Of a stretch of DNA of 64,000 nucleotides, positions 1-64,000 are shown one piece after another. This stretch comes from Bacillus sp. es.036. GTDB taxonomy: Bacteria; Bacillota; Bacilli; Bacillales; Guptibacillaceae. Position 1 is the stretch's first letter; the number at the start of each line of letters is the position of its first letter. The DNA lies in NCBI RefSeq assembly GCF_002563635.1, contig NZ_PDIZ01000001.1, positions 372,001 to 436,000 of the forward strand, given 5' to 3'. Below the pieces are notes generated by a model. It made no database searches. It was not told the origin of the DNA and saw only the letters and a list, made by a program, of their open reading frames with translations. Both the position numbers and the translations under genes were made by a program.

Positions 1-228
1 TGGGGAAAGGGGACTGCTCACTTACATATTTGTAAAATACATAGTACAGAATGGGTAGAAAAAATAATGTTTCGTGATTATCTTAGAAAGCACCCTAAAA
101 TAGCTGAGGAATATGGTTTGCTAAAAAGTGAACTCGCTACTAAATACAAGTATGACAGATCAGTCTACACCCAACAAAAAGAACCATTTATTAAAGACAT
201 TATTAGAAAAGCCAGAAGAGAATTATAA
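1..228 (+). CDS. GrpB family protein, C-terminal part (5' end outside window)
   Basis: An open frame enters from the left edge and ends at TAA 226-228, giving 75 residues. The HLHIC stretch followed by FRDYLRKHP and ending in a basic helix (FIKDIIRKARREL) is the typical C-terminus of the GrpB/UPF0157 family, a nucleotidyltransferase-fold family of unclear role. The start and the catalytic N-terminal half are not in the window, so completeness cannot be judged. A copy of the ATCTCGGAGCA repeat lies 18 nt after the stop. Confidence 0.75.
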   Translation, partial: WGKGTAHLHICKIHSTEWVEKIMFRDYLRKHPKIAEEYGLLKSELATKYKYDRSVYTQQKEPFIKDIIRKARREL

Positions 229-246
229 AAATACTTATATGCTATT

Positions 247-269
247 ATCTCGGAGCATTTACAGAATAA
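247..269 (+). repeat. ATCTCGGAGCA dispersed repeat, copy 1
   Basis: Core ATCTCGGAGCATTT, then three bases, then GAATAA. It lies just after the GrpB stop and before a small membrane gene. The same element recurs at 585, 807 and 29515. Confidence 0.7.
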
Positions 270-323
270 AAAGTCTGCTCTTTATGTAGGTTGACTTGCA
301 GATTTAGGACTGGAGTGAATGAA

Positions 324-521
324 TTGAGGGGTCCAAATGAGTTATCTAAAAAGAGGAGATATCAGCAAGGGTTTGCAGTTATTTATTTAGTTATCGCAAT
401 AATTTTGGCAACGGTATTATTTGATGATTATAACGTATTCATAGTGGGTGGGGTCACTATTTTGTTATATCTATTGCTACGTTTTCTCGTAGGAGTATAT
501 GTAGATAAGAAAGTGGAGTGA
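324..521 (+). CDS. Small two-helix membrane protein
   Basis: I do not recognise this 65-residue protein. It has a basic N-terminus (KKRRYQQ) followed by two hydrophobic segments, about residues 16-33 and 40-57, and a short charged tail, so both ends are probably cytoplasmic. The frame is open from TTG 291. I chose TTG 324 because a GGAG ribosome site sits 8 nt upstream; GTG 315 is the alternative. It lies between two copies of the ATCTCGGAGCA repeat, like the next gene, which suggests a small-gene accessory cluster. Function unknown. Confidence 0.55.
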   Translation: MRGPNELSKKRRYQQGFAVIYLVIAIILATVLFDDYNVFIVGGVTILLYLLLRFLVGVYVDKKVE

Positions 522-584
522 ATACTCAATAATACAACTGAAAATTCTCCTAATGTGAAAAGGAACTCAACTACTTGTTCTACA

Positions 585-594
585 ATCTCGGAGC
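585..594 (+). repeat. ATCTCGGAGC dispersed repeat, copy 2
   Basis: Core ATCTCGGAGC without the conserved downstream GAATRA. It sits about 20 nt before the start of the small membrane gene at 616 and is the most divergent of the four copies. Confidence 0.55.
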
Positions 595-615
595 TATAGC
601 GTAAAGAGGAATAAA

Positions 616-807
616 ATGTTTAAGACTAAAAAAATGAACTTAATATACGGTTTATTGTTAATAATCTTATCACTAAGATCACTAGGATATATTTTAAAAG
701 CTGAATATGGTTTGTTAGGATTACATATTATCGTTTTTTCTTTATGTCTACCTGGAGGTATATATTACATCTATTCAACTTTATTAAATAAAGAACCAAA
801 TCCATAA
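616..807 (+). CDS. Small two-helix membrane protein
   Basis: 63 residues, ATG start with AGAGGA 6-7 nt upstream. After a short basic N-terminus (MFKTKKMN) there are two hydrophobic segments, about residues 9-27 and 34-55, then a polar tail. I recognise no family. The stop codon overlaps the first base of repeat copy 3 (ATCTCGGAGCA at 807), so the gene is bounded on both sides by the same repeat. Function unknown; an integral membrane location is the only supported statement. Confidence 0.6.
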   Translation: MFKTKKMNLIYGLLLIILSLRSLGYILKAEYGLLGLHIIVFSLCLPGGIYYIYSTLLNKEPNP

Positions 808-829
808 TCTCGGAGCAATTGCTGAATGA
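807..829 (+). repeat. ATCTCGGAGCA dispersed repeat, copy 3
   Basis: Core ATCTCGGAGCAATT, three bases, then GAATGA. It begins at the last base of the TAA stop of the preceding small membrane gene. Confidence 0.7.
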
Positions 830-1158
830 AAAATTAGCCATTAATGAAAATGTTCATTTCTAAATCTATCGATAAGAAATAATGTAGAAGCTGTTATAAA
901 TGAATAAGGGTGTAACCGTCAAGTAGAAACAAACAATTTTCCGCAAATAATATTAAACAGTTGTCTAGATTATTAATGAAAAGAGAAGGATCTCCTACTG
1001 TTAATTAAATGAATGAAAGACTTTAGCTATTTAGTAAAAACATTTAGCTTTTTTAAATGTGATGGTAAAAAAATACTGAATATGCTCCATTTGGTTTTGA
1101 TATCGTTCTACGGGGTACATTCCTTCATGTAACACAACAACTGACAAAGGAGTTTTTA
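830..1158. other. AT-rich intergenic stretch without a supported gene
   Basis: About 330 bp of AT-rich sequence. Short open stretches occur in several frames but none has a start, ribosome site and recognisable product. It may be decayed coding DNA like that at 1668-2075, but I see nothing diagnostic. Confidence 0.4.
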
Positions 1159-1350
1159 ATGATGGCAGAGCGTTATAAGACTGGCGAAAAAGCACCTGAG
1201 AATGGAACGTATGAATTTGTTGGATTAGTAAACGAATCAAATGAGAACGCTAACGCGGAAGAAGAAAAAAACATTGAACTAAGCAGTGGAGAGACATTTC
1301 CTCCATCTCAATCCAACAAAGATGGGGTGTATTGGAAAAAAACAAATTAA
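1159..1350 (+). CDS. yjzC: YjzC-like small protein
   Basis: 63 residues with a strong AAAGGAG ribosome site 7 nt before the first ATG; a second ATG follows directly and could be used. The N-terminus RYKTGEKAPENGTYEFVG, the later LSSGETFPPSQ and the terminal tryptophan region fit the YjzC family of short bacillar proteins (FKTGQKAPNNG...LSAGDKFPP...W), whose function is not known to me. The middle is longer and more acidic (NENANAEEEKN) than in B. subtilis YjzC. A rho-independent terminator follows directly. Confidence 0.7.
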   Translation: MMAERYKTGEKAPENGTYEFVGLVNESNENANAEEEKNIELSSGETFPPSQSNKDGVYWKKTN

Positions 1351-1360
1351 TTTTACCCCG

Positions 1361-1398
1361 AACCTCCGAGAATGTTGATTCGTTCTTAGAGGTTTTTT
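1361..1398 (+). terminator. Rho-independent terminator after yjzC
   Basis: AACCTCCGAGAA pairs with TTCTTAGAGGTT across a short loop and is followed by TTTTTT. Because of this hairpin, the 76-codon frame running through it from 1332 is not credible as a gene. Confidence 0.75.
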
Positions 1399-1667
1399 GT
1401 TATCTTAATGGTTTGGATTTGTCAGTGCAACAGGAAAAATATTTTATCATAAAGAATCCTCTACATATGGAAATGAATGTTACGATTGATGGTATGAGAC
1501 GAAAGCCATTCATTCAAGAACGGTTGGAGACAAATACAAAACAGATCGACATGGGCCATTAGCTAATAAAACTCTTATCACCTTATTTATATTTCTACAC
1601 ATTGTAAACCGGAAAGCAAGGTTCCTTTCATTAGAGAAGTGAAACAGCTACTTTTAAAGGAGAGATT

Positions 1668-1832
1668 ATGATTTTGGATAGCATTATTTTTGACTTAGAC
1701 GGAACCATTTGGGATCCGATTGATACTGTGTTACTAGCATGGAATAGTCGTTTGAAAGAACACCCACAAGCTAATCGGGAGCTGACAAGGACTGACTTTG
1801 AAGGAACGATGGGGTTGCAAATGCACAATTAG
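1668..1832 (+). pseudogene. HAD-family hydrolase, N-terminal fragment
   Basis: A good ribosome site (AAAGGAGAG) and ATG open a frame whose first residues carry the HAD motif I signature, IIFDLDGT, with both catalytic aspartates. The frame stops after 54 residues, whereas HAD phosphatases are usually 200 or more, so the cap and motifs II-IV are missing. The sequence after the stop does not look like the rest of a HAD protein but like a phosphotransferase, so this is a truncation or rearrangement rather than a single frameshift. The short peptide is unlikely to fold. Confidence 0.65.
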
Positions 1833-2075
1833 AGGAAGTGAAGTATACAAATTTCTTATACCAAGAAGGTTTTGGGGTGTTGAAAACAGTATCTTCTATA
1901 AATGGAGAAGTAGTAGAAAAGATAATGCTAGACAAGGAAATGCTAACGGTTGTTTGGCAATCGGCTCCTGGAATCCATTTGCCAAGAAATCGATACGTTA
2001 ACAGAAGAACAGATTAGAATCATGAACCATTTTAGATTAAGGATTGAACATAATCATTCTCTTCTAACAAGGTAA
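1802..2075 (+). pseudogene. Aminoglycoside-phosphotransferase-like relic in shifted frames
   Basis: In a second frame (1802-2017) the translation contains KYTNFLYQEGFGVLKTV, then SINGEVVEKI and SAPGIHLP. This resembles the N-lobe linker and start of the C-lobe of bacillar APH-family kinases (WINYL...PSxNGxxVE...KAPG). A third frame (1977-2075) continues with LTEEQIRIMNHFRLRIE, possibly from the same decayed gene. The ATP site and the catalytic HxDxxxxN region are absent. The assignment rests on short motif similarity, so it is tentative. Confidence 0.4.
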
Positions 2076-2122
2076 GACAGAGGATTTGAGTAAAAAACAA
2101 AGAAAGAGGAGAAACAAATAGA

Positions 2123-3007
2123 ATGAAAACAATCACTCATCCATCTATCAAACTAACACCTTCATTAAATCGAGAAGACTACAAAGAAATCCTTAGATTA
2201 AAAAAATGTTGCCTTGAAAAAGAAGATGTAACGTTAAAACTAGAACTTGATTACAAACTAAATAACTCTTATAACGAAAGTATAGATCAAAACAAAATCA
2301 ACGAGTTTATGTTTTATGATGATCGTACACTCATCGGCTATATGGGCATCTGTCAATTTGGTTCAGAAGCTTTAGAAGTAAATGGGATGGTTCATCCTGA
2401 TTATAGGAGAATGGGAGTCTTTAAACGGTTGTTTTCACTTGTTAAAGATGACTGGGGTAAACGGGAATCGAAACAGATGCTTTTGTTGAGTGATCGAAAT
2501 TCTGCTGCTGGGATTAATTTTATTAAAAGTACGGGAGCCCACTATGAAAACTCAGAATATGAGATGCATTTAATAGGTGAAGCAAGGGAAGCCGCGAAGA
2601 CAAACCTTCATTTTCGAAAGGCGATTAATGAAGATGCAAAAGAAATTGAGAGACAAAATACGATATACTTTCAAATGAATTCAGAGGAAGAGTTTCCCGA
2701 GGAAGCATCATTAGGCGGGATGGATGTTTTTCTAGCTGAATGCAACCAATCAGTTATAGGTAAAGTTCATATAGAAGTTCAGAATGGCGTGGGTGGCATT
2801 TACGGGTTAGGCGTTCTCCCTGAATATCGAGGAAAAGGTTATGGCAGAGATATCCTCATGAAAGCTATACAGGAATTAAAAGAAAAACAAGCTCAACAAA
2901 TTATGCTCCAAGTGGCAGTGAAGAACAAGAATGCGTTAAATCTATACCAAACGTGCGGGTTTAAAGAGACTTCTACCATGGATTATTTTAAATTGACTAA
3001 GAAGTAA
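2123..3007 (+). CDS. Tandem GNAT-family N-acetyltransferase
   Basis: 294 residues with two acetyl-CoA binding folds. The first domain has its motif A around residues 89-104 (VHPDYRRMGVFKRLF) and the second around 231-245 (LPEYRGKGYGRDIL), followed by NALNLYQTCGFKET, the usual GNAT motif B end. The second domain keeps the Q/RxxGxG/A pyrophosphate loop (RGKGYG) better than the first (RRMGVF), so it is the more likely catalytic one. The ribosome site GAGGAGAAA lies 11-12 nt before ATG. The gene is followed 39 nt later by another GNAT gene in the same direction, probably co-transcribed. The acceptor substrate cannot be deduced. Confidence 0.85.
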   Translation: MKTITHPSIKLTPSLNREDYKEILRLKKCCLEKEDVTLKLELDYKLNNSYNESIDQNKINEFMFYDDRTLIGYMGICQFGSEALEVNGMVHPDYRRMGVFKRLFSLVKDDWGKRESKQMLLLSDRNSAAGINFIKSTGAHYENSEYEMHLIGEAREAAKTNLHFRKAINEDAKEIERQNTIYFQMNSEEEFPEEASLGGMDVFLAECNQSVIGKVHIEVQNGVGGIYGLGVLPEYRGKGYGRDILMKAIQELKEKQAQQIMLQVAVKNKNALNLYQTCGFKETSTMDYFKLTKK

Positions 3008-3046
3008 CGTAATCTTTTAAAGTAGGATTCAATGAAGGGGATGTGT

Positions 3047-3523
3047 ATGACTTATAAATTTGAAGTAATGACTCAAGATCAAGCAGAAGATATTGCTTAT
3101 AATTGGCACTATGAAGGGAATTATTCTTTTTACGATATGGAAGCGGATGAAGAAGATTTACAAGAATTCGTCGATCCAGAATTACGTGGGGACTCTAAGT
3201 TTGCGGTGATGAAGAATAGTGATTTAATTGGTTTCTTCAGCGTTAACAAAGTGGATAATCTAACTTATGATATTGGCTTAGGGATGCGCCCGGATCTTAC
3301 GAATAAAGGGAAGGGATTGGAATTCATTAATGCTGGTTTAGATTTTATCAAAAAGAAATATAACCCTAGTAAAATAACCTTATCTGTTGCAACCTTTAAC
3401 CAAAGAGCGATAAACGTTTACAGAAAGTTAGGATTTAAAGATGTTAACACGTTTATTCAGGATACGAATGGTAGTACATTTGAGTTTTTGAAAATGGAAT
3501 ATGAGTGCGTTAACGATCTCTGA
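3047..3523 (+). CDS. GNAT-family N-acetyltransferase
   Basis: 158 residues from ATG 3047. I chose this start because AAGGGG lies 6 nt upstream; the frame is open from ATG 3032, which has no good site. The order of elements (ADEEDLQEFVDPELRGDSKFAVMK..., then LGMRPDLTNKGKGLEFINAG, then FNQRAINVYRKLGFKDV) matches the RimI/YkkB-like acetyltransferases that bind acetyl-CoA through the NKGKG loop. Substrate unknown. It probably forms one transcript with the upstream tandem GNAT gene and is followed by a hairpin with a T-rich tail. Confidence 0.85.
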   Translation: MTYKFEVMTQDQAEDIAYNWHYEGNYSFYDMEADEEDLQEFVDPELRGDSKFAVMKNSDLIGFFSVNKVDNLTYDIGLGMRPDLTNKGKGLEFINAGLDFIKKKYNPSKITLSVATFNQRAINVYRKLGFKDVNTFIQDTNGSTFEFLKMEYECVNDL

Positions 3524-3527
3524 GCTT

Positions 3528-3555
3528 ACCTGAAATACGGTAGGTTCTTTTTCGG
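3528..3555 (+). terminator. Terminator after GNAT pair
   Basis: CTTACC and GGTAGG arms around TGAAATAC, followed by TTCTTTTTC. A moderately stable hairpin at the 3' end of the acetyltransferase pair. Confidence 0.55.
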
Positions 3556-3565
3556 TGAAAGAACA

Positions 3566-3657
3566 TTTAGCCAAAAAAATAAGAATTTAGCCAATATAAT
3601 TCGTTATTGGCCAATAAAAATGAAGTTTGGCCAATATCTCATCATTTTGGCCAAGAA
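3566..3657. repeat. 20-bp tandem repeat array 1 (TTWGCCAA type)
   Basis: Five units of about 20 bp, each opening with TTTAGCCAA or TTGGCCAA. Units 1, 3 and 5 continue with A-rich tails (AAAAAA, TAAAAA, GAAAGA) and units 2 and 4 with TATA or TATC, giving a 40-bp higher-order period. Unlike the later arrays it has no AGAATSATTCT palindrome in front. It lies between the GNAT terminator and the vmlR-like promoter. Confidence 0.75.
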
Positions 3658-3707
3658 AGAGTGGGTCACTCGAATCATTAAGTTTAAAATCAGGCCCAAT
3701 CCTCTTG

Positions 3708-3736
3708 TTGACATGTTTACCGTCGATGAATATACT
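3708..3736 (+). promoter_or_regulatory. Sigma-A promoter of the ABC-F gene
   Basis: A perfect -35 TTGACA at 3708-3713 and a TATACT -10 at 3731-3736 are separated by exactly 17 nt. Transcription would start near 3743, giving a leader of about 300 nt before the ABC-F start codon, consistent with leader-mediated control. Confidence 0.75.
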
Positions 3737-3763
3737 AAATATGTAAGAAAAAGGTGGAAAGGA

Positions 3764-3799
3764 ATGGTACTTAGCGGATGTGGAATTAATCTTATTTAA
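3764..3799 (+). CDS. Leader peptide of the ABC-F gene (11 codons)
   Basis: An 11-residue upstream ORF, MVLSGCGINLI, with a strong AAGGTGGAAAGGA ribosome site directly before its ATG. It begins about 20 nt after the expected transcription start. Ribosome stalling on such peptides is the known induction mechanism for several ABC-F resistance genes, including B. subtilis vmlR. The assignment here rests on its position, its ribosome site and the hairpins that follow, and is not based on recognition of the peptide sequence. Confidence 0.6.
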   Translation: MVLSGCGINLI

Positions 3800-4044
3800 A
3801 CGGGAGCAAACTCATATTTTCATAAAAAATGAGAACCTGGAAAATAGGATTAGTCTGTCCAAATAAGGATCATTCATCATGTACCTTTTTCAAATAAAAT
3901 GAGACGCGGATTGCGTCTATTTGATTATTTGTTTAAGCGTTTGCATGTTATTTGATGTGGGATTAGCAGCCTCTCCAGGATTCTTGGAGAGGTTTATTTA
4001 TGTTTCATAAGCCTCTCAATTAAATTTAGTAAGAGGTGACGTGC
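3800..4044 (+). promoter_or_regulatory. Attenuator leader with terminator and ribosome-site sequestration
   Basis: Three successive hairpins are visible: CTCAT/ATGAG (3811-3833), a long stem around GACGC-GGATT-GCGTC flanked by CAAATA/TATTTG (about 3891-3923), and a strong stem CCTCTCCA/TGGAGAGG (3970-3992) followed by TTTATTTATGTTT, which looks like an intrinsic terminator. A further CCTCTC at 4012-4017 can pair either with GAGAGG of the terminator arm or with the AGAGG ribosome site at 4032-4036. Mutually exclusive structures of this kind fit transcriptional plus translational attenuation controlled by ribosomes on the leader peptide. Pairings were found by eye, without energy calculation. 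Confidence 0.6.
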
Positions 4045-5757
4045 ATGGCTCGAGTGATACAAGTGAAAGAACTGCAGAAAAGTTTTGGCGAACGGGAAAT
4101 TTTAAGTGACGTTAGCTTTGAGATACGAAATGGTGAAAAGATTGGTTTAGTCGGCTGGAATGGTGCTGGAAAATCAACACTCGTCAATATTCTGATGAAA
4201 AGGATTGAACCAGATAAAGGTTCTGTGACTATGCCCGATCTAAACATTGGCTATTTGCCTCAATCAACAGATAATCACCTGGCTGTTGATGCTGAACTTT
4301 TCGGGGAAAGGTTACTGGAACAAAGTAAGAAGCTAGGGTTTCAGAAAGAGCGATGGGGGCAAGAGAATCTACAACATTTAAGTGGCGGCGAAAAACTGAA
4401 ATTGTCTTTAGCGAAGATCTGGGCGAGTTCTCCCGAATTTTTGATCTTAGATGAACCAACGAATCACTTGGATATGCAGGGAGTTAAATGGCTTAGTGAA
4501 GAAGTGAGGAGTTATTCAGGTGCTGCCCTCATCATTTCACATGATCGCTATTTTTTAGATGAAACTGTGACAAAGATATTTGAATTGGAATCTGGAAAAT
4601 TAACAATCTACGAAGGAAATTACTCGTTCTATCGAAACGAAAAACAGAGAAGATATGAACAGAAAAAGCGTGATTATGAAAAGCAGCAGCGTAAAGTTGA
4701 AATGATTGAACAGCAAATCTCCACGTTGAAAGATTGGTCAGCTAAGGGCCATCGTGAAGCGGGAAAAGGTGGATCCAATTCTGAGAATCGGCAAATGGGA
4801 TTGCGGGAATTCGAACGAGCGAAGGCAAAGAAAAAGGATAACCAAATAAAATCGAAGCTGAAACGGTTAAATCTAGAGCTTAAGAAAGATGGAGTCAAAA
4901 AGCCGAAAGAAGAGAATACGGTCTCTTTTCAGTTTGAATCAGCGTCCAAACGTGGGAAACGAGTTCTCGAAGCCAAAGGAATCAAGAAGAAGTTTGGGGA
5001 TCGCCTGCTTTTTGATAAAAGTCACTTTTACATCAAACATGGTGATCGGATTGGACTGATTGGCTCCAATGGGGCAGGAAAAACAACCTTTATTAAACTC
5101 CTTCTTGAGCAAGAAAAGCTTACGAAAGGTTCGCTTTGGATAAGTGAATCGACAAAAGTGGCTTACCTTTCACAAGATGTAACTGACCTACCAGGTCAAA
5201 AAACACCGTTGGACTACCTTGATTTAACGAATCGACAGCAGGAAACAAAAGCGAGAACGCTTCTGTCCAATATGGGCATTTCTCAAGAGATTCTAGGGAA
5301 ACCCATTTCTCAATTGAGTCTAGGAGAACGAACGAGAATAAAGCTAATTCATATGATTTTGATGGATTATGACTTCTTAATCCTGGATGAACCGACAAAC
5401 CATCTCGATTTGCCAAGCCGAGAAGAGCTAGAAAGAACGCTAAGTACGTATACAGGTACGCTGTTGATCGTTTCACACGACAGGTACTTAATTGAAAAAC
5501 TGTGTACAAAATTATTAGTTATTGAAAATGGGCAAATGAAGCGGGTTGAGGTAGGCATTAAGGAATATGAGGAAAAACAAAAGAAGAAGGTGACAGGAAG
5601 CGAAAATGTAAGGGGAGAATTAGCCGTCGTTGAGACCAAAATGACAGAACTCTTAGGCAAAATCAGTTACTTTTCAGTGGGGACGGAGGAATATGAATCG
5701 ATCGATAAAGAGCTAATGAAGTTGATGGATTTGAAAAGAAAATTGAATAACATATGA
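4045..5757 (+). CDS. vmlR: VmlR-type ABC-F ribosome protection ATPase
   Basis: 570 residues from ATG 4045, which has AAGAGGTG 7 nt upstream; GTG 4036 overlaps that site and is unlikely. Two ABC domains are present: Walker A GWNGAGKST, signature LSGGE and DEPTNHLD in the first, then GSNGAGKTT, LSLGE and DEPTNHLDLPSRE in the second. The interdomain linker is long, charged and basic (SAKGHREAGKGG...LREFERAKAKKKDNQIKSKLKRL), as in antibiotic-resistance ABC-F proteins that reach into the ribosomal P/E site. There are no membrane segments. The C-terminal extension ending in a LLGKISYFSV-type helix and the order of blocks closely follow B. subtilis VmlR, which confers resistance to lincosamides, streptogramin A and pleuromutilins. 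The attenuator leader supports drug-inducible expression. The exact drug range cannot be read from sequence. Confidence 0.85.
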   Translation: MARVIQVKELQKSFGEREILSDVSFEIRNGEKIGLVGWNGAGKSTLVNILMKRIEPDKGSVTMPDLNIGYLPQSTDNHLAVDAELFGERLLEQSKKLGFQKERWGQENLQHLSGGEKLKLSLAKIWASSPEFLILDEPTNHLDMQGVKWLSEEVRSYSGAALIISHDRYFLDETVTKIFELESGKLTIYEGNYSFYRNEKQRRYEQKKRDYEKQQRKVEMIEQQISTLKDWSAKGHREAGKGGSNSENRQMGLREFERAKAKKKDNQIKSKLKRLNLELKKDGVKKPKEENTVSFQFESASKRGKRVLEAKGIKKKFGDRLLFDKSHFYIKHGDRIGLIGSNGAGKTTFIKLLLEQEKLTKGSLWISESTKVAYLSQDVTDLPGQKTPLDYLDLTNRQQETKARTLLSNMGISQEILGKPISQLSLGERTRIKLIHMILMDYDFLILDEPTNHLDLPSREELERTLSTYTGTLLIVSHDRYLIEKLCTKLLVIENGQMKRVEVGIKEYEEKQKKKVTGSENVRGELAVVETKMTELLGKISYFSVGTEEYESIDKELMKLMDLKRKLNNI

Positions 5758-5774
5758 TTCACTGTTAAGTTGGA

Positions 5775-6014
5775 ATGATTGCGAACCACGTGAGTCTATC
5801 GATCTTCTGGTTTATCGTGCTGACGAGCATGGGGATACCATTTTTTTATTGGGGAGTAAGAGAGGTATGGCGAGGTAGTAAAGGGATTAATCGTGCTAAA
5901 GGCTATTTGGAATGTTTGTATGAAGTGGTGACACTTCAATTAAGTTCGGTCAGTCTTCATCTTTTAGTGGGAGTTGTTTTGATTATAGCAGGTGGAGTGT
6001 CACTTTTCTTTTAA
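5775..6014 (+). CDS. Small two-helix membrane protein
   Basis: 79 residues, ATG start 18 nt after the ABC-F stop with only a weak GTTGG upstream, so it may be translated by coupling. Hydrophobic segments lie at about residues 7-27 and 57-78, joined by a charged stretch (REVWRGSKGINRAKGYLE). I do not recognise a family. The closeness to vmlR suggests one transcript, but nothing shows a functional link. Confidence 0.55.
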   Translation: MIANHVSLSIFWFIVLTSMGIPFFYWGVREVWRGSKGINRAKGYLECLYEVVTLQLSSVSLHLLVGVVLIIAGGVSLFF

Positions 6015-6108
6015 AAGTGAAAATGTTTAGAAGAACATGGAGAAGGTAAAAAGAAGAGATCATTTTATTCGGATATAGTGGTTTAAGGAAATAGAGAGAA
6101 CGATGAAA

Positions 6109-6146
6109 AACGGCCCACAAAACAGTAGGTTTTGTGGGCCGTTTTA
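6109..6146. terminator. Bidirectional terminator between converging units
   Basis: AACGGCCCACAAAAC and GTTTTGTGGGCCGTT form a perfect 15-bp stem around a 5-nt loop, with T-rich tails in both directions. It serves the small membrane gene on the plus strand and the SDR gene on the minus strand. Confidence 0.9.
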
Positions 6147-6173
6147 TTTAGATGTGTTACGTTTTCAGGTCGT

Positions 6174-6923
6174 TTACTTCGTATTCGTAAATCCGCCATC
6201 AATGCGAATCACTTCACCATTGATATACTGCGCTTTCGAAGTTAATAGAAACGTGACAAGCTCAGCGACTTCTTCAGGCGTACCAAGACGCTTCTGAGGA
6301 ATACCGGCTTCTGCATTTTCTTTCATTTTCGGATTGGCGTCATAAAAGTCTTTTACCATAGGCGTTTCGGTTGGTCCAGGGGCGATTGCGTTTGCGCGCA
6401 GGCCGTCTTTCGCATATTCTGCAACGATGCTTTTCGTTAGTCCAATAATCCCGTGCTTTGTAGCAGAATACGTGACAACCGAATCCTGACCAATGACACC
6501 GGCACTTGAAGCCGTATTTACAATGGAGCCACCACCGTTTTTAATCATCACATCGGCTACATAGCGGACACCGTATAAGGCACCCATCAAGTTAATGTCG
6601 ACGATCTTCTCGATTTCTTCAACCTTTGTATTTAAGTAGTATTCCCCACTACCGGAGATGCCGGCGTTGTTGAAGAAATAATCAATTGAACCAAAGGTTT
6701 CAACTGTTTTATCGACGTAATTTTTTACTTCATCTGCTTTGGATACATCAGCTTTTATGAAAAGCGCATCAACGCCAGCTTTTTTTGCTAGGTCAACCGT
6801 TTCATTACCGCCTTCTTCGTTAATGTCTACGGCAACGATAGTAACTCCTTCATCAGCTAAGCGAACCGCCGCTGCTTGTCCTAATCCACTTCCTGCACCT
6901 GTAATAATCGCGACTTTACTCAT
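6174..6923 (-). CDS. SDR-family NAD(P)-dependent oxidoreductase
   Basis: 249 residues, the usual length of classical short-chain dehydrogenases. It has the TGxxxGxG cofactor loop (TGAGSGLG, residues 8-15), the D-I pair after strand beta-2 (VAVDIN, which favours NAD), the NNAGISG motif, and the catalytic S-Y-K set (NTASSAG, then YSATKHG). It ends in the IRIDGGFTNTK type seen in 3-oxoacyl-ACP-reductase-like and glucose-dehydrogenase-like SDRs. The substrate cannot be assigned. A good AGGAGGT site precedes ATG on the minus strand, and it is terminated by the hairpin at 6109-6146. Confidence 0.85.
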   Translation of the reverse strand: MSKVAIITGAGSGLGQAAAVRLADEGVTIVAVDINEEGGNETVDLAKKAGVDALFIKADVSKADEVKNYVDKTVETFGSIDYFFNNAGISGSGEYYLNTKVEEIEKIVDINLMGALYGVRYVADVMIKNGGGSIVNTASSAGVIGQDSVVTYSATKHGIIGLTKSIVAEYAKDGLRANAIAPGPTETPMVKDFYDANPKMKENAEAGIPQKRLGTPEEVAELVTFLLTSKAQYINGEVIRIDGGFTNTK

Positions 6924-7066
6924 GCATCAAACCTCCTGATTAGTTGTTTATAGATCATATACTGTTGCTATAGTACTAGCTTTACCCGATGGAAAATCAA
7001 ATGAAACGATTGGAGTGTAGCGCGTAAGTCACGGTTAGTATGGAAAGGTGAAATGGAAAAATTACG

Positions 7067-7645
7067 TTACCTTGATACGTATTTGTTTCCCCTTACCCAA
7101 AAACGCCATGGATAGTCACGCGCTTCACCGGAGTTATCAATGCCAATGCGTTTTCCTTCAGAAATGTGATCAGGCTGATAACCACTCCGAATATAAAGTG
7201 GCGCTCGGGTTAAAGCATGTCCATAATCGCCTGGATCAATTCCAAGTGCTTTTGTGAGCTTGCCAGGTCCATCTGTCCATTCCTTTTGCTTACGGCCTGG
7301 TCTTCGTTGCTCCATTAAATCAAGTCCTTTAAGCGGTTCAACGGCTCGAACGAGAACGGCTTCAGGCACACCGGTTTCAGCACTCACGACATTAAATAAA
7401 CAATGGGTGTGCATGACGTAAGTATACGCATTTCCGGCAGGTCCAAACATCACTTCCGTACGTTTTGTTCGTTTGTTATTGAAACTATGGGCGGCTTGAT
7501 CGGTTGCTCCTAGATATGCTTCTGTTTCAACGATATATCCCGATGCAAGCCCTTCGTCTGTTTCTTTTACTAGCTCACAGCCGAGAAGCGCTTTTGCGAG
7601 TTCGAGGGTGGGTTTTTGATAGAATTCTCTAGGTAAGATTGACAT
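7067..7645 (-). CDS. aag: DNA-3-methyladenine glycosylase (AAG/MPG type)
   Basis: 192 residues, normal for bacterial AAG enzymes, which excise alkylated purines to start base-excision repair. The hallmark order is present: FYQKPTLELAKALLGCEL, the catalytic glutamate in IVETEAYLGATDQAAHSF, NKRTKRTEVMFGPAGNAYTYVMHTHCLFNVV, EAVLVRAVEPL and the GPGKLTKALGI loop. B. subtilis YxlJ is the close family member. A weak ribosome site precedes the ATG. It appears monocistronic, and I found no clear terminator within 60 nt after the stop. Confidence 0.9.
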   Translation of the reverse strand: MSILPREFYQKPTLELAKALLGCELVKETDEGLASGYIVETEAYLGATDQAAHSFNNKRTKRTEVMFGPAGNAYTYVMHTHCLFNVVSAETGVPEAVLVRAVEPLKGLDLMEQRRPGRKQKEWTDGPGKLTKALGIDPGDYGHALTRAPLYIRSGYQPDHISEGKRIGIDNSGEARDYPWRFWVRGNKYVSR

Positions 7646-7904
7646 AATCGTGTCCTTTCTTAGGTTTAGTTGTTGTGTTGTTTAATGGTTTTTTCAATCT
7701 ATGTATTAGTTTTCCACAAGCTTTCATTGACTAAACGAATGTATACTGTGACCGACCATCTTGCCTAACATCACAATGCACAGAGAGGAGATTCATTAAC
7801 TGCTGAAACTTAAGGTAAGCCTATTCGTATAGAGTAGTGTAATAAAAATGGAATGTGGCTAATAATTAGCACTTACAGAACGTGTTCAGAAAGGGATTTT
7901 GTAT

Positions 7905-8630
7905 TTGAATAAACTACTTTTACTATTCATCGTAGGCTTTATAGGGTTAGCCTTCCGATACTTGGTTTTAGGCAAATTTGAGTTAGACCAGCTCTTGTTG
8001 CTATTGAGCTTTCCTGTGGGAGCTATCCTAATTGTATTTATTATGAAGAGGCAACAAAATAAGGACCGTACGTTTCAGCCAGGAGTGGATGAAATACATA
8101 TGGTAACGCGATTAGGTGACAGAGTTTCGGAAGTGCCTAAGCAATTGTATGACCGACAAGAACTTCTTGGGTCTTACAAGCGGTTTTATAATAGCCGCTG
8201 GAAACGAGTTGTTGCGGACATTATGGATTCGCCCGGTCGCTGGTTTCTTAATCTGGCGTTTTCGTCAGAAGATGGAAACGAAATCGTTCTTCAAGCGAAA
8301 AATGATAAGCCTCTAAGAGATACAACTGAATGGCTTATCTTGTTTAATGATAGTGAGGTAGGCAAAATTCAAATGGACTACTCTGTCAAAAATGTGGCAT
8401 CGTTAAAGGAAAGTCTCTATCTTGAATATCGAAATCAAACCTATCATTATACATCATTTGGGATTGGAGCGAAGACAAAGATTAGCACAAATAACCATAC
8501 GATTGCTGAAGGGGAAAGAGCTGAATTAGGAAATTCAATCTATGCGTTCGATATAGATGATACATATAAGGAAGACGCTGAGATTTTATTTATGGGATTT
8601 GTCCTATTTAACTATCATTTTAGCCAATGA
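7905..8630 (+). CDS. Membrane-anchored tubby-C-terminal-like protein
   Basis: 241 residues. The TTG at 7905 is preferred because AAAGGG lies 9 nt upstream; TTG 7899 is too close to it. Two hydrophobic segments at about residues 2-20 and 26-46 are followed by a soluble region rich in beta-strand patterns (GRWFLNLAFSSEDGNEIVLQAKND, WLILFNDSEVGKIQMDYS, YHYTSFGIGAKTKIS, and a final EILFMGFVLFNYH). This pattern fits the bacterial tubby-like (LURP/Tub_2) beta-barrel proteins common in Bacillaceae. The fold assignment is from pattern only and the function is unknown. Confidence 0.6.
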   Translation: MNKLLLLFIVGFIGLAFRYLVLGKFELDQLLLLLSFPVGAILIVFIMKRQQNKDRTFQPGVDEIHMVTRLGDRVSEVPKQLYDRQELLGSYKRFYNSRWKRVVADIMDSPGRWFLNLAFSSEDGNEIVLQAKNDKPLRDTTEWLILFNDSEVGKIQMDYSVKNVASLKESLYLEYRNQTYHYTSFGIGAKTKISTNNHTIAEGERAELGNSIYAFDIDDTYKEDAEILFMGFVLFNYHFSQ

Positions 8631-8765
8631 GAGCGTACCCCTATGCACGGGTAGAGAATAAGGTTAGGTTAACTTCATTTGCCTCTTAGATAGCTAGTAG
8701 TCAAGTTAGCTATCAATCTGGTTATTGTTAATTAGTTATTTTATCTTGAAACTGGAGGTTATCAA

Positions 8766-9038
8766 ATGACAGAAATTGTGGCGTTAGGCTTTGGAGTAAG
8801 TGTCTTTTATCTTATTTTTCGACTAGGTGCTCAGATGAATCGTCTTAGTATGCAAATGAAAAGAACGAATGATCATTTAGATCGAATGGCACAGCACATG
8901 GGTTTACCTGAACACCCCATCAACGAAGAATTGCGAGAGCTAGTGAGAGAAGGAAGAATGGTAGAAGCTGTTAAACGGACGAGAGAGGTATTCGGGCTAT
9001 CGCTAGTGGAAGCAAAGCAATATGTAGATGGGCTTTAG
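8766..9038 (+). CDS. Membrane protein with ribosomal L7/L12 C-terminal-like domain
   Basis: 90 residues with a strong CTGGAGG site before ATG. The N-terminal hydrophobic helix (about residues 2-20) is followed by a basic amphipathic stretch. The last 35 residues (LRELVREGRMVEAVKRTREVFGLSLVEAKQYVDGL) follow the L7/L12 C-terminal pattern, in which a helix-KxxRE-GLxLxEAKxxV segment binds translation factors. Bacillaceae have several such single-helix proteins of unknown role. A perfect terminator follows about 80 nt downstream. Confidence 0.7.
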   Translation: MTEIVALGFGVSVFYLIFRLGAQMNRLSMQMKRTNDHLDRMAQHMGLPEHPINEELRELVREGRMVEAVKRTREVFGLSLVEAKQYVDGL

Positions 9039-9119
9039 CATAACGAAAATTTGTATATAGTTAGGCTAGTGCATTAGGAAAACCAGTATGGGTGTAAAAA
9101 GTTAATTCTTTCATGCTTC

Positions 9120-9149
9120 AAAGAGATCATTCATAGAATGATCTCTTTT
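9120..9149. terminator. Terminator between converging genes
   Basis: AAAGAGATCATTC and GAATGATCTCTTT form a perfect stem around a 3-nt loop and end in TTTTG on the plus strand. Confidence 0.8.
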
Positions 9150-9262
9150 GTATGAAGGAAGTGAGGGGATAGATAGAAGCTAGTTGAATCGAGATTAGGA
9201 CATTTAAATCAAGATAAGATGGAAATCGAAATGAGCTACAGCAAGTCGAAAATTCGTACTAA

Positions 9263-10798
9263 CTAATTACGTATGACGACATATGGCCTCATCATTTCAT
9301 AATCTTCGTGTTCTAATAGATGACAGTGCCATACAAACAAGCCTGCATAAGGTGCAAACTTCATAATGATGCGCGTGATTTCATTTGGATTTGCCTGGAC
9401 GGTATCTTTCCAACCGCATTCATTCTCTTTCGGTTTCTTACGTGGTCCCGTTGGCACAATGATCCCTTTTTGATCATATAAGTTCTTGTCAAAAGGCTGG
9501 CGATCAAGAATTTGAAAACGAATAAGATGTAGATGAATAGGGTGAGTATTATTCGTGATATTAACAAGACTCCAAATTTCCACGTCACCTAATCTAGGCT
9601 TTTCGGTGATTGGATCAGACCAGAGCTGATTGTTTAATAGATGAAGGGATCGATTGTACGAATCGTTTCTCATGTTAAGTAGAAGGTTTCGTTGATTGTT
9701 TGCCTGGTGCTCGTTCATTGTCTCAAACTTTCCCAAGGAGCCTGGTATGACACTTTTCTCTTCATGAGAGAGTTCTTCTTTTACGCGAAATTGCATAATA
9801 ACCCCGGTGGTTTTAGAATTCGGCAACTTTCCATTTGGATAGGATGAGGGAGCATCATTGGTTAAGGTGATCACCTCTCCACTAGAACGACTGAAGTCCA
9901 CCACGACGTCCACACGTTCTGCAGGAGCGACCAAAACGCGGGTGACAGGCACCGGACGTGGTAATAACCCTTGATCTGTACCAATTTGAGTGAAAGGAAC
10001 GCCGTTTGAAAGAGCGAGACGGTAGAATCGAGCATTTGCGCCATTCAGAATGCGAAACCGATACTTGCGGGGTTCCACTTCTAAATAGGGCCATACCTTT
10101 CCATTTACAAGGTTCACCTTTCCAAAAAACTCTCCAATAACAGAGGGCGAGACACCTGGTACAGGGGGGTTAGGCTCTGAGGGATAATACAAAGAACCAT
10201 CTTGATGAAACGAGCGATCTTGAATAATGAGCGGAAGATCAAACGGACCGTTCGGTAAACCGATTGATCGTTCTTCCTCATCATGAATGATATACATTCC
10301 GGCAAGTCCGGCATAGATATTCAAGCGGGTGATCCCCATTGCATGATCGTGATACCAGAGGTTCGTTGCAGCTTGACGATTCGGATATTCATAAACAGGG
10401 TTGGTGAAAAAGGGACCGCGTTGCTGAAACCCCTTTGTAAACCAAGCTTCTGGATAGCCATCGCTCGTATCAGGTGTAGAGCCTCCATGAAGATGTACGA
10501 CTGTACGAACGTCCGGGACATCTACACTAGCCCCATGAACGGTGTGATCAATCGGAAGGAAATGCCTGGTGGGAAGGTCGTTTTTCCAGAGAACACGAAT
10601 AGGCTGATCTCGAAAGACGTGAAATGTTGGACCGGGAAATATCCCGTTATATCCCCAAATCCGAGTTGGTGGCAAATCTCGATGAAGCTTTTGCATGGTT
10701 TCTCTCATTGTCACTTCGTAGAAGGGGATGCCATTGGTGGTTTTAAGTGGTTGAATGGTCGGGATGATGGGGAGTCGATCCACAAACTTTTCGAGCAT
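9263..10798 (-). CDS. cotA: CotA-type spore coat multicopper oxidase (laccase)
   Basis: 511 residues from the ATG at 10798, which has AAAGGAG about 8 nt upstream; the frame also holds an ATG at 10816 that overlaps this site. All four copper motifs are visible in order: HLHGG (about residue 101), WYHDHA, HPIHLHL and HCHLLEHEDYEM, the last carrying the type-1 His, Cys and axial Met ligands. The N-terminus LEKFVDRLPIIPT and the block LHRDLPPTRIWGYNGIFPGPT closely follow B. subtilis CotA (513 aa), an outer-coat laccase that makes the brown spore pigment and protects against UV and peroxide. There is no signal peptide, as expected for a coat protein made in the mother cell. Confidence 0.93.
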   Translation of the reverse strand: MLEKFVDRLPIIPTIQPLKTTNGIPFYEVTMRETMQKLHRDLPPTRIWGYNGIFPGPTFHVFRDQPIRVLWKNDLPTRHFLPIDHTVHGASVDVPDVRTVVHLHGGSTPDTSDGYPEAWFTKGFQQRGPFFTNPVYEYPNRQAATNLWYHDHAMGITRLNIYAGLAGMYIIHDEEERSIGLPNGPFDLPLIIQDRSFHQDGSLYYPSEPNPPVPGVSPSVIGEFFGKVNLVNGKVWPYLEVEPRKYRFRILNGANARFYRLALSNGVPFTQIGTDQGLLPRPVPVTRVLVAPAERVDVVVDFSRSSGEVITLTNDAPSSYPNGKLPNSKTTGVIMQFRVKEELSHEEKSVIPGSLGKFETMNEHQANNQRNLLLNMRNDSYNRSLHLLNNQLWSDPITEKPRLGDVEIWSLVNITNNTHPIHLHLIRFQILDRQPFDKNLYDQKGIIVPTGPRKKPKENECGWKDTVQANPNEITRIIMKFAPYAGLFVWHCHLLEHEDYEMMRPYVVIRN

Positions 10799-10830
10799 GT
10801 GTGGCACTCCTTTCATTACGGTGCTTTTGT

Positions 10831-10839
10831 TATCTTATG
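10831..10839 (-). promoter_or_regulatory. Sigma-K-like -10 upstream of cotA
   Basis: On the minus strand the sequence reads CATAAGATA, an exact match to the CATANNNTA -10 of sigma-K promoters, 33 nt before the cotA ATG. I could not place a convincing AC -35 at the usual spacing, so this rests on the -10 and on the known sigma-K control of cotA in B. subtilis. Confidence 0.45.
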
Positions 10840-10893
10840 TTTGGGTGAGAGGATCTATTTTTTAATTTGTTTCGCGTGTGAGGGTGAGAACAG

Positions 10894-10933
10894 AAAAAAA
10901 CCCCCTCCTTTTCAAATGGAACAGGGAGGGGGC
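10894..10933 (-). terminator. Terminator of the YjcG-like gene
   Basis: Read on the minus strand, GCCCCCTCCC pairs with GGAGGGGG and is followed by seven T residues. It ends the minus-strand phosphoesterase transcript before the cotA promoter. Confidence 0.75.
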
Positions 10934-10956
10934 GGCTAGGTCTATGTAGCGCACAT

Positions 10957-11487
10957 TCAGCCAAGAGGGATTTGAAGTAGTGGTTCGTAACGTTTGCTGT
11001 CAGGGCTTAACTCGTAAACTTGCACAGATTTTACTAGAAAAGTAGGATACGGTGTTAGCTCTTTTTCGGCAGCATGCGCCATATCGCTTAGCGCCTCTTT
11101 CGTTAAACCGTGCTGTTCTTTTCCAAGCGTTAGGTGAGCAACAAAGTTATCGAGCTCAAAATATTGGTTGATGAGTTTTGGGGGAGGAGAAATTGCTCTT
11201 ACAATCGCTTCGTGTAAGGGATACAGTTCATCAGATAGAACGCTTAAGTAAAGGATGTTATCCCCAAAATAGTTCGGCTTGGCTAGCGTGATCGGGAACG
11301 GCTGCGTTCTTTTACAAACGGTTTTTACTTTTACGATCCATTCTTTATCTGGTGTTAATCCGCCTTGTGCTTTGAGAGTAATATGCGGTTCGACGATAAG
11401 GAACTCTAACCATTTATGTTGGAAGTACTTGAACTTTTTTTGATAGTCCGGTGGTGGGGTGATACCGATGAAGTACTGTGAGGGCAT
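10957..11487 (-). CDS. yjcG: YjcG-like 2H phosphoesterase (2'-5' RNA ligase family)
   Basis: 176 residues, close to B. subtilis YjcG (171). The two HxT/Sx catalytic motifs of the 2H superfamily are PHITLKA (about residue 35) and AHLTLGK (about residue 120), spaced as in LigT/CPDase-like enzymes that act on 2',3'-cyclic or 2'-5' phosphodiester bonds. The N-terminus (QYFIGITPPPDY) and the C-terminus (VQVYELSPDSKRYEPLLQIPLG) also follow YjcG. The physiological substrate is not known. It is monocistronic with its own terminator. Confidence 0.8.
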   Translation of the reverse strand: MPSQYFIGITPPPDYQKKFKYFQHKWLEFLIVEPHITLKAQGGLTPDKEWIVKVKTVCKRTQPFPITLAKPNYFGDNILYLSVLSDELYPLHEAIVRAISPPPKLINQYFELDNFVAHLTLGKEQHGLTKEALSDMAHAAEKELTPYPTFLVKSVQVYELSPDSKRYEPLLQIPLG

Positions 11488-11670
11488 AGAGATTCAGTCC
11501 TTTTGATAGATTTTAATCGTGAGTACCGTTTGATTACGTGTATGTGCTTCTTATGCTGTTATCGCTGTTTAATTATAGTTATTATAACAAAATTTGGATT
11601 GAGAGAGTGTTTGACTGGTTGTAGTGCTCGAACATAGGGTATTATTGCTATATCTTGCCACTTTGCAAAT

Positions 11671-11710
11671 ATCGACAGCATTCGCCCTAAATCGGGTGGT
11701 GACAGGCACT
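11671..11710 (+). repeat. 40-bp dispersed repeat, copy 1
   Basis: ATCGACA, two bases, ATTCGCC, six bases, then CGGGTGGTGACAGGCAC. It ends 17 nt before the start codon of the hydrolase gene at 11728. Close copies are at 13917 and 42107. Confidence 0.75.
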
Positions 11711-11727
11711 TACAAGGGGGTTCTATC

Positions 11728-13392
11728 ATGTCTTCAGAACTTGAATCAAATATGGAACGCGAAAAGAAGTCGCCATTATTTAAGAAATTCATCTTACAAT
11801 CTTTCTACTGGGAAGCCATTCAACTTCTTGCAGGGATAAATCTGCTCTTTAGTTTATTTTATCTCTCATTTCGAAATACAAGTCCGATCTGGAATGTGTT
11901 TGGGGTTTTGTTTCTTGTCATGATTGTGATGAGCATCTTAGGCGTGCTCAGGCAACACAAATTAAGCATTGCGAGTGCACTGTATTTGATGTTTATTCCT
12001 TTTTCAATCATTTTGATCGGCTTGATGAATTTTCAGCTATCAAATCAGTATCCAGGTGAAACAAGCATTCTACCGATTCTTATCCCTAGTTTGTTCCTAC
12101 TGGTTCATGTAGTTACCTTGATTTTTGCTTGGAGAATGGACAAGCAACGAAAAGAGGGAGTGAACAGTATCCCCCGCTGGTTTTCTGAGCTATTGGTATG
12201 GGGGAATATCGTTGTATTAATCGTTGGACTCTTCACAAGCTCACTGATTCTCTTTCGTTACGAAAACGGCGGCTATGGGCCTTACGTGAACCAGCTCGCC
12301 TTGTTTTACGCTTTCGTTTTCTTAGCAAGTACCGTACTCGTTTTACAGGGAAGCAAGTCGTGGATAAGACCACGTCCAACGTTGCGGAGGATCTTGATGA
12401 TCGGTGGGTTTGCCATTACTTTCGTTCATTTCTTACCGCTTCTCTCTGTCCCGATTATGATCAGTCAGGCAGAAGAACAGGTAGAAGAGGCGTTTAGTCA
12501 ATGGGATTCAACGTCATTCCATTCGTCTGAATTTCAACAAACGCCATTTTCGCTTCCTGCTTATTTTCTTGGCATTCCACCTGCAGATGTGGAAGGGGAA
12601 AAGGATGTGCTGTTTTATGAAGGGACTGAAGGTGTGGACGATGGCGTTGAGCTTCGCTTTGATTCCTTTCTTCCAAAAGAAAAGGATGGTAAGCTCCCTG
12701 TCTTAATTCGTATTCATGGCGGATCATGGGCAAATGGAGATAAAGGTGATGCGAACGTCATGCAGCAAAATACGTATTTTGCTGAACAAGGGTATGCGGT
12801 ATTTGATATTCAGTATGGGCTCACAACCCTAAGTTCCTATGGATTAAGCAGCAATGTTCCTGACCATGTGAGGGGACCATTTTCAATTGATGATCAAGTT
12901 CGTCATATTGGTCTTTTTACGCAGTATTTAGCGGAGCATGCAGAAGAACATGAGCTGGATCTTTCCACAACGTTTATTTCAGGTGGATCAGCCGGCGGTC
13001 ATTTGGCGACGGCTAGTGCTCTTGCGATGACAGAGGGGAAGTACGGTGAATGGTTCTCGGAGGAAATCAACGTGAAAGCTCTGATTCCCTACTATCCAGC
13101 GAACAAAGGGCCAGCGCTCGGCGGTATTCCTGGTACGGAGGAACTTCTCTGGCCAGAACAGCTCGTTAGCGAAGAGAGTCCACCAGCGCTACTTTTTCAC
13201 GGTACGCATGATACGTACGTTGGCTATGAAACGGCGGCATCGTTTAAAGAAACGTATGCAGAGAACGATAATAAAAAAGCCGCTGTGATTTATATGCCGT
13301 TTGGAAACCATGGCAGTGATTTTTACTTTGCAGGGTATTACAGCCAGACATTTACGTATTATATGGAGAGGTTTATGGCGTTGTATCGGTGA
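11728..13392 (+). CDS. Membrane-anchored alpha/beta hydrolase (HSL/esterase-like)
   Basis: 554 residues with AAGGGGG 8-9 nt before ATG. The first 270 residues hold about six hydrophobic segments, with charged loops between them. The C-terminal 280 residues form a soluble esterase domain: oxyanion motif RIHGGSWANGD, nucleophile elbow SGGSAGGHLA, and a late FHGTHDTYVGYE segment with the likely acid residue and GNHGSDF with the likely catalytic histidine. This matches the BD-FAE/HSL group of carboxylesterases. The fusion to a polytopic membrane domain suggests action on lipid or cell-surface substrates. Substrate unknown. Confidence 0.8.
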   Translation: MSSELESNMEREKKSPLFKKFILQSFYWEAIQLLAGINLLFSLFYLSFRNTSPIWNVFGVLFLVMIVMSILGVLRQHKLSIASALYLMFIPFSIILIGLMNFQLSNQYPGETSILPILIPSLFLLVHVVTLIFAWRMDKQRKEGVNSIPRWFSELLVWGNIVVLIVGLFTSSLILFRYENGGYGPYVNQLALFYAFVFLASTVLVLQGSKSWIRPRPTLRRILMIGGFAITFVHFLPLLSVPIMISQAEEQVEEAFSQWDSTSFHSSEFQQTPFSLPAYFLGIPPADVEGEKDVLFYEGTEGVDDGVELRFDSFLPKEKDGKLPVLIRIHGGSWANGDKGDANVMQQNTYFAEQGYAVFDIQYGLTTLSSYGLSSNVPDHVRGPFSIDDQVRHIGLFTQYLAEHAEEHELDLSTTFISGGSAGGHLATASALAMTEGKYGEWFSEEINVKALIPYYPANKGPALGGIPGTEELLWPEQLVSEESPPALLFHGTHDTYVGYETAASFKETYAENDNKKAAVIYMPFGNHGSDFYFAGYYSQTFTYYMERFMALYR

Positions 13393-13426
13393 GTGCTTCG
13401 TGATTTTGGAAATATAATAAAAAAAG

Positions 13427-13470
13427 AACCAGGTATCCCTAAAGAGTGAGGGAAGTGCCTGGTTTTCTTT
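13427..13470. terminator. Bidirectional terminator
   Basis: AACCAGGTATCCCT pairs with AGGGAAGTGCCTGGTT. T-rich tails are present on the plus strand (TTTTCTTT) and, read in the other direction, TTCTTTTTTTATT for the minus-strand membrane gene. Confidence 0.85.
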
Positions 13471-13498
13471 GTAAGTGGATTTACATCGGTTTCTAAGA

Positions 13499-13801
13499 TT
13501 AAACGAGACTAATGCCTATCCAGATAAAGTAAGCGATTACAGAAATGTTGAATAGCGTAAAGAGTAATCCGATCGTCGCCCATCCTTTTTTCTCATCGCT
13601 CGTTCGGTAGACAACAAATGCGAATAAAATAGACAGTACACAGCCCGCTAGAATAACAAACATAATGGATATAGCAGCCGATTCACCGGAGCGAGAAGAT
13701 ACCGGATCAATCAGAAACATAGCGAGTGTTGTTAGAACACTGATGATATTGAATAAAACCGTTCTCCACGTTGTTCTCTTTGAGCGGTAGGTGTAAAACA
13801 T
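13499..13801 (-). CDS. Three-helix membrane protein, unknown
   Basis: 100 residues with a strong AAAGGAG site before ATG on the minus strand. A basic start (YRSKRTTWR) is followed by hydrophobic segments at about residues 14-32, 43-66 and 76-98, separated by short polar loops (DPVSSRSGES and RTSDEKKG). This resembles small DUF membrane proteins frequent in Bacillaceae, but I cannot name the family. It converges on the alpha/beta hydrolase gene and shares its terminator. Confidence 0.7.
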   Translation of the reverse strand: MFYTYRSKRTTWRTVLFNIISVLTTLAMFLIDPVSSRSGESAAISIMFVILAGCVLSILFAFVVYRTSDEKKGWATIGLLFTLFNISVIAYFIWIGISLV

Positions 13802-13916
13802 GTTGTTCTCCTTTCTAGCCTGTAGAGTAGCCTGTCTATCATTATAGTGGAGTTAAAAGGCGAGCACAAACAGACGAGTGAAAGTAGTTCGAGGAAGGAG
13901 AAAAAAGAATTAACGT

Positions 13917-13957
13917 ATTCGACAAATTCCGACTGAAACCGGGTGGTGACAGGCACT
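13917..13957 (+). repeat. 40-bp dispersed repeat, copy 2
   Basis: ATTCGACA, one base, ATTCC, then seven bases and CGGGTGGTGACAGGCAC. It ends 22 nt before the ATG of the gene at 13980, the same placement as copy 1 relative to its gene. Confidence 0.75.
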
Positions 13958-13979
13958 ACAATTATAGAGGGGTGAAAAA

Positions 13980-15158
13980 ATGAACAACTTCATAGGTGTT
14001 TTCTTCTATCTCCTCATCTTAGCGATCACTCTCTTGATCTACCGGCAGTCAGATGAATTCGAGCCTTATTTAGTATGGAAACTCATCGGCTACACGATTC
14101 TCGGAGGCTTTTCATTTCAGTTTAATGAATGGAAGTTGCCTCTTGGATTCCTCATTTACTTACTGTTTTTCACGAATATGAAAGTTAATGCAAAGGCCAA
14201 GAAGCGCGCGGTTTATTTAGGTTTAGTGATCTTCCTTGTGTCAACAATCGTCCCATGGATACAAAACGACATATATGAGCAACCAAAAGAAGTTGCGGTA
14301 CTGAACACTAACTTCTATGAAGGAAGTCTTGCGAAAGAATGGGAGAACATACATAGCAAACTAGGGAATAGAGGATATCCGGTCAAGGTCCTTGATTTCG
14401 ATATGGCGATCAGTGATGAAGGAGAGATCGAAGACTTAGATATGTACATAGAAGAGAATGCAACGCGGGGAAAAGTTCACTATCATATTACCTTGTCCAA
14501 TGAGGACAAGGAATTTATTGTAGAACGTAGAAAGGTTGGAACAGAGGGGTTCCATTTTGCTTCAGAAACCCTGACAGAAGGGGAGTTTTTCTTCAATCAG
14601 ATTGATTTGCTTCAGAAACCTATGCTAAATGAAGAAGGCGTGGATACTTACTATTTATCTTCGAGTGGGCAGAGAACGAATTATCCACAAACAGATGATG
14701 ATTCTTATCGCATTGATACGGCCGGTAAGAAAAAAGTTAAGAATAGTGACTTACCGACTGATGCCATCGTCGTTGATATTTGCGATGGTGACTGTGATTA
14801 TCGAGCGTATTTCCTTTTTGATGTGTTAGAAGGAATGCCTCCAATAACGGAAGACAATGTTCTTGATATCGCGCAACAACAATCATCTGAAATCAGGAGC
14901 TGGCTAATCAATCACACCGGGGATGAACTTGGACTAGAAAAAGATGGGGAATACTTCTTAACGAAAGATGGGAAAAAGGAGAAAGTAAGCAAAGAGACCT
15001 ATTTTAAGGTATTAACAGAAACACCTGAAATAACAATCAACCATAACGAACCTATGCTAGAAGTAACGGTGAAAAATCCATATGGGGACGAGCCTCATCA
15101 AATGGATTTTACCTATAACAAAGAGTGGAGAGAAGTGAACTGGGTTCGTTTTCAATAA
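13980..15158 (+). CDS. Membrane protein with large extracytoplasmic domain, unknown
   Basis: 392 residues, ribosome site GAGGGGTG 6 nt before ATG. Four hydrophobic segments lie in the first 105 residues, ending in YLGLVIFLVSTIVPW, followed by about 285 hydrophilic residues presumably outside the membrane. That domain has an acidic stretch (DEGEIEDLDMYIEE), a CDGDCDY cysteine pair that could form a disulfide or bind metal, and a conserved-looking C-terminal strand pair (MLEVTVKNPYGDEPHQMDFTYNKEWREVNWVRF). I recognise no family. A small membrane gene follows 26 nt after its stop and is probably co-transcribed. Confidence 0.65.
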   Translation: MNNFIGVFFYLLILAITLLIYRQSDEFEPYLVWKLIGYTILGGFSFQFNEWKLPLGFLIYLLFFTNMKVNAKAKKRAVYLGLVIFLVSTIVPWIQNDIYEQPKEVAVLNTNFYEGSLAKEWENIHSKLGNRGYPVKVLDFDMAISDEGEIEDLDMYIEENATRGKVHYHITLSNEDKEFIVERRKVGTEGFHFASETLTEGEFFFNQIDLLQKPMLNEEGVDTYYLSSSGQRTNYPQTDDDSYRIDTAGKKKVKNSDLPTDAIVVDICDGDCDYRAYFLFDVLEGMPPITEDNVLDIAQQQSSEIRSWLINHTGDELGLEKDGEYFLTKDGKKEKVSKETYFKVLTETPEITINHNEPMLEVTVKNPYGDEPHQMDFTYNKEWREVNWVRFQ

Positions 15159-15184
15159 GCTAAAAGAATGACAAGCGAGGTGTC

Positions 15185-15391
15185 ATGATGCGGTATACAG
15201 TTGTTCGAAACTTGTATTTATTTCTAGGATGTTTTTATTTAATAAGCGTGCTGCTTATTGCAGGGTATGCTTTTGTCTATGATTTAGGATTACCTACTCT
15301 CTATTTTACCTGGATCATCGTAGGGGGTATCTTGCTGTTCATTTTTAGAAGAAATATGAAACGAGTGATGAGAGAAAAACCAATAAAATAA
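15185..15391 (+). CDS. Small two-helix membrane protein
   Basis: 68 residues. The GAGGTG ribosome site stands close to the first ATG, so the second ATG at 15188 may be the true start. Two hydrophobic segments (about residues 10-30 and 38-55) are followed by a strongly basic tail (RRNMKRVMREKPIK), giving a predicted inside C-terminus. It probably shares a transcript with the larger membrane protein upstream and is followed by a strong terminator. Function unknown. Confidence 0.6.
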   Translation: MMRYTVVRNLYLFLGCFYLISVLLIAGYAFVYDLGLPTLYFTWIIVGGILLFIFRRNMKRVMREKPIK

Positions 15392-15420
15392 GGGCAGCGC
15401 ACTCTTGCAGTGACATCATG

Positions 15421-15468
15421 AAAAAACCGTTAACACTTCCTAGTTTAAATGTGTTGGCGGTTTTTTTA
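15421..15468 (+). terminator. Terminator after the 13980-15391 unit
   Basis: AAAACCGTTAACAC pairs with GTGTTGGCGGTTTT around a 14-nt loop and ends in TTTTTTT. Confidence 0.8.
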
Positions 15469-15553
15469 TGATAAAAGGACATCTATTTACCCGCTCATCC
15501 TAGGATATAGTACAATAAAACTGCACGATACAATAATTGGAAGTGGTGATGGA

Positions 15554-16771
15554 ATGAATCAAAACGTGTTAACCCTCCCTGCAAGCGGAACATGTAAGAT
15601 CATTTACGAGCACAGCATCCATGCGTTTCCCCATCGCAAGTCTTACCAAGAAACGCCATTCGTCGCGTTCCGTGAAACGGGTGGCTTCATTGAAAAACTT
15701 TACACCGTTCGCAACCGCTTTGTTCTTAGCCCTCCCTACAACCCTACACAAGCAGAACTCGCCCATTTTGACCCGCACATTCAGCAGAGAATTCGTACCT
15801 ACATCGAGGATCGCAAAAAGGGATTTGGTTTTGAGAAACCAGATCAAGCGTACATTTTTTGGATTCTTGACCAAGAAATAACGTTACCTCACCGGCCCAA
15901 AGTGACACCGAACACGCCAGGTCATCAGTATTTCGCCTATGAGGATTTCATATCCCGTGAGCCAGTAATCACGAAAAACGGAACCGTCTCAAAAACCGGC
16001 GTCTTCGAGTACGATGACTTCAGAGACAATCTGCTAATCGATAAGTATAATCCAATTCTACCCGCTATGAGAAGTATGAAAACAAAGCATTTAAGAAGTG
16101 AAAATAGTGAAGACGCTATTACCTGGAATGTGTTTAAATCGCTCCAACAAATCAATCCTCAACACTGGTATTCTGAACTGATTTCAAAAGGGATCAATCA
16201 AACGAAATACTCACCAAAGCAACTAGTCCCCACCGATCAGCTACCTCACAATCTAACCATTAACCTCTGGGAAACAATCAAACCGCCCTCAACTTTACTA
16301 GATAACCAGTTACCAGAAGGGCCAACTGAAGTGGATGTAATCATTGAAAGTGAAAACTTTGTCTGGTTTATTGAAGCGAAATTCAAGTCCGACATTTCCA
16401 CAAAAACAACTCACAATCATTCTCGAAACCAGGTTCTACGCAATATCGATGTTGGCTCCCATTATGCAAAAGGAAAAGACTTTTACTTTTCGCTACTTAT
16501 TTTAGAAGATGCTATATCCTCAAAAGGTGTTTCAGCTGTTGAAACCTACAACAGAGAACTAACATCGAATCCCCCTCAATTTGAGAGTCACTTCCTGCAT
16601 CGGTCTGATCGTCTTTCAAACGTTCAGGGAATAACCGTTTTTTATTGGCATCACTTTGTAGAGATTTTTAAAAACGGCATGCAAGAACTAGAGGACGATT
16701 TTGAACAGCTGATCGCGGCTCGTGCTTTTCACTGGATGACGGAAAAGGTAGATCAGTTGGTAAAAAAATAA
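15554..16771 (+). CDS. Orphan PD-(D/E)XK-like nuclease domain protein
   Basis: 405 residues from ATG 15554; the frame is open further upstream but crosses the terminator at 15421-15468, so the longer form is rejected. The C-terminal half contains EVDVIIESENFVWFIEAKFKSDI (about residues 290-315), the D...ExK arrangement of the PD-(D/E)XK nuclease superfamily, followed by SRNQVLRNIDVGSHYA, a plausible Q-x(n)-R helix. The N-terminal part carries SYQETPFVAFRETGGFI, which recurs in a relic at 51647. There is no methylase or helicase beside it, so it is not a standard restriction unit. Function unknown; a nuclease is inferred from motifs only. Confidence 0.6.
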   Translation: MNQNVLTLPASGTCKIIYEHSIHAFPHRKSYQETPFVAFRETGGFIEKLYTVRNRFVLSPPYNPTQAELAHFDPHIQQRIRTYIEDRKKGFGFEKPDQAYIFWILDQEITLPHRPKVTPNTPGHQYFAYEDFISREPVITKNGTVSKTGVFEYDDFRDNLLIDKYNPILPAMRSMKTKHLRSENSEDAITWNVFKSLQQINPQHWYSELISKGINQTKYSPKQLVPTDQLPHNLTINLWETIKPPSTLLDNQLPEGPTEVDVIIESENFVWFIEAKFKSDISTKTTHNHSRNQVLRNIDVGSHYAKGKDFYFSLLILEDAISSKGVSAVETYNRELTSNPPQFESHFLHRSDRLSNVQGITVFYWHHFVEIFKNGMQELEDDFEQLIAARAFHWMTEKVDQLVKK

Positions 16772-16779
16772 TCGGTCAG

Positions 16780-16817
16780 AGACAAAGGGTCTGCCAAATG
16801 TGGCGGCCCCTTTTTTG
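16780..16817 (+). terminator. Weak terminator
   Basis: CTGCCA and TGGCGG arms with outer AAGGG/CCCCTT pairing, followed by TTTTTTG. The stem is imperfect. Confidence 0.45.
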
Positions 16818-16982
16818 TTAGAACGTGGTAGAAATCCTTCCAGTCTCCATGTCTTTTCTACTAACTTTTCCTCTTTTTCATGTTCAATTTCAAAAAAATG
16901 TTTACTAATATAATAAAAAGGTTATTTCCCTTATTACAATAATACGAGAAATATTTTTTCTTAGGGTAGAGGGGGAGTCAAG

Positions 16983-18807
16983 ATGCAATCACTTTGGTTT
17001 ACATTGCTATCTTGTGTAGCATTCATGGTGCTTGTTGGATACATAGCTTATCGTAAAACGAGAGGGACGACTAGTGGTTCCGATGGTTATTTTCTTGCAG
17101 GAAGAGGACTAAGCGGTGGGTTTATTGCCGGCTCGCTTTTGTTAACGAACCTGTCAGCTGAGCAGCTGGTGGGGTTGAACGGTCAGGCGTTTCGAACGAA
17201 TCTTTCAAACATGGCCTGGGAAGTAACGGCAGGGGTAGCGGTTGTTTTTATGGGACTTTACTTGCTTCCAAAATATTTGAACATGTCGATTACAACACTG
17301 CCAGAATTTCTTAGCAAACGATTTGATGAAGGCGTAAGACGCTATACCGTTGTTTTGTTTATGGTTGGGTACGTTCTGGTAACGATTCCTTCTATGCTTT
17401 ATTCCGGTGCACTTGCCGTTCTGAAGCTTTTTGATGTGCCGTCCATTCTTAACATTTCCTATACCCAGTCGATCTGGGTCGTGATCTGGGGCATAGGAAT
17501 TATCGGCGCTGTTTATGCGATCTTCGGTGGATTAAAAGCCGTTGCCGTGTCTGACACGATTAATGGCGTTGGGTTACTCATTGTTGGTGCGCTCGTTCCG
17601 ATTCTTGGGCTTATCGCACTTGGAAATGGCGCGTTCCTAGACGGTGTTAAAACGATCACAACAACAAATCCGGAAAAACTGAATGCGATCGGCGGTCCGG
17701 AAGATTCCGTTCCGTTCGGTACAATTTTTACAGGACTCATTATTGCGAATATGTTCTACTGGGCGACGAACCAGTACGTTATCCAGCGAACGCTAGGCGC
17801 ACAAAGTTTAAAAGAGGGACAAAAAGGGGTTATTTTCTCAGGATTCTTTAAGCTTCTTATCCCAATTTTCATGATGGTTCCAGGTGTTATCGCGTTTCAC
17901 CTTTACGGTGGGGATCTGAAGTCCGTTGACCTTGCGTATCCGACACTTGTAATGAATGTGCTCCCTTCCTACTTATCCGGCTTTTTCCTCGCAGTGTTGC
18001 TTGGTGCCGTGTTAAGTTCATATAATTCGTTGTTAAATAGTGCTTCAACAATGTTTGCACTCGATATTTACAAGCCGGCAATGAAAAAAGATGCCACAGA
18101 TGAACAGCTCATCACCGCAAGTAAATGGTTTGGATCGGTTATCGCGATCGTCACGTTTTTCGTGTCTCCGATGCTCATGTATGCACCGAACGGACTATGG
18201 GATTTAATCCGTAAGTTTACTGGCTTTTTCAACATTCCGATCGTTGCTGTCGTGCTCATTGGAATTTCTATCAAAAAAGGTACCGGCATTAGCCGCAAAA
18301 GCTGCGATCATTTTCCACGTGGTGGCTTACTACATGATGGTATGGGGCACGGAACAGATCTTTGGACTTCCGCTTAACATCCATTTCATCCACATCTACG
18401 GCATTCTATTCGTAGCTGAAGTCGCGATCATGTTCGGAATTGCTTACTGGAAACCACAAGAAAAAGCGTATGTATTCCCGAAAGCTTCTAAAGTAAATAT
18501 GACGCCGTGGAAATACAGCGTGCCAGCAGGAATTCTTCTGATCGCAAGCATATGTGAAACGTATCTTGTCTTCTCGCCAATTGGCGTTGCTTATGCAGGT
18601 GGCATGATTTCGCCATCGTTCTTACCAGCCACAGGAGCACTCGCAGTCGTAACACTTATTGCGTTTGCCGCTGCGACGAAAAGCTGGGAGCGAAAGTACG
18701 GCGATGCGGTTCGCCGAGCGAAGAATGCGGTGAAAGAAACAGGAAGAGAAGTAGGAGGGCAAACGCAGAGCCCTGAGGTGAATTATTTTACTAAGAAAGA
18801 TCTATAA
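16983..18807 (+). pseudogene. Sodium:solute symporter (SSS/SLC5 family), frameshifted
   Basis: From ATG 16983 (site GAGGGGGAG) the frame gives the first 12 or so helices of a solute:sodium symporter: FLAGRGLSGGFIAGSLLLTNLSAEQLVGLNG, then NMFYWATNQYVIQRTLGAQ and the LLGAVLSSYNSLLNSASTMFALDIY sodium-site region. At AAAAAA 18273-18278 the protein jumps frame: the next codons read KKGTGISRK and stop at 18377, while the frame starting KKVPALAAKAAIIFH continues the family sequence to 18807. Losing one A restores a single protein of about 607 residues. YidK/SglT-like sugar transporters are the nearest family. This may be a real null mutation or a sequencing error in the homopolymer. Confidence 0.8.
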
Positions 18808-18819
18808 ATCTGACTTTGA

Positions 18820-18863
18820 AACAAGGAGCCCGTTCAGCTGAAAGGCAGGCTCCTTGTTTTTTT
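18820..18863 (+). terminator. Terminator of the symporter gene
   Basis: AACAAGGAGCC pairs perfectly with GGCTCCTTGTT and is followed by a T run. Confidence 0.85.
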
Positions 18864-19076
18864 ATGGTCAATTCAATATAGCCGTTCCTGCAAAACGATG
18901 GAAAAAGTCTCATACCCCACTATCCATCAAACTTGTCATGTCATCTCACACGAAAAACACATCGAAAACCGATTCAGCGCTTTGAAAAGGTTTACGCTAT
19001 AGGAGGGTAGGGAAACTTTCCTATATCAAATCGCTTTATCTTGTTAAAGCGGTACTTTAGGATAAAGGATGGTTTA

Positions 19077-20588
19077 ATGAACAGAAAAGCTTACTTCATG
19101 GAAACTCTTTTAAACGGTGAATATTCAGGACCTTCACAGCAACCAATTACGTCTGTGGTGTATGATTCTCGCGATGTCGAAGAGGGAGCTGCCTTCGTCT
19201 GTATTTCAGGTGAAAAGATGGACGGTCACCTTTTTATCGAGCAAGCCATTCAGCTTGGGGCAAAAACAATTGTAGGGACGGATCATGAGAAAATGGCGAC
19301 AGCTTCGGCCCTTTATCGAGAAGTGAGCTTCCTCTATGTTCACGATAGTCGACAAGCGCTCGCTGAGCTTGCGAGAGTCATTTATGATTTTCCTTCCGAA
19401 TCTCTCCATACGATTGGGGTCACTGGAACGAATGGAAAAACAACCGTTTCTTCTTTCACATACAATCTCTTAAATCATCTTTCTTTTCGAACGGGCTTGA
19501 TTGGGACGGCTGGGATTTGGGATGATCAGCAGAAAACCACGTTTAAGCAAACCGTTCCGACTACGCCAGAAGCTCCGGATATTCATCGCGTGCTCGATTA
19601 TTTCCGTGCGAGTGAAATGAAGGCAGCTGTCATTGAATCAACGTCCATTGCCATTGAACAGAAGCGTTTGTTAGGCATTTACTTTGATGTGGCCGTTCAT
19701 ACAAATTTAACTCCAGAACATTTAGAGTTTCACGGGACGATGGAAGCGTATAAAGAAGCGAAGTTAAAATTGTTTGATCAAGCGAAACGAGCGGTGGTAA
19801 ATATCGACGATCCAGCCATGTCAGGGGACATCATTGAGCGTTTTCAAGGGCAACTTATCACCTATAGTTTGTCGGAGTTAGGTGACATACGTGCCGATCA
19901 TATTCAAACTTCCATTAACGGAACATCTTTTACACTAGATGCGTTTAACAAAACGTACAACGTGGAGGCACCAGTTATTGGAGAGTACAATGTGGCGAAT
20001 CTTCTTGCGGCGATCGCTACGTGCTATCAAATCGGGTTTTCAATTGATGAAATTCTGTCTGGGATTGATCATATCCAGGCACCTGAAGGCCGTTTTCAAG
20101 TGGTTGACGGGGCACCATTTCAAATTGTTCTCGACTACGCTCATACGCCAGATGCGCTCGCAACCGTTCTTGAAGCCGTTCGTCACGTACCGTACAGGAA
20201 ACTGATCGTGATGATTACCGGCATTGGGCTACGTAACCCTGAAAAGCGTCCGATGATGGCTCAGGTTGCAGATGGCATGGCAGATGAAATCATCGTCAGC
20301 GTGGATCAACCAGGATTCGCCGATCGACAAGAAGTAGTAAATGACGTTCTGAAAGGGTTCCACCAGCCATCTGCTCCACATATTCACTCAAGGCTTTACC
20401 GAGAGGAAGCCATTCATCACGCCTTTGATCTAGCTGAGCCAGGAGACGTCGTGCTCTTAACCGGCATTGGCTTTGGAGGCTACCAGATCATAGGAGATGA
20501 GCGCGTTCCTTATTCAGAATTAGCGGTCATTGACGATTATTTTAAAAATGGTTCGTTAGAGGTTCAGCAAATAAAAGAACCGTGTTAA
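19077..20588 (+). CDS. MurE-like Mur ligase, atypical substrate box
   Basis: 503 residues from ATG 19077, with AAAGGATGG 5-6 nt upstream; the frame is open from 19041. Order of elements: N-terminal MurE fold (VVYDSRDVEEGAAFVCISG), ATP loop GVTGTNGKTT (about residue 121), TVPTTPEA, the ligand-binding HTNLTPEHLEFHGTMEAYKEAKLKLF with the carbamylated-lysine region, and the C-terminal domain with ITGIGLRNPEKRP. MurE adds the third residue of the peptidoglycan stem. In MurE the third-residue box is DNPR (diaminopimelate) or DNPA/DDPA (lysine); here the matching place reads VSVDQPGFADRQ. So it may be a paralogue acting on another UDP-MurNAc peptide or another acceptor. It stands alone, outside any dcw cluster. 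Confidence 0.75.
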   Translation: MNRKAYFMETLLNGEYSGPSQQPITSVVYDSRDVEEGAAFVCISGEKMDGHLFIEQAIQLGAKTIVGTDHEKMATASALYREVSFLYVHDSRQALAELARVIYDFPSESLHTIGVTGTNGKTTVSSFTYNLLNHLSFRTGLIGTAGIWDDQQKTTFKQTVPTTPEAPDIHRVLDYFRASEMKAAVIESTSIAIEQKRLLGIYFDVAVHTNLTPEHLEFHGTMEAYKEAKLKLFDQAKRAVVNIDDPAMSGDIIERFQGQLITYSLSELGDIRADHIQTSINGTSFTLDAFNKTYNVEAPVIGEYNVANLLAAIATCYQIGFSIDEILSGIDHIQAPEGRFQVVDGAPFQIVLDYAHTPDALATVLEAVRHVPYRKLIVMITGIGLRNPEKRPMMAQVADGMADEIIVSVDQPGFADRQEVVNDVLKGFHQPSAPHIHSRLYREEAIHHAFDLAEPGDVVLLTGIGFGGYQIIGDERVPYSELAVIDDYFKNGSLEVQQIKEPC

Positions 20589-20610
20589 GCTCGAAGCAAA
20601 ACTGTTATCA

Positions 20611-20657
20611 GTATGTTCGTTCCTGTGACTTCCGCTAGGACCGTTCATGCTTTTTTT
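20611..20657 (+). terminator. Probable terminator of the MurE-like gene
   Basis: An imperfect stem built from TTCCT and AGGAC arms with outer TG-CG/CG-CA pairing, followed closely by eight T residues. Confidence 0.45.
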
Positions 20658-20704
20658 TGTCCGAATTCACCTTCTTTCCTACTAAAAGAAAAAGGGGTGA
20701 TTTC

Positions 20705-20791
20705 TTGAGTACGGTAGGAATCGGCTTTACCGATCAAGAAACTAATGGGGTAAGGTCCGATTGGTCATATCAGCATCGCAGTCGTTTCTAG
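20705..20791 (+). CDS. Possible 28-codon leader ORF before the dehydrogenase pair
   Basis: A TTG start with a good AAAGGGGTG site 6 nt upstream opens a 28-codon frame that stops 66 nt before the alcohol dehydrogenase. The peptide is polar (STVGIGFTDQETNGVRSDW...), without a signal or helix, and I do not recognise it. It could be a leader peptide, or the start of a deleted gene. Confidence 0.25.
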   Translation: MSTVGIGFTDQETNGVRSDWSYQHRSRF

Positions 20792-20857
20792 GACACAGAC
20801 CCAGATCGAATCTTGTCCAGCTTCACACTTTGAGAAGGTAAGAAAAGGAGAGATACT

Positions 20858-22048
20858 GTGGAACAGTTTGCTGTTTTTCGTACACCTCAAACGATTCTCT
20901 ATGGCAGAGATTCGTTTCAACAAGTTGGCCGGGAAGCCATTTTACGTGGAAAGAAAGCGCTCATTGTGACTGATCACGTGATGATGAATCTCGGATATGT
21001 GACTGAATGTCAAAAGCTCTTGAAGCAAGCGGGAGTAGCGAGTGAATGCTACACGGGTGTTGAATCTGAACCGACGGACGAATATGTTTCTGAAGCGCTC
21101 GTACATCTTCGTGAAACGAGCTGTGAGATGGTCATTTCACTTGGCGGAGGAAGCTGTATCGACACGGCGAAAGCCATTGCTGTCCTTGCGACAAATGGAG
21201 GATACATAGGTGACTATCGCGTAAACAGAACGAAGGCTGTGAATGCTCCGCTTCCGCATCTCGCTATTCCTACAACGGCGGGGACGGGATCTGAAGCAAC
21301 GGACGTCACGGTTATTACGAATACGACGACTCAGGTAAAAATGATGATCAAGCAGCCGGCGTTTATGCCAACAGTAGCGATCGTAGATCCACGTCTTTCT
21401 GTTTCGTCTCCACCCCATGTCACTGCAGCGACAGGGATTGATGCGCTTAGTCATGCGATCGAAGCGTATTTATCAAAAAAAGCCCATCCGATGACAGATA
21501 CGTTTGCTTTATCAGCTATGAAGCATCTTATCAATCAAATTGAAATCGCTTACAGTGATGGTGAGAATATAGAGGCACGAGAGGCGATGAGTTTAGGTGC
21601 CCTACAAGCGGGGATGGCTTTTACAAATGCATCGGTCTGTCTTGTCCACGGGATGTCACGTCCAATCGGAGCGCTCTTTCACGTGCCGCATGGCTATTCA
21701 AATGCGATGTTACTTCCTGCGGTTCTCGACTATAGCAAAGCTTCCTGTACCGATCGTCTTGCTGATCTCGGACGTCTGTTTCAGCCGGAGATCCAATCGA
21801 ATGAAGAAGCGGCTGGGGTTGCGGTAGTATCTGTGAAAAGGCTCTGCGCGTCCTTGAACATTCCCAATCTAAAAGAGTGGGGAATTGATGAGACGGCGTT
21901 TAACAAGAAGGTGAGTAAAATGGCAGCTGATGCGTTAGATAGTGGAAGTCCGGCGCAAAATCCACGCTTACCGACACAGGCTGAATTAGAGGAATTATTT
22001 AAACTTAGCTATAACTATCAGTTTACAACTGAAGCAAACATACGATAA
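20858..22048 (+). CDS. Iron-containing (group III) alcohol dehydrogenase
   Basis: 396 residues, GTG start with AAAAGGAG 7 nt upstream. The NAD loop ISLGGGSCIDTAKAIA (about residues 90-105) and the metal-binding region with GIDALSHAIEAYLS and HGMSRPIGALFHVPHGYSNAM are those of iron-dependent alcohol dehydrogenases, which interconvert alcohols or hydroxyacids and aldehydes with NAD. The metal ligands Asp, His, His, His can be followed through these blocks. The gene lies 27 nt before mmsA, so the aldehyde it makes or uses is probably a semialdehyde handled by MmsA, for example malonate or methylmalonate semialdehyde from the hydroxyacid. The exact substrate is an inference. Confidence 0.9.
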   Translation: MEQFAVFRTPQTILYGRDSFQQVGREAILRGKKALIVTDHVMMNLGYVTECQKLLKQAGVASECYTGVESEPTDEYVSEALVHLRETSCEMVISLGGGSCIDTAKAIAVLATNGGYIGDYRVNRTKAVNAPLPHLAIPTTAGTGSEATDVTVITNTTTQVKMMIKQPAFMPTVAIVDPRLSVSSPPHVTAATGIDALSHAIEAYLSKKAHPMTDTFALSAMKHLINQIEIAYSDGENIEAREAMSLGALQAGMAFTNASVCLVHGMSRPIGALFHVPHGYSNAMLLPAVLDYSKASCTDRLADLGRLFQPEIQSNEEAAGVAVVSVKRLCASLNIPNLKEWGIDETAFNKKVSKMAADALDSGSPAQNPRLPTQAELEELFKLSYNYQFTTEANIR

Positions 22049-22075
22049 CGCGAGTAAACGGAAGGAGAATGGAAA

Positions 22076-23533
22076 ATGGCAACGACGGCAACGAACGTGC
22101 TACAAAACTATATTAACGGCAAATGGGTAGATGCTAAAACCACACAGTTTCAAACGGTCCCAAATCCAGCAACGGGAGAAGAGCTTGCACAGGTTCCTAT
22201 TTCCACAAGGGAAGACCTAGATGATGCGGTGAACGTAGCGAAGGCAGCCTTCAAGACGTGGAGCAAAACGCCTGTACCAAAAAGGGCACGTATTCTTTTT
22301 AAGTATCAGCAGCTTCTCGTCGACAACTGGGACGAGTTGGCGCAGCTATTAACGAAGGAAAATGGCAAAAGCTTTAAAGAAGCACAGGGTGAAGTGCAGC
22401 GCGGCATCGAATGCGTCGAGTTTGCTGCCGGTGCGCCTTCTTTAATGATGGGGAAGCAGCTTCCGGATATTGCGACAAATCTTGAATCGGGCATGTATCG
22501 CTATCCCGTCGGCGTTGTTGGTGGGATTACGCCATTTAACTTCCCGATGATGGTGCCTTGCTGGATGTTTCCTCTTGCGATCGCGATGGGGAACACGTTC
22601 GTGTTGAAGCCATCAGAGCGAACGCCGCTACTCGCGAACCGTCTGGCAGAACTGTTTAAAGAAGCGGGGTTACCTGATGGCGTGCTGAATATTGTTCACG
22701 GGGCACACGATGTGGTCAATGGGTTACTAGAGCATAAAGATGTGCCTGCGATTTCCTTTGTCGGCTCACAGCCTGTCGCGGAATACGTCTACAAAACAGG
22801 AGCGGCGCACGGGAAACGCGTTCAAGCACTAGCTGGTGCAAAGAATCACTCCATTGTGATGGCCGACGCTGATCTCGATGCTGCCGTAAAAGAAATTATC
22901 GCCGCATCCTACGGTTCTGCGGGTGAACGATGCATGGCGTGCTCTGTCGTTGTTGCAGTTGATAACGTCGTCGAGCCGCTCCTTCAAAAGCTGAATGAAA
23001 AAGCAGATGAAATTAAAATCGGAAACGGCCTAGATGAAGATGTGTTCTTAGGACCGGTTATTCGTAAAGAGCATAAAGAAAGAACGGAAAATTATATTCG
23101 AAAAGGACAAGAAGAAGGCGCAGCCCTCGTGCGAGACGGTCGAAATGATGAAGCTTACAATGAGGAAGGCTACTTTATTGGACCGACGATTTTCGATCAC
23201 GTGAACTCTTCGATGCAAATTTGGAAAGATGAAATTTTCGCTCCTGTACTATCGATTGTCCGAGTGAAAAATCTAGAAGAAGCGATTGAGCTCACGAATG
23301 AATCTGACTTCGGAAACGGCGCTTGCCTATTTACGAAGGACGGAAGCAACGTTCGCTACTTCAGGGAAAACATCGAAGTCGGCATGCTTGGGGTAAACAT
23401 TGGCGTCCCTGCACCAATGGCGTTCTTCCCATTCTCAGGTTGGAAAAATTCTTTCTACGGTGATCTCCATGCGAATGGCTCTGATGGGGTCGAATTTTAC
23501 ACGAGGAGAAAGATGTTAACGGCTAGGTGGTAA
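22076..23533 (+). CDS. mmsA: CoA-acylating methylmalonate/malonate semialdehyde dehydrogenase
   Basis: 485 residues, near B. subtilis MmsA/IolA (487). Aldehyde-dehydrogenase landmarks: [22 protein letters not shown], the NAD-site [12 protein letters not shown], and the catalytic cysteine 286 in [11 protein letters not shown], the hallmark of MMSDH. The usual general-base glutamate region of ordinary ALDHs is replaced by [15 protein letters not shown], as in the CoA-dependent enzyme. It converts malonate or methylmalonate semialdehyde to acetyl- or propionyl-CoA plus CO2. It is not beside iol genes here but behind an alcohol dehydrogenase, pointing to beta-alanine, 3-hydroxypropionate or valine breakdown. 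A perfect terminator follows. Confidence 0.92.
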
Positions 23534-23551
23534 TCGGAAAGACTATAGATA

Positions 23552-23592
23552 ACACAAAAGGTGTAGAGAGGAGGACCTCTCTACACCTTTTG
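23552..23592 (+). terminator. Strong terminator after mmsA
   Basis: ACAAAAGGTGTAGAGAGG pairs perfectly over 18 bp with its complement around a 4-nt loop. Confidence 0.9.
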
Positions 23593-23821
23593 TTATAAGT
23601 TCTTTTTTTTTATAATTCTGCAATAAAGAAAGAGATAAATAGGTGTAGGTGAAACATTTGATGCGTTTGTTTCGTATAACTAATTAAGATTGGAAATTGA
23701 TGTATGTTCAAAGGGGACTTAGGTAGACAAAAGAAAACCCCTTATAAAATACAGGCTAGCCGCATCGGTATGCAAATGTTTAAATGTTTTTCACTATTTT
23801 TATTATCAGGGGGATGAAAAG

Positions 23822-23989
23822 TTGGGATTATTCTTTTACCTTACGATTGTGATTGGTATCTCGCTCATCTATTATGGCTATGTGAAAAAAACAGAAAAAG
23901 ATATAAAAATGAAAGAGCTCGAGCTTGAAGCGAAAAAAATTGAGTTGGAAATGAAAAAGTTGGAGTATCGTCAGGACAGCAGTGAATGA
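23822..23989 (+). CDS. Small single-helix membrane protein with charged coiled tail
   Basis: 55 residues, TTG start with CAGGGGGATG upstream. One hydrophobic helix (about residues 2-21, FFYLTIVIGISLIYYGYV) is followed by a heptad-like, highly charged helix (KKTEKDIKMKELELEAKKIELEMKKLEY). The form resembles the short membrane-anchored coiled-coil proteins common in Bacillaceae. Ribosome site, clean codon pattern and amphipathic periodicity support a real gene. Function unknown. Confidence 0.6.
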   Translation: MGLFFYLTIVIGISLIYYGYVKKTEKDIKMKELELEAKKIELEMKKLEYRQDSSE

Positions 23990-24097
23990 GAAGAAAAGTA
24001 ATCGCCTTGGTTTTGAGCGGTTCTTTTTTTGTGAGAAGAATTAGCATGGTAGCGGATACGAGGTTAGAGAGAAATGGCGGTAGGAAAGAGGGATTGA

Positions 24098-25071
24098 ATG
24101 GGGAAGCTTATAAAAAAACTGGTTGTATGTTTAGCCTTAATATTAATCGTTGGTTGTGCTAGTGATGGGAATGAAGTTCCTTCCCAATCTTCTAAGGAGT
24201 TTAACGTAGGTGGGCAAAGCTTCAAAATTATACCTCTATACGAAGAAGTTCTTGATTATACTAACGAGGCTATGGAGAATACCGCACTGAATACGAATGG
24301 GGAGTATTATCGTAAAGTGACGCAACCTTTTCTAGAATCTGCTTCTAATGAAGAAGTGAGCTTAGCTGGTGGACTCGATTATGCTACTTATTTTGTCCCT
24401 ACGAACAGTGTTCAGACTTTAGATGAACAGACGGTTAAGCTACTAAAGAAGCAAGAAGAAGTTAATAAGGCAATCGAAGCATCACTTACTAAGTCGGGAA
24501 AAGTCTTGGAGGCGAAAATAAAACCATTTATGTTATGCCGGTAAACCCAGACTACAAAACTATTCAAAACGAGATGAAGGGAGTAAATGCGATCACTGTT
24601 AGTAAAGATGTTATCGTTCTTTTCTTATCCCCTACATATGAAAAAGAAATGCTAGAATATACCGTTGCTCACGAATACCACCACTCGGTTTTTCTAGAAA
24701 ATCAAAATGGAACGGGAGGAATGAACCTGTTAAATGGGTTTGTTTTTGAAGGAAAAGCTGATTCTTTCGCTTCTCATTTATATCCTGAAGCAAATCCGCC
24801 TTGGTCAGAACCGCTATCGGCTGTGGAAGAAAAGAGAGTGTTAGAGGAACTTAGAGAAAATAGCGATTCCACGAATGCTGAGTTCTATTATACCTTTCAA
24901 AACGGCAACTTGAAGAAAGATATACCAAAGTGGTCCAATTATAAAATTGGTTTTGAAATAGTTGAAAGCTATCTACGTCATCATCCAGATGTTTCTATCC
25001 AAGAGTGGACGATAATGGATGAGAGCGAAATGGTGAGTGGGAGCGATTATAGTGAAATCATTAGTGAATAA
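24098..25071 (+). pseudogene. DUF2268-like lipoprotein zinc protease, split by a frameshift
   Basis: The first part (24098-24544) has a lipoprotein signal: basic start, hydrophobic core and lipobox LIVGC at residue 20. The second part (24535-25071) holds AHEYHHSVF, the HExxH-like motif of the YjaZ/DUF2268 putative zinc proteases, and a plausible downstream glutamate (EGKADSFASHLYPEA). The frames join at GGGAAAA 24496-24502: one base lost there explains the split, and the joined reading SGKSLGGENKTIYVMPVNPD looks continuous. Total length would be about 325 residues. The heptamer G GGA AAA in the zero frame is also a canonical -1 slippery sequence, so recoding is possible, but mutation or a base-call error is more likely. 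Confidence 0.65.
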
Positions 25072-25181
25072 ATAATTGGGAAAAATAGGTTATTACATAC
25101 AAGATAAGCATGCGATGCTGACTTTAAGTAGGATAACAATCTAACCAATAGATTCGAATCGAGAGAGACGGAGGAATTGAA

Positions 25182-25826
25182 ATGAAACGATTATTCACTT
25201 TACTAGGAGTATTGCTTCTTCTAGCGGCATGTACGAATGAAGACAGCAGTGGGGGGAGAGAGGAGGGGGAAGATTCTAGTCAAGAGTCTTCTGCAAGTTC
25301 CCTGACAGTTAAACCTGCAAAACTATCAAAACGTGAGCAAAGCATCGTAAATCAAATGGGAATCGATTTCAAAACCTTTTATACGGTCGATGGGAAAGTA
25401 GAAGAAGGGGAATCACTCGTAACGTCTATCGTTGTATACAAAGACGGAGATGGTGGAAAAGAAGAGTTCATTTCCTTGGGTGGAGGTGATGAACAAGAGC
25501 ATTTTAATAAAGCGCTTCACTCATTTCAACTTTATATGGAAGAAGAAGTGGCACATTTCACGATGGGATCACCGGACGGATTTGGCAAAGGATCGACCAT
25601 TATGCCTGATGAGCTGGGCGCATTTATCTTTGAACAACTGGAAGAAGAGGTCACGATAACCAAAGGAGAAACGGTATATTTGGCGTACCTCATTGGATCG
25701 AGTGAGAGCCAAATGTCGTCAGTGAACCATAGTGATGTTAAAACCTTACCAGAATCAGTGAAAAAGGCAGAATATGCGGTTGTCGCTCAATTGGAACTGA
25801 AAGACAATCTCGAGGAGAAAAAGTAA
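25182..25826 (+). CDS. Lipoprotein, unknown
   Basis: 214 residues, with AGAGACGGAGG upstream of ATG. The signal MKRLFTLLGVLLLLAAC ends in a clear lipobox with cysteine 17, then a serine- and acid-rich linker to about residue 45. The mature part has alternating strands and helices (FKTFYTVDGKVEEGESLVTSIVVYKDGDGG; TVYLAYLIGSSESQMSS) but no motif I can name. It lies 110 nt after the split protease lipoprotein, and both may be exported by one cluster. Membrane-anchored outside the cell by inference. Confidence 0.7.
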   Translation: MKRLFTLLGVLLLLAACTNEDSSGGREEGEDSSQESSASSLTVKPAKLSKREQSIVNQMGIDFKTFYTVDGKVEEGESLVTSIVVYKDGDGGKEEFISLGGGDEQEHFNKALHSFQLYMEEEVAHFTMGSPDGFGKGSTIMPDELGAFIFEQLEEEVTITKGETVYLAYLIGSSESQMSSVNHSDVKTLPESVKKAEYAVVAQLELKDNLEEKK

Positions 25827-25857
25827 TTGTACCAAAAGTCCATATTCATGAAATGAA

Positions 25858-25898
25858 AGATTGAGTTATTCAGAATTATTTGAAATAATTGGAATTAA
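25858..25898 (+). repeat. GATTGAGTTA/TTGAAATAATTGG repeat, copy 1
   Basis: AGATTGAGTTAT, a variable stretch, then TTTGAAATAATTGGAATTAA. Similar copies are at 29183 and 29884, each just after a gene or terminator among small membrane genes. Confidence 0.65.
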
Positions 25899-25991
25899 CG
25901 TGTTTGCTGTTAATCTCGAATACCTGCTTACTAAGTTTCTGTAAAGAATCATGTAAGAAATAACTAATAGTTAATAGGGAGGTGAGGATAG

Positions 25992-26198
25992 TTGGATAGT
26001 AAAAGGTTCTCAAAATTGGATAGATGGCGAGCAAAATTTGGCGTATTAGCGATTGCCCTGAGCTGTCTTCTAACGGCTATTAACTCTTGGGGACAGAATT
26101 GGATTCTTACGAGTGTTTTGAGTTTAGGTGCACTTGTTTGCGGGATAATCGGGTTCTTTGACATGAAGAGAACCAATGAGAAAGAACATACAAGTTAG
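25992..26198 (+). CDS. Small two-helix membrane protein
   Basis: 68 residues, TTG start with a strong AGGGAGGTGAGG site. The N-terminus is basic (DSKRFSKLDRWRAK), with hydrophobic segments at about residues 15-31 and 38-55 and a charged tail (DMKRTNEKEHTS). The topology predicts both ends inside. No family recognised. The next gene starts about 80 nt downstream and may be co-transcribed. Confidence 0.65.
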   Translation: MDSKRFSKLDRWRAKFGVLAIALSCLLTAINSWGQNWILTSVLSLGALVCGIIGFFDMKRTNEKEHTS

Positions 26199-26278
26199 CA
26201 ATATCAAACATCGTGAACCGTTTGCGTAAAAAATGATCTCGAATGAAACTAGGTAGATTTAAGAGGGGAATGAAGAGA

Positions 26279-26821
26279 ATGTTTTTATCGTATTTATTAG
26301 TGTTTGTTCTAGCTGCGATTCCTTTATTTGAACTTGTTGCTGTTATCCCATTAGCGATCATCGGGGGGCTGTCGCCAGTACTAACGGGTGTACTTGCTTT
26401 TTTAGGAAATGCGCTAACAGTCATTCTATTAATCGTATTTGTAGATAAATTTAAAATTTGGAGGAGAAAACGAAAGCAAAAGCAAAAGCGTACGAAAGAT
26501 GTGATCCAGGATGAGGGCGAGACGACAGAAGCACATGTCGAAGAAGTGCAAGAATCGAAAAAAGAGAAGCGAGCAAGAGTTCTTTTTGATAAGTATGGTT
26601 TACCTGGATTAACAATCATCGGTCCTTTTTTCGTCGGGTCGCATATCTCCGCGTTTATGGGAATGAGCTTCGGATCGAAAAGAAAAATGGTCACGAGCTG
26701 GATGATGACTAGCTTAGTTCTTTGGACAGTGATCATGGCGGTAGCCTCAACCTACGGAGTGGCTTTTTTTGTACCTGATGTAGAAGATGATGGCGTTTTA
26801 GTTCGTTTGTTTACGAACTAG
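26279..26821 (+). CDS. Small multidrug export family membrane protein (PF06695 type)
   Basis: 180 residues from ATG 26279, which has AAGAGGGG 10 nt upstream; ATG 26243 has no site. The N-terminal helices (FLSYLLVFVLAAIPLFELVAVIPLAIIGGLSP) carry the PxxE element of the 'small multidrug export' family, a DedA-like group. A long charged cytoplasmic loop (about residues 60-105, RRKRKQKQKRTKD...KKEKRARVLFDKY) precedes GLPGLTIIGPFFVGSHISAFMG and two final helices. Despite the family name, substrate and transport are not established. The lysine/arginine-rich loop is longer than usual in my recollection. Confidence 0.75.
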   Translation: MFLSYLLVFVLAAIPLFELVAVIPLAIIGGLSPVLTGVLAFLGNALTVILLIVFVDKFKIWRRKRKQKQKRTKDVIQDEGETTEAHVEEVQESKKEKRARVLFDKYGLPGLTIIGPFFVGSHISAFMGMSFGSKRKMVTSWMMTSLVLWTVIMAVASTYGVAFFVPDVEDDGVLVRLFTN

Positions 26822-26913
26822 CATTCTACGATCTTTAACGTCTTGGTTATTAAATGTATAGTTAGGCTATTCGTATCGTTTTTAATAAAGATTAGTTGGA
26901 GGAGGATGATACC

Positions 26914-27087
26914 GTGTTGTGGGATAAACCTAAATGCACATATTGTGATAAAGAAATCAAAGAGGAAGAGGATGTTTATGTTAAGATGCGTTATCCTAAG
27001 CGAAAAGGTTTTACAGAAATCAAGGCGTATTTGAGGAATTGGGGTAAATTTATATGTGAGGACTGCTTTAGTAGTACCAAGAATTGA
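26914..27087 (+). CDS. Small zinc-ribbon protein
   Basis: 57 residues from GTG 26914, chosen for GGAGGAGG 8 nt upstream. Two CxxC pairs (CTYC near residue 8 and CEDC near residue 50) frame a compact beta-rich core (KEIKEEEDVYVKMRYPKRKGFTEIKAYLRNWGKFIC), so a zinc ribbon is likely. The gene at 30158 is a paralogue with the same plan (CSNC...VYCKTC). Similar short proteins are widespread in Bacillaceae and often misnamed in databases. Function unknown. Confidence 0.7.
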   Translation: MLWDKPKCTYCDKEIKEEEDVYVKMRYPKRKGFTEIKAYLRNWGKFICEDCFSSTKN

Positions 27088-27442
27088 GCGTATATGATTA
27101 GCAGCTTGTTAAAGAGCTACATACAAATAGTTAAATTGGTCTGATAGAGTGACCGGCCTTTCATTCTTCTAAGCTAGTCTGGAAGTAGATGATCCTATTT
27201 AAAAAAAGCAAGAGTCCCCGTATATAGGGACCTAACACTAATATAATGGTTGTGGATTACAAGCATTTAACAAATTAAAAGGGAACTCATTATTAAAGTG
27301 GTTCTCTTTTGCCCTATTAAGTCTTGTATCCGTGATTGAGCCTGTTCCTTTCGTGAGGCATCGCAAACAAGATGAAATCCATTCGACCAGGCACACCTCT
27401 ACCCCGTTTTGCAATAGATTAAAGCGAAGGGGGCAGATCGGC
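27088..27442. other. Intergenic region with hairpins
   Basis: It holds a GTCCC/GGGAC hairpin without T run at about 27212-27230 and a terminator-like hairpin at 27277-27310. The 37 codons before GTG 27443 are open but have no ribosome site. No further gene is supported. Confidence 0.4.
27277..27310 (+). terminator. Terminator upstream of the first YheC/D gene
   Basis: AAAAGGGAAC pairs with GTTCTCTTTT around about 14 nt. It lies about 190 nt after the zinc-ribbon gene, more than is usual, so another short transcript may end here. Confidence 0.6.
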
Positions 27443-28534
27443 GTGAGCGATCACTATCTAGGAATTATTCTTCCCAAATCAACGTATGAGGCGATGCCTG
27501 AACTACAGGGAGGCACGCGCAGCATGTTTATGATTTGGGAGAAAGCAGCGAGAAAACATGGTCTTATTCCTTGTTATTTTCGGTTCTTTGATATTCAGCC
27601 AGGCGTAGCTACGGTGAAAGCCTATGTGTACAAGAACGAAACGTTTCATCTTCAAGAAATTCTAGCGCCGAAAGTCATTTACACGCGCGTGCTCGATTAC
27701 TTGCCAGCTTATCGTTCTCATCTGAAAACCTTAATGAAGGAAGGGCACTTGATCTACAATGTGCCGAATTATGATGTGGAGAAGGATAAGGTTCACGACC
27801 TCCTCGCTAAAAATGAGAGTGTGAAAGCCCACCTGCCAGACACAGAGCTATTTACCTTGGCGAATTTAAATAAAATGGCGGCTCGATACAATCAGCTTAT
27901 CCTTAAAAAAAGTTACGGAGAATTTGGGATGGGAGCAATGAAAATCGAACGTGTGAAAAAGGGATGGCGCCTTTCTTATAAAACAAAAGAAGGCGGGTTA
28001 AAGCAAGTTGACTTCACAACAAAATTGCCTTCTGTCCTCCTTAACCGCCTGCGTAGGCACACGTACTTAATCCAGGAAATGATACAGCTTGCTGATTATA
28101 GAGGGCGTCCGTTTGATTTACGCGTGGCGACACAAAAGAATCAAACCGGAGAGTGGCAGGTATCTGGGGTCATGTGCAAAGTGGCAAATGGGGGAGACTT
28201 TCTAACAAACGGGGCACAGGGTGGAACGACTTACACACTCGAAGCGGTTGCCCCGCACTCGCATCCAACCATTCCCTACCAAACACTTGTGGAGAGCATC
28301 CATCAATTAGCACTTCAAACCGCTCGTATTTTGGATCAGCATTTTCCACACCTAGCGGATCTCGGCTTCGATATTGGGATCACAAAAGAAGGGAAGCCGT
28401 ATTTTATCGAATGTAATTTTATCTCTGACTATGTGAGCGGATTGTTTGAAGATGGCCGGATCCTTCACGACGAGTGGGAAGCCGTGTTTCAGACGCCGAT
28501 TGCGTATGGGAGATACTTGATGGATCGGTTTTAG
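27443..28534 (+). CDS. YheC/YheD-family ATP-grasp protein
   Basis: 363 residues from GTG 27443 (site AAGGGGG 9 nt upstream); the open frame extends 37 codons further but without a site. The N-terminal GIILPKSTYEAMPE begins an ATP-grasp fold: ILKKSYGEFGMGAMKIE is the ATP-binding lysine strand, YLIQEMIQL the hinge, PFDLRVATQKNQTGEWQVSG and GFDIGITKEGKPYFIECNF the metal-binding acid strands. YheC and YheD are endospore coat-associated proteins in B. subtilis with no known reaction; ATP-grasp enzymes usually join a carboxylate to an amine. A second member lies at 32062, with a MurF-like ligase between them on the other strand. Confidence 0.8.
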   Translation: MSDHYLGIILPKSTYEAMPELQGGTRSMFMIWEKAARKHGLIPCYFRFFDIQPGVATVKAYVYKNETFHLQEILAPKVIYTRVLDYLPAYRSHLKTLMKEGHLIYNVPNYDVEKDKVHDLLAKNESVKAHLPDTELFTLANLNKMAARYNQLILKKSYGEFGMGAMKIERVKKGWRLSYKTKEGGLKQVDFTTKLPSVLLNRLRRHTYLIQEMIQLADYRGRPFDLRVATQKNQTGEWQVSGVMCKVANGGDFLTNGAQGGTTYTLEAVAPHSHPTIPYQTLVESIHQLALQTARILDQHFPHLADLGFDIGITKEGKPYFIECNFISDYVSGLFEDGRILHDEWEAVFQTPIAYGRYLMDRF

Positions 28535-28600
28535 AAAGAACAGAAACACTGGTGGGGTCTAGCAGGTTCCGTTTTCGGGTACAAAAATTAAAATCACACG

Positions 28601-28645
28601 TCAAAGGGAGCACCGAATCGCAAGGGTGATGGCGCTCTTTTTTTC
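28601..28645 (+). terminator. Terminator after the first YheC/D gene
   Basis: GGGAGC and GCGCTC arms with an interrupted stem, followed by TTTTTTTCTT. Confidence 0.6.
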
Positions 28646-28917
28646 TTATTTAACGTAGGGATAACTTAACTCTTCATTTGGTGTAGGAAATCGTATTCTA
28701 AATGTGGATGTGAAAGAACTTTTTGTTCTTTCAAAGAAGATGCGTTAAAAGAGGGACCGTTTAAGTGACCAGTAGTGGTTCAGGAATGGGGAAGTATGGT
28801 GAAATACAGCTGGTGTTTAATCAGTTTAAGGACAGGTTTCTTGAAGACTTGAACTCGAGATAATAGCTGAAATTGAAACATTTTTCTTCTGATCGATAAT
28901 TGGAAAGGAGGAGAAGC
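28646..28917. other. Intergenic region with possible gene relic
   Basis: It contains a perfect GAAAGAAC/GTTCTTTC hairpin at about 28710-28731 and a 32-codon open stretch at 28765-28863 (GSGMGKYGEIQLVFNQFKD...). That stretch has no ribosome site and looks like a leftover of a larger gene. Nothing is firmly supported. Confidence 0.35.
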
Positions 28918-29127
28918 ATGGAAGTTTTTTTGATTAGTTTCTTTTCAGCAGTGATCATATACATAACTGTTCATTCGATAATTCAGGCTTTAAATATAGC
29001 CTTAAATAGAAATGAGATATCAAAACGAAAATATTGCCTTTTTATGGCTATATCAATTTTTATAGGTACTTTCGTAGCAGTAGTTTTACCTTTTGGATAT
29101 CAAAGACTTTTTGATGCTATTCTGTAA
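28918..29127 (+). CDS. Small two-helix membrane protein
   Basis: 69 residues from ATG 28918 with AAAGGAGG 7 nt upstream. Hydrophobic segments are at about residues 3-24 and 41-60, joined by a polar loop (ALNRNEISKRKYC). AT-rich codons, like the neighbouring small genes at 29315 and 29549. A hairpin built from AGCTTATC and GGTGAGCT follows the stop. No family recognised. Confidence 0.6.
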   Translation: MEVFLISFFSAVIIYITVHSIIQALNIALNRNEISKRKYCLFMAISIFIGTFVAVVLPFGYQRLFDAIL

Positions 29128-29134
29128 AGTCTTC

Positions 29135-29172
29135 TTTAGCTTATCTTTAACAAGGTGAGCTTCTATTTTTTT
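29135..29172 (+). terminator. Terminator after the 28918 gene
   Basis: AGCTTATC pairs with GGTGAGCT and is followed by a long T run. The same arms, in slightly varied form, end the gene at 29549 (see 29841), so gene and terminator may have been duplicated together. Confidence 0.65.
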
Positions 29173-29182
29173 TTTGAAGAAA

Positions 29183-29223
29183 AGATTGAGTTATGGATAC
29201 CAATTTGAAATAATTGGTATTAA
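29183..29223 (+). repeat. GATTGAGTTA/TTGAAATAATTGG repeat, copy 2
   Basis: AGATTGAGTTAT, variable bases, then CCAATTTGAAATAATTGG and TATTAA. CCAAT and ATTGG form a short inverted repeat within the element. Confidence 0.65.
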
Positions 29224-29314
29224 GGGCTTGGGAAGCTCACTCTAATAAATGAAATATTAAATATTCTAAACCGTATATACCGTAAGTATTTGAAAAATTA
29301 TGGAGGTGTCAAAT

Positions 29315-29497
29315 GTGTCCAATGAAGTGATTTTAATATTAGTGTTAGTATCTATGGCTATATGGGTTAAAGTGTCTAGAGAAGCTGTAAAGCCTTCAAA
29401 AGAAATAAACTGGTGGAAAATGATTACATTATTGTCTGCTGGTTCATTATCTACATTAGTTATAACCCTTACGCTTTTTCAAGGCATGTCTTTATAG
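29315..29497 (+). CDS. Small two-helix membrane protein
   Basis: 60 residues from GTG 29315, which has TGGAGGTG 6 nt upstream; the ATG at 29300 lies within that ribosome site. Hydrophobic segments at about residues 4-18 and 36-57 with a short basic connector (KVSREAVKPSKEINWWK). A copy of the ATCTCGGAGCA repeat lies 17 nt after the stop, then the next small membrane gene. Function unknown. Confidence 0.55.
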   Translation: MSNEVILILVLVSMAIWVKVSREAVKPSKEINWWKMITLLSAGSLSTLVITLTLFQGMSL

Positions 29498-29514
29498 TTC
29501 TGTTATCTCGGAGC

Positions 29515-29537
29515 AATTCAAGAATAATCTTTGCCTG
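29515..29537 (+). repeat. ATCTCGGAGCA dispersed repeat, copy 4
   Basis: Core ATCTCGGAGCAATT, three bases, then GAATAA, almost identical to the copies near the left end of the window 28 kb away. It again separates two small membrane genes. Confidence 0.7.
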
Positions 29538-29548
29538 GAGGAACTAAT

Positions 29549-29785
29549 TTGATCTTTTTAAAATCTATGACTAATAGACAAATAATAAATTGGAAAAAGG
29601 GTGCAATCATTGGCTTTTATACCTATTTGATATTATTATTTATAAATTACACTCACAATCTAATTTTTACCGGGGATTTCTTTTCATCGGCTGTAATCTT
29701 TTGGTCGGGTTTAATAGTTGCCTTAGGTTATGAGGTTGTCTTAAATCTTAATGATAAAAGAAAAATAAGAAAGAATTTAGATTGA
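29549..29785 (+). CDS. Small two-helix membrane protein
   Basis: 78 residues from TTG 29549 (site GGAGG 7 nt upstream). Hydrophobic segments at about residues 19-37 and 46-66, basic N-terminus (NRQIINWKKG) and a basic tail (NDKRKIRKN). It resembles none of its neighbours in sequence but shares their size, topology and AT-rich codons. A terminator with a T run follows. Confidence 0.55.
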   Translation: MIFLKSMTNRQIINWKKGAIIGFYTYLILLFINYTHNLIFTGDFFSSAVIFWSGLIVALGYEVVLNLNDKRKIRKNLD

Positions 29786-29840
29786 GCAAGAATGACGTAA
29801 AGAATAAAAGCAATTTGATATTGAGTCTTCCATTATCTAA

Positions 29841-29872
29841 GAGCTCATCTGTAACAAGATAAGCTTTTTTTA
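29841..29872 (+). terminator. Terminator after the 29549 gene
   Basis: AGCTCATC pairs with GATAAGCT and is followed by TTTTTTT. Confidence 0.7.
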
Positions 29873-29883
29873 ATGTAATAATG

Positions 29884-29922
29884 GTTGAGTTAATTATCAC
29901 ATTTTGAAATAATTGGTATTAA
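29884..29922 (+). repeat. GATTGAGTTA/TTGAAATAATTGG repeat, copy 3
   Basis: GTTGAGTTA, variable bases, then TTTTGAAATAATTGG and TATTAA. It follows the terminator at 29841, as copy 2 follows the terminator at 29135. Confidence 0.6.
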
Positions 29923-30066
29923 ATGAAGTTCGGATTAATTGGAACTTGGCGTACAAATTATATATTCTTTTATTCGATTCTAGGAAATTTTATCGGTGTA
30001 CAAGGAGCGCTTTCTCATGTACTTGGGTTTTTATTTGGTATGGCGATGAGTGTGCTTCTACTATAA
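29923..30066 (+). CDS. Possible 47-residue membrane ORF or relic
   Basis: An ATG directly after repeat copy 3 opens 47 codons, ending in a hydrophobic segment (GNFIGVQGALSHVLGFLFGMAMSVLLL). There is no ribosome site. The sequence reads like the last helices of a larger membrane protein rather than a whole one, so it is more likely a remnant. Confidence 0.25.
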   Translation: MKFGLIGTWRTNYIFFYSILGNFIGVQGALSHVLGFLFGMAMSVLLL

Positions 30067-30157
30067 TCGCAAGTTCCCTCTTTTCTAGTTAGATCAAAAT
30101 GAAACGTACCTCAACCTATAAACGTAAAAATACATAAGACTCTAAAGGAGGCATTGG

Positions 30158-30343
30158 ATGGTATTCAAAAACGTTTTTCATAAAGAGCTAACGTGTTCAA
30201 ACTGTCATCGCGTATTAAAATCAGGAGATGACATCTATGTCCATCTTACACTTCCAAATGAAAAGAAAATGCCAGTTGGTGTTTTAGATCAAGTATTAAG
30301 GAAACACTCAGAAGTCGTTTACTGCAAAACGTGTTATAAATAA
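30158..30343 (+). CDS. Small zinc-ribbon protein, paralogue of 26914
   Basis: 61 residues, strong AAAGGAGG site before ATG. CSNC near residue 13 and CKTC near residue 57 flank a core with GDDIYVHLTLPNEKKMP, matching the EDVYVKMRYPKRKG core of the protein at 26914. The two share length, cysteine spacing and core, so they are duplicates. Probably cytoplasmic zinc-binding; function unknown. Confidence 0.7.
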   Translation: MVFKNVFHKELTCSNCHRVLKSGDDIYVHLTLPNEKKMPVGVLDQVLRKHSEVVYCKTCYK

Positions 30344-30431
30344 TAGCCTTTTTTTTATCTTTGCTCGGTATTTAAGACCGAATCACTGAAAGGTTGAAAT
30401 GAAATCGTGGCTTTTTTCTATTTAAAGATAT

Positions 30432-30463
30432 GAACGACCAGTGACAACGGTCTCTGATCGTTC
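30432..30463. terminator. Hairpin between converging genes
   Basis: GAACGACCAG pairs with CTGATCGTTC with one mismatch; TTCTTTA follows on the plus strand. It probably serves the zinc-ribbon gene and the MurF-like gene. Confidence 0.5.
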
Positions 30464-30504
30464 TTTATCGTGTTGGCTATTGTGATTTTGAACGGTAGCC
30501 GAAC

Positions 30505-31896
30505 TCAGTCTTTCGTTGATCTCGCAACGAGCGCCTGCAAGGTATTGCTAAATGATCGACGCATTGATGTTTTTAAAAGAATCGATGTTTGAGGAGAGGC
30601 TAGCTGACCGAGAAGAGAAAGTAATGCTGCTTGAGTTGTGACGTTATGAATCGCTTTCGGGTTCATCCCCCGCTTAGCGGCTTCAAGGCAAATCGGATAA
30701 GCATTCTTTCCAACAGCGATGAGGACATCGACGTTCTTCTCTGCGGCAAGTGCGCCCACTTTACGGTGCTCCTGCTCCGCATAGTCCCCAAGTTCTTCAA
30801 TTTCCCCTAAGACGGCAACCGTTTTTCTTCCTTCTGCTGTTTCAACGAGAACTTCTAACGCGGCTTCGATGGAAGTGGGATTTGTATTCCACGTATCGTC
30901 GATGAGCAGACTCCCTTTTTTTCCTTCATAGAACTGCAAATGACTTTTAATGTGACGGAACGTATGGAGGCGACGAATCGCATCCTGGATCTTTACGCCG
31001 ACAAGGGTGCATGCACCAATCGCAGCGAGGGCATTGGAAACGTTGTGCGTGCCGTAGCCAGGTACAAAACAAGCGAACTCACCTTCAGGGCAGGAAAGGG
31101 TAAAATCCATGCCGTTTTTCTGAAGATTAAATTGGATCGAGTGGGCTCGGAGGTGCGCTTTCGGATCCTGACCATAGTAAAGAACCTTTCCAGTGAACTC
31201 ACTTAAATCAAGACTGCGAATCGTTTCATCATCCCGATTTAAAAGAATCGTGCCGTTCTTTCCAACGGCTTTTAACATCTTTGCCTTTTCTGCGATATAC
31301 GCATCCTGACTTCGAAATCCCTCTATATGATCTGTACCTATTGCTGTGATAATCCCAATTTGGGGACGGAAATAATGGGCAGAATAAAGGAGCTGGTTTG
31401 GACCGGATACGCCCATTTCAAACACAGCACGATCCGTTTTGTCGTCGATTTCTAGTAAATAATCAAGATTTCTTGCGAGTCCGTTATGACTTAATTTCGT
31501 TCGAACAACGTGATCTTTTTCTGAGAGAATCCACGAGATCATTTCTTTTGTCGTCGTTTTTCCACACGTCCCGGTCACGCCGATCACGGGAAGTTGGAAC
31601 AAGCTTCGATAGAACGAAACAAATCGGTAATACGCTTTTCTTGCATTCTCTACATAGATAACGGTCACATCATCTCGTACATGCTTCAGGGCTTTTGGAT
31701 TTGAGGTGACGACGGTTAGGTTGTGAACTGCCGGTAATGGAAGGGATGGTTTTCTTTTTAATATAAAAACGAGCGATGAATCTGTGATCAGGTGCTCCCC
31801 ATATTTCGCCGCGTTTTGAATGGTTTTGGTTATGCTACCCGAAAGAACCTTTCCTTCTAGCACAGGCATCAATTGACGTAATGGAAGGTTTTTCAT
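30505..31896 (-). CDS. MurF-like Mur ligase
   Basis: 463 residues, close to MurF length. The ATP loop GVTGTCGKTTT (about residue 105), KLSHNGLARNLDYLLEI, the metal-binding FEMGVSGPNQL, GTDHIEGFRSQDAYIAEKAKML and the C-terminal DDTWNTNPTSIEAALEVL and AVLGEIEELGDYAEQEHRKVG follow MurF, which adds D-Ala-D-Ala to the UDP-MurNAc tripeptide. Two MurF positions look altered: TCGKTT for the usual TNGKT(S/T), and DDTWNTNP for the usual DDSYNANP. It lies between two YheC/YheD ATP-grasp genes and apart from ddl, so a specialised role such as spore-envelope peptide synthesis is possible. The housekeeping function cannot be excluded. Confidence 0.75.
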   Translation of the reverse strand: MKNLPLRQLMPVLEGKVLSGSITKTIQNAAKYGEHLITDSSLVFILKRKPSLPLPAVHNLTVVTSNPKALKHVRDDVTVIYVENARKAYYRFVSFYRSLFQLPVIGVTGTCGKTTTKEMISWILSEKDHVVRTKLSHNGLARNLDYLLEIDDKTDRAVFEMGVSGPNQLLYSAHYFRPQIGIITAIGTDHIEGFRSQDAYIAEKAKMLKAVGKNGTILLNRDDETIRSLDLSEFTGKVLYYGQDPKAHLRAHSIQFNLQKNGMDFTLSCPEGEFACFVPGYGTHNVSNALAAIGACTLVGVKIQDAIRRLHTFRHIKSHLQFYEGKKGSLLIDDTWNTNPTSIEAALEVLVETAEGRKTVAVLGEIEELGDYAEQEHRKVGALAAEKNVDVLIAVGKNAYPICLEAAKRGMNPKAIHNVTTQAALLSLLGQLASPQTSILLKTSMRRSFSNTLQALVARSTKD

Positions 31897-32008
31897 CGTA
31901 AACCTACTCTCGTATTAGACTTCTATGTATGTTATTCGGATTCATAGAAATCTGTACGGGCTAATCCACCATCTTAAGCGGGAGCACATCCCTCTTTTCT
32001 TCCAAAAG

Positions 32009-32017
32009 CATATACTA
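32009..32017 (+). promoter_or_regulatory. Sigma-E/K-like -10 before the second YheC/D gene
   Basis: CATATACTA matches CATANNNTA, 45 nt before the ATG at 32062. No clear -35 is seen at the proper distance. Mother-cell expression would fit the coat association of YheC/YheD. Confidence 0.3.
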
Positions 32018-32061
32018 CCTTAGAGCTTGCCAACTGTGAAAAATGGAGCGGGGGTAGTAGG

Positions 32062-33399
32062 ATGTATGTGATCAAACCATACGAGAAAAAAGGCCAAATG
32101 ATGATCGTTTCGAAATCATCCTTTCCTGGTCTAGTTGGATATTCAAATAAGCACGTGCGGCTACAGTTCGGAATTAGATCGGTAGAAGTAACGATTCACT
32201 TTTCTGATACGATCAACGAAGAAAATGTGCATCTTTCAACAAATGTGGTGAAACAGCTTGGACTACCATTAACGTGCGGCTATGATTTGGTTGTACAAGG
32301 GGACAAGATTACGATCGGTCCTTTTATTGGGATTCTTTGTGAATTAACGAATCGAAAATTAACGGAAATGTTACCAACATACAAAAGCTTTGTAAAAGGT
32401 TATCACTACATTGGGGGCGCAATCGCTGTGTTTTCGATCGAAGGAATTCAGAAAGAAAAGCAAACGATTTCTGGTTATCTCTATGATCCTGAGAAAAACA
32501 GCTGGGAAGTGAGAAGCTTTCCATTTCCAGGCGTTGTTATGTCGATTGCAGAGCCAAGTTTAACCTCCTCATGGGAAATGTTTCACGAACATATGAAGAA
32601 TTTTGACTCACTGCTAGGAGGTCGCGTTTTCAACTATCCGCATTTCTCGAAATGGGAAATGCATCAAATGTTACGACCAGAATTAAAGGAACATCTGCCT
32701 GAAACGGCCCTTTACACAAATGTTGAGGATATCCACGACATGCTGAACAGGCATGGAAACATCTATATTAAGCCGTTACACGGTAGATTAGGGAAACGCA
32801 TCTTTAATGTTGTCAAAAATGGCGAACAAATAAAGGTGAAATATGATGAGAAACGGATGAGACATGAGGAAGTATTCACGGCTGAAGCCGAAAGCCATCT
32901 CTTTTTTCAAAAGCATCTTATTCCAGGCGCTTTTCTTATTCAACAAACGATCCCTTTAAAAACGCATGAAGGGAGCGTAATTGATTTCCGGGTGATGGTT
33001 GCAAAGAATGAGAAGGGATTGTGGGAGAACTTAGGAATCTACTCAAGGTACGGAGCTAGAGGGCAAATCGTTAGCAACATAACGGCGGGTGGTCATACTG
33101 AAATTGCAAGGGACACGTTGAAAGGCGTATGGAAACTTGAAGATAAAGAGATTCAGAGAGTCGAAAAAGAAATGGAGCAAATCGTGTTACGTTCCATTAA
33201 CACATTAGAAGAACACGGCTATCATTTAGGTAACATTGGTGTGGATGTTGGATTAGATGACAATTGTCAGATGTCGCTGATTGAAATCAATCATCAAAAC
33301 CCCGATCCGTACATTGCGCTAATGGCTAAGGATCGCCTGGCATTTTACAAGTGCCGGTTTCAATTGATGAGGTATGGACGGTATTTGGGTGGGTTTTAG
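32062..33399 (+). CDS. YheC/YheD-family ATP-grasp protein
   Basis: 445 residues, about the size of B. subtilis YheD (453), with GCGGGGGTAG before ATG. The N-terminal 200 residues form the family-specific domain (FGIRSVEVTIHFSD; IGPFIGILCE, typical of YheC/D). The ATP-grasp core follows: GNIYIKPLHGRLGKRIFNV, LIQQTIPLKTHEGSVIDFRVMVAKNEKGLWENLG, and GNIGVDVGLDDNCQMSLIEINHQNPDP with the metal-binding E and N. It is divergent from the MurF-like gene with about 165 bp between starts. Spore-coat association is known for the B. subtilis homologues; the reaction is not. Confidence 0.82.
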   Translation: MYVIKPYEKKGQMMIVSKSSFPGLVGYSNKHVRLQFGIRSVEVTIHFSDTINEENVHLSTNVVKQLGLPLTCGYDLVVQGDKITIGPFIGILCELTNRKLTEMLPTYKSFVKGYHYIGGAIAVFSIEGIQKEKQTISGYLYDPEKNSWEVRSFPFPGVVMSIAEPSLTSSWEMFHEHMKNFDSLLGGRVFNYPHFSKWEMHQMLRPELKEHLPETALYTNVEDIHDMLNRHGNIYIKPLHGRLGKRIFNVVKNGEQIKVKYDEKRMRHEEVFTAEAESHLFFQKHLIPGAFLIQQTIPLKTHEGSVIDFRVMVAKNEKGLWENLGIYSRYGARGQIVSNITAGGHTEIARDTLKGVWKLEDKEIQRVEKEMEQIVLRSINTLEEHGYHLGNIGVDVGLDDNCQMSLIEINHQNPDPYIALMAKDRLAFYKCRFQLMRYGRYLGGF

Positions 33400-33434
33400 G
33401 TGGAGAGGCTGCTGGTGAAAGAGAGAATGAATGG

Positions 33435-33493
33435 AGCTATCCTTTTCGCATACGGGCTTTGCAAGGAGATAAGCAGGTAAGAAAAGGATAGCT
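33435..33493. terminator. 13-bp perfect inverted repeat between converging genes
   Basis: AGCTATCCTTTTC at 33435-33447 and GAAAAGGATAGCT at 33481-33493 are perfect complements around a 33-nt loop. The loop is long and the T run poor for a terminator, so another role is possible. Confidence 0.5.
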
Positions 33494-33530
33494 ATCTTAT
33501 TAGGATTGTTTTTTTCATAGATACCCTCAT

Positions 33531-33770
33531 TCATTGGTGGATTTCTGCAAATTCTACGAATGGATCGACGCGAAAGAATAGCTGTTCCAACTCTTTAAAC
33601 GAACACATCACTTGATCAGATGATTCATCAAAGAAGACAATCGCATAATCATCGTCACCTTCCGACCAAACTCGTTGACCATAAGGGAGCGAATGATCAT
33701 TCTCAAGGGTAACGTCTTGAATATCAAATGTGGCATGGATCCATTGTTGAACACGTTCGCGAGCTTCCAT
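33531..33770 (-). CDS. Small acidic protein, unknown
   Basis: 79 residues, with AGAGGAGG before ATG on the minus strand. Soluble and acidic, with a pattern of strands (LPYGQRVWSEGDDDYAIVFFDESSDQVMCSFKELEQLFFRVDPF) like small alpha/beta proteins of Bacillaceae. I cannot name a family. It stands alone between the YheC/D gene and the aspA unit. Confidence 0.65.
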   Translation of the reverse strand: MEARERVQQWIHATFDIQDVTLENDHSLPYGQRVWSEGDDDYAIVFFDESSDQVMCSFKELEQLFFRVDPFVEFAEIHQ

Positions 33771-33910
33771 GATTTAACCTCCTCTAAAAAGTATTTCTCC
33801 TATTGTTACCCGAATTATATGGGGGTTAAGCGAATTTTTTTAGTTTTAGCTGAAACAAGCGTACGAAAGGCATGGTAAATGGGTGTTAATGGCGGGGAAG
33901 TGAGAACGAA

Positions 33911-33943
33911 AAAGAGAGCTCTCGTAATGAGGGCTCTCTTTTT
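33911..33943. terminator. Orphan terminator
   Basis: AGAGAGC pairs with GCTCTCT and has T runs on both strands. There is no gene between it and the divergent start at 33770, so it may end an unannotated short RNA or mark a lost gene. Confidence 0.65.
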
Positions 33944-33966
33944 GCTGCGGGATGCTTCTGTTTGGA

Positions 33967-34076
33967 AGAATGATTCTCGTTAGCCAATAAAAGTCGAATT
34001 TGGCCAATATATGTGGGATTTAGCCAATAAAATTAGAAATTAGCCAATAAATCAGGATTTTGGTCAATAAAGAAGG
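33967..34076. repeat. 20-bp tandem repeat array 2 with palindrome leader
   Basis: The palindrome AGAATGATTCT (33967-33977) is followed by two bases and five 20-bp units beginning TTAGCCAATAAAA, TTGGCCAATATA, TTAGCCAATAAAA, TTAGCCAATAAA and TTGGTCAATAAA. It lies between the orphan terminator and the aspA promoter region. Confidence 0.85.
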
Positions 34077-34194
34077 GGTTCACCTTATCGATCGTTTATA
34101 CTATTATTTATCATGGACGAATCATTGAAGCTCAGGAGATTGATCATGACAGTTCGATAGATTAGAGGACGAAGAATAAGAAGGAGAAGTTATC

Positions 34195-35625
34195 ATGCCG
34201 ACAACTATGAACAACACAAGAATGGAATCTGATTTTTTAGGAGAAAAGGAAGTACCGATTGAAGCCTATTATGGCATTCAAACGCTACGCGCCGTAGAGA
34301 ATTTTCCGATTACGGGCTACCGCATTCATGAAGAATTGATTAAAGGATTCGCGATGGTGAAGAAAGCGGCGGCGCTTGCCAACATGGAAGTGAAGCATCT
34401 GTATTCTGGCATCGGAAATGCGATCGTCGAAGCAGCGGACGAATTGCTGGAAGGAAAGATGCACGATCACATCATTGTCGATCCCATCCAGGGAGGGGCT
34501 GGCACTTCGATCAACATGAACGTGAACGAGGTGATCGCAAACCGCGCGATTGAATTGTTAGGAGAAGAAAAAGGGAACTACATTGTTTGTAGTCCGAATA
34601 CGCATGTGAACATGTCGCAGTCCACAAACGATTCGTTTCCAACTGCCATTCACCTCTCCGTTTTAAATATGATGGAGCAACTACTAAGCACAATGGAAGA
34701 CATGCATGCGGTTTTCGAACAAAAAGCCGAAGAGTTTAACCATATTATTAAAATGGGGCGTACCCATCTTCAAGATGCCGTACCGATTCGACTTGGACAA
34801 GAGTTTCAAGCATACAGCCGCGTGATCGCACGAGATATAAAGCGAATCAAACAATCCCGTCAGCATTTGTATGAACTGAACATGGGCGCAACCGCGGTTG
34901 GCACCGGGCTAAATGCAGATCCGCGCTATATTGAATTCGTCGTAAAAGAACTTGCTGACATTAGCGGTTTACCGCTTGTTGGGGCGGAAGACATGGTTGA
35001 CGCGACGCAAAATACCGACGCATATACGGAAGTTTCCGGTGCGTTAAAAGTGTGCATGATGAACATGTCAAAAATCGCGAATGACCTGCGCTTAATGGCG
35101 TCAGGACCACGAGCAGGATTGGGCGAAATCAGCTTGCCTGCAAGACAACCCGGCTCTTCGATCATGCCAGGTAAAGTGAATCCAGTACTACCTGAAGTGA
35201 TTAACCAGGTTGCTTTCCAGGTGATCGGAAACGACAACACCATCTGCCTCGCTTCAGAAGCAGGGCAGCTCGAGTTAAACGTCATGGAGCCAGTGCTTAT
35301 TTTCAATCTGCTTCAATCGCTTAGCATTATGAAAAACACGTTCCGTACGTTTACAGACAACTGCTTAAAAGGCATTGAAGCGAATGAAGATCGTCTCAAT
35401 GAATACGTGGAAAAAAGCGTTGGCGTTCTAACTGCCGTAAACCCGCATATCGGATATGAAGTAGCGGCGCGAATCGCGAGAGAAGCGATCCTAAGCGGTG
35501 CCTCGATTCGCGAGCTTTGCATAAAGTATGATGTGCTGACAGAAGAAGAACTGAACTTAATTCTAGATCCTTATGAGATGACGCATCCAGGAATTGCTGG
35601 CGTGTCGTTGTTTGAGCGGGAGTAG
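34195..35625 (+). CDS. aspA: Aspartate ammonia-lyase
   Basis: 476 residues, AGAAGGAG site before ATG. It shows the fumarase/aspartase family blocks: YYGIQTLRAVENFPITG, NVNEVIANRA, SPNTHVNMSQSTNDSFPTA, GRTHLQDAVPIRLGQEF, and the flexible catalytic loop GSSIMPGKVNPVLPEV with its active serine. The TxxRAxxNFPITG start separates aspartase from fumarase and argininosuccinate lyase. It converts L-aspartate to fumarate and ammonia. It is not preceded by an asparaginase gene here, unlike the ansAB operon of B. subtilis. A perfect terminator follows. Confidence 0.93.
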   Translation: MPTTMNNTRMESDFLGEKEVPIEAYYGIQTLRAVENFPITGYRIHEELIKGFAMVKKAAALANMEVKHLYSGIGNAIVEAADELLEGKMHDHIIVDPIQGGAGTSINMNVNEVIANRAIELLGEEKGNYIVCSPNTHVNMSQSTNDSFPTAIHLSVLNMMEQLLSTMEDMHAVFEQKAEEFNHIIKMGRTHLQDAVPIRLGQEFQAYSRVIARDIKRIKQSRQHLYELNMGATAVGTGLNADPRYIEFVVKELADISGLPLVGAEDMVDATQNTDAYTEVSGALKVCMMNMSKIANDLRLMASGPRAGLGEISLPARQPGSSIMPGKVNPVLPEVINQVAFQVIGNDNTICLASEAGQLELNVMEPVLIFNLLQSLSIMKNTFRTFTDNCLKGIEANEDRLNEYVEKSVGVLTAVNPHIGYEVAARIAREAILSGASIRELCIKYDVLTEEELNLILDPYEMTHPGIAGVSLFERE

Positions 35626-35636
35626 TCGTAATTGTA

Positions 35637-35677
35637 AAGCCGCCCTTCGTTGGTAAGCGAAGGGCGGCTTTTTTTGT
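35637..35677 (+). terminator. Strong terminator after aspA
   Basis: AAGCCGCCCTTCG pairs with CGAAGGGCGGCTT and ends in a run of seven T. Confidence 0.92.
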
Positions 35678-35732
35678 GCATGAAGAGGTTCGTTATGAGA
35701 GGTGGCCAGGGCTGTTAGCTCCTGTCGACGTT

Positions 35733-35840
35733 AGAATCATTCTTGTTAGCTAATAAAAGTTGAGTTTGGCCAATATATTCTGGATTTAGCCAATAAAAAA
35801 CGATCTTGGTTTATATAATCGAAATCTAGCCAATAAAGCG
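35733..35840. repeat. 20-bp tandem repeat array 3 with palindrome leader
   Basis: AGAATCATTCT (35733-35743), then five 20-bp units alternating AATAAAA and AATATA tails; unit 4 is degenerate (TTGGTTTATATA). It lies between the aspA terminator and the operator of the beta-glucoside operon. Confidence 0.85.
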
Positions 35841-35866
35841 AGAGGTCCTCAGTCCCGCAACCCATA

Positions 35867-35888
35867 TTAAGGAAACCGGTTTACTAAA
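35867..35888 (+). promoter_or_regulatory. LacI-type operator O1 of the beta-glucoside operon
   Basis: Centred on AAACCGGTTT at 35877/35878 and flanked by TTAAGG and ACTAAA. Its flanks match the reverse complement of O2, with centres exactly 126 bp apart. It lies 48 nt upstream of the promoter -35. Confidence 0.75.
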
Positions 35889-35925
35889 AACTACTTCAAA
35901 AATTAGAAAACTCCCACATTTACCA

Positions 35926-35954
35926 TTGAAATCGGATACATTATGTGGTTTAAT
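35926..35954 (+). promoter_or_regulatory. Sigma-A promoter of the beta-glucoside operon
   Basis: TTGAAA (35926-35931) and TTTAAT (35949-35954), 17 nt apart, between the two operators. Confidence 0.6.
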
Positions 35955-35992
35955 CATAACTAACGAACCATTCCGGCTATTTTTTTTGCTGG

Positions 35993-36014
35993 TTTACGAA
36001 ACCGGTTTCCTTAA
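35993..36014 (+). promoter_or_regulatory. LacI-type operator O2
   Basis: Centred on AAACCGGTTT at 36003/36004, within GAAACCGGTTTC. It lies downstream of the promoter, within the transcribed leader, so a bound repressor would block transcription. The core also resembles a CcpA cre site. Confidence 0.75.
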
Positions 36015-36063
36015 CTTGTTTTGTTCATCTATGGGTCTATCATTTTATTGGAGGGGATATAGG

Positions 36064-37338
36064 ATGAAAGGTAAAAAGAAATTTCTTTCCGTATTGTTGC
36101 TAAGTACAGCTTTAGTATTAGCTGCTTGTAACGGGGGCGGAGATGAGTCATCTGGAGATGGCAAAGTGAAATTGAACTTTTGGACATTTGGGGCGACAAA
36201 TTATGATTCTCTAGCGGAAGAATATATGAAAGAAAATCCGGATGTTGAGATTAATGTAAAAACGTCTGAGCTAGGCGATCACCATAACAGCTTATTTACA
36301 TCGATTTCTGCAGGTACGGGCGCTCCGGATCTTGCGATGATCGAAGTGGATCAGCTTGATCGTTACCGTGAAGCGCAGGAGAGATTTGTGAACCTGTATG
36401 ATCTTGGAGCAGATGAAGTGCAAGGCGATTACCTTGATTGGAAATGGAATATGGCAGAGAGTACAGATGGCGACTTCTTATTCGGACTTCCAACAGATAT
36501 CGGTCCGAAAGCGATGTATTACAACGTTGATGTTTTTGAAGAAGCAAACTTACCAACTGAACCAGAGAAAGTAAAAGAAATGATTTCCTCACCTGCTCAA
36601 TTTGCAGACGCTGCGAAAACGGTGCTTGATGAAACAGGCAAACCAATGGTTGATAGCATGGAAATGGCTTACCGCGCCAACATGGATGCTTTAGAGAAAA
36701 GTTACTTCAATGAGAAAGATGAGCTGATCATTGGCAAGGAAGGCAATGAAGTAAAAGACGCTTATGACTACGCTGTGTCTCTTTATGAAAAGGGTTACGT
36801 AGGAAATTATGAAATGTGGACGCCTGAATGGGCAACGGCTCTTAACAAAGGTGACTTTGCCGTCGAAATGGCGCCAGCGTGGTTGAAAGGCTACATGACA
36901 GAAAATGCTCCAGAAGGAAAAGGCAACTGGCGCGTATCAACACTACCAAGTGAGTTCGCTGGTAACTGGGGTGGATCTTACGTCACGATCCCGGCAGAAA
37001 CAGAGCATAGTGAAGAAGCATATGAGTTTGCAAAATGGCTCGTTTCTCCTGAAAACCAGTTGAAATCATTCGAAGAGAGCGGACTTTTCCCTTCTGCGCC
37101 ATCCGTGTACGAAATGGACGAGTTTGTGAATAACGAAGACGAATACTTCGGTGGTCAAAATACAGCGGCTACTTTTGCGGAAGCAGCGAAAGAAATTCCA
37201 GCTGTCTACAAAGGACCAAAATACGTAACAGTTAATGATGAAGTACTGACTGCTCTAAGGAACGTACAAGAAGGCGCTGACCCTGAGAAAGAATGGAAAG
37301 ATGCGGTTAAGCGTATCGAGGGCTTAGTGAAACGATAA
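36064..37338 (+). CDS. Sugar ABC transporter substrate-binding lipoprotein
   Basis: 424 residues from ATG 36064 (GGAGGGGATAT upstream); the frame is open further back but that part covers the promoter and operator. The signal MKGKKKFLSVLLLSTALVLAAC has a clear lipobox with cysteine 22. The mature protein has the family-1 sugar-binding pattern: VKLNFWTFGATNYDSLAEEY, GAPDLAMIEVDQLDRY, FGLPTDIGPKAMYYNVDVFEEANLP and GNWGGSYVTIPAETEHSEEAYEFAKWLVSPENQ. With the two permeases behind it and a GH1 glucosidase in the cluster, it probably captures cellobiose or another beta-glucoside outside the membrane. Confidence 0.9.
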   Translation: MKGKKKFLSVLLLSTALVLAACNGGGDESSGDGKVKLNFWTFGATNYDSLAEEYMKENPDVEINVKTSELGDHHNSLFTSISAGTGAPDLAMIEVDQLDRYREAQERFVNLYDLGADEVQGDYLDWKWNMAESTDGDFLFGLPTDIGPKAMYYNVDVFEEANLPTEPEKVKEMISSPAQFADAAKTVLDETGKPMVDSMEMAYRANMDALEKSYFNEKDELIIGKEGNEVKDAYDYAVSLYEKGYVGNYEMWTPEWATALNKGDFAVEMAPAWLKGYMTENAPEGKGNWRVSTLPSEFAGNWGGSYVTIPAETEHSEEAYEFAKWLVSPENQLKSFEESGLFPSAPSVYEMDEFVNNEDEYFGGQNTAATFAEAAKEIPAVYKGPKYVTVNDEVLTALRNVQEGADPEKEWKDAVKRIEGLVKR

Positions 37339-37407
37339 ACAGAAAGCTGCTTAAAGGCTGGCGGGGGAAAACTCTTCCGGCCTTTAACTTTGGAGGAGGT
37401 TAAGGCT

Positions 37408-38361
37408 TTGGAGGATGTGCAAAAGCAAGCAAAAGCTCGGAAGAAAATCAAAACTAGTAAACTGTCTGAAAAGAAGAAAGACATGATTTCAGGCTATCTC
37501 TATGTTGCACCATTCTTTATTGTGTTTGGGATTATTGGGTTATATCCAGCTCTGTTCAGTATTGTCCTAGCTTTTCAAGAGTGGAACGGGCTTGGTGAGA
37601 TGGAGTTTGTTGGACTTAGTAACTTTGCAGTCGTTTTACAAGATCCATTATTTTGGAAGTCTTTATATAACACGGTCATCATCGGGTTAATGGGAACGGC
37701 CCCGCAGTTAATTGTCGGGATTGTTCTCGCTTATTTCCTAAATCTCGCTGTGATCCGTTTCACTAATTTCTTCAGGGTAACGATTTTTATGCCATACATC
37801 ACGTCGATGGTTGCCGTTGCTCTCGTGTTTGGGGTTTTCTTTAGTAGTAATGAAACGGCGCTTGCGAACTACGTGATTGGCTTGTTCGGCGTTGATCCGG
37901 TGAGCTGGAAAACGTCTGAATGGGGAGCGAAAATTGCGATTGCGCTCATGGTATTCTGGCGCTGGGTCGGCTATAATACGATCATTTATCTTGCTGGTCT
38001 ACAAAGTATTTCGAAGGATCTGTATGAAGCGGCTACCATTGATGGAGCGAACAAGCTCGAGCAGTTTATCTACATTACGATTCCATTATTGAAGCCATTC
38101 ATTATTCTAACGGTATTTATGTCGACTGTTGGTGCGCTGCAATTATTCGCAGAACCAACCGTGTTCTTAGGCTCATCCGCATTCAGTCGTGATGAAGCGA
38201 TGACAGTGGTGATGTACTTGTACCGTGATGCCTTTAACCTTGGCTCATTCGGAACAGCATCCGCTACGGCAGTATTGTTGCTTATTATCATTATCGGTGC
38301 TGCAGCGATCAATACGTGGTTAACATCTGGCATTGGCAGCAAGAAGAAGAGAGGAGTGTAA
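37408..38361 (+). CDS. Sugar ABC transporter permease (MalF type)
   Basis: 317 residues from TTG 37408, chosen because GGAGGAGG lies 8 nt upstream; TTG 37390 overlaps that site. A lysine-rich N-terminus precedes six membrane segments, and the EAA loop DLYEAATIDGANKLEQFIYITIPLLKPF (about residues 206-232) contacts the ATPase. No ATPase gene lies in the cluster, so a shared MsmX-like ATPase elsewhere in the genome is expected, as usual for family-1 sugar importers of Bacillus. Co-transcribed with the binding protein and the next permease. Confidence 0.9.
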   Translation: MEDVQKQAKARKKIKTSKLSEKKKDMISGYLYVAPFFIVFGIIGLYPALFSIVLAFQEWNGLGEMEFVGLSNFAVVLQDPLFWKSLYNTVIIGLMGTAPQLIVGIVLAYFLNLAVIRFTNFFRVTIFMPYITSMVAVALVFGVFFSSNETALANYVIGLFGVDPVSWKTSEWGAKIAIALMVFWRWVGYNTIIYLAGLQSISKDLYEAATIDGANKLEQFIYITIPLLKPFIILTVFMSTVGALQLFAEPTVFLGSSAFSRDEAMTVVMYLYRDAFNLGSFGTASATAVLLLIIIIGAAAINTWLTSGIGSKKKRGV

Positions 38362-38364
38362 GGG

Positions 38365-39201
38365 ATGAAAAAAAGAAAAAATCAATCAAAAGCAGGCACG
38401 TTACCGATTTATCTTATCCTGGGATTTACCTCTCTCTTTTCTCTGTTCCCATTTTACTGGATGTTCGTCATGGCGACGCAGCCGAGTGCGGCGTATAACT
38501 CCATTCCACCGACGCTACTACCTGGTGGAAAGCTAGTCGAGAACTTCCAGAAGGTACTGGATACGATTCCGTTTTTCCAGGCGATGTGGAATACTGTCTT
38601 GCTATGTACAGTCGTAACCGTAGCGGTTTTACTGATCAGTTCATTAGCAGGATTTGCGTTTGCGAAATTCCAGTTCCCAGGTAAAAACTTTTTGTTCATC
38701 TTAATTCTGTTAACAATGGTTATTCCGCCTCAGCTGGGATTGATTCCACAGTACTATCTCATTTCTCAGCTCGGCTGGCTTGATACATTGATGGGTGCAG
38801 GAATCTTATTCCTACTAAATCCACTCGGAATTTTCCTAATGCGTCAATATATTAGCGAATCCGTACCTGACGAATTAATGGAAGCGGCAAAGCTTGATGG
38901 GTGTTCGAACTTTAGAATTTATTGGAGTATCGTCATTCCGATTATCAAGCCTGCTTTTGCGACACTCGGAATTATTGTCTTTACGTTAGTTTGGGGAGAA
39001 TTCCTATGGCAGTTCACCGTTTTGCGTGATCCTTCTTCTTATACGCTACAGGTGGCGCTTGCTTCTCTAAACAATGCTTTCCGAGTCGATTTCGGAATGT
39101 TACTTTCAGGCGTGTTCTGGGCAACGGTTCCATTGATCATTATTTTCCTTATTTTCAACAAGTGGTTTATTTCGAGCATTACGGAAGGATCTGTTAAATA
39201 A
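38365..39201 (+). CDS. Sugar ABC transporter permease (MalG type)
   Basis: 278 residues, ATG 3 nt after the previous stop, with AGAGGAGTGTAAGGG upstream. Six predicted membrane segments and the EAA motif ELMEAAKLDGCSNFRIYWSIVIPIIKPAFAT (about residues 171-200). It pairs with the MalF-type permease to form the channel of the beta-glucoside importer. The gene for the regulator begins about 75 nt downstream. Confidence 0.9.
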   Translation: MKKRKNQSKAGTLPIYLILGFTSLFSLFPFYWMFVMATQPSAAYNSIPPTLLPGGKLVENFQKVLDTIPFFQAMWNTVLLCTVVTVAVLLISSLAGFAFAKFQFPGKNFLFILILLTMVIPPQLGLIPQYYLISQLGWLDTLMGAGILFLLNPLGIFLMRQYISESVPDELMEAAKLDGCSNFRIYWSIVIPIIKPAFATLGIIVFTLVWGEFLWQFTVLRDPSSYTLQVALASLNNAFRVDFGMLLSGVFWATVPLIIIFLIFNKWFISSITEGSVK

Positions 39202-39276
39202 TCGGCTGTCTCTCCCCCGTATTTTGATACAATAAAATGAGAATACGTTAGCGATGTTGCTAAGGAGATGAACGCG

Positions 39277-40290
39277 ATGAATTTAACGATTAGAGATATT
39301 GCTAGAATGGCTGGGGTTTCTCCAGCAACTGTATCAAAAATTATGAACAACTACGACGGGATCAGTGAGGCCACTCGTCAGAAAGTATATAAAATCATTG
39401 AAGACACAAAATACCAGCCGACTTTTTCAGCGAAATCGCTGGCTACGAAGAAATCGAACTTAATTGGGTTAATCTACGCGGGGAAAATCAACGTCGATTT
39501 CAAACACCCTTTCTTTAATGAAGTGATGAATACATTTAAGAAAGCAGTGGGGGCTCTCGGATATGATCTCCTTCTGTTTTCGAATGAAAAGTTCTATCAA
39601 GGTGAAAGCAAATACCTGGAGCGATGTAGGCATTTCCATGTCGATGGCTGCCTGATCGTTGCGGGGGATGAAATTGAAGCGGCGGTTCATGAAATCGCGC
39701 AAAGTGAGATTCCGTGTATTGGCATCGATTTAAAATTAGAAGGACCAAAATCCAGCTATATCATGACGGATAATGCCAAGATTGGTATGAAAGTCGTTGA
39801 GAATTTCTATTTAAATAAAGTAAAAAAGGTCGCGTACATTGGTGGGAAACAAGATTCGCTTATTTCGGGGATTCGAAATGAAGGATTCATGGATGCGATG
39901 AAGCAGTTCGGTCTGCCGTTGAATGAAAAGTGGATTCACTATGGCGATTTCTTCGAGGATAGTGGGTACCACGCGATGATCAAGATTCTTCAGGACGATG
40001 AACGTCCTGAAGCCGTGTTCGCTGCTTCTGACATGATGGCGCTCGGTGCGTTGAAAGCATTGAAGGAGCACGGCATCAAAGTTCCGGAAGATATGCAACT
40101 AATCGGCTGTGATGACATTGAATCTTGTCGCTATAGCGATCCCCCTCTTACGACCGTGAAACAGGACAAACAAAAGTTAGGAAAGCTCGCAGCCTACATG
40201 CTGGATGATTTAATACAAGGAAACGAAGAGATCCATCCAGTGAAAGTGGACCCTGAACTTGTGATTCGATCATCTAGTATAGAAAGGTAA
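39277..40290 (+). CDS. LacI-family transcriptional regulator of the beta-glucoside cluster
   Basis: 337 residues from ATG 39277 (AAGGAG 9 nt upstream); ATG 39268 abuts the ribosome site. The N-terminal helix-turn-helix LTIRDIARMAGVSPATVSKIMNN and the hinge YQPTFSAKSLATKKSNLIGLIY are typical LacI/GalR. The periplasmic-binding-protein-like sensor domain has DGCLIVAGDEIE and FAASDMMALGALKALKEHGIKVPEDMQLIGCDD. The AAACCGGTTT operators flanking the operon promoter are the natural targets, and a glucoside the likely inducer; both are inferences from position. Confidence 0.88.
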   Translation: MNLTIRDIARMAGVSPATVSKIMNNYDGISEATRQKVYKIIEDTKYQPTFSAKSLATKKSNLIGLIYAGKINVDFKHPFFNEVMNTFKKAVGALGYDLLLFSNEKFYQGESKYLERCRHFHVDGCLIVAGDEIEAAVHEIAQSEIPCIGIDLKLEGPKSSYIMTDNAKIGMKVVENFYLNKVKKVAYIGGKQDSLISGIRNEGFMDAMKQFGLPLNEKWIHYGDFFEDSGYHAMIKILQDDERPEAVFAASDMMALGALKALKEHGIKVPEDMQLIGCDDIESCRYSDPPLTTVKQDKQKLGKLAAYMLDDLIQGNEEIHPVKVDPELVIRSSSIER

Positions 40291-40319
40291 GAGGGCTCCG
40301 ACTACAGGAGGCTACCAAC

Positions 40320-41663
40320 ATGACAACAATTCAATTTCCAGAAACGCTGAAATGGGGCGCAGCAACCGCTTCTTATCAAATCGAAGGCGCAGCGAATGAA
40401 GATGGCCGTTCGCCGTCCATTTGGGACACGTTCTCCCATGCGCCAGGGAACGTAAAAAATGGCGATCATGGAGACGAAGCATGCAACAGCTATCATCTCT
40501 ATAAAGAAGACGTGCAGCATCTGAAGAAGTTAGGCGTAGACCTTTACCGCTTCTCCATTGCCTGGCCACGGGTTATGCCTGAAGGAAGAGGCGAGCTGAA
40601 TCCGAAGGGAGTGGCTTACTACCAAAACTTGATCGATGAGCTGATTGAAAATGGCATTGAACCAATGATCACTCTTTATCACTGGGATCTTCCTCAAGTG
40701 CTCCAGGATAAAGGCGGCTGGGAGAACCGTGACACGATTGATGCGTTTAACGAGTATGCGGTCGCAATGTTTAAAGAGTTTGGCGACAAAGTATCGAAGT
40801 GGATTACGATCAACGAACCGTGGTGTGCTTCATTCCTATCAAACTACTTAGGCGCACACGCACCTGGTAAAACGGATCTACAAGCGGGCGTCGACGTCGC
40901 ACACCATCTGATGCTTGCGCACGGAAAAGCCGTGAAATCCTTCAGAGAGCTTTTACCAGAAGGTGAAATCGGCTATGCCCCTAACACAGGATGGCTCGAG
41001 CCATTCAGTAACAAACAAGAAGATATCGACGCCTGTAAGCGAGCGATGATGTGGCAGAAGGAATGGTTCATGGATCCTGTCTTTAAAGGATCGTATCCAG
41101 AAACATTGATTACGATCTTTGAAAACCACAATGCGAAGCTAAAGCTTGAAGACGGCGACCTTGAACTCATTTCACAGCCGATCGATTTCATGGGCATTAA
41201 CTATTACACTGGTAGTCTCGGACGGTATAAAGAAGGCGAAGGGCTTTTTGAAGTAGAGGAAATTCCATTAGACTATCGAAAGACTGATATCGACTGGCCA
41301 ATCTATGCAGACGGTTTCTATAACGTCTTAACCGACCTTCACGAAACGTATGGTGATGTGCCGATCTATATTACAGAAAACGGTGCTTGCTATAACCATG
41401 AAGTAGAAGATGGAAGAGTGCATGATCAGGAACGGATCGATTACTTAAAGCAGCATTTAACTTCCTTACACCGTGCCATTGAATCCGGTGTGCCAATCAA
41501 AGGCTACATCGTTTGGTCACTGCTCGATAACTTCGAGTGGGCATTTGGCTACGAAAAGCGCTTCGGTATCATTCATGTGAACTATCGTACGTTTGAGCGC
41601 ACGCCAAAGGACAGCTATTATTGGTATCGCCAGACGATTACGAATGGGTGGTTTGAGGTTTAA
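40320..41663 (+). CDS. Family GH1 beta-glucosidase
   Basis: 447 residues, the usual length of bacterial GH1 enzymes, with ACAGGAGG before ATG. The acid/base glutamate is in TINEPW (about residue 165) and the nucleophile glutamate in YITENGA (about residue 353). The N-terminus FPETLKWGAATASYQIEGAANEDGRSPSIWDTFSHAPG and the C-terminal WSLLDNFEWAFGYEKRFG are canonical. No phosphate-binding lysine/tyrosine block of 6-phospho-glucosidases is evident, in keeping with uptake by an ABC system rather than a PTS. It hydrolyses imported cellobiose-type sugars in the cytoplasm. Confidence 0.92.
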   Translation: MTTIQFPETLKWGAATASYQIEGAANEDGRSPSIWDTFSHAPGNVKNGDHGDEACNSYHLYKEDVQHLKKLGVDLYRFSIAWPRVMPEGRGELNPKGVAYYQNLIDELIENGIEPMITLYHWDLPQVLQDKGGWENRDTIDAFNEYAVAMFKEFGDKVSKWITINEPWCASFLSNYLGAHAPGKTDLQAGVDVAHHLMLAHGKAVKSFRELLPEGEIGYAPNTGWLEPFSNKQEDIDACKRAMMWQKEWFMDPVFKGSYPETLITIFENHNAKLKLEDGDLELISQPIDFMGINYYTGSLGRYKEGEGLFEVEEIPLDYRKTDIDWPIYADGFYNVLTDLHETYGDVPIYITENGACYNHEVEDGRVHDQERIDYLKQHLTSLHRAIESGVPIKGYIVWSLLDNFEWAFGYEKRFGIIHVNYRTFERTPKDSYYWYRQTITNGWFEV

Positions 41664-41735
41664 GAGGTTAAGGTTTGAAGCTTGAGATGAGAGCAGGACT
41701 CGCCGCGGGTGCGAGGGATTTTGCTCAGTCATGAA

Positions 41736-41780
41736 CAACCAGGCAGGGGTACACGTTTTGTGTGAACTGCCTGGTTTTGT
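41736..41780 (+). terminator. Terminator of the beta-glucoside operon
   Basis: AACCAGGCAG pairs with CTGCCTGGTT around a 20-nt loop; T-rich sequence follows. Confidence 0.85.
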
Positions 41781-41867
41781 TTTTTTTATTTGAGGGTGCG
41801 GATTGTGTTTGGAGCGGTTTAGAGGTGATGGGTAGTGTGCTGGCAGTTGTTCGGTGGTCTGGGAATT

Positions 41868-41975
41868 AGAATGATTCTCGTTAGCCAATAAAATTCGATT
41901 TAGGCCAAAATAATTTCGTTTTGGACAATAAAAATGAGATTTGGCTAATATCATGAGAATTTGGCCAATAAATCG
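41868..41975. repeat. 20-bp tandem repeat array 4 with palindrome leader
   Basis: AGAATGATTCT (41868-41878), then five units (TTAGCCAATAAAA, TAGGCCAAAATAA, TTGGACAATAAAA, TTGGCTAATATC, TTGGCCAATAAA). It lies between the glucosidase terminator and the osmoprotectant operon. Confidence 0.85.
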
Positions 41976-42106
41976 TGTTTCTCCCGCTGCATGAGGCCGG
42001 ATTTGCTCATTTCACCGAGCGTTTCAAGCAGGTAAGCATCGAAAATCTGCAGAAATCCACTGCCCAAACCGAAGATCGAGCAAAAAACATAAGCTAAAGG
42101 AGTCTA

Positions 42107-42146
42107 ATCGACACCATTCGCCATATAACGGGTGGTGACAGTCACC
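42107..42146 (+). repeat. 40-bp dispersed repeat, copy 3
   Basis: ATCGACA, two bases, ATTCGCC, six bases, CGGGTGGTGACAGTCACC. Here the end forms the perfect palindrome GGTGACAGTCACC. It lies 101 nt before the start of the osmoprotectant operon. Confidence 0.75.
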
Positions 42147-42247
42147 ATTTCTGCACTTTCCTGTGTGAAAGCGCCAAAAACCGGAAGGACTATGTTACCA
42201 TTAATATTGTTGTGTTTTAGGAATAAAAAGGACAGGGAGGTGTAATT

Positions 42248-42901
42248 TTGGAAAAATGGATGAAGTTTCTTGAAGTAAATTCTTCTCGCATTTTTGATTT
42301 GACGATTGAGCACGCCATTTTAGTAGGGTTAGCTATTCTAGTAGCGCTCCTCATTGGTGTACCGCTAGGAATCTATTTAACGACAAATGACTATCTGGCC
42401 GAAACAGTTCTACAGATTGCGTCTGTTATGTTAACGATTCCAAGTATTGCGTTATTTGGTGTTATGATTCCTGTCTTCTCGATCGTAAATCAGGGGATCG
42501 GGTTTGTACCAGCTTTCGTGGCATTGGTTCTCTATGCCCAGCTACCGATTATTCGGAATACATACACCGCGATTCGTAACGTTAATCCTCAAATGAGGGA
42601 TGCTGCAATTGGGCTCGGGATGAAGCCCATCCAACGTTTGTTTCGAGTAGAGATTCCAAATGCGTTTCCAGTGATTATGGCTGGTATTCGCACCGCTGTT
42701 GTCATCAATATTGGCATCGGCGTCATCGCTGCTTATATCGGAGCGGGTGGTCTTGGCGTATTAATTACGCAAGGCATCTCACGAGGAGATAACTATTTGA
42801 TCATTACTGGCTCGGTTGCTGTTGCAATTCTAGCTATGATTGCTGATGGCATCTTACTATGGATTCAAAAACGGTACACACCGAAGAGCATTGCTAATTA
42901 A
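42248..42901 (+). CDS. OpuC-type osmoprotectant ABC permease (1)
   Basis: 217 residues, TTG start with AGGGAGGTG 7 nt upstream. About five membrane segments and the conserved cytoplasmic loop NPQMRDAAIGLGMKPIQRLFRVEIPNAFPVIMAGIRTAVV (about residues 116-152), typical of OpuCB/OpuBB permeases for glycine betaine, carnitine or choline. First gene of a four-gene operon in the order permease, ATPase, permease, binding protein. The substrate range cannot be read from the permease. Confidence 0.87.
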   Translation: MEKWMKFLEVNSSRIFDLTIEHAILVGLAILVALLIGVPLGIYLTTNDYLAETVLQIASVMLTIPSIALFGVMIPVFSIVNQGIGFVPAFVALVLYAQLPIIRNTYTAIRNVNPQMRDAAIGLGMKPIQRLFRVEIPNAFPVIMAGIRTAVVINIGIGVIAAYIGAGGLGVLITQGISRGDNYLIITGSVAVAILAMIADGILLWIQKRYTPKSIAN

Positions 42902-42917
42902 GGAGTGAGGTGTAGGG

Positions 42918-43913
42918 ATGATTACGTTTGACAAAACAACGAAAACATACGAAGGCAATGTCACCGCCGTCAAAGGGGTAGATTTTACTGTAGAAAAAGG
43001 TGAAATTGTGGTTCTGTTAGGCCCATCCGGCTGCGGAAAAACGACATTGCTCCGAATGGTTAACCGACTTGAAACGATATCAGATGGGAAAATCACGATT
43101 GATGGACAAGATTCTATGTCACTAAACCAAACGGCCTTAAGAAGAAAAATTGGCTACGTGATCCAAAGCAATGGCTTGTTCCCGAACATGACAATTGAAG
43201 AGAATACGATGATCGTTCCGGATCTCTTAGGCTGGAGCAAGAAGGATAAGAAAGAGCGGTTCCACAAGCTCATGGAGATGATTGGATTAAGCGGAGAGAA
43301 ATTTGGAAAGCGTTATCCGCATGAGCTTTCCGGAGGGCAGCAGCAGCGCATCGGAGTTATCCGCGCATTAGCGGCAGATCCCCCAGTTATGCTCATGGAC
43401 GAACCTTTTGGAGCGCTTGATCCGATTATCCGTGAAAAAATTCAGGACGAATTTTTGCAAATTCAACAGGAAGTAAAGAAAACGATTTTGTTTGTCAGTC
43501 ACGATATAGACGAAGCGATCAAAATGGCCGATAAAATTGTGCTTCTTCGTGGTGGAGAGCTGATGCAATATGACACGCCTTCCGAAATGCTGGTCCGTCC
43601 TAAGAATGAATTCGTTCGAGAGTTCTTTGGAAAAGACAGGGCTATTAAAAGCTTAAGTTTACATACAATCCAGGACCTTAGAGAAATGATTGGTCTTGCG
43701 GAATTTGATGATGCGATTGCTGACACAAAGACGATTAATGTAAACCATGATCTCCGAAACACCTTATCCATGTTACTGAACCAGGAAGCGGATCAGGTGA
43801 TTGTAAGTGATAATGACGGAAAGAAGCTCGGTGCGATCACGATTGATATTGTTCAGAAATACCTTCATTACGAAATCAAAGCAAAACCAGCCCCAGTTCT
43901 AGAGGGGGTATAA
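42918..43913 (+). CDS. OpuC-type osmoprotectant ABC ATPase
   Basis: 331 residues, GGAGTGAGG upstream of ATG. Walker A GPSGCGKTT (about residue 36), Q-loop QSNGLFPNMT, signature LSGGQQQR, Walker B VMLMDEPFGALDP and the switch histidine in FVSHDIDEA. The C-terminal 90 residues hold a single CBS-like module (VNHDLRNTLSMLLNQEADQVIVSDNDGKKLGAITIDIVQKYL), the ionic-strength or nucleotide-sensing type found in OpuCA/OpuA ATPases, which often have two. Next gene begins 1 nt after the stop. Confidence 0.9.
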   Translation: MITFDKTTKTYEGNVTAVKGVDFTVEKGEIVVLLGPSGCGKTTLLRMVNRLETISDGKITIDGQDSMSLNQTALRRKIGYVIQSNGLFPNMTIEENTMIVPDLLGWSKKDKKERFHKLMEMIGLSGEKFGKRYPHELSGGQQQRIGVIRALAADPPVMLMDEPFGALDPIIREKIQDEFLQIQQEVKKTILFVSHDIDEAIKMADKIVLLRGGELMQYDTPSEMLVRPKNEFVREFFGKDRAIKSLSLHTIQDLREMIGLAEFDDAIADTKTINVNHDLRNTLSMLLNQEADQVIVSDNDGKKLGAITIDIVQKYLHYEIKAKPAPVLEGV

Positions 43914-43914
43914 C

Positions 43915-44652
43915 ATGAATAAGAAGAGGGTTATTAGTCTTGTTGTACGCTATTCCGTATATGGGCTGGTCGCGTTGTTCTTCTTTTGGGCGATCCGTAA
44001 CCACTATTTTGATTACATTTTTACAGAATCCACAACATTTTGGCATTTAGTTAAACAGCACTTACAGCTTGTTCTTGTTTCATCGGTGCTTGCCTTACTC
44101 ATTGCCATACCTGGTGGAATTCTCGTTACACGGAAGCCATTTAGACGAGCGGAGTGGGTTGTCTCAAATACCGTAAACCTCGGTCAAACGATTCCCAGTC
44201 TTGCCGTGCTAGCTCTGATGATCAGTATTCTTGGAATTGGGTTTCAAACAGCCGTATTTGCCCTGTTTATCTATTCACTTCTGCCGATGTATCGAAATAC
44301 TGTCGCCGGAATTGATTCCATTGATGAAAATTTAATTGATGCAGCGAGAGGAATGGGGATGAAGCCCATCCAAATTCTTTTCAGAATCGAATTACCGAAT
44401 GCAGCCTACTCCATCTTAGCTGGGGTTCGAACAGCGATCGTTTTAAATATCGGAACGGCTGCGCTTGCTTATGTCGTCGGTGGAGGCGGTCTTGGGGTAT
44501 GGATTTTCACTGGCATTCAGCTGTTTGATAATGGCTACTTAATTTCCGGTGCGATCCCTGTTACGCTACTCGCCATTTTTGTCGACTATTTGCTTCGACT
44601 TCTCGAGCGTCTAATCGTTCCTGAAGGGTCAAAACCGTCACAAGAATTGTAA
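43915..44652 (+). CDS. OpuC-type osmoprotectant ABC permease (2)
   Basis: 245 residues, AGAGGGGGT upstream. Membrane segments at about residues 10-27, 45-65, 77-110 and near the C-terminus, with the ATPase-contact loop DENLIDAARGMGMKPIQILFRIELPNAAYSILAGVRTAIV. It shares the MGMKPIQ-LFR-E-PNA core with the first permease of the operon, so they are paralogous halves of a heterodimeric channel. Confidence 0.88.
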   Translation: MNKKRVISLVVRYSVYGLVALFFFWAIRNHYFDYIFTESTTFWHLVKQHLQLVLVSSVLALLIAIPGGILVTRKPFRRAEWVVSNTVNLGQTIPSLAVLALMISILGIGFQTAVFALFIYSLLPMYRNTVAGIDSIDENLIDAARGMGMKPIQILFRIELPNAAYSILAGVRTAIVLNIGTAALAYVVGGGGLGVWIFTGIQLFDNGYLISGAIPVTLLAIFVDYLLRLLERLIVPEGSKPSQEL

Positions 44653-44671
44653 TGTGTTAGGAGGTGTTGAT

Positions 44672-45583
44672 GTGAAAAGTAAGATACTTAGTGGAATCAT
44701 CATCGTTATGATCTTAACGATGATAACATCCTGCTCAACGGTTGGAATTGGCGGGAAGCCAATTTCTGTTGGTGGGAAGAACTATACCGAACAGTACTTG
44801 CTCTCAGAAATGACTGCTTTCCTTCTTGAGGATGCCGGTTATGATGTGAAGCAAATGAATAATTTGAGTAGTACCGTTGTGCGTAAAGCCCTAGAGAATG
44901 AGCAGGTCGACTTAATGTGGGAATACACGGGTACGGCGCTTCTTACCTACATGGGGCAGGATACCATCGCTGATCCTGAAAAAGCGTTTCAGCGGGTAAA
45001 AGAAATTGATGGGAAAGAAAATGATATCCATTGGATGAACATGTCTAACGTAAACAACACGTACGCGCTCGCCATGAGAGAAGAACAGGCGAAAGAGTTA
45101 GGGATTCAATCCATCAGTGATCTCGCAGCTTATATGAATGATCATCCTGGCGAGCTTTCCATTGCCTCTGACGCCGAGTTTGCGAACCGTCCCGATGGCA
45201 TTCCTGGGGTAGAAAAAACGTACGGATTTAAGTTCGATACAAATCAAATCAATCAGATGGACATTGGATTAACACAACGAGCATTAGACAATGGCGATGT
45301 TGACATATCGGTCGCTTTTGAAACCGATCCCACCATTGTCGAATATAACTTAATTACGCTCAAGGATGACAAGAATTTCTTTCCTCCTTATACAGCAGCA
45401 GTGACAATTAATGAAGACGTCTATGAAAAATATCCAGAAGTAAAAGAAATCACAAAACCACTTGCTGAACAGCTAAACAGCGACATCATGCGAGAATTAA
45501 ACTACAAGGTAGACATTGAAGGAAACAGTGTCTCTGTCGTTGCGTATGATTGGCTTGTGGAGAATGGGTTATTGGAAGAGTAA
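44672..45583 (+). CDS. Osmoprotectant-binding lipoprotein (OpuCC type)
   Basis: 303 residues from GTG 44672 (TTAGGAGGTG upstream). The lipoprotein signal ends at TSC (about residue 22). The mature domain begins ISVGGKNYTEQYLLSEMTAFLLEDAGYDV, with VDLMWEYTGTALLTYMGQD and DIGLTQRALDNGDVDISVAFETDPTI, the pattern of the OpuAC/ProX-like quaternary-amine binding proteins. With its two permeases and ATPase it forms a complete importer for compatible solutes such as glycine betaine, carnitine or choline. Confidence 0.88.
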   Translation: MKSKILSGIIIVMILTMITSCSTVGIGGKPISVGGKNYTEQYLLSEMTAFLLEDAGYDVKQMNNLSSTVVRKALENEQVDLMWEYTGTALLTYMGQDTIADPEKAFQRVKEIDGKENDIHWMNMSNVNNTYALAMREEQAKELGIQSISDLAAYMNDHPGELSIASDAEFANRPDGIPGVEKTYGFKFDTNQINQMDIGLTQRALDNGDVDISVAFETDPTIVEYNLITLKDDKNFFPPYTAAVTINEDVYEKYPEVKEITKPLAEQLNSDIMRELNYKVDIEGNSVSVVAYDWLVENGLLEE

Positions 45584-45587
45584 ACAT

Positions 45588-45630
45588 AAAGGCCTTTCCC
45601 TCAGTGTAATGAGGAGAAAGGCTTTTTTTA
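45588..45630 (+). terminator. Terminator of the osmoprotectant operon
   Basis: AAAGGCCTTTCCCTC pairs with GAGGAGAAAGGCTTT and is followed by a T run. Confidence 0.8.
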
Positions 45631-45771
45631 TGTAGAAAGAAGTTTCTACTGGTGAACAAAGAAGTCTGCTATTTCAATGATTTTTTTCATTAGAAAGCGA
45701 GGTTTCCCTTGAAAGTAAAGCAAGGAAGACTTTGTACGGACACACATGCCTGCCGTTCGTGTGCCGCGGTT

Positions 45772-45840
45772 AGAATGATTCTAGTTAGCTAATAAAAGTG
45801 GAGTTTGGACAATATATCTGGAATTTGGCTAATAAAGTGT
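45772..45840. repeat. 20-bp tandem repeat array 5 with palindrome leader (three units)
   Basis: AGAATGATTCT (45772-45782), then TTAGCTAATAAAA, TTGGACAATATA and TTGGCTAATAAA units. It is the shortest of the five arrays and lies between the osmoprotectant operon and the SDR gene. Confidence 0.8.
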
Positions 45841-46016
45841 GAATCTCATATCCATCGTGAGTAGGAGAGACCTTCCAATAGAGGATAAATGCGAGACTGA
45901 CGGGAAAGTGAGGAGCTTTTCCGGATTTAACTGGCATTCCTTCGTTCTTTGTTTAAGATCCGATTCGAGTGGGAACAATCTCACATACACGATAATACAG
46001 ATCGGAGGAAGAGCAA

Positions 46017-46802
46017 ATGAGCAAAACGATTTTTATCACAGGGGCCGGAAGTGGACTTGCGCGAGGAGCTTCTCTTGGTCTTGCCAAAAAAGGACATAAA
46101 ATTATTGCAACAACTGAATTAACGTCACAAAAAACAGATTTGCTTCGCGAAGCTCGTGAGCAGGAGTTAGATATTGAGGTATTCAAACTCGATATCACGA
46201 ACGAGCGGGATCGCGAACAGATTCGTAAGTATGATTTTGATGTGTTTGTAGCGAATGCTGCCATTAATGAAGGTGGACCTCTTAGTGAAGTGCCGATGGA
46301 CCGTTTCCGCGCTTTATTTGAAGTGAATGTGTTTGCCACGCTTGAAACAGCGCAGATCGCAGCACAGGAATTTGTGAAAAAACGGAGTGGGAAAATTGTC
46401 TTCATGAGTTCAATGGCAGGTATTTCCGCGACGCCGTTCGTCGGGCCTTACACCGCGACAAAACATGCGCTTGAAGGCATTGCCCAAACAATGCAAGGCG
46501 AGCTAAAGGAATTTGGCGTACAAGTGGCGACCATCAACCCCGGCGCTTATGACACGGGCTTTAACAAACGAAGCGCAGAAGAAAAGTGGAAATGGTACGA
46601 TGAAGAGAAGAACTTTACACCTAAAGTAGAAATGGAGAAGCAGGATGCTGCATTGAATGATTTGTTTGATCCGAAAGACATGATCGACAAAATGATTGAA
46701 ATCATCCCGGCTGACCACCATAAATTCAGAACCGTTCATCCTAAGGAAACAGAAGAGCAGTTGAAGAAAACCCAACAAGAGCGTTGGGACATGGAAATTT
46801 AG
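46017..46802 (+). CDS. SDR-family oxidoreductase
   Basis: 261 residues, ATCGGAGG site before ATG. TGAGSGLARGASLGLAKKGH is the cofactor loop (the last glycine of TGxxxGxG is replaced by alanine), VANAAINEGG the NAG-like motif, SSMAGISATPFVGPYTATKHALEG the Ser-Tyr-Lys active site. The long C-terminal region (KMIEIIPADHHKFRTVHPKETEEQLKKTQQERWDMEI) is typical of the retinol-dehydrogenase-like SDR subgroup. Substrate not deducible. A strong terminator follows. Confidence 0.85.
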   Translation: MSKTIFITGAGSGLARGASLGLAKKGHKIIATTELTSQKTDLLREAREQELDIEVFKLDITNERDREQIRKYDFDVFVANAAINEGGPLSEVPMDRFRALFEVNVFATLETAQIAAQEFVKKRSGKIVFMSSMAGISATPFVGPYTATKHALEGIAQTMQGELKEFGVQVATINPGAYDTGFNKRSAEEKWKWYDEEKNFTPKVEMEKQDAALNDLFDPKDMIDKMIEIIPADHHKFRTVHPKETEEQLKKTQQERWDMEI

Positions 46803-46823
46803 TTCATAGAGAAGGATAAAATA

Positions 46824-46881
46824 TAGCCAGTGCCTTTTACCTCATGTGCGAAAGCATGCGGGGGAGGTACTGGCTTTTTTG
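46824..46881 (+). terminator. Terminator after the SDR gene
   Basis: AGCCAGTGCC pairs with GGTACTGGCT around an inner GCATG-containing stem and ends in TTTTTT. Confidence 0.8.
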
Positions 46882-47184
46882 TAGCTTATTGTAAGAGGAG
46901 AGGTTGGGAGAAGGCGTTTGGAAAACTCTGCTTCACCACAATGGTTGCTTTTTGGATAGTTTCAGTATCATACGTTTCTGCCTTGTAATGATACGGTAGT
47001 GATTGATAATAGTCTCTCAGGAAGGAAAAGAAGTAGTGTAGCACGCAAATAGTGGGAAAGATGTTAATTTGCCAGTCTCAAAATATTTGAGAAGTAGGTT
47101 TCCTATATGAGGTTAAGTGGTAGTTAAGATAGAAAGTTACAATATTTGGATGGTGTGAGAATAGGAGATTTGAAGGGGGTAAAC
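46882..47184. other. Intergenic region, nothing clear
   Basis: About 300 bp without a supported gene. A GTATCAT/ATGATAC inverted repeat at about 46967-46995 is the only structure I noticed. Confidence 0.35.
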
Positions 47185-47361
47185 ATGTCTTTTGGTAAGA
47201 GGTTCCTTATTACATGGTTGATTGTAATGGTATTAATGATCATTGAGTATGTGTTTTTGCCTGATCATGTCATTATAAAGGGTCTTGCACTAGGTTTAAC
47301 AAGCATGACAGTTGTGACCGTTTTGAACAAACTGTATCCCACAAAAGAAAAAACGAATTGA
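47185..47361 (+). CDS. Small two-helix membrane protein
   Basis: 58 residues from ATG 47185 (AAGGGGG 5-6 nt upstream); the frame is open from 47146 without a site. Hydrophobic segments at about residues 6-24 and 28-46, short basic ends. The final LYPTKEKTN is polar. No family recognised. Confidence 0.6.
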   Translation: MSFGKRFLITWLIVMVLMIIEYVFLPDHVIIKGLALGLTSMTVVTVLNKLYPTKEKTN

Positions 47362-47374
47362 TTTTCATAACTAG

Positions 47375-47500
47375 ATTGAACATAACTTTGATGGTCAGGC
47401 AAATAAGGCGTTAGTGCAGCGGTTTGAGGAAAATGAGTTGAAGTTAATTAAGATGAAGATGATGTATGAAATGTTGCATGACAGTATTAAAGTTAGGTGA
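47375..47500 (+). pseudogene. C-terminal relic of an unknown gene
   Basis: A 41-codon open stretch without a start or ribosome site reads DGQANKALVQRFEENELKLIKMKMMYEMLHDSIKVR, an amphipathic helix that looks like genuine coding sequence. It ends in TGA immediately before a good terminator (47501-47535), as a real gene would. The 5' part is missing. Confidence 0.4.
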
Positions 47501-47535
47501 GGGACGTCTCTGGATAGGAGAGGTCCTTTTATTTT
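47501..47535 (+). terminator. Terminator after the relic
   Basis: GGACGTCTC and GAGAGGTCC arms with one bulge each, then TTTTATTTTT. Confidence 0.7.
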
Positions 47536-47742
47536 TGCTTTTCGTAGGTTAGTAGAGTAAAGAGTGTTATAGGTAATATATATTGATTTAAATTTCTAGA
47601 AGTGCAATTGAATGGAGAGCTTATAGCTTGTTAACAGGAGAATTAAAACTAAAAATTGTTAGCAACACGCACCCGATTTCGCTTATGTCTTTGAAATTAA
47701 CAGCAATTGTTCGTAGTAAAGTGTTGAATAAAGAAAGAGAGG

Positions 47743-47779
47743 AAAAGCTAACTTCAGTAAGACGGAAGTTAGCTTTTTA
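47743..47779 (+). terminator. Orphan terminator upstream of sigY
   Basis: AAAAGCTAACTTC pairs perfectly with GAAGTTAGCTTTT around a 9-nt loop, T run after. The frame that runs through it from TTG 47628 is therefore doubtful; an untranslated RNA or a lost gene may end here. Confidence 0.75.
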
Positions 47780-47832
47780 TGTATCATTTGTTGAAAGGGT
47801 TATTGATAAAGCTAAATAAATTTAAATTCAAA

Positions 47833-47858
47833 TGAACGATTTCTAAGAGGTTAGCGTC
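47833..47858 (+). promoter_or_regulatory. SigY-type promoter of the sigY operon
   Basis: TGAACG at 47833-47838 and CGTC at 47855-47858 are separated by exactly 16 nt, matching the autoregulatory SigY promoter form known from B. subtilis. It ends 30 nt before the sigY ATG, with AAAGGAG between. Confidence 0.75.
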
Positions 47859-47887
47859 ATATAAAGGCAGGTAAAGGAGAGGATTGT

Positions 47888-48424
47888 ATGGAACGCGAGG
47901 AGGAGATTCAATTAATTCTGCAGGCACAAGGCGGAGACGATCATGCGTTCACTCAGCTTTTTCAGTGCTATTATGCTTTCCTCTACAAATATCTTTTAAA
48001 GCTAACCTTAAATGAAGAGACTAGCGTCGATCTTGCTCAGGAAACCATGATGAAGTGTTATGTCAAACTTTCTTCTTATAAAGGAGAAGGGAAGTTCTCG
48101 ACGTGGATGATTTCGATCGCTTCTAGGCTTTACATTGACATGCTTCGGAAAGAAAAACGAGAAAAGAAATGGATAGATGAAGAGAAACGTTCCCTGTCGC
48201 GAAAGCTAGCGTGGGACTCGAGTACAAAAGGAATGAATTGGAGCGATCTTTTCACAGATTTTAATACGTTAGACTCCACGCTCAGAGTTCCGATCTTGTT
48301 ACGGCATTATTATGGCTACTCGTATGATGAAATTGGGAAAATGCTCGGGATACGTACAGGGACAGTGAAATCCAGGGTGCATACAGGTTTACGGAAGTTA
48401 CGAAAGGAGTTGGATACGCCGTGA
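47888..48424 (+). CDS. sigY: ECF RNA polymerase sigma factor SigY
   Basis: 178 residues, exactly the length of B. subtilis SigY, with GTAAAGGAGAGG before ATG. Region 2 is LFQCYYAFLYKYLLKLTLNEETSVDLAQETMMKCYVKLSSYKGEGKFSTWMISIASRLYIDMLRKEKR (about residues 22-92). Region 4 is LRVPILLRHYYGYSYDEIGKMLGIRTGTVKSRVHTGLRKLRKEL (about residues 130-174), with its helix-turn-helix. The five genes that follow are the yxlCDEFG set in the same order as in B. subtilis. The SigY-like promoter upstream shows autoregulation. SigY supports maintenance of a prophage-related phenotype and responds to nitrogen starvation in some reports; the signal here is unknown. Confidence 0.9.
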   Translation: MEREEEIQLILQAQGGDDHAFTQLFQCYYAFLYKYLLKLTLNEETSVDLAQETMMKCYVKLSSYKGEGKFSTWMISIASRLYIDMLRKEKREKKWIDEEKRSLSRKLAWDSSTKGMNWSDLFTDFNTLDSTLRVPILLRHYYGYSYDEIGKMLGIRTGTVKSRVHTGLRKLRKELDTP

Positions 48425-48753
48425 ATGACAAGGAAGAAGAAAAAATTGTTCAACACCTTAAGCAGGATTGGCAGCATATCGATGATCTTGGAAAAGAATC
48501 ACTTTCTCAGATTGATATGGAGAAGCAATTAGTCCTGTTTCAACAAAAAAAGAAAAAAGCGTTTTATCGCGAAAGTGCGCTCTTTTTGTTAACGGCGGTG
48601 GTGATTTTAACCGTAGTTATGATAAGTCTTTTCGAAGCTCCACTATTCTTTTTGTACTTCCAGATCATTGCAAGCCTGATTGCTCCTTTTGCTGTCTATT
48701 TCACCTATAAGAAAGTGAATAAGAAAGGAATGTTCGGTCATGACAAACCTTGA
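48421..48753 (+). CDS. yxlC: YxlC-like negative regulator of SigY
   Basis: 110 residues, GTG start overlapping the sigY stop by 4 nt (GTGA), so translation is coupled. The acidic cytoplasmic N-terminal half (MNDKEEEKIVQHLKQDWQHIDDLGKESLSQIDMEKQL) precedes two membrane segments (about residues 54-73 and 78-97). B. subtilis YxlC (106) is part of the membrane anti-sigma complex with YxlD. This assignment rests on gene order, length and topology. Confidence 0.8.
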   Translation: MNDKEEEKIVQHLKQDWQHIDDLGKESLSQIDMEKQLVLFQQKKKKAFYRESALFLLTAVVILTVVMISLFEAPLFFLYFQIIASLIAPFAVYFTYKKVNKKGMFGHDKP

Positions 48754-48952
48754 GCTCTACGTTTTAGTTCCCATTCTTATTCTCTTATTACTAACGCAAA
48801 GCATGCTTCTCTTTGTAGATGCAAAGAAAAAAGGGAGTTACCCATGGCTATGGGGGATCTGGGGATTAATTCAATTACCGATGCCAACGTTATTTTACTT
48901 GCTGTTCGTCGTTTGGCCATATAAACGAAGGTTAAAAAAGGAGAAGAGGTGA
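48740..48952 (+). CDS. yxlD: YxlD-like negative regulator of SigY
   Basis: 70 residues, overlapping yxlC by 14 nt. Two membrane segments (about residues 4-25 and 38-60) separated by a basic loop (DAKKKGSYPWLWGIWGLIQ), and a basic C-terminus (KRRLKKEKR). Length and position match B. subtilis YxlD (68), which with YxlC restrains SigY. The loop KKKGxYPWLWGxWGL is typical of the phospholipase_D-nuclease N-terminal-like two-helix family. Confidence 0.8.
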   Translation: MTNLELYVLVPILILLLLTQSMLLFVDAKKKGSYPWLWGIWGLIQLPMPTLFYLLFVVWPYKRRLKKEKR

Positions 48953-48956
48953 AAAA

Positions 48957-49157
48957 ATGGAAATCTTGAACGACATAAACTGGGCGTTAGTTGCGCCGTT
49001 GCTGATCTTGCAGGCGATCTTAACCATTTCAGCACTTGTCAGCTGTATCAAACAAAAGGAAACAAACGGACCAAAATGGATGTGGATCCTTCTTATTCTC
49101 TTTGTGAATCTGTTTGGGGCAATTCTTTACTTTGTGATCGGACGTAAAAACAGTTAG
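48957..49157 (+). CDS. yxlE: YxlE-like membrane protein
   Basis: 66 residues, GAGAAGAGGTG site before ATG. Two membrane segments (about residues 10-29 and 42-61) joined by SCIKQKETNGPKWMWILL, ending YFVIGRKNS. This is the PLDc_N two-helix fold seen in YxlE (62 residues in B. subtilis) and in bacteriocin-immunity proteins. The position between yxlD and yxlF supports the name. Its biochemical role is unknown. Confidence 0.8.
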   Translation: MEILNDINWALVAPLLILQAILTISALVSCIKQKETNGPKWMWILLILFVNLFGAILYFVIGRKNS

Positions 49158-49169
49158 GCGGTGAAAATC

Positions 49170-50063
49170 ATGCTTGTTAAAATCGACAATCTATCGAAAC
49201 AGTTTAAAGGTAAAAAAGCTGTTTCGAATCTCTCCTTCACCATTCAGGAGGGAAGCTGCATGGCCCTATTAGGTCCTAATGGAGCGGGTAAAACAACGAC
49301 GCTGCAAATGTTAGCTCGAATGCTCACGCCTGACTCAGGATCCATCCAATTCAAGGGATATCCGAACAAAGACTATCGGCCATTGATTGGCTTCTTACCT
49401 CAGCACCCATCCTTTTTTAATTGGATGACTGCCAAAGAATTTCTTTCTTTCGCAGGTAAGCTATCATCGATACCAAAATCAGAGCTTCACGGTCGTGTAG
49501 AGGAGGTGCTAACGTTCGTCAGCTTAGAAGAAGCAATGACTAAAAAAATCGGTGGCTTTTCTGGGGGAATGAAACAACGCCTCGGCTTAGCGCAGGCTTT
49601 GCTTCACAAACCGAAGTTACTCATTCTAGACGAACCAGTCTCAGCGCTCGATCCAAAAGGAAGGCGAGATTTCCTCCACCTGATTGAAGAACTAAAACAA
49701 GACATGACAGTGCTATTTTCGACTCACATTTTACATGATGCCGAGCAAATTTGCGATGAAGTACTTATTCTGCAAGATGGCTGCTTAAAGTGGAAAGGGG
49801 CTTTACCTTCTTTACGTAAAGAATTTGATTTATTGCCAATTAAAGTCCAAACCGAAGAACCAATGAATGGAATCATCGAACAGCTTGAGATCATCGAAGC
49901 TTATGAATATATTGATCTTAAAACAGTGAAGGTGAGACTTCCTGCGCATGTTCATCCAAATGAGCTGTTACAGGAGCTCATTAACCGGAATAGAGCAGTG
50001 ACTCATTTTGAAATGATGCATGATTCATTAGAAGATGCTTATATGAAGGTTGTGAGACAATGA
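49170..50063 (+). CDS. yxlF: YxlF-like ABC transporter ATP-binding protein
   Basis: 297 residues from ATG 49170 (AGGCGGTG 6 nt upstream); GTG 49161 lies within that site. Walker A GPNGAGKTT, Q-loop LPQHPSFFNWMT, signature SGGMKQR, Walker B LLILDEPVSALDP and the switch histidine STHILHDAEQICDEV. The C-terminal 80 residues are the usual extension of lantibiotic-exporter-type ATPases. It works with the permease YxlG, probably to export a toxic or signalling compound controlled by SigY. Confidence 0.88.
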   Translation: MLVKIDNLSKQFKGKKAVSNLSFTIQEGSCMALLGPNGAGKTTTLQMLARMLTPDSGSIQFKGYPNKDYRPLIGFLPQHPSFFNWMTAKEFLSFAGKLSSIPKSELHGRVEEVLTFVSLEEAMTKKIGGFSGGMKQRLGLAQALLHKPKLLILDEPVSALDPKGRRDFLHLIEELKQDMTVLFSTHILHDAEQICDEVLILQDGCLKWKGALPSLRKEFDLLPIKVQTEEPMNGIIEQLEIIEAYEYIDLKTVKVRLPAHVHPNELLQELINRNRAVTHFEMMHDSLEDAYMKVVRQ

Positions 50064-50836
50064 ACCGGTTTCTAACGCTATTACACAAAGAAATCATCGA
50101 GCTAATGCGGAATGGCAAATGGATCTGGCTTCCGGTCGTACTGATGATCATCGGCATCTCGCAACCCCTAACAAGTTACTATATGCCACAAATTCTTGAT
50201 ATGGCCGGTAACCTACCAGAAGGAGCGAGTATCACGATCCCCACGCCTACGGGTGAAGAAGTATTGAGCGGTGCCCTGTCTCAATATGGCACGATCGGTA
50301 CCCTTCTGTTCGTTCTCTCAACCATGAACGTGATTGCTCAAGAGCGGCAAAACGGTTCCATTACGCTTGTTATGGTGAGACCCGTTAACGAGTGGCAATA
50401 CTTAGGTAGTAAGACTGTTGCCCAGCTTGCCCTCTTGCTCTTATCACTCCTATTAAGCTACTGCCTCACTTGGTATTATACAAATTTATTATTTACTTCA
50501 GTAGACTGGAAGCTCATGGTGAGTAGCCTCGTCATTTACTGCTTTTGGGTTCTCTTCGTCGTCTCCGTTACGATTTTTGTCGGAACAATCATCCAGCATA
50601 ATGGAGGAATAGCCGGTGTCAGTATTCTCTTCCTTTCGCTGATCAGTCTGCTAACGTCACTCCTTCCGAAATTCATGGACTGGAGCCCAGGAAACATACG
50701 GGGAGAAGCGACGAAGCTTTTAGTCGAACAACAATGGACCGAGTCAGCTTGGATCGTCATCGGTAGCACGACGATCTTATCACTCTTATTGTTTATTACA
50801 GGGGTTAGGGTGCTGAAGAGGTATAAGCATTATTAA
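50060..50836 (+). CDS. yxlG: YxlG-like ABC transporter permease
   Basis: 258 residues (259 in B. subtilis YxlG), start overlapping the yxlF stop by 4 nt (ATGA). An amphipathic N-terminus (NRFLTLLHKEIIELMRNGKWIW) is followed by six membrane segments, with a large outside loop (PQILDMAGNLPEGASITIPTPTGEEVLSGALSQYG) between the first two. This is the ABC-2 permease plan. Last gene of the sigY operon; a GCGGGTG/CACCCGC hairpin follows. Confidence 0.87.
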   Translation: MNRFLTLLHKEIIELMRNGKWIWLPVVLMIIGISQPLTSYYMPQILDMAGNLPEGASITIPTPTGEEVLSGALSQYGTIGTLLFVLSTMNVIAQERQNGSITLVMVRPVNEWQYLGSKTVAQLALLLLSLLLSYCLTWYYTNLLFTSVDWKLMVSSLVIYCFWVLFVVSVTIFVGTIIQHNGGIAGVSILFLSLISLLTSLLPKFMDWSPGNIRGEATKLLVEQQWTESAWIVIGSTTILSLLLFITGVRVLKRYKHY

Positions 50837-50838
50837 AA

Positions 50839-50857
50839 GCGGGTGACAGGCACCCGC
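50839..50857. repeat. GGGTGACAGGCACCC hairpin, related to the 40-bp repeat
   Basis: GCGGGTG and CACCCGC around ACAGG. It shares GGGTGACAGGCAC with the 40-bp repeats but lacks their ATCGACA half. No T run, so a poor terminator. Confidence 0.55.
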
Positions 50858-50935
50858 GAACTCCCTACGACTAACGTATAAATGATCAAAGCGGCGTCAA
50901 TAATGAAAAGACTTAATCCGATTGAGGTGCGTCCT

Positions 50936-51451
50936 ATGTATTTATTATTCGTGACGGTCGTTTGGATCTTTTTTGCTTATAAATTTATCGACTGGTCACA
51001 GTGGAGAAAGCAGTATCCTACGATTCTCTTTTTCATAGTGGTCAATCTTACATATAACTTCCTCTATTTCAATCACACACTGTGGGCGTTCAGAGGAGTT
51101 ACGGCAGAATGGATCAATCATTCAATCATTAACATGGCCTTCACTTTCTTTATCTGTCCCGTCGGTCTCATCATCTACCTGCAGCGCTTTCCAAAGAAAA
51201 GGGTCAATCAATTCATTTACATCGCCATATGGGCAGGTTTCTACACAGTGCTTGAGACGATCTTCGCCTACAAAGGATTGTATTTCTATGACAACGGCTG
51301 GAACGGTTGGTTAAACATTCCCTTAAATATCATCTTGTTCGTGATGATCTATCTCCATTATCGAAGTCCGGTGAAAGCACTCATCATCTCCATTCCTATC
51401 TCCATCCTTTTCTATTTATTCTTCCCCGTCCCATTGGACAGTCTAAAATAA
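50936..51451 (+). CDS. CBO0543-family polytopic membrane protein
   Basis: 171 residues from ATG 50936, chosen for GAGGTG 6 nt upstream; the frame is open from 50882. Five hydrophobic segments. The WSQWRKQYPTILFFIVVNLTYNFLYFNH block and the ending GWLNIPLNIILFVMIYLHYRSP follow the CBO0543 family, small membrane proteins widespread in spore formers and of unknown function. It follows the sigY operon by 100 nt and may be read from it, but no link is known. Confidence 0.7.
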   Translation: MYLLFVTVVWIFFAYKFIDWSQWRKQYPTILFFIVVNLTYNFLYFNHTLWAFRGVTAEWINHSIINMAFTFFICPVGLIIYLQRFPKKRVNQFIYIAIWAGFYTVLETIFAYKGLYFYDNGWNGWLNIPLNIILFVMIYLHYRSPVKALIISIPISILFYLFFPVPLDSLK

Positions 51452-51472
51452 TAAAGGAGTGGAGCCGCCGTT

Positions 51473-51586
51473 ATGATGATTCGTGATGTTCTATCTGTAC
51501 CCATCTTTTTGATATTGGCGCTGATAACGTATAGTGCCATGTGGATTTATTTGTGCAGGAAGAAAGTGAATAAAGATGAAGAATGA
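51473..51586 (+). CDS. Small single-helix membrane peptide
   Basis: 37 residues, with AAAGGAGTGGAG upstream of two adjacent ATG codons. One hydrophobic helix (about residues 8-28, LSVPIFLILALITYSAMWIYL) and a charged tail (CRKKVNKDEE). Strong site, clean topology and a terminator just downstream support a real short gene. Function unknown. Confidence 0.55.
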   Translation: MMIRDVLSVPIFLILALITYSAMWIYLCRKKVNKDEE

Positions 51587-51604
51587 AGAGGGGATTAAAT
51601 GCTT

Positions 51605-51640
51605 GCAGGATGTCGAGGAAGGTTCGATGTCCTGTTTTTT
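51605..51640 (+). terminator. Terminator after the small peptide gene
   Basis: An imperfect stem between AGGATGTCGA and TCGATGTCCT, then TTTTTTGTTTTT. Confidence 0.55.
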
Positions 51641-51646
51641 GTTTTT

Positions 51647-51709
51647 GTGGAGTATTCTTCCCCTACGCCTTATGTAGCATTTAGAGAAAAAGGCGGGTTT
51701 ATCGCTTAG
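51647..51709 (+). pseudogene. Relic of the 15554-type nuclease family
   Basis: Twenty codons read EYSSPTPYVAFREKGGFIA and stop. The stretch TPYVAFREKGGFI matches TPFVAFRETGGFI of the PD-(D/E)XK protein at 15554 in 11 of 13 positions. The rest of the gene is gone, so this is the remains of a second copy. Confidence 0.55.
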
Positions 51710-51736
51710 AGTAAGGAAGAGGTTGGTTTTAAGAAT

Positions 51737-51832
51737 ATGATTGCAGCACTTGTAGTTAACTGGCTTGGATCTACCCTTGCTATTTTGTTTGTCTATGAGT
51801 GGCCACTAAGTGAATACTTCGATGAAAAATGA
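51737..51832 (+). pseudogene. Short membrane-segment relic
   Basis: A 31-codon frame with one hydrophobic helix (LVVNWLGSTLAILFVYEWP) and no ribosome site. Probably the end of a lost membrane gene; weakly supported. Confidence 0.2.
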
Positions 51833-51965
51833 CTGTTTCCCCATTATTCCTTTCGATTACTTTCAGCTAATAGTAAAATAATAGAAAATAGATATGATTT
51901 GATTTATCCAAAAAATTGTAAGCTTATAGACATAGTACATATAGATATATATTGGAGGGATTTAA

Positions 51966-52748
51966 GTGGCCATTGCGACCTATTCAAAATTTACTAGCTT
52001 CAAAGAATCAATTCATTCCCTAACAGATCCTGTTGATCGGGAAGAGCTAATGAACGAAACTTTCTTACTTGAACGAGACGAGAAAAAGAACTTGGAAATG
52101 TATTATGCTCCGTTCGAACATGTGAATGAACATGCGAAAATCGTGATAGTCGGAATTACTCATGGACTTCATCAGATGAAGAAATCATTTGAAACGGTTT
52201 GGAATAACGGCGGTGAAGAAATTGAAGATGAAGAGGTTTTACAAAAGGTGAAGAACCATTCCAGTTTCGAAGGTCCGATGAGGAAAAACTTGATTGCGAT
52301 GTTAGATGAATTGGAACTACATACATACTTAAACCTGGCCTCTACAAGTGAGCTGTTTGGTCCAGCCAGTCATCTCGTCCAAACGACTTCCGTTCTGCCT
52401 TATCCAGTCTTTTATAAAGGAAAGAACTTCAGTGGCTCCACCCCAAACATATTAAAAACGGAAGTACTGCATCGATACGCTTTGAACCATCTACCAATCG
52501 AGTTAGAGAAATTAAACGATCCATTAATCGTGCCGTTAGGTGTCAATGTAACAAAAGTACTGATGCATCTAACTGAAAACAACTTGATTTCAGCTAACTC
52601 GATCGTAAACGGGTTTCCACATCCTTCTGGAGGAAATGGCCATCGACATCGTCAGTTTTCAGAGAATAAAGAGGGAATGAAGGAAACGATTCGACGGTAT
52701 TTAGCTAATAATTGCCCTTTTTTTAAAAAAGAAATGTCAATAAAATAA
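51966..52748 (+). CDS. Uracil-DNA-glycosylase-like protein
   Basis: 260 residues, GTG start with TTGGAGGG upstream. After an N-terminal helical part, AKIVIVGITHGLHQMKKSFE (about residues 57-75) resembles motif 1 of the UDG superfamily (G[IL]xPGxxE/Q), and NGFPHPSGGNGHRHRQF near residue 220 resembles the HPSP/S-N motif 2. The middle HTYLNLASTSELFG and VLPYPVFYKGKNFSGS form a specific insert. The PG of motif 1 is TH here, so base excision is uncertain. Possibly a nucleic-acid-binding relative used in defence or repair. Terminated by a perfect hairpin. Confidence 0.5.
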   Translation: MAIATYSKFTSFKESIHSLTDPVDREELMNETFLLERDEKKNLEMYYAPFEHVNEHAKIVIVGITHGLHQMKKSFETVWNNGGEEIEDEEVLQKVKNHSSFEGPMRKNLIAMLDELELHTYLNLASTSELFGPASHLVQTTSVLPYPVFYKGKNFSGSTPNILKTEVLHRYALNHLPIELEKLNDPLIVPLGVNVTKVLMHLTENNLISANSIVNGFPHPSGGNGHRHRQFSENKEGMKETIRRYLANNCPFFKKEMSIK

Positions 52749-52792
52749 AACGTCTACCATAATAGTTTGCTAATTAAGGTAGACGTTTTTGT
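52747..52792 (+). terminator. Terminator after the UDG-like gene
   Basis: AAAACGTCTACC pairs with GGTAGACGTTTT around a 19-nt loop, ending TTTTTG. Confidence 0.85.
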
Positions 52793-53210
52793 TACTATTC
52801 ATAAAGTGATTGGAGTAAAAAGATCGAGAGTAAAATTTATAAGGGAAGTAGTCAGAATTGACGCGAACACGTAGGGACAGATTATAGGTATTTTTATGAA
52901 TAACTAAACTAGAAAGAAATTCTGGTTCCCATCTATGTCGAAGCCTCAAAAATTAAAAGGTCCATCTCAGAATAACTGCTTCGAACGAAAGAGACAAAAC
53001 AAATGGCAATTTTAATAAATATACTGATTAGACTAAGACAATTGTACGGGCATCCTGGAGTCATTATTCAGTAGTATTAAAATACCAGGTTCCAAAAGTA
53101 AAAGAAGTGATGAGCGTGATTGATAGAATTGATGAAAAGGATGAAAAAATCTCATCTTCACTGAGTTTCATAAGCTTCACTCCTTCTTTAAACGACTTTT
53201 TATGGAATAG
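52793..53210. other. Degenerate stretch with broken reading frames
   Basis: No intact gene. One frame over about 53080-53255 reads KYQVPKVKEVMSVIDRIDEKD and further plausible coding sequence, ending in a stop. It overlaps the next relic in another frame. This looks like the remains of one or more genes left of the recombinase. Confidence 0.4.
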
Positions 53211-53459
53211 TACGGTATATTCGTTCCAATCATTGATGGAAACACAGCAACTGTAAAGAATCAGGCCACTGACCGTGCTTATGGGATTGTTAAGGAGAAG
53301 GACGTGTCTGGTTATCAGGTTATTACAAGAGATGGTCAGAATTTCTCTAATGGAACGGTGGAAGCGCTGATGAATGAGCTGTTGGAGAATAAGTGGGAGT
53401 TGGCTGAGAATGTGATCATTCCGTTTGATATGAGGGAAGTTCAGGAGATAATATTATGA
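53211..53459 (+). pseudogene. C-terminal relic of an unknown protein
   Basis: 82 codons open after a TAG, without start or ribosome site: FVPIIDGNTATVKNQATDRA, then YGIVKEKDVSGYQVITRDGQ and a terminal NVIIPFDMREVQEIIL. The sequence has good coding character but I do not recognise the family. It ends about 215 nt before the serine recombinase and may be a gene cut by an insertion. Confidence 0.4.
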
Positions 53460-53521
53460 ACCAATATTATTAACTAAAGTAAAAGTATAGAATAACAACA
53501 ACTCATTATAGTTATTGTTCG

Positions 53522-53651
53522 TTTTTGATAACAACTCTGAAACTCTCCTCCAACGAATCAAAACTCCTCTAAAACTAGTATCAAAAGCCATTTCATATTC
53601 AAAGTTTCAATATATACCTTAACTACCCTTTTTGATAATATAAAGTATCAA
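53522..53651. promoter_or_regulatory. Res-like site of the serine recombinase
   Basis: Four related half-sites: TTTTTGATA (53522-53530), TATCAAAA (53579-53586, inverted), TTGATA (53632-53637) and TATCAA (53646-53651, inverted). The last pair is an inverted repeat 22 nt before the recombinase ATG. Resolvases usually bind several such inverted sites next to their own gene. Cleavage position not determinable. Confidence 0.45.
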
Positions 53652-53673
53652 CAATCGAAAAGGGGAGACCATT

Positions 53674-54228
53674 ATGTTATTTGGATACGCTAGAGTCAGT
53701 ACGAAGGACCAAAACTTACATATGCAATTTGATGCTTTAAAGAAATACGGGGTAGAAGAGAAGAACATCTACTCGGAGAAAATCACTGGAACGAAAAAGG
53801 ACCGTCCTGCTTTTACGGAGATGCTGAGATATTTGAGAGAAGGGGACACGGTGGTCGTTTACAAGCTCGATCGAATCGGTCGGAGTACAAAACACCTGGT
53901 GGACCTGATTAACGAGTTCCAGGAGAAGGGTATCAACTTTGTTTCGATCAATGAAAACATCGATACTACGACGGCGATGGGGAAACTTGTGTTTACGATC
54001 TTCAGTGGTTTAGCTCAGTTTGAGCGAGATATTATCTCAGAAAGGACGAAGTCGGGGCTGGATGCAGCAAGAGCTAGAGGCCGAAAGGGAGGAAGACCAA
54101 AAAAAGACCAATCCAAGTTGGATATGGCCTTTCGCATGTATGATAGTAAGGAGTACAGTATCCAGGAGATACTGGATGCAACAAATGTTAGTCGGGCTAC
54201 ATTCTATAGATACTTAAAAAAAGGTTAA
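53674..54228 (+). CDS. Serine recombinase (resolvase/invertase family)
   Basis: 184 residues, AAAAGGGGAG before ATG. The catalytic serine is in GYARVSTKDQ (residue 9), the second arginine cluster in YKLDRIGRSTKHLVDLI, and the long E helix in GLAQFERDIISERTKSGLDAARARGRKGGRPKKD. A C-terminal helix-turn-helix (YSIQEILDATNVSRATFYRYLKKG) is complete. Tn3-resolvase or plasmid-resolvase type. It stands between gene relics and an AT-rich block, so it probably marks the end of an integrated element, although no transposase is present. Confidence 0.92.
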   Translation: MLFGYARVSTKDQNLHMQFDALKKYGVEEKNIYSEKITGTKKDRPAFTEMLRYLREGDTVVVYKLDRIGRSTKHLVDLINEFQEKGINFVSINENIDTTTAMGKLVFTIFSGLAQFERDIISERTKSGLDAARARGRKGGRPKKDQSKLDMAFRMYDSKEYSIQEILDATNVSRATFYRYLKKG

Positions 54229-54335
54229 TATTAAAAATAATAGTACCTCTCCTGATTAATTAATATATTTTTCCGTAAATAATGTTAAAATAAACTAAAG
54301 GAATTTTTTTACATCAGATATTTGGAGGGTGAAAA

Positions 54336-55283
54336 ATGCAAATTAGTGAATATTTCAATTTAGAACAAGATCAAACTGATTTAGAATTTGTAAATGTTGA
54401 CACATCTAGAGATGTAGAATTGTTTATTGATCCTTGGTGGTTACATATTAGTACAGAAGATGAATGGTGTAGAGGAGCTTCTGTAACGTTGACCGGTTTT
54501 TTTGATCATATCATTGGTCTTTATGAACAGGGAGAAATTAATAGAGCACGTGAACTTTTTGATTTTGCACATGAACCAAATGAAACTTGTTTCGGATTGT
54601 CTTCAAATAATCCTGAAGGTACAGGAGCATCTGCAGATATGCTTGCAAAGGTATTTGATAATATCACCTCAAACGCAATGATAGAGAATGGACTGGTTAC
54701 TAGACTTGAAGATTTGCACGTTTTTGTTAGTGACTTTGGTCAAGATCGTTTGTCTGACTTGGTAACAAACGTTATAAGAAAACACTTAGTTGACTATACA
54801 AAAGAACAATGTGGTATTTTGGGCATTGAATTAGATGAAGAAATAACAAACTTAGGTCATTATTGGAATGAGGTTACCAATGAGTGGGAAGTATGCAATG
54901 ACCGTGCATTAAAAGTAAATGATAAACAAATTTTACTAGTTCCTAAGAAAATAGTTGTGAAAAATTATAGATACAATGCTAGTCAATACTGTACTCATTA
55001 TGTTTTAGCTAGGAGACAAGAATACCATAAGCAAGTTAGATCAAACTTAGTTAAAGAAACTACCAGAAGAGATGGGACTAAAAAAATAGAAGTCTACAAA
55101 AAAGACATTAGAGAGGAAGAAATAACACAGGGAGAAAAACAATATGTTATTGATATAACTATGGAAAATGGTGATTTAATTCAAAGGTTTAGAGATGAAA
55201 TAGCAGGGATACTCAGAGACAGTAAAAGAACAAATAAATTATCAGATCAAGATTTAATGAATATCTTTGACGAAGAGTTGTAA
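54336..55283 (+). CDS. Unknown 315-aa protein in putative defence block
   Basis: 315 residues, TTTGGAGGGTG before ATG. Soluble, acidic at the start. Recognisable blocks: FVNVDTSRDVELFIDPWWL, FDFAHEPNETCFGLSSNNPEGTGAS, LVTRLEDLHVFVSDFGQDRLSDLVTNVIRKHLVDYTKEQCG, ILLVPKKIVVKNYRY and a C-terminal basic stretch. I have a general sense of similar proteins near phage-defence genes, but no named family and no catalytic motif. Its own terminator follows. AT-rich codon use sets it apart from genes left of 53 kb. Function unknown. Confidence 0.65.
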   Translation: MQISEYFNLEQDQTDLEFVNVDTSRDVELFIDPWWLHISTEDEWCRGASVTLTGFFDHIIGLYEQGEINRARELFDFAHEPNETCFGLSSNNPEGTGASADMLAKVFDNITSNAMIENGLVTRLEDLHVFVSDFGQDRLSDLVTNVIRKHLVDYTKEQCGILGIELDEEITNLGHYWNEVTNEWEVCNDRALKVNDKQILLVPKKIVVKNYRYNASQYCTHYVLARRQEYHKQVRSNLVKETTRRDGTKKIEVYKKDIREEEITQGEKQYVIDITMENGDLIQRFRDEIAGILRDSKRTNKLSDQDLMNIFDEEL

Positions 55284-55289
55284 TATACG

Positions 55290-55316
55290 AAAGCCTACCT
55301 GTTTTGGTGGGCTTTT
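55290..55316 (+). terminator. Terminator after the 54336 gene
   Basis: AAGCCTACC pairs with GGTGGGCTT around TGTTTT, with a T-rich tail. Confidence 0.7.
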
Positions 55317-55411
55317 ATATTACATATTGGAGAAAACCTAAATTTCACAGACAGAACTTTTGGGGAGTATCTTCATATAAGTCAAATATAGAATAAAGGG
55401 GAGTATGATAA

Positions 55412-56251
55412 TTGAGTTATAATGCGAGAGTCTTTAATGTAATGATTGCTTCTCCAGGTGACGTAGCAGCAGAGCGTTCAATTATAAGAGATGTTATATA
55501 TGAATGGAACGCTATACATTCGATAGTTAGAAATATTGTCTTACTTCCTGTGGGCTGGGAATCACATTCTTCTCCAGAGATGGGGGCTAAACCTCAAGAG
55601 ATAATAAATGGTCAAGTCCTAGATAAATGTGACTTGTTAATTGGTGTTTTCTGGACCCGTATAGGGACGCCAACTGACAAATATGCCAGTGGTACTGTAG
55701 AAGAAATTGAAAACCATATAAGTGTAGACAAGCCGGCAATGTTGTATTTCTCAAGTCAACCAGTTGTTTTAGAAACAGTTGATATGGAACAAATTAAACA
55801 ACTTAAGAGATTTAAAGAGTCCTGTCAAAGTAGAGGACTCTATGAAGAATATGATAGCCATTCTAATTTCAAAGAAAAATTTTATCAACACTTACAACTT
55901 AAACTTAACTCCCACCCATTGTTTAATGACATTGATATGAATGCATATAGTGAAGTGATGGAATCAAAAACTAAACTTCCAGAGTTATCTAACGAGGCGA
56001 GGATTTTACTCAAAGAAGCAAGTGAAGATACTCAAGGCAATATTTTTCATCTCAGATATATGGAAGGAACAGATATTCAAGTAAATGGTAAGAATATCAT
56101 CACGGTACAAAATAGACGTGAGATAGCAAAATGGGAGTCTGCGCTCGAGGAATTAATTAATGAGAGGTTAGTTGTTGGGAGAGGTCACAAAGGCGAGGTT
56201 TTTGAAATTACTAACTTCGGATATCAAATATCAGAAATGATTGAATTATAG
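55412..56251 (+). CDS. DUF4062 (TIR-like/SLOG-like) domain protein
   Basis: 279 residues, TTG start with AAAGGGGAG 9-10 nt upstream. The N-terminal 110 residues (FNVMIASPGDVAAERSIIRDVIYEWN, then DKCDLLIGVFWTRIGTPTDKYASGTVEEIE) follow the DUF4062 pattern, a Rossmann-like fold related to nucleoside deoxyribosyltransferase and TIR domains. It is often the N-terminal sensor or effector of defence STAND proteins. Here the C-terminal 130 residues carry no NTPase but a short winged-helix-like end (ALEELINERLVVGRGHKGEVFEITNFGYQISEMIEL). A stand-alone form with a DNA-binding-like end is unusual. Function unknown. Confidence 0.65.
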   Translation: MSYNARVFNVMIASPGDVAAERSIIRDVIYEWNAIHSIVRNIVLLPVGWESHSSPEMGAKPQEIINGQVLDKCDLLIGVFWTRIGTPTDKYASGTVEEIENHISVDKPAMLYFSSQPVVLETVDMEQIKQLKRFKESCQSRGLYEEYDSHSNFKEKFYQHLQLKLNSHPLFNDIDMNAYSEVMESKTKLPELSNEARILLKEASEDTQGNIFHLRYMEGTDIQVNGKNIITVQNRREIAKWESALEELINERLVVGRGHKGEVFEITNFGYQISEMIEL

Positions 56252-56425
56252 ATTTGAATAATTATTTCATATAATTTAAGGGGGAGGGGTCAGGAGAAAC
56301 TCCTTACATACGTTATCATATCCACCCATAATTCCAAGAATTTCGGGTGGAATTTGATGTTTGAGTGTATAGCGAATTAATGAATTTTTCGTTTTTATTA
56401 AACTAAACTTATTTTCACTAAAAAA
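56252..56425. other. Gap between converging genes
   Basis: A CCACCC/GGGTGG hairpin at about 56321-56349 may terminate either gene; its T run is poor. Confidence 0.4.
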
Positions 56426-57484
56426 TTAAGTATTAGCTAGCCCTTTTAATATATGAAGATTTTCAATCATCGCCCTACTCATATTAGGGTTTCTAACAAA
56501 ATAAGCAAAAAGGTCCTTTTTAGCTTTGGCAATTGCGACTTTGTCAAAATACGATGTGTCTATGTATTCAATTTCACCATATCTGGCTCTATAGAAGGCA
56601 ATTCGCTTAATATCTAAATGTCGATATGAATCATCTATAAAATAATTTTCTTTTGAGTTCATAACTTCAAGAGATATTTCATTCAGCAAATAATATCCTA
56701 CTATTTGAGCAACCTCTTGCCATCTATAACCCACGTTTTTTCCAGTTTTAAAATCATATAGTGTACCGTCAATAATTACGTCACCGTCTGCCCCTCCTAC
56801 AAAAGCAGAGGAAACACCAAAATTCGGATTGTATATAATTTCACTATTTGACCTTACAATTGTTGGTATAAACTCTTTTTGAAATACATCACATAACAAA
56901 TTTAAATCTCTAAGGATCTCTTCATCAGGATCACTAAAAAAAGATTTGTCATAGATATTTGCTGGAGGAAGACCAGAGCGAAGAATGTGATCTAACGTAG
57001 CTAAGAAACAAGCATCTTTTGCTAATTGGTTGATCGGCTTTTTATTATTACTGTATTTTTTCAATCTTTTAACCGATCTTTTAAATCTTTTTTCAATTTT
57101 TGACCTAAGATAACGATGATTTTTTAAAAAGCTTGATAAGATAATAAATCCATGCTCAGCAGAAATATCACTGTAAGCTTCACTTCTATTTTTCTTTACT
57201 ACTCGTGATAACATGATTCTGGCTAAATAATCAAATGCGGTCCCAACGACTGAAGAATTATAATTTTTCACTAGATTATAGGGTACTAAAATTTCGTACT
57301 GGGCTTTAGAAAATGCTTCTTTACCAGAGATAGTTTGAAATGATTTTTTTAATGGGATAACTACTCTTAGAATCTCTTGAAATTCTTTTTGATTAGGCTT
57401 CGAACCTTTTAATAAACTTGTCAGAGACATTCGCTTTTTCCTTTCGTCATTTATACTAAAGTCTATTTTACCATAAATATCCAC
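56426..57484 (-). CDS. PD-(D/E)XK-like nuclease domain protein
   Basis: 352 residues on the minus strand; the first ATG is used, with no strong ribosome site, so the start may be the ATG 20 codons in (MSLTSLL). The C-terminal half has GGADGDVIIDGTLYDFKTGKNVGYRWQEVAQIVGYYLL (about residues 230-267): an aspartate, then D-x-K in YDFKTGK, then a glutamine helix, as in RecB/Cas4-like nucleases of the PD-(D/E)XK superfamily. The N-terminal 200 residues are helical and basic. AT-rich. It converges on the DUF4062 gene. A role in phage or plasmid defence is plausible from motif and place only. Confidence 0.6.
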   Translation of the reverse strand: MDIYGKIDFSINDERKKRMSLTSLLKGSKPNQKEFQEILRVVIPLKKSFQTISGKEAFSKAQYEILVPYNLVKNYNSSVVGTAFDYLARIMLSRVVKKNRSEAYSDISAEHGFIILSSFLKNHRYLRSKIEKRFKRSVKRLKKYSNNKKPINQLAKDACFLATLDHILRSGLPPANIYDKSFFSDPDEEILRDLNLLCDVFQKEFIPTIVRSNSEIIYNPNFGVSSAFVGGADGDVIIDGTLYDFKTGKNVGYRWQEVAQIVGYYLLNEISLEVMNSKENYFIDDSYRHLDIKRIAFYRARYGEIEYIDTSYFDKVAIAKAKKDLFAYFVRNPNMSRAMIENLHILKGLANT

Positions 57485-57878
57485 GGTTTGATTTTTATAC
57501 TGTATCGAAAAGAAAGGAGAGTTATTTAATTTCGAACTTCGTGTATAATCTTAGTTTTACGAGAATATCAACCTCTCTTATAGTAGATTATCATAATAAG
57601 TCCTCTATTTTAATAATATTTGATAATTTTGAAAATTATCTATTTTCCCATTAAAATACTCTTTCGGGAAGCATTACGTAATATTAACATCCTTATAGTC
57701 TCTACAGATTGATGTAGAGGCTTTTTTGTGCCTGGCATGTGCACACATGCTTTTGGGTTCAAGTTCCGACCGGTGAAAGTTGTGTTAACCGTGAGACAAA
57801 TAACCTTATATTATAGTTAATATAAGGTATTTATAGTAAAATAATCTTACAACTATTTTAGGTATGGGGGTAATAAGC
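57485..57878. other. Intergenic region with an orphan terminator
   Basis: About 390 bp without a supported gene. A hairpin terminator is present at 57700-57727. The part before it is AT-rich and has only short frames. Confidence 0.45.
57700..57727 (+). terminator. Orphan terminator
   Basis: CTCTACA pairs with TGTAGAG around GATTGA and is followed by GCTTTTTT. No plus-strand gene lies directly before it. Confidence 0.7.
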
Positions 57879-58637
57879 ATGATGGCTTTGTTTCTTTTAG
57901 GTTTTTTAGCATTGATAGTTTCCATAATTTATCTTGTGTTCCATCTGATTAGTAAGGTGAAAAACAAAGAAAGAAAACTTTCAAAAAAAATGTTTTATCC
58001 ATTATTAATTGGAGGACTTGTTTTAATGATAGTAGGCATAGGATTTTCAGATGATACAGCTGCAGGTCAACTTCAAACAGAACAAGATAAAAATGAAGAA
58101 TTAACTAAACAGATCGGTTTATTAAAAGAAGAAAATAGTAAATTAAACAGTAAAATCGAAGAATTAACTTTTAACAATAAAGAAACCAAGAGCCAAATTG
58201 AAGAATTAAATAGCAAGAAAAAAGAAATAGAAAGTGAGTTAGAAAACAATAAACAAAAGTTAGAAAGTAAAACAAACGAATTGAATGAATTAGAGAATAA
58301 TGACAAAAAAATTAATAAAGAAAAAGAAGAATTAAATAAGAAAATAGAAAACCTCAATACAGAAATCAATGATCAATCAGACATAATTAATCAACTCAAG
58401 GAAGATAAAACGTCTTTACAAGCAAAAATTGAAGACTTACAAAATATCGAAGTGGCTAGTAATTCAAGTTCAAGTTCATCAAGATCTGAATCTAACACCT
58501 CCTCTAGTAGCAACAATAATGCTTACTATAAAAACTGTACTGCTGCTAGAAATGCTGGTGCTGCGCCTCTATATACAGGCGATCCTGGTTATGGTTCTCA
58601 TTTAGATAGAGATGGTGATGGAGTAGCGTGTGAATAA
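57879..58637 (+). CDS. Membrane-anchored coiled-coil protein with excalibur domain
   Basis: 252 residues from ATG 57879 (GGGGGT 8-9 nt upstream). Two hydrophobic segments (about residues 3-23 and 40-56) precede a coiled coil of about 130 residues, almost only E, K, N, L, I and S in heptads. Then come a serine-rich linker and the C-terminal excalibur motif (YYKNCTAARNAG, then a DPGYGSHLDRDGDGVACE calcium loop). Excalibur domains bind calcium outside the cell and often accompany surface nucleases. The domain order suggests a calcium-dependent surface tether; no enzyme domain is present. Confidence 0.8.
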   Translation: MMALFLLGFLALIVSIIYLVFHLISKVKNKERKLSKKMFYPLLIGGLVLMIVGIGFSDDTAAGQLQTEQDKNEELTKQIGLLKEENSKLNSKIEELTFNNKETKSQIEELNSKKKEIESELENNKQKLESKTNELNELENNDKKINKEKEELNKKIENLNTEINDQSDIINQLKEDKTSLQAKIEDLQNIEVASNSSSSSSRSESNTSSSSNNNAYYKNCTAARNAGAAPLYTGDPGYGSHLDRDGDGVACE

Positions 58638-58741
58638 CTTAAAGCAACCTTCATCAATACTGACGAATTACATTAGAATGTAAAACGTGAAATCTTATAA
58701 CGTTGCACTAGTAGATAATGTACTTCACATACTAAACACAC

Positions 58742-58790
58742 AAAAGGAGCTTTAATTGGCGCATGATTTTGCCTACAAGCTCCTTTTTTT
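58742..58790 (+). terminator. Terminator after the excalibur gene
   Basis: AAAAGGAGCTT pairs with AAGCTCCTTTT and ends in a T run. Confidence 0.8.
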
Positions 58791-58859
58791 AATCTGGAAT
58801 TCTCGAATATTCATTCTTATTTCCTCCCAATTAACTAATAATCTAATTTAAATGGAATT

Positions 58860-59273
58860 ATGTGGATGGGTAATGGTTATTTTCAATATGAAAGGTTGAT
58901 AAATTTGGACAATGGAGACTTGGAAAGAATGAAATCTAGTTATGGGTACCTATTTGAAATTGAGTCTAAAACGAGGAAACAAGCGAACGTTTTATTAGAA
59001 AATTTATATGGAGCTAATTCATCAATCATTCTTAGTTCACAATATAAGAATAAATTATCAAATAAGTCATTAGAAAATATGTATTTTCATGAATTGGTAA
59101 GTTTCTTGAAAATGGTACCAGTACTAAAAGAGTCATTTGGAGAAAGTTATATTAAAGACTTAATGCAACTTATTCCAATTAGAAATAAGATTGCACACTG
59201 CAATTTTATTAATGATAAGGAATTTGCACTTTTGTCCCGCACATATTATCTATATGAAAATAAATTTAAGTAA
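58860..59273 (+). CDS. HEPN-like protein
   Basis: 137 residues; the ribosome site is weak and ATG 58866 is an alternative start. Wholly helical. Near the C-terminus LIPIRNKIAHCNFI gives the R-x4-H motif (RNKIAH) of HEPN domains, many of which are RNases in toxin-antitoxin and abortive-infection systems. The N-terminal ERLINLDNGDLERMKSSYGYLFEIESKTRKQANVLLENLYG helix pair fits the Swt1/AbiF-like HEPN subgroup. No small nucleotidyltransferase partner of the MNT type is adjacent. RNA cleavage is inferred, not shown. Confidence 0.5.
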   Translation: MWMGNGYFQYERLINLDNGDLERMKSSYGYLFEIESKTRKQANVLLENLYGANSSIILSSQYKNKLSNKSLENMYFHELVSFLKMVPVLKESFGESYIKDLMQLIPIRNKIAHCNFINDKEFALLSRTYYLYENKFK

Positions 59274-59375
59274 ATATTGTAAAAAATAAATAAATTTTTT
59301 AGTTATTGAAGCGAGCGAATAATATCAATACTCCAAATTATGTGACTAAGAAAATAAATCAAAGGAATGTTCCAT

Positions 59376-62300
59376 TTGACAATAAATTTAGGGTTATTTG
59401 AAGAAATCAAACTTGCCAAAAAGAAATATCCAATAAACCAAAAACTTTCCCCCTTACTACCAATCGAATACACAGAAGCCCTAATTCATAAAAGTGCACT
59501 CGCAATCGGACAAAAATTTGAGGAATTAATAGAAGAAGGCAACCTAGAAGAGGCAATTGCCTTTACTCACAAAGTGTTGCACCTTGTTGGACATGAAAGT
59601 GATGATTTTATCTTACCATTATCAAACATTCTCTATCGCTATGATAACCAAGAGATCCCTGTGCTAGAAAACCAACACTTATCTTCAATAGAACTAATTT
59701 CAAATGAAAAACAAAAAATGAAAAACCTCTTCAAATCATTAAAATTTGAGCTGCTAACAGCGGATTCGGTGTCTTTTATGGTGAGCTTCATTCGCATGTC
59801 TGGGTTGCAACTGCTAATTCGACCGTTAACGGAGATGCATCAACGTGGTATTAAGGTGAGAATTCTAACATCACTTTATATGAACGTTACAGAAGCAAAG
59901 GCACTACGTAAGCTGCTTGAGTTTTCGAATGTGGAAGTGCGCATCTTTGATTCGGGAAAAGAGTCATTTCATACTAAGGCCTACTTGTTTGAGCGTGTTT
60001 CAGGATTACATACGGGAATCATTGGTTCTTCCAATTTATCACATGCTGCCTTGATTAATGGGCATGAATGGAATGTGAAGGTTCCGGACTCTAGCTATTT
60101 ACCAATCTATAAACAGGCAATGGAAAAGTTTCAGAAGGCATGGGATGATGAGAGATCACACATATTAACAGAAGAATTGCTTGAACGGTATGAGCAGCAT
60201 TTAGATAAAAAGGAAACGAAGCCTGTCATTCGGCCCTCGTTCCAAATTTCACAAGTGGCAGAAAGTAACGTCTATTACTCACCCGACCCTGATATTGAAC
60301 CAAATGAAATGCAGAAGAAAGCTTTACAAGCTCTAAAGCAAACGCGTGAAAACGGCAATCGAAAGGGAGTAGTGATTGCGGCAACTGGAACAGGGAAAAC
60401 GTATCTATCTGCTTTTGATGTTTTTGAATTGAAACCTAAGCGCATGCTTTTTCTCGCGCATCGGGAAGAGTTACTCGACAATGCGAAGGAAACGTTTGAA
60501 AAGGTATTTAACAACAATCATTTATGTGGGAAGTTAACTGGAAAAGAAAAAGACATACATAAACCGTTGTTATTTAGTACGGTTCAGTCACTTCATTCTG
60601 AACAGGCGCTACATCAGTTTCATCCGAATGAATTTGATTACATTATTGTTGATGAATTTCATCATGCTGAGGCACCAACCTATTTGAAGATCCTTCACTA
60701 TTTTGAACCAACCTTTTTGCTAGGGTTAACAGCAACACCTGAACGAATGGATGGTCGGGATGTGCTGGCACTTTGTGATTACAATGTAGTGTATGAAATA
60801 CGATTACGCGATGCTCTTGAAGCGGAATTACTGGCACCTTTTCATTACTTTGGGTTAGCGGATGATACGGTGGATTACAATGAAATAGGATTGCGAAATG
60901 GGTTATTAGATGAACGCCAACTTGTAAAAGCGCTAAAGACAAATGAGCGTGTCGATTATGTCCATGAGATGATCAAGCGTTATGGGTTTGATGGGGAGCA
61001 GCTTATTGGATTAGGCTTCTGTGCAACGATTGAGCATGCGATGTTTATGAGCGAATCGTTTAACCGTTTAGGCTATGTGACTACGGTGCTCACAGGAAAT
61101 GATTCTCCTGAGTATAGAAGTCAGGTCATTCAGCAGCTTGAAGATACCGAAGATCGGCTGCAAATGATTTTCTCAGTGAATATTTTTAACGAAGGAATAG
61201 ATATTCCTCGACTCAACCTGATCTTATTTCTAAGACCAACTGAATCCTCAACGGTGTTTATTCAGCAGCTTGGAAGAGGTTTGCGAAAGGTCGAAGGGAA
61301 AGAGTTTGTCACTATACTCGACTTTATTGGAAACTATCAAAAGTCGTTTATCGTTCCTTTGGCGCTTGCTGGTGAGACCAATTCACGTGCGTTTGATAAG
61401 GATTCACTTCGTATTGCTGTTCAGCATGAGTTTGCTGATCTACCAGGCGCTTCTTATGTTGACCTTGATCAAGTTTCTCAAAAGCGTATTTTAGAAAAGA
61501 TCGATAGTATTCGAATGGATTTGCTTACGATGCTAACAAGTCTCTATGTACAGTTTAAGCGAGAGCTTGGAAGATCCCCAGAGGTGATTGACTTTCTTTA
61601 TTCTGATAGTGCCCCGAACCTGCATTTCTTTGTGAAGCGATTAGGGTCTTGGGTGAAAACCAAGAAAAAAATGAAGAATCTTTCTAATGATGATGAAGTT
61701 ATTTTAGAGAATGAACAGGTAAATGAGCTGTTTGAGCGAATGGAGAATATGTATCCACTAAAGTGGCCGTATGAGTTAGCGATTTTAGAGGCAGCAAATG
61801 AGGTTCCTGTTGTTCATCAGTCAGACGTTTTTCGTATTATCCAGCGTCGTTTCGGTATTCTACCGGATGAAGAAAAACATAGTAGCTTAATTCATGATGC
61901 AATGCTGAAGTTAACTCAGGGATATAAAAAGCACAAGCATGTGATTGGCATTATTGAAAATGAAGGCTTTAGGATAGATAAACGCTTATCTGAAGCCTTA
62001 TCGATTGATCCTGTTCATGAAAAATTCATAGAACGGATAGAATATGGAATTGTGGAGTTTCGTCGTACGTTTAAACCAGATCGTTTTCTGGGAGAAGGCG
62101 AGCGTGTCATTCGTTATCAAAACTATTCGCGAAATGATTTGATCTTTTTGTTTCAAGCAGGTGTGCAGGAAGGAACTTGGCGTGAGGGGGTAAGTCGAGT
62201 TGGGAACCACTATTTGCTTTTCATAAACTTAAACAAGGATGAAGCGGTATCGGATCACCTTCACTATAAGGATTATTTTATCGATCAGCGTCATTTTCAT

Positions 62301-62546
62301 TGGCAAAGCCAGAATCAAACGTCTCACAGTTCATCCGTTGGACAAGCTTATATTCATCATAAGGAAAAAAACATTCACATCCACTTGTTTGTAAGAAAGT
62401 TTAATAAAATGCACGGGATAGCGTTGCCTTTTACCTACTTAGGTGAGATCGACTATGTTTCAAGTCATGGAGATAAGCCGATGAGCATTAAGTGGAGGCT
62501 TCATCACCCCGTGCCAGAAGATTTGTTTATTGATTTAATTCGATAA
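59376..62546 (+). CDS. PLD-nuclease/superfamily II helicase with DUF3427 C-terminus
   Basis: 1056 residues from TTG 59376 (AAAGGA 9 nt upstream); ATG 59367 abuts that site. Domain order: an N-terminal helical part; a phospholipase-D-like nuclease with HTKAYLF (about residue 198) and GSSNLSHAA (about residue 217); an SF2 helicase with Walker A AATGTGKTY (about residue 337), VDEFHHAEAPTY (about residue 424), GLTATPERMDGRD, IFSVNIFNEGIDIP and FIQQLGRGLRK; and a C-terminal DUF3427-like region (DLIFLFQAGVQEGTWREGVSR; HIHLFVRKFNKMHG). The architecture is that of DEAD/DEAH defence or repair helicases. The gene ends 12 nt inside the converging Nudix gene. A second PLD protein begins at 63325. Confidence 0.85.
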   Translation: MTINLGLFEEIKLAKKKYPINQKLSPLLPIEYTEALIHKSALAIGQKFEELIEEGNLEEAIAFTHKVLHLVGHESDDFILPLSNILYRYDNQEIPVLENQHLSSIELISNEKQKMKNLFKSLKFELLTADSVSFMVSFIRMSGLQLLIRPLTEMHQRGIKVRILTSLYMNVTEAKALRKLLEFSNVEVRIFDSGKESFHTKAYLFERVSGLHTGIIGSSNLSHAALINGHEWNVKVPDSSYLPIYKQAMEKFQKAWDDERSHILTEELLERYEQHLDKKETKPVIRPSFQISQVAESNVYYSPDPDIEPNEMQKKALQALKQTRENGNRKGVVIAATGTGKTYLSAFDVFELKPKRMLFLAHREELLDNAKETFEKVFNNNHLCGKLTGKEKDIHKPLLFSTVQSLHSEQALHQFHPNEFDYIIVDEFHHAEAPTYLKILHYFEPTFLLGLTATPERMDGRDVLALCDYNVVYEIRLRDALEAELLAPFHYFGLADDTVDYNEIGLRNGLLDERQLVKALKTNERVDYVHEMIKRYGFDGEQLIGLGFCATIEHAMFMSESFNRLGYVTTVLTGNDSPEYRSQVIQQLEDTEDRLQMIFSVNIFNEGIDIPRLNLILFLRPTESSTVFIQQLGRGLRKVEGKEFVTILDFIGNYQKSFIVPLALAGETNSRAFDKDSLRIAVQHEFADLPGASYVDLDQVSQKRILEKIDSIRMDLLTMLTSLYVQFKRELGRSPEVIDFLYSDSAPNLHFFVKRLGSWVKTKKKMKNLSNDDEVILENEQVNELFERMENMYPLKWPYELAILEAANEVPVVHQSDVFRIIQRRFGILPDEEKHSSLIHDAMLKLTQGYKKHKHVIGIIENEGFRIDKRLSEALSIDPVHEKFIERIEYGIVEFRRTFKPDRFLGEGERVIRYQNYSRNDLIFLFQAGVQEGTWREGVSRVGNHYLLFINLNKDEAVSDHLHYKDYFIDQRHFHWQSQNQTSHSSSVGQAYIHHKEKNIHIHLFVRKFNKMHGIALPFTYLGEIDYVSSHGDKPMSIKWRLHHPVPEDLFIDLIR

Positions 62547-62924
62547 AAGCTTATCGATTGTTGGAATATCAGCGGGGGCCCATTCAAGAGAACGTAAATC
62601 ATTCTTTGAAACCCACTCCAACTTAGCGTGTTCTTTTGCTTTGGGTTCACCGTTAATAATAGTTGATTCATATGTAAGTAGATTAACAATGACGTTTGGG
62701 TATTCATGAACAACTTCCGCTATTTTTTCTTGAACCGAAATTTCACAGTCTAGTTCTTCCTCAATTTCGCGTACTAACGTTTGTTCAGGTGTTTCCCCTT
62801 CTTCAATTTTCCCACCTGGAAACTCCCATAAGTTAGGTAGAGACATGGTGGGAGAGCGAAGGGCACAAAGGAATTCATCTTGCTCGTTACGGATAACAGC
62901 ACCGACGACTTTTACTTTTTTCAT
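62535..62924 (-). CDS. MutT-type Nudix hydrolase
   Basis: 129 residues, the size of MutT. The Nudix box is complete: GGKIEEGETPEQTLVREIEEEL (about residues 37-58), with the REIEEE metal ligands. The N-terminus KKVKVVGAVIRNEQDEFLCALRSPTMSLPNLWEFPGG is the 8-oxo-dGTP diphosphatase (MutT/YjhB-like) type. Its 3' end overlaps the helicase gene by 12 nt in convergent orientation, sharing a CGATAA/TTATCG hairpin. DUF3427 helicases are often accompanied by such Nudix enzymes, so the pair may be functional. Substrate inferred. Confidence 0.85.
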   Translation of the reverse strand: MKKVKVVGAVIRNEQDEFLCALRSPTMSLPNLWEFPGGKIEEGETPEQTLVREIEEELDCEISVQEKIAEVVHEYPNVIVNLLTYESTIINGEPKAKEHAKLEWVSKNDLRSLEWAPADIPTIDKLLSN

Positions 62925-63005
62925 GATTTGTTAGCAACTCCTTAATCATAATTACTCTATCTATATTATCATTGAATTATATCAAATTGCGAAAGGTGGA
63001 TGACC

Positions 63006-63332
63006 ATGCCAACTTACAACAAGCTAATCAGAGACCGTATCCCAGAAATCATCAAAGCAACTGGAAAAGACTTTAATATCACCACGTTAAATGACTTCGA
63101 ATATAAGGAAGAACTTCAATCAAAATTAAAAGAAGAGCTTCAGGAGTACCTTGAAGCAGATGGAGATAGCCATTCTATTGAGGAACTAGCAGATATCCTT
63201 GAATTAATCCATGCTCTAACGACTGTACATCATTCATCGTATGAAGAACTTGAACAGGTGAGAAAAGAGAAAAAAGAGAAGCGTGGCGGGTTTGAAGAAA
63301 AGATCTATCTGATTGATGTGGAAGATGAGTAA
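63006..63332 (+). CDS. MazG-like nucleoside triphosphate pyrophosphohydrolase
   Basis: 108 residues from ATG 63006 (AAAGGTGG 6 nt upstream); ATG 63000 directly abuts the site. TYNKLIRDRIPEIIKATGK is the typical start of the phosphoribosyl-ATP-pyrophosphohydrolase-like/MazG family, followed by KLKEELQEYLEADGDSHSIEELADILELIHAL, with the ExxE...ExxD metal-binding pattern. It would hydrolyse (d)NTPs to monophosphates. Its stop overlaps the start of the following PLD gene by 8 nt, so the two are translationally coupled. Confidence 0.85.
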   Translation: MPTYNKLIRDRIPEIIKATGKDFNITTLNDFEYKEELQSKLKEELQEYLEADGDSHSIEELADILELIHALTTVHHSSYEELEQVRKEKKEKRGGFEEKIYLIDVEDE

Positions 63333-64000
63333 GATTCAACTTGTTACAGAAAGATTAATTGATCACCTTGTACCAGAAATCGAGTCAGCTGATTCGATTT
63401 ATATCCTGACTTCATTTGTTATGAAGTCAGGGGTAGAGCTTCTTTATCAGCATTTGGAATCGGCATTAGCGAGAGGAAAGACGGTTAAGCTTTGTGCTGG
63501 TGATTATTTATTCGTTACACAACCGGTGGCCCTTCAATGGTTACTAGAATTGGAAGGCATTGAGCTTCGCTTATATCAAAGCAACGGGCGTTCCTTTCAT
63601 CCAAAAGCATACTTATTAGGAAGTGAGTTAGATACGGGTTCTTTCCTCGTTGGTTCTTCTAATCTATCACGATCGGCTCTAACGAGTGGTGTGGAATGGA
63701 ACCTGTTCCTTCCTGAAAGCAGCTCGCCATCAACATACCAGGAAGCGGAAGATTTATTTTTACATACGTTTTATCACGACAATACCATTCCTTTAAATGA
63801 AGAATCCATTCAGTTATATAAAGAGCGTTATGAGAAGTATCATGAAAAGTACCCAGATCTCCTGCAAAAGTGGAGCAAGTTAGAAGAAGTTGAAATGACT
63901 CTTGGTACTCCGGATCAAACTAGTGCGATTCACGAAAGTAGATTGCCGTATGGAATAGAACCTGAAAGAACTGTTCTAGAGCCAAGACCAGCTCAACTTG
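63325..64000 (+). CDS. PLD-like nuclease domain protein, probably helicase-fused (3' end outside window)
   Basis: 225 residues are visible from ATG 63325, overlapping the upstream stop by 8 nt. The order SKIQLVTERLIDHLVPEIESADSIYILTSFVMKSGVELLYQHL, then SNGRSFHPKAYLLGSE (H-x-K) and GSFLVGSSNLSRSALTSGVEWN is that of the PLD domain of the helicase at 59376 (FHTKAYLF...GSSNLSHAALINGHEWN), so they are paralogues. The frame is open at the window edge, and a helicase domain very probably follows. Coupling to a MazG-like enzyme suggests a nucleotide-linked role. Confidence 0.8.
   Translation, partial: MSKIQLVTERLIDHLVPEIESADSIYILTSFVMKSGVELLYQHLESALARGKTVKLCAGDYLFVTQPVALQWLLELEGIELRLYQSNGRSFHPKAYLLGSELDTGSFLVGSSNLSRSALTSGVEWNLFLPESSSPSTYQEAEDLFLHTFYHDNTIPLNEESIQLYKERYEKYHEKYPDLLQKWSKLEEVEMTLGTPDQTSAIHESRLPYGIEPERTVLEPRPAQL

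Follow-up and report, generated by a model that had tools for sequence, protein, structure and literature searches.

Five arrays and their neighbors

The stretch of the Bacillus sp. es.036 genome considered here (the window, 64,000 nucleotides in all) carries five arrays of a 20-bp repeat, each on the plus strand. Array 1 (3567..3658) has five cores in steps of 20 bp, at 3567, 3587, 3607, 3627, and 3647, with an acetyltransferase-like ORF (3032-3523) on one side and an ABC-F protein ORF (4036-5757) on the other. Array 2 (33980..34071; cores at 33980, 34000, 34020, 34040, and 34060) lies upstream of aspA (34195-35625). On the other side of aspA, 3' of the gene and of a terminator-like hairpin, is array 3 (35746..35837), with units at 35746, 35766, 35786, 35806 (degenerate), and 35826; it is 5' of a gene for a sugar-type ABC solute-binding protein. 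Array 4 (41881..41972; five units at 41881, 41901, 41921, 41941, and 41961) is found 3' of a GH1 beta-glucosidase gene and a terminator-like hairpin and 5' of a glycine-betaine-type ABC operon. Array 5 (45785..45836) has three units, at 45785, 45805, and 45825, and is flanked by the ABC operon and an SDR oxidoreductase gene. The genes examined next to these arrays are metabolic, transport, acetyltransferase, and ABC-F genes.

Four of the five arrays (2 to 5) are preceded by a header, TTAGAATSATTCTNG, that carries the 11-bp inverted repeat AGAATSATTCT. It reads GAAGAATGATTCTCG, an imperfect copy, at array 2 (33965..33979), TTAGAATCATTCTTG at array 3 (35731..35745), TTAGAATGATTCTCG at array 4 (41866..41880), and TTAGAATGATTCTAG at array 5 (45770..45784), again on the plus strand. 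The first-pass annotation reported five arrays of three to five 20-bp units, and all are present: four with five units, counting the degenerate one in array 3, and one with three. The starts it gave for arrays 2 to 5 (33967, 35733, 41868, and 45772) fall inside the header, with the units themselves beginning at 33980, 35746, 41881, and 45785. The arrays are far above chance expectation. On both strands of the window, TTRGCCAA has 22 matches against 4.45 expected (palindromes scored twice, in the real sequence and in shuffles alike), a number reached in 0 of 100 shuffles, and 21 of the 22 fall inside the arrays. No Rfam covariance model matched at its gathering score anywhere in the window.

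Unit, core, and spacing

The unit opens with TTRGMYAATA. The two openings first proposed, TTGGCCAA and TTAGCCAA, both occur, but they are not the only ones; TTAGCTAA, TTGGCTAA, and TTGGACAA are found as well. Nor did the palindrome hold up as the key feature. Self-complementary core forms account for 190 of the 350 units counted (TTGGCC, 155; TTAGCT, 35), TTGGCCAA is one among several core variants of the genus, and other genera share the asymmetric GCYAATA. A unit acting as one symmetric operator was rejected, since GCYAATA is all that the other genera have in common, and the asymmetry of this shared core points to sites arranged head to tail.

How strict is the spacing? When successive cores (T[TC]NGHYAATA) were counted without an imposed register in the host genome and the named loci of the genus, 225 of the 228 intervals of 19 to 22 bp were exactly 20 bp, two were 21, one was 22, and none was 19; a further 15 intervals were 40 or 60 bp. 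Adding ortholog loci brought the exceptions to one of 19, three of 21, and one of 22 bp among 300 intervals. Unit number is also regular, with exactly five in 58 of the 77 arrays having three or more units; arrays with fewer than three were excluded from this tally and from the counts of headers and flanking genes given below. Fifty-seven of the five-unit arrays (all 58 except that of locus L080) align without a gap over 100 columns, although this is partly an effect of how they were gathered, on a 20-bp register, and the register-free count is the fairer test.

The proposed 40-bp alternation of unit types is real but partial. In the 58 arrays, unit i resembles unit i+2 (similarity, 0.691) more than unit i+1 (0.657), a result as high in 0 of 2,000 permutations, while AATAAA and AATATA follow a strict A-T-A-T-A order in 15 of the 58.

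Distribution

The host genome has about 19 convincing sites, and at 11 of them the number of 20-bp units is exactly five. Of 14 genomes of the genus (Pseudalkalibacillus, going by record titles), 13 show the two-unit pattern, compared with 0 of 47 genomes sampled from other genera. The idea of an element repeated genome-wide and in relatives is supported. Two adjacent exact units occur in 99 stretches; among the 80 of these that were listed, 56 are assigned to the genus, Thalassobacillus cyri and Bacillus sp. IITD106 account for 2, and the remaining 22, in unrelated taxa, were taken as chance. Named records were placed in the genus from their titles and shared arrays. The array-bearing group consists of soil and marine bacteria. 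Because loci were found via two adjacent exact units, one-unit remnants and degenerate arrays are undercounted. One genus member (G008) has a two-unit remnant only, so the element is dispensable. Several orthologous sites hold one to three units or mere traces, and whole units have been lost and gained.

Elsewhere in the order, other genera have arrays of their own, with a 20/21-bp period and the core GCYAATA; a second core type, ATAAYCG, has the same period. In these genera, 50 intervals are 20 bp, 35 are 21 bp, and none is 19 bp, in a locus search whose pattern allowed 19 to 21. Alternation of unit types recurs in four of the nine other groups tested.

Where on the chromosome do the arrays lie? 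In one complete genome (G007), 16 of 21 are on one arm, 11 of the 21 fall within 400 kb (0 of 20,000 simulations), and the largest array-free arc spans 1.4 Mb (P = 0.012). This clustering, of the kind that a macrodomain-like distribution would give, is strong but not significant once neighbors closer than 50 kb are merged (P = 0.11 to 0.22). A plasmid or phage origin was rejected: two queries of 72,556 plasmid records gave no match, and among viral sequences one contig had a single unit pair, taken as chance.

Genomic placement

The arrays are intergenic, with 2 of 84 inside ORFs of at least 150 amino acids. They favor convergent gaps, which make up 20 of 60 array-bearing versus 28 of 240 array-free gaps (odds ratio, 3.8; P = 1.4e-4), although P values for convergence and for orthologs are too small because some of the loci represent one site sampled in more than one related species. 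For arrays of the other genera, 11 of 30 gaps are convergent. Gene ends were taken from a simple longest-ORF caller. Of 55 header-less arrays, 23 have a hairpin in the 50 bp that precede unit 1, compared with 1 of 55 after the last unit and 52 of 2,190 random 50-mers, and many header-less arrays sit just past a stop codon. The orientation of arrays relative to transcription is not fixed. A 3' intergenic placement by itself would also be expected from the purging of insertions elsewhere.

Are the arrays instead operators through which a global regulator controls the adjacent genes? The header arrays make the case: they lie upstream of aspA, of ABC operons, and of the SDR gene; where both flanking genes were called, 13 of 16 stand in front of a gene start; and they carry in AGAATSATTCT the kind of inverted repeat that regulators bind. 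In several species an array lies 5' of each of the two paralogous glycine-betaine-type operons, and direct repeats at two-turn spacing are typical of some regulators. However, the distance from a header array to the next start varies from 13 to 408 bp, the downstream-side gene points toward the array in 29 of 44 header-less cases with both flanks called, and divergent gaps, where operators would be expected, are not enriched (8 of 60 array-bearing versus 60 of 240 array-free). We consider operators an unlikely explanation. The header subset upstream of genes is as compatible with a regulator as with a boundary.

The many header-less arrays directly past a stop codon also raise the question of a 3' untranslated region RNA element, in which TTRGCYAA units would pair into hairpins. 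The units are able to pair, and several single arrays give a better fold than their shuffles (z = -5.3 for 3567-3666 on the minus strand; -3.5 and -3.0 for locus L149), but array 2 (33980-34079, plus strand) does not (z = +0.5). Across the 57 aligned arrays, paired positions covary less than in shuffles, and no consensus pair emerges from RNAalifold. Of 232 positions compared between adjacent units, 57 set an A opposite a C where the stem requires A-U or G-C, and the varying orientation relative to transcription is a further difficulty. Hairpins between units were rejected on covariation, though several single arrays fold well, and an RNA element is very improbable.

Could the phased A/T stretches act simply through intrinsic curvature, with no specific protein? 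Predicted curvature is 87 degrees per 100 bp versus 42 in shuffles (De Santis table). Against column-permuted arrays that keep the 20-bp period, the excess is no longer significant (P = 0.14 with De Santis and 0.07 with Bolshoy), and curvature was dropped as independent support. Curvature is also mixed in the other genera, and the conserved core letters go beyond what it needs. We consider this account very improbable.

Conservation at orthologous sites

In 32 strict ortholog pairs, not all independent since several species share sites, divergence is 1.8% in the invariant core columns, 8.9% in the whole core, 14.9% in the flanks, and 29.9% in the linkers. The invariant columns thus change about 8-fold less than the flanks and the whole core 1.7-fold less, while the linkers change twice as much; core divergence is below that of the flank in 30 of 32 pairs, and linker divergence is above it in 28 of 32. 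The flank indel rate (116 per 9,606 bases) predicts 35.6 indels for the arrays of the 32 pairs, 12.4 of them in linkers. This ranking, together with the 225 of 228 intervals at 20 bp, means that the core and two-turn spacing are held while the linkers drift. The predicted two-turn phasing is supported and shows signs of natural selection.

A selfish or neutral repeat would be an old spread of copies, tolerated only between genes and persisting by chance and gene conversion. In its favor, the sequence is genus specific, and the 3' intergenic placement resembles that of REP/BIME elements. The gain and loss of whole units and the local clustering (in G007, 400 kb hold 11 of the 21 arrays; P = 0.22 once neighbors are merged) also suit it. 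Some local copying or conversion has occurred: in Bacillus sp. RAR_GA_16, two arrays separated by 1.2 kb (L093) are 100% identical over a two-unit block, and a second pair, L079/L080, is 95% identical. Yet only 2 of 404 within-genome pairs reach 95% identity over such a block, and recent mobility was rejected on this rarity. Among 219 pairs of five-unit arrays, a comparison that left out the L093 pair since the locus ends inside one of its two arrays, the best identity is 89% and the next 83%. Chance persistence also sits poorly with core columns that change 8-fold less than the flanks beside linkers that change twice as much, and with spacing retained despite that drift; frequent gene conversion should homogenize the linkers as well. 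Such a repeat is in our judgment quite improbable.

Comparison with known elements

REP/BIME elements are described as interspersed and intergenic, also at ORF 3' ends, and as proposed gyrase targets that relieve transcription-induced supercoiling (PMC3733652, whose reference list includes Moulin et al. 2005). The present arrays are like them in being intergenic (2 of 84 in ORFs) and in excess in convergent gaps. REPs, however, are palindromes of 20 to 40 bp tagged GTAG or CGTC, while the arrays are direct repeats, usually of five units, with no covariation or consensus fold in 57 arrays to match the REP/BIME stem, and with cores more conserved than their flanks. Mobilization by a REP-associated tyrosine transposase is a further trait of REP/BIME elements; among the arrays, recent copies are rare (2 of 404 pairs).

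Plasmid iterons belong to a replication origin that lies beside its initiator gene and are head-to-tail direct repeats of about 19 to 22 bp, two helical turns apart and often about five in number. The arrays share the direct repeats at about two turns but are chromosomal, at about 20 sites per genome, and the neighboring genes examined in the window include no replication initiator. The known dispersed sites that organize chromosomes, matS (bound by MatP), parS, and RacA-binding sites, are single palindromes, and those of the matS type are confined to one chromosomal domain. The arrays may resemble them in occupying about twenty places across part of the chromosome, presumably with one dedicated protein, but differ in being arrays of sites and in having no clear macrodomain-type distribution. 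Like variable-number tandem repeats, they are tandem units between genes; the copy number of such repeats varies freely, while here five units dominate (58 of 77), though other numbers occur. CRISPR arrays also have regular conserved blocks with variable stretches between them, but here the unit is 20 bp, the variable stretch 7 to 8 bp, and the genomic places about 20. The MITE-like bcr1 of the Bacillus cereus group is described with characteristics of a mobile element (PMC2267715, PMC3733652). Its copies are dispersed, as the arrays are, but among the arrays recent copies are rare.

A literature search by unit strings and by description returned, judging by the titles of the matches listed, no such element, in keeping with the first-pass annotation, which knew of no described element of this form. 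One unit string occurs once in a Bacillus alarmone paper (PMC7584652).

A putative boundary element

What, then, might the arrays do? Of the original reading, the repeat, its phasing, and its alternation stand, and the palindrome as key does not. From the conserved core and spacing we infer a row of head-to-tail sites with the core GCYAATA (TTRGMYAATA in the genus), which, being two helical turns apart, would all face the same side of the helix. A putative sequence-specific host protein would occupy neighboring sites cooperatively, probably using them in pairs of two slightly different kinds, as the 40-bp alternation suggests. The bound array would form an unbroken nucleoprotein stretch some 100 bp long. 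Speaking against a wrapping protein, predicted curvature is not significantly higher than in 20-bp periodic sequence of equal column make-up. Found mostly at the 3' ends of genes, and frequently in convergent gaps or just past a terminator-like hairpin, the segment may serve as a boundary that limits read-through and supercoil exchange between adjacent transcription units, and it may also anchor the chromosome. We give this reading, a nucleoprotein boundary between transcription units, a probability of roughly one-half.

A broader version, possible if rather doubtful, is a chromosome-organizing system of the Bacillales in which a rapidly diverging, sequence-specific protein would bind head-to-tail two-turn arrays with a four-turn (40- to 42-bp) alternation as boundaries between transcription units, core and protein coevolving in each genus.

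Overall, conserved cores held at two-turn spacing, with genus-specific cores elsewhere in the order, imply a putative DNA-binding protein dedicated to them and acting across the chromosome. How it assembles could be approached directly through the usual five sites and the alternating unit pair. The arrays could be a Gram-positive counterpart of the insulator role proposed for REP/BIME elements.

Architecture and unit number

The five 20-bp arrays reported by the first-pass annotation are all present in the window, with units starting at 3567 (array 1), 33980 (array 2), 35746 (array 3), 41881 (array 4), and 45785 (array 5); the first four have five units of 20 bp and the last has three. A 15-bp header, TTAGAATSATTCTNG, immediately precedes unit 1 in four window arrays (imperfectly in array 2, at 33965), and the start coordinates originally assigned to these four fall within it. 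The unit consensus is best written as TTRGMYAATAWA plus a variable segment of 7-8 bp, with columns 1, 2, 4, and 7-10 nearly invariant. Counting both strands, the window has 22 matches to TTRGCCAA versus 4.45 expected, a number reached by 0 of 100 shuffles; of these matches, 21 lie inside the five arrays. No conserved linker follows the fifth core, which makes the whole element about 92 bp long: five cores joined by four linkers.

How constant is the number of units? The 77 distinct arrays with at least three units, from this genome and named loci of the genus, comprise 58 five-unit, 11 three-unit, 5 six-unit, and 3 four-unit arrays. Ortholog pairs of arrays with three or more units (n = 51) divide into 32 of five/five, 13 three/five, 3 four/five, 2 five/six, and 1 three/four. 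The site downstream of aspA, a locus read in nine genomes, has five units in G000, G011, G009, and G004, three in G005, one between header and tail in G007, traces only in G001 and G006, and nothing left in G008. At another site, G009 has one unit versus five in G007. From these counts, gain and loss involve whole units, and arrays usually have five.

Distribution in the genome and genus

A genome-wide search, as the first-pass annotation had advised, found 61 matches to a two-unit pattern (two mismatches allowed) in the 4.34-Mb, three-contig genome and none to the reversed control. These collapse to 21 sites, two of them doubtful (contig C1, 315 kb and 2899 kb), and 11 have five units. The suspicion that the repeat recurs in related genomes was also correct: with one mismatch allowed, 13 of the 14 genus members (own genome included) among 61 sampled genomes were positive, and the pattern was absent from all 47 genomes of other genera. 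Named records bearing arrays are Pseudalkalibacillus species and relatives with older or provisional names; one genus member, G008, has a single two-unit remnant. Map positions in the complete genome G007 (dnaA at position 22) place 16 of 21 sites on a single arm and leave the stretch from 1.86 to 3.26 Mb without a site, a clustering that is not significant after merging neighbours. Rfam gave zero matches within the window and two queries of plasmid records none; the one viral match is a contig holding a single unit pair.

Conservation of core and spacing

Of 58 five-unit arrays at hand, 57 were aligned, without gaps across 100 columns. Because five-unit arrays were chosen on a 20-bp register, a register-free count of spacing is the fair test. 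Using a relaxed core, this gives 225 intervals of 20 bp, 2 of 21, 1 of 22, and none of 19; with ortholog loci added, the counts are 295, 3, 1, and 1, respectively. Where arrays occupy orthologous sites with flanks alignable on both sides (32 pairs), divergence is 1.8% in invariant core columns, 8.9% in core positions 1-12, 29.9% in linkers, and 14.9% in the 400-bp flanks. The core diverges less than the flank in 30 of 32 pairs, and the linker more in 28. At the flank rate of 116 indels per 9606 bases, about 36 are predicted for the arrays and 12 for the linkers alone. Linkers often carry substitutions and seldom change in length; the core and its helical phase are the features conserved. Recent copies of arrays are rare, a two-unit block of at least 95% identity occurring in 2 of 404 within-genome array pairs. 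One of the two comes from Bacillus sp. RAR_GA_16 (L093), where arrays separated by 1.2 kb share an identical two-unit block, a recent local copy or conversion.

Two other readings, RNA stems between units and intrinsic curvature, are not supported. Unit-to-unit RNA stems pair in 88.7% of cells versus a shuffled mean of 89.1%, covariation scores lower than in the shuffled controls, and no common fold is predicted. Several of eight single arrays tested fold well (z from -5.3 to +0.5), as partly self-complementary repeat units can. The arrays are predicted to be twice as curved as shuffled DNA, but not significantly more curved than column-permuted, period-keeping arrays (P = 0.14 and 0.07).

Genomic setting

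Arrays avoid genes, with 2 of 84 lying inside open reading frames (ORFs) of 150 amino acids or more. They are enriched between convergent genes: convergent gaps make up 20 of the 60 gaps with arrays versus 28 of 240 without (odds ratio, 3.8; P = 1.4e-4), and divergent gaps make up 8 of 60 versus 60 of 240 (P = 0.06), both P values being too small in that some sites are common to related species. Among 55 header-less arrays, 23 have a hairpin (perfect stem of at least 7 bp) in the 50 bp preceding unit 1, and 1 has such a hairpin beyond the last unit; the figures are 0 of 18 for header arrays and 52 of 2190 for random 50-mers. These hairpins look like intrinsic terminators. The downstream gene is directed toward the array in 29 of 44 header-less cases, and 13 of 16 header arrays are located upstream of a gene start.

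Several neighboring features deserve description. GGTGACAGNCACC, with 0 copies expected, occurs at 9941-9953, 42134-42146, and 50842-50854; it belongs to a longer repeat, resembling TTCGACAAATAGCGGGTGGTGACAGGCACC at related loci, that trails a number of header-less arrays and looks REP-type. Two inverted AAACCGGTTT-type palindromes at 35870-36010, probable operators by prediction, lie ahead of a sugar-type ABC operon encoding a LacI-family regulator (39268-40290). Glycine-betaine-type ABC operons form two paralogs with 77% DNA identity (window 42248-45583 and G000:C1:365197-368530), both with an array in front in several species. Downstream of array 1, 4036-5757 encodes a ribosomal-protection-type ABC-F protein.

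Similar arrays beyond the genus

Relaxing the pattern to three GCYAATA cores spaced 19-21 bp gives matches in 28 of 299 Bacillales genomes (9 of 116 genera), 19 of these genomes, in 8 genera, being outside the genus; outside the order this pattern matches 1 of 360 genomes in a class-wide sample of 398. Single-site matches, such as G293 with six near-identical units, may be ordinary tandem repeats. The reversed pattern, intended as a control, matches 15 of 299 genomes of the order and 5 genomes of one family in the class-wide sample. We read these as a second array type of the same period, ATAATCGAGCACAAATCCAA and relatives, although ordinary tandem repeats of 20-21 bp could also produce such a background. 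This second type (ATAAYCG core, 20/21 bp) is seen at L196-L213 in other genera of the order, including one run of about 20 units in G069. A reframed alignment allows the guess that it is akin to the first.

Genera with several sites carry their own versions: TCGCCAATAAA in group f47 (seven loci; 20- and 21-bp units behind an inverted repeat), GGCTAATAG in f41 (mostly 21 bp), and TTTGGCTAATAAA in f28 (20/21 bp). Each of the seven f47 arrays seen (g63, L177-L183) opens with an inverted repeat resembling AACTGGAAA..TTTCCAGTT, which provides another case of a header ahead of an array. Strict-core spacing across L154-L183 is 20 bp (n = 50) or 21 bp (n = 35) and never 19, with 22 outside the pattern. 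The setting is convergent in 11 of 30 other-genus loci with flanks called on both sides, near-duplicates included, and in Thalassobacillus cyri a five-unit array sits exactly between the terminator-like hairpins of two convergent genes.

Does the alternating 40-bp higher-order period described initially extend this far? In part. With few arrays per group, similarity of unit i to i+2 exceeds that to i+1 (permutation test) in Bacillus sp. IITD106 (3 arrays, P = 0.001), f41 (3, P = 0.0035), f29 (2, P = 0.012), and f47 (6, P = 0.024); P is 0.10 in f28, and f46, f9, f25, and L193 give no sign of it.

Proposed function

Judged from sequence, these are probably protein-binding arrays under selection (probability roughly 0.8). 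A short asymmetric core kept head to tail at two helical turns, with drifting linkers of constant length, is the pattern expected if one protein bound cooperatively along one helix face. The alternation of unit types suggests that one repeat of such an assembly covers two sites (four turns); duplication of unit pairs could also give rise to it. Since the sites usually number five, the complex would have a defined size. Among the literature matches listed for unit sequences and for descriptions, mostly outside subscription journals, no title or abstract opening dealt with these arrays. REPs at ORF 3' ends offer an analogy through their proposed role (PMC3733652), and together with the positions of the arrays it suggests that they may serve as a boundary between transcription units. 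That a putative protein binds these arrays under selection and that they also have this boundary role is, taken jointly, about an even bet.
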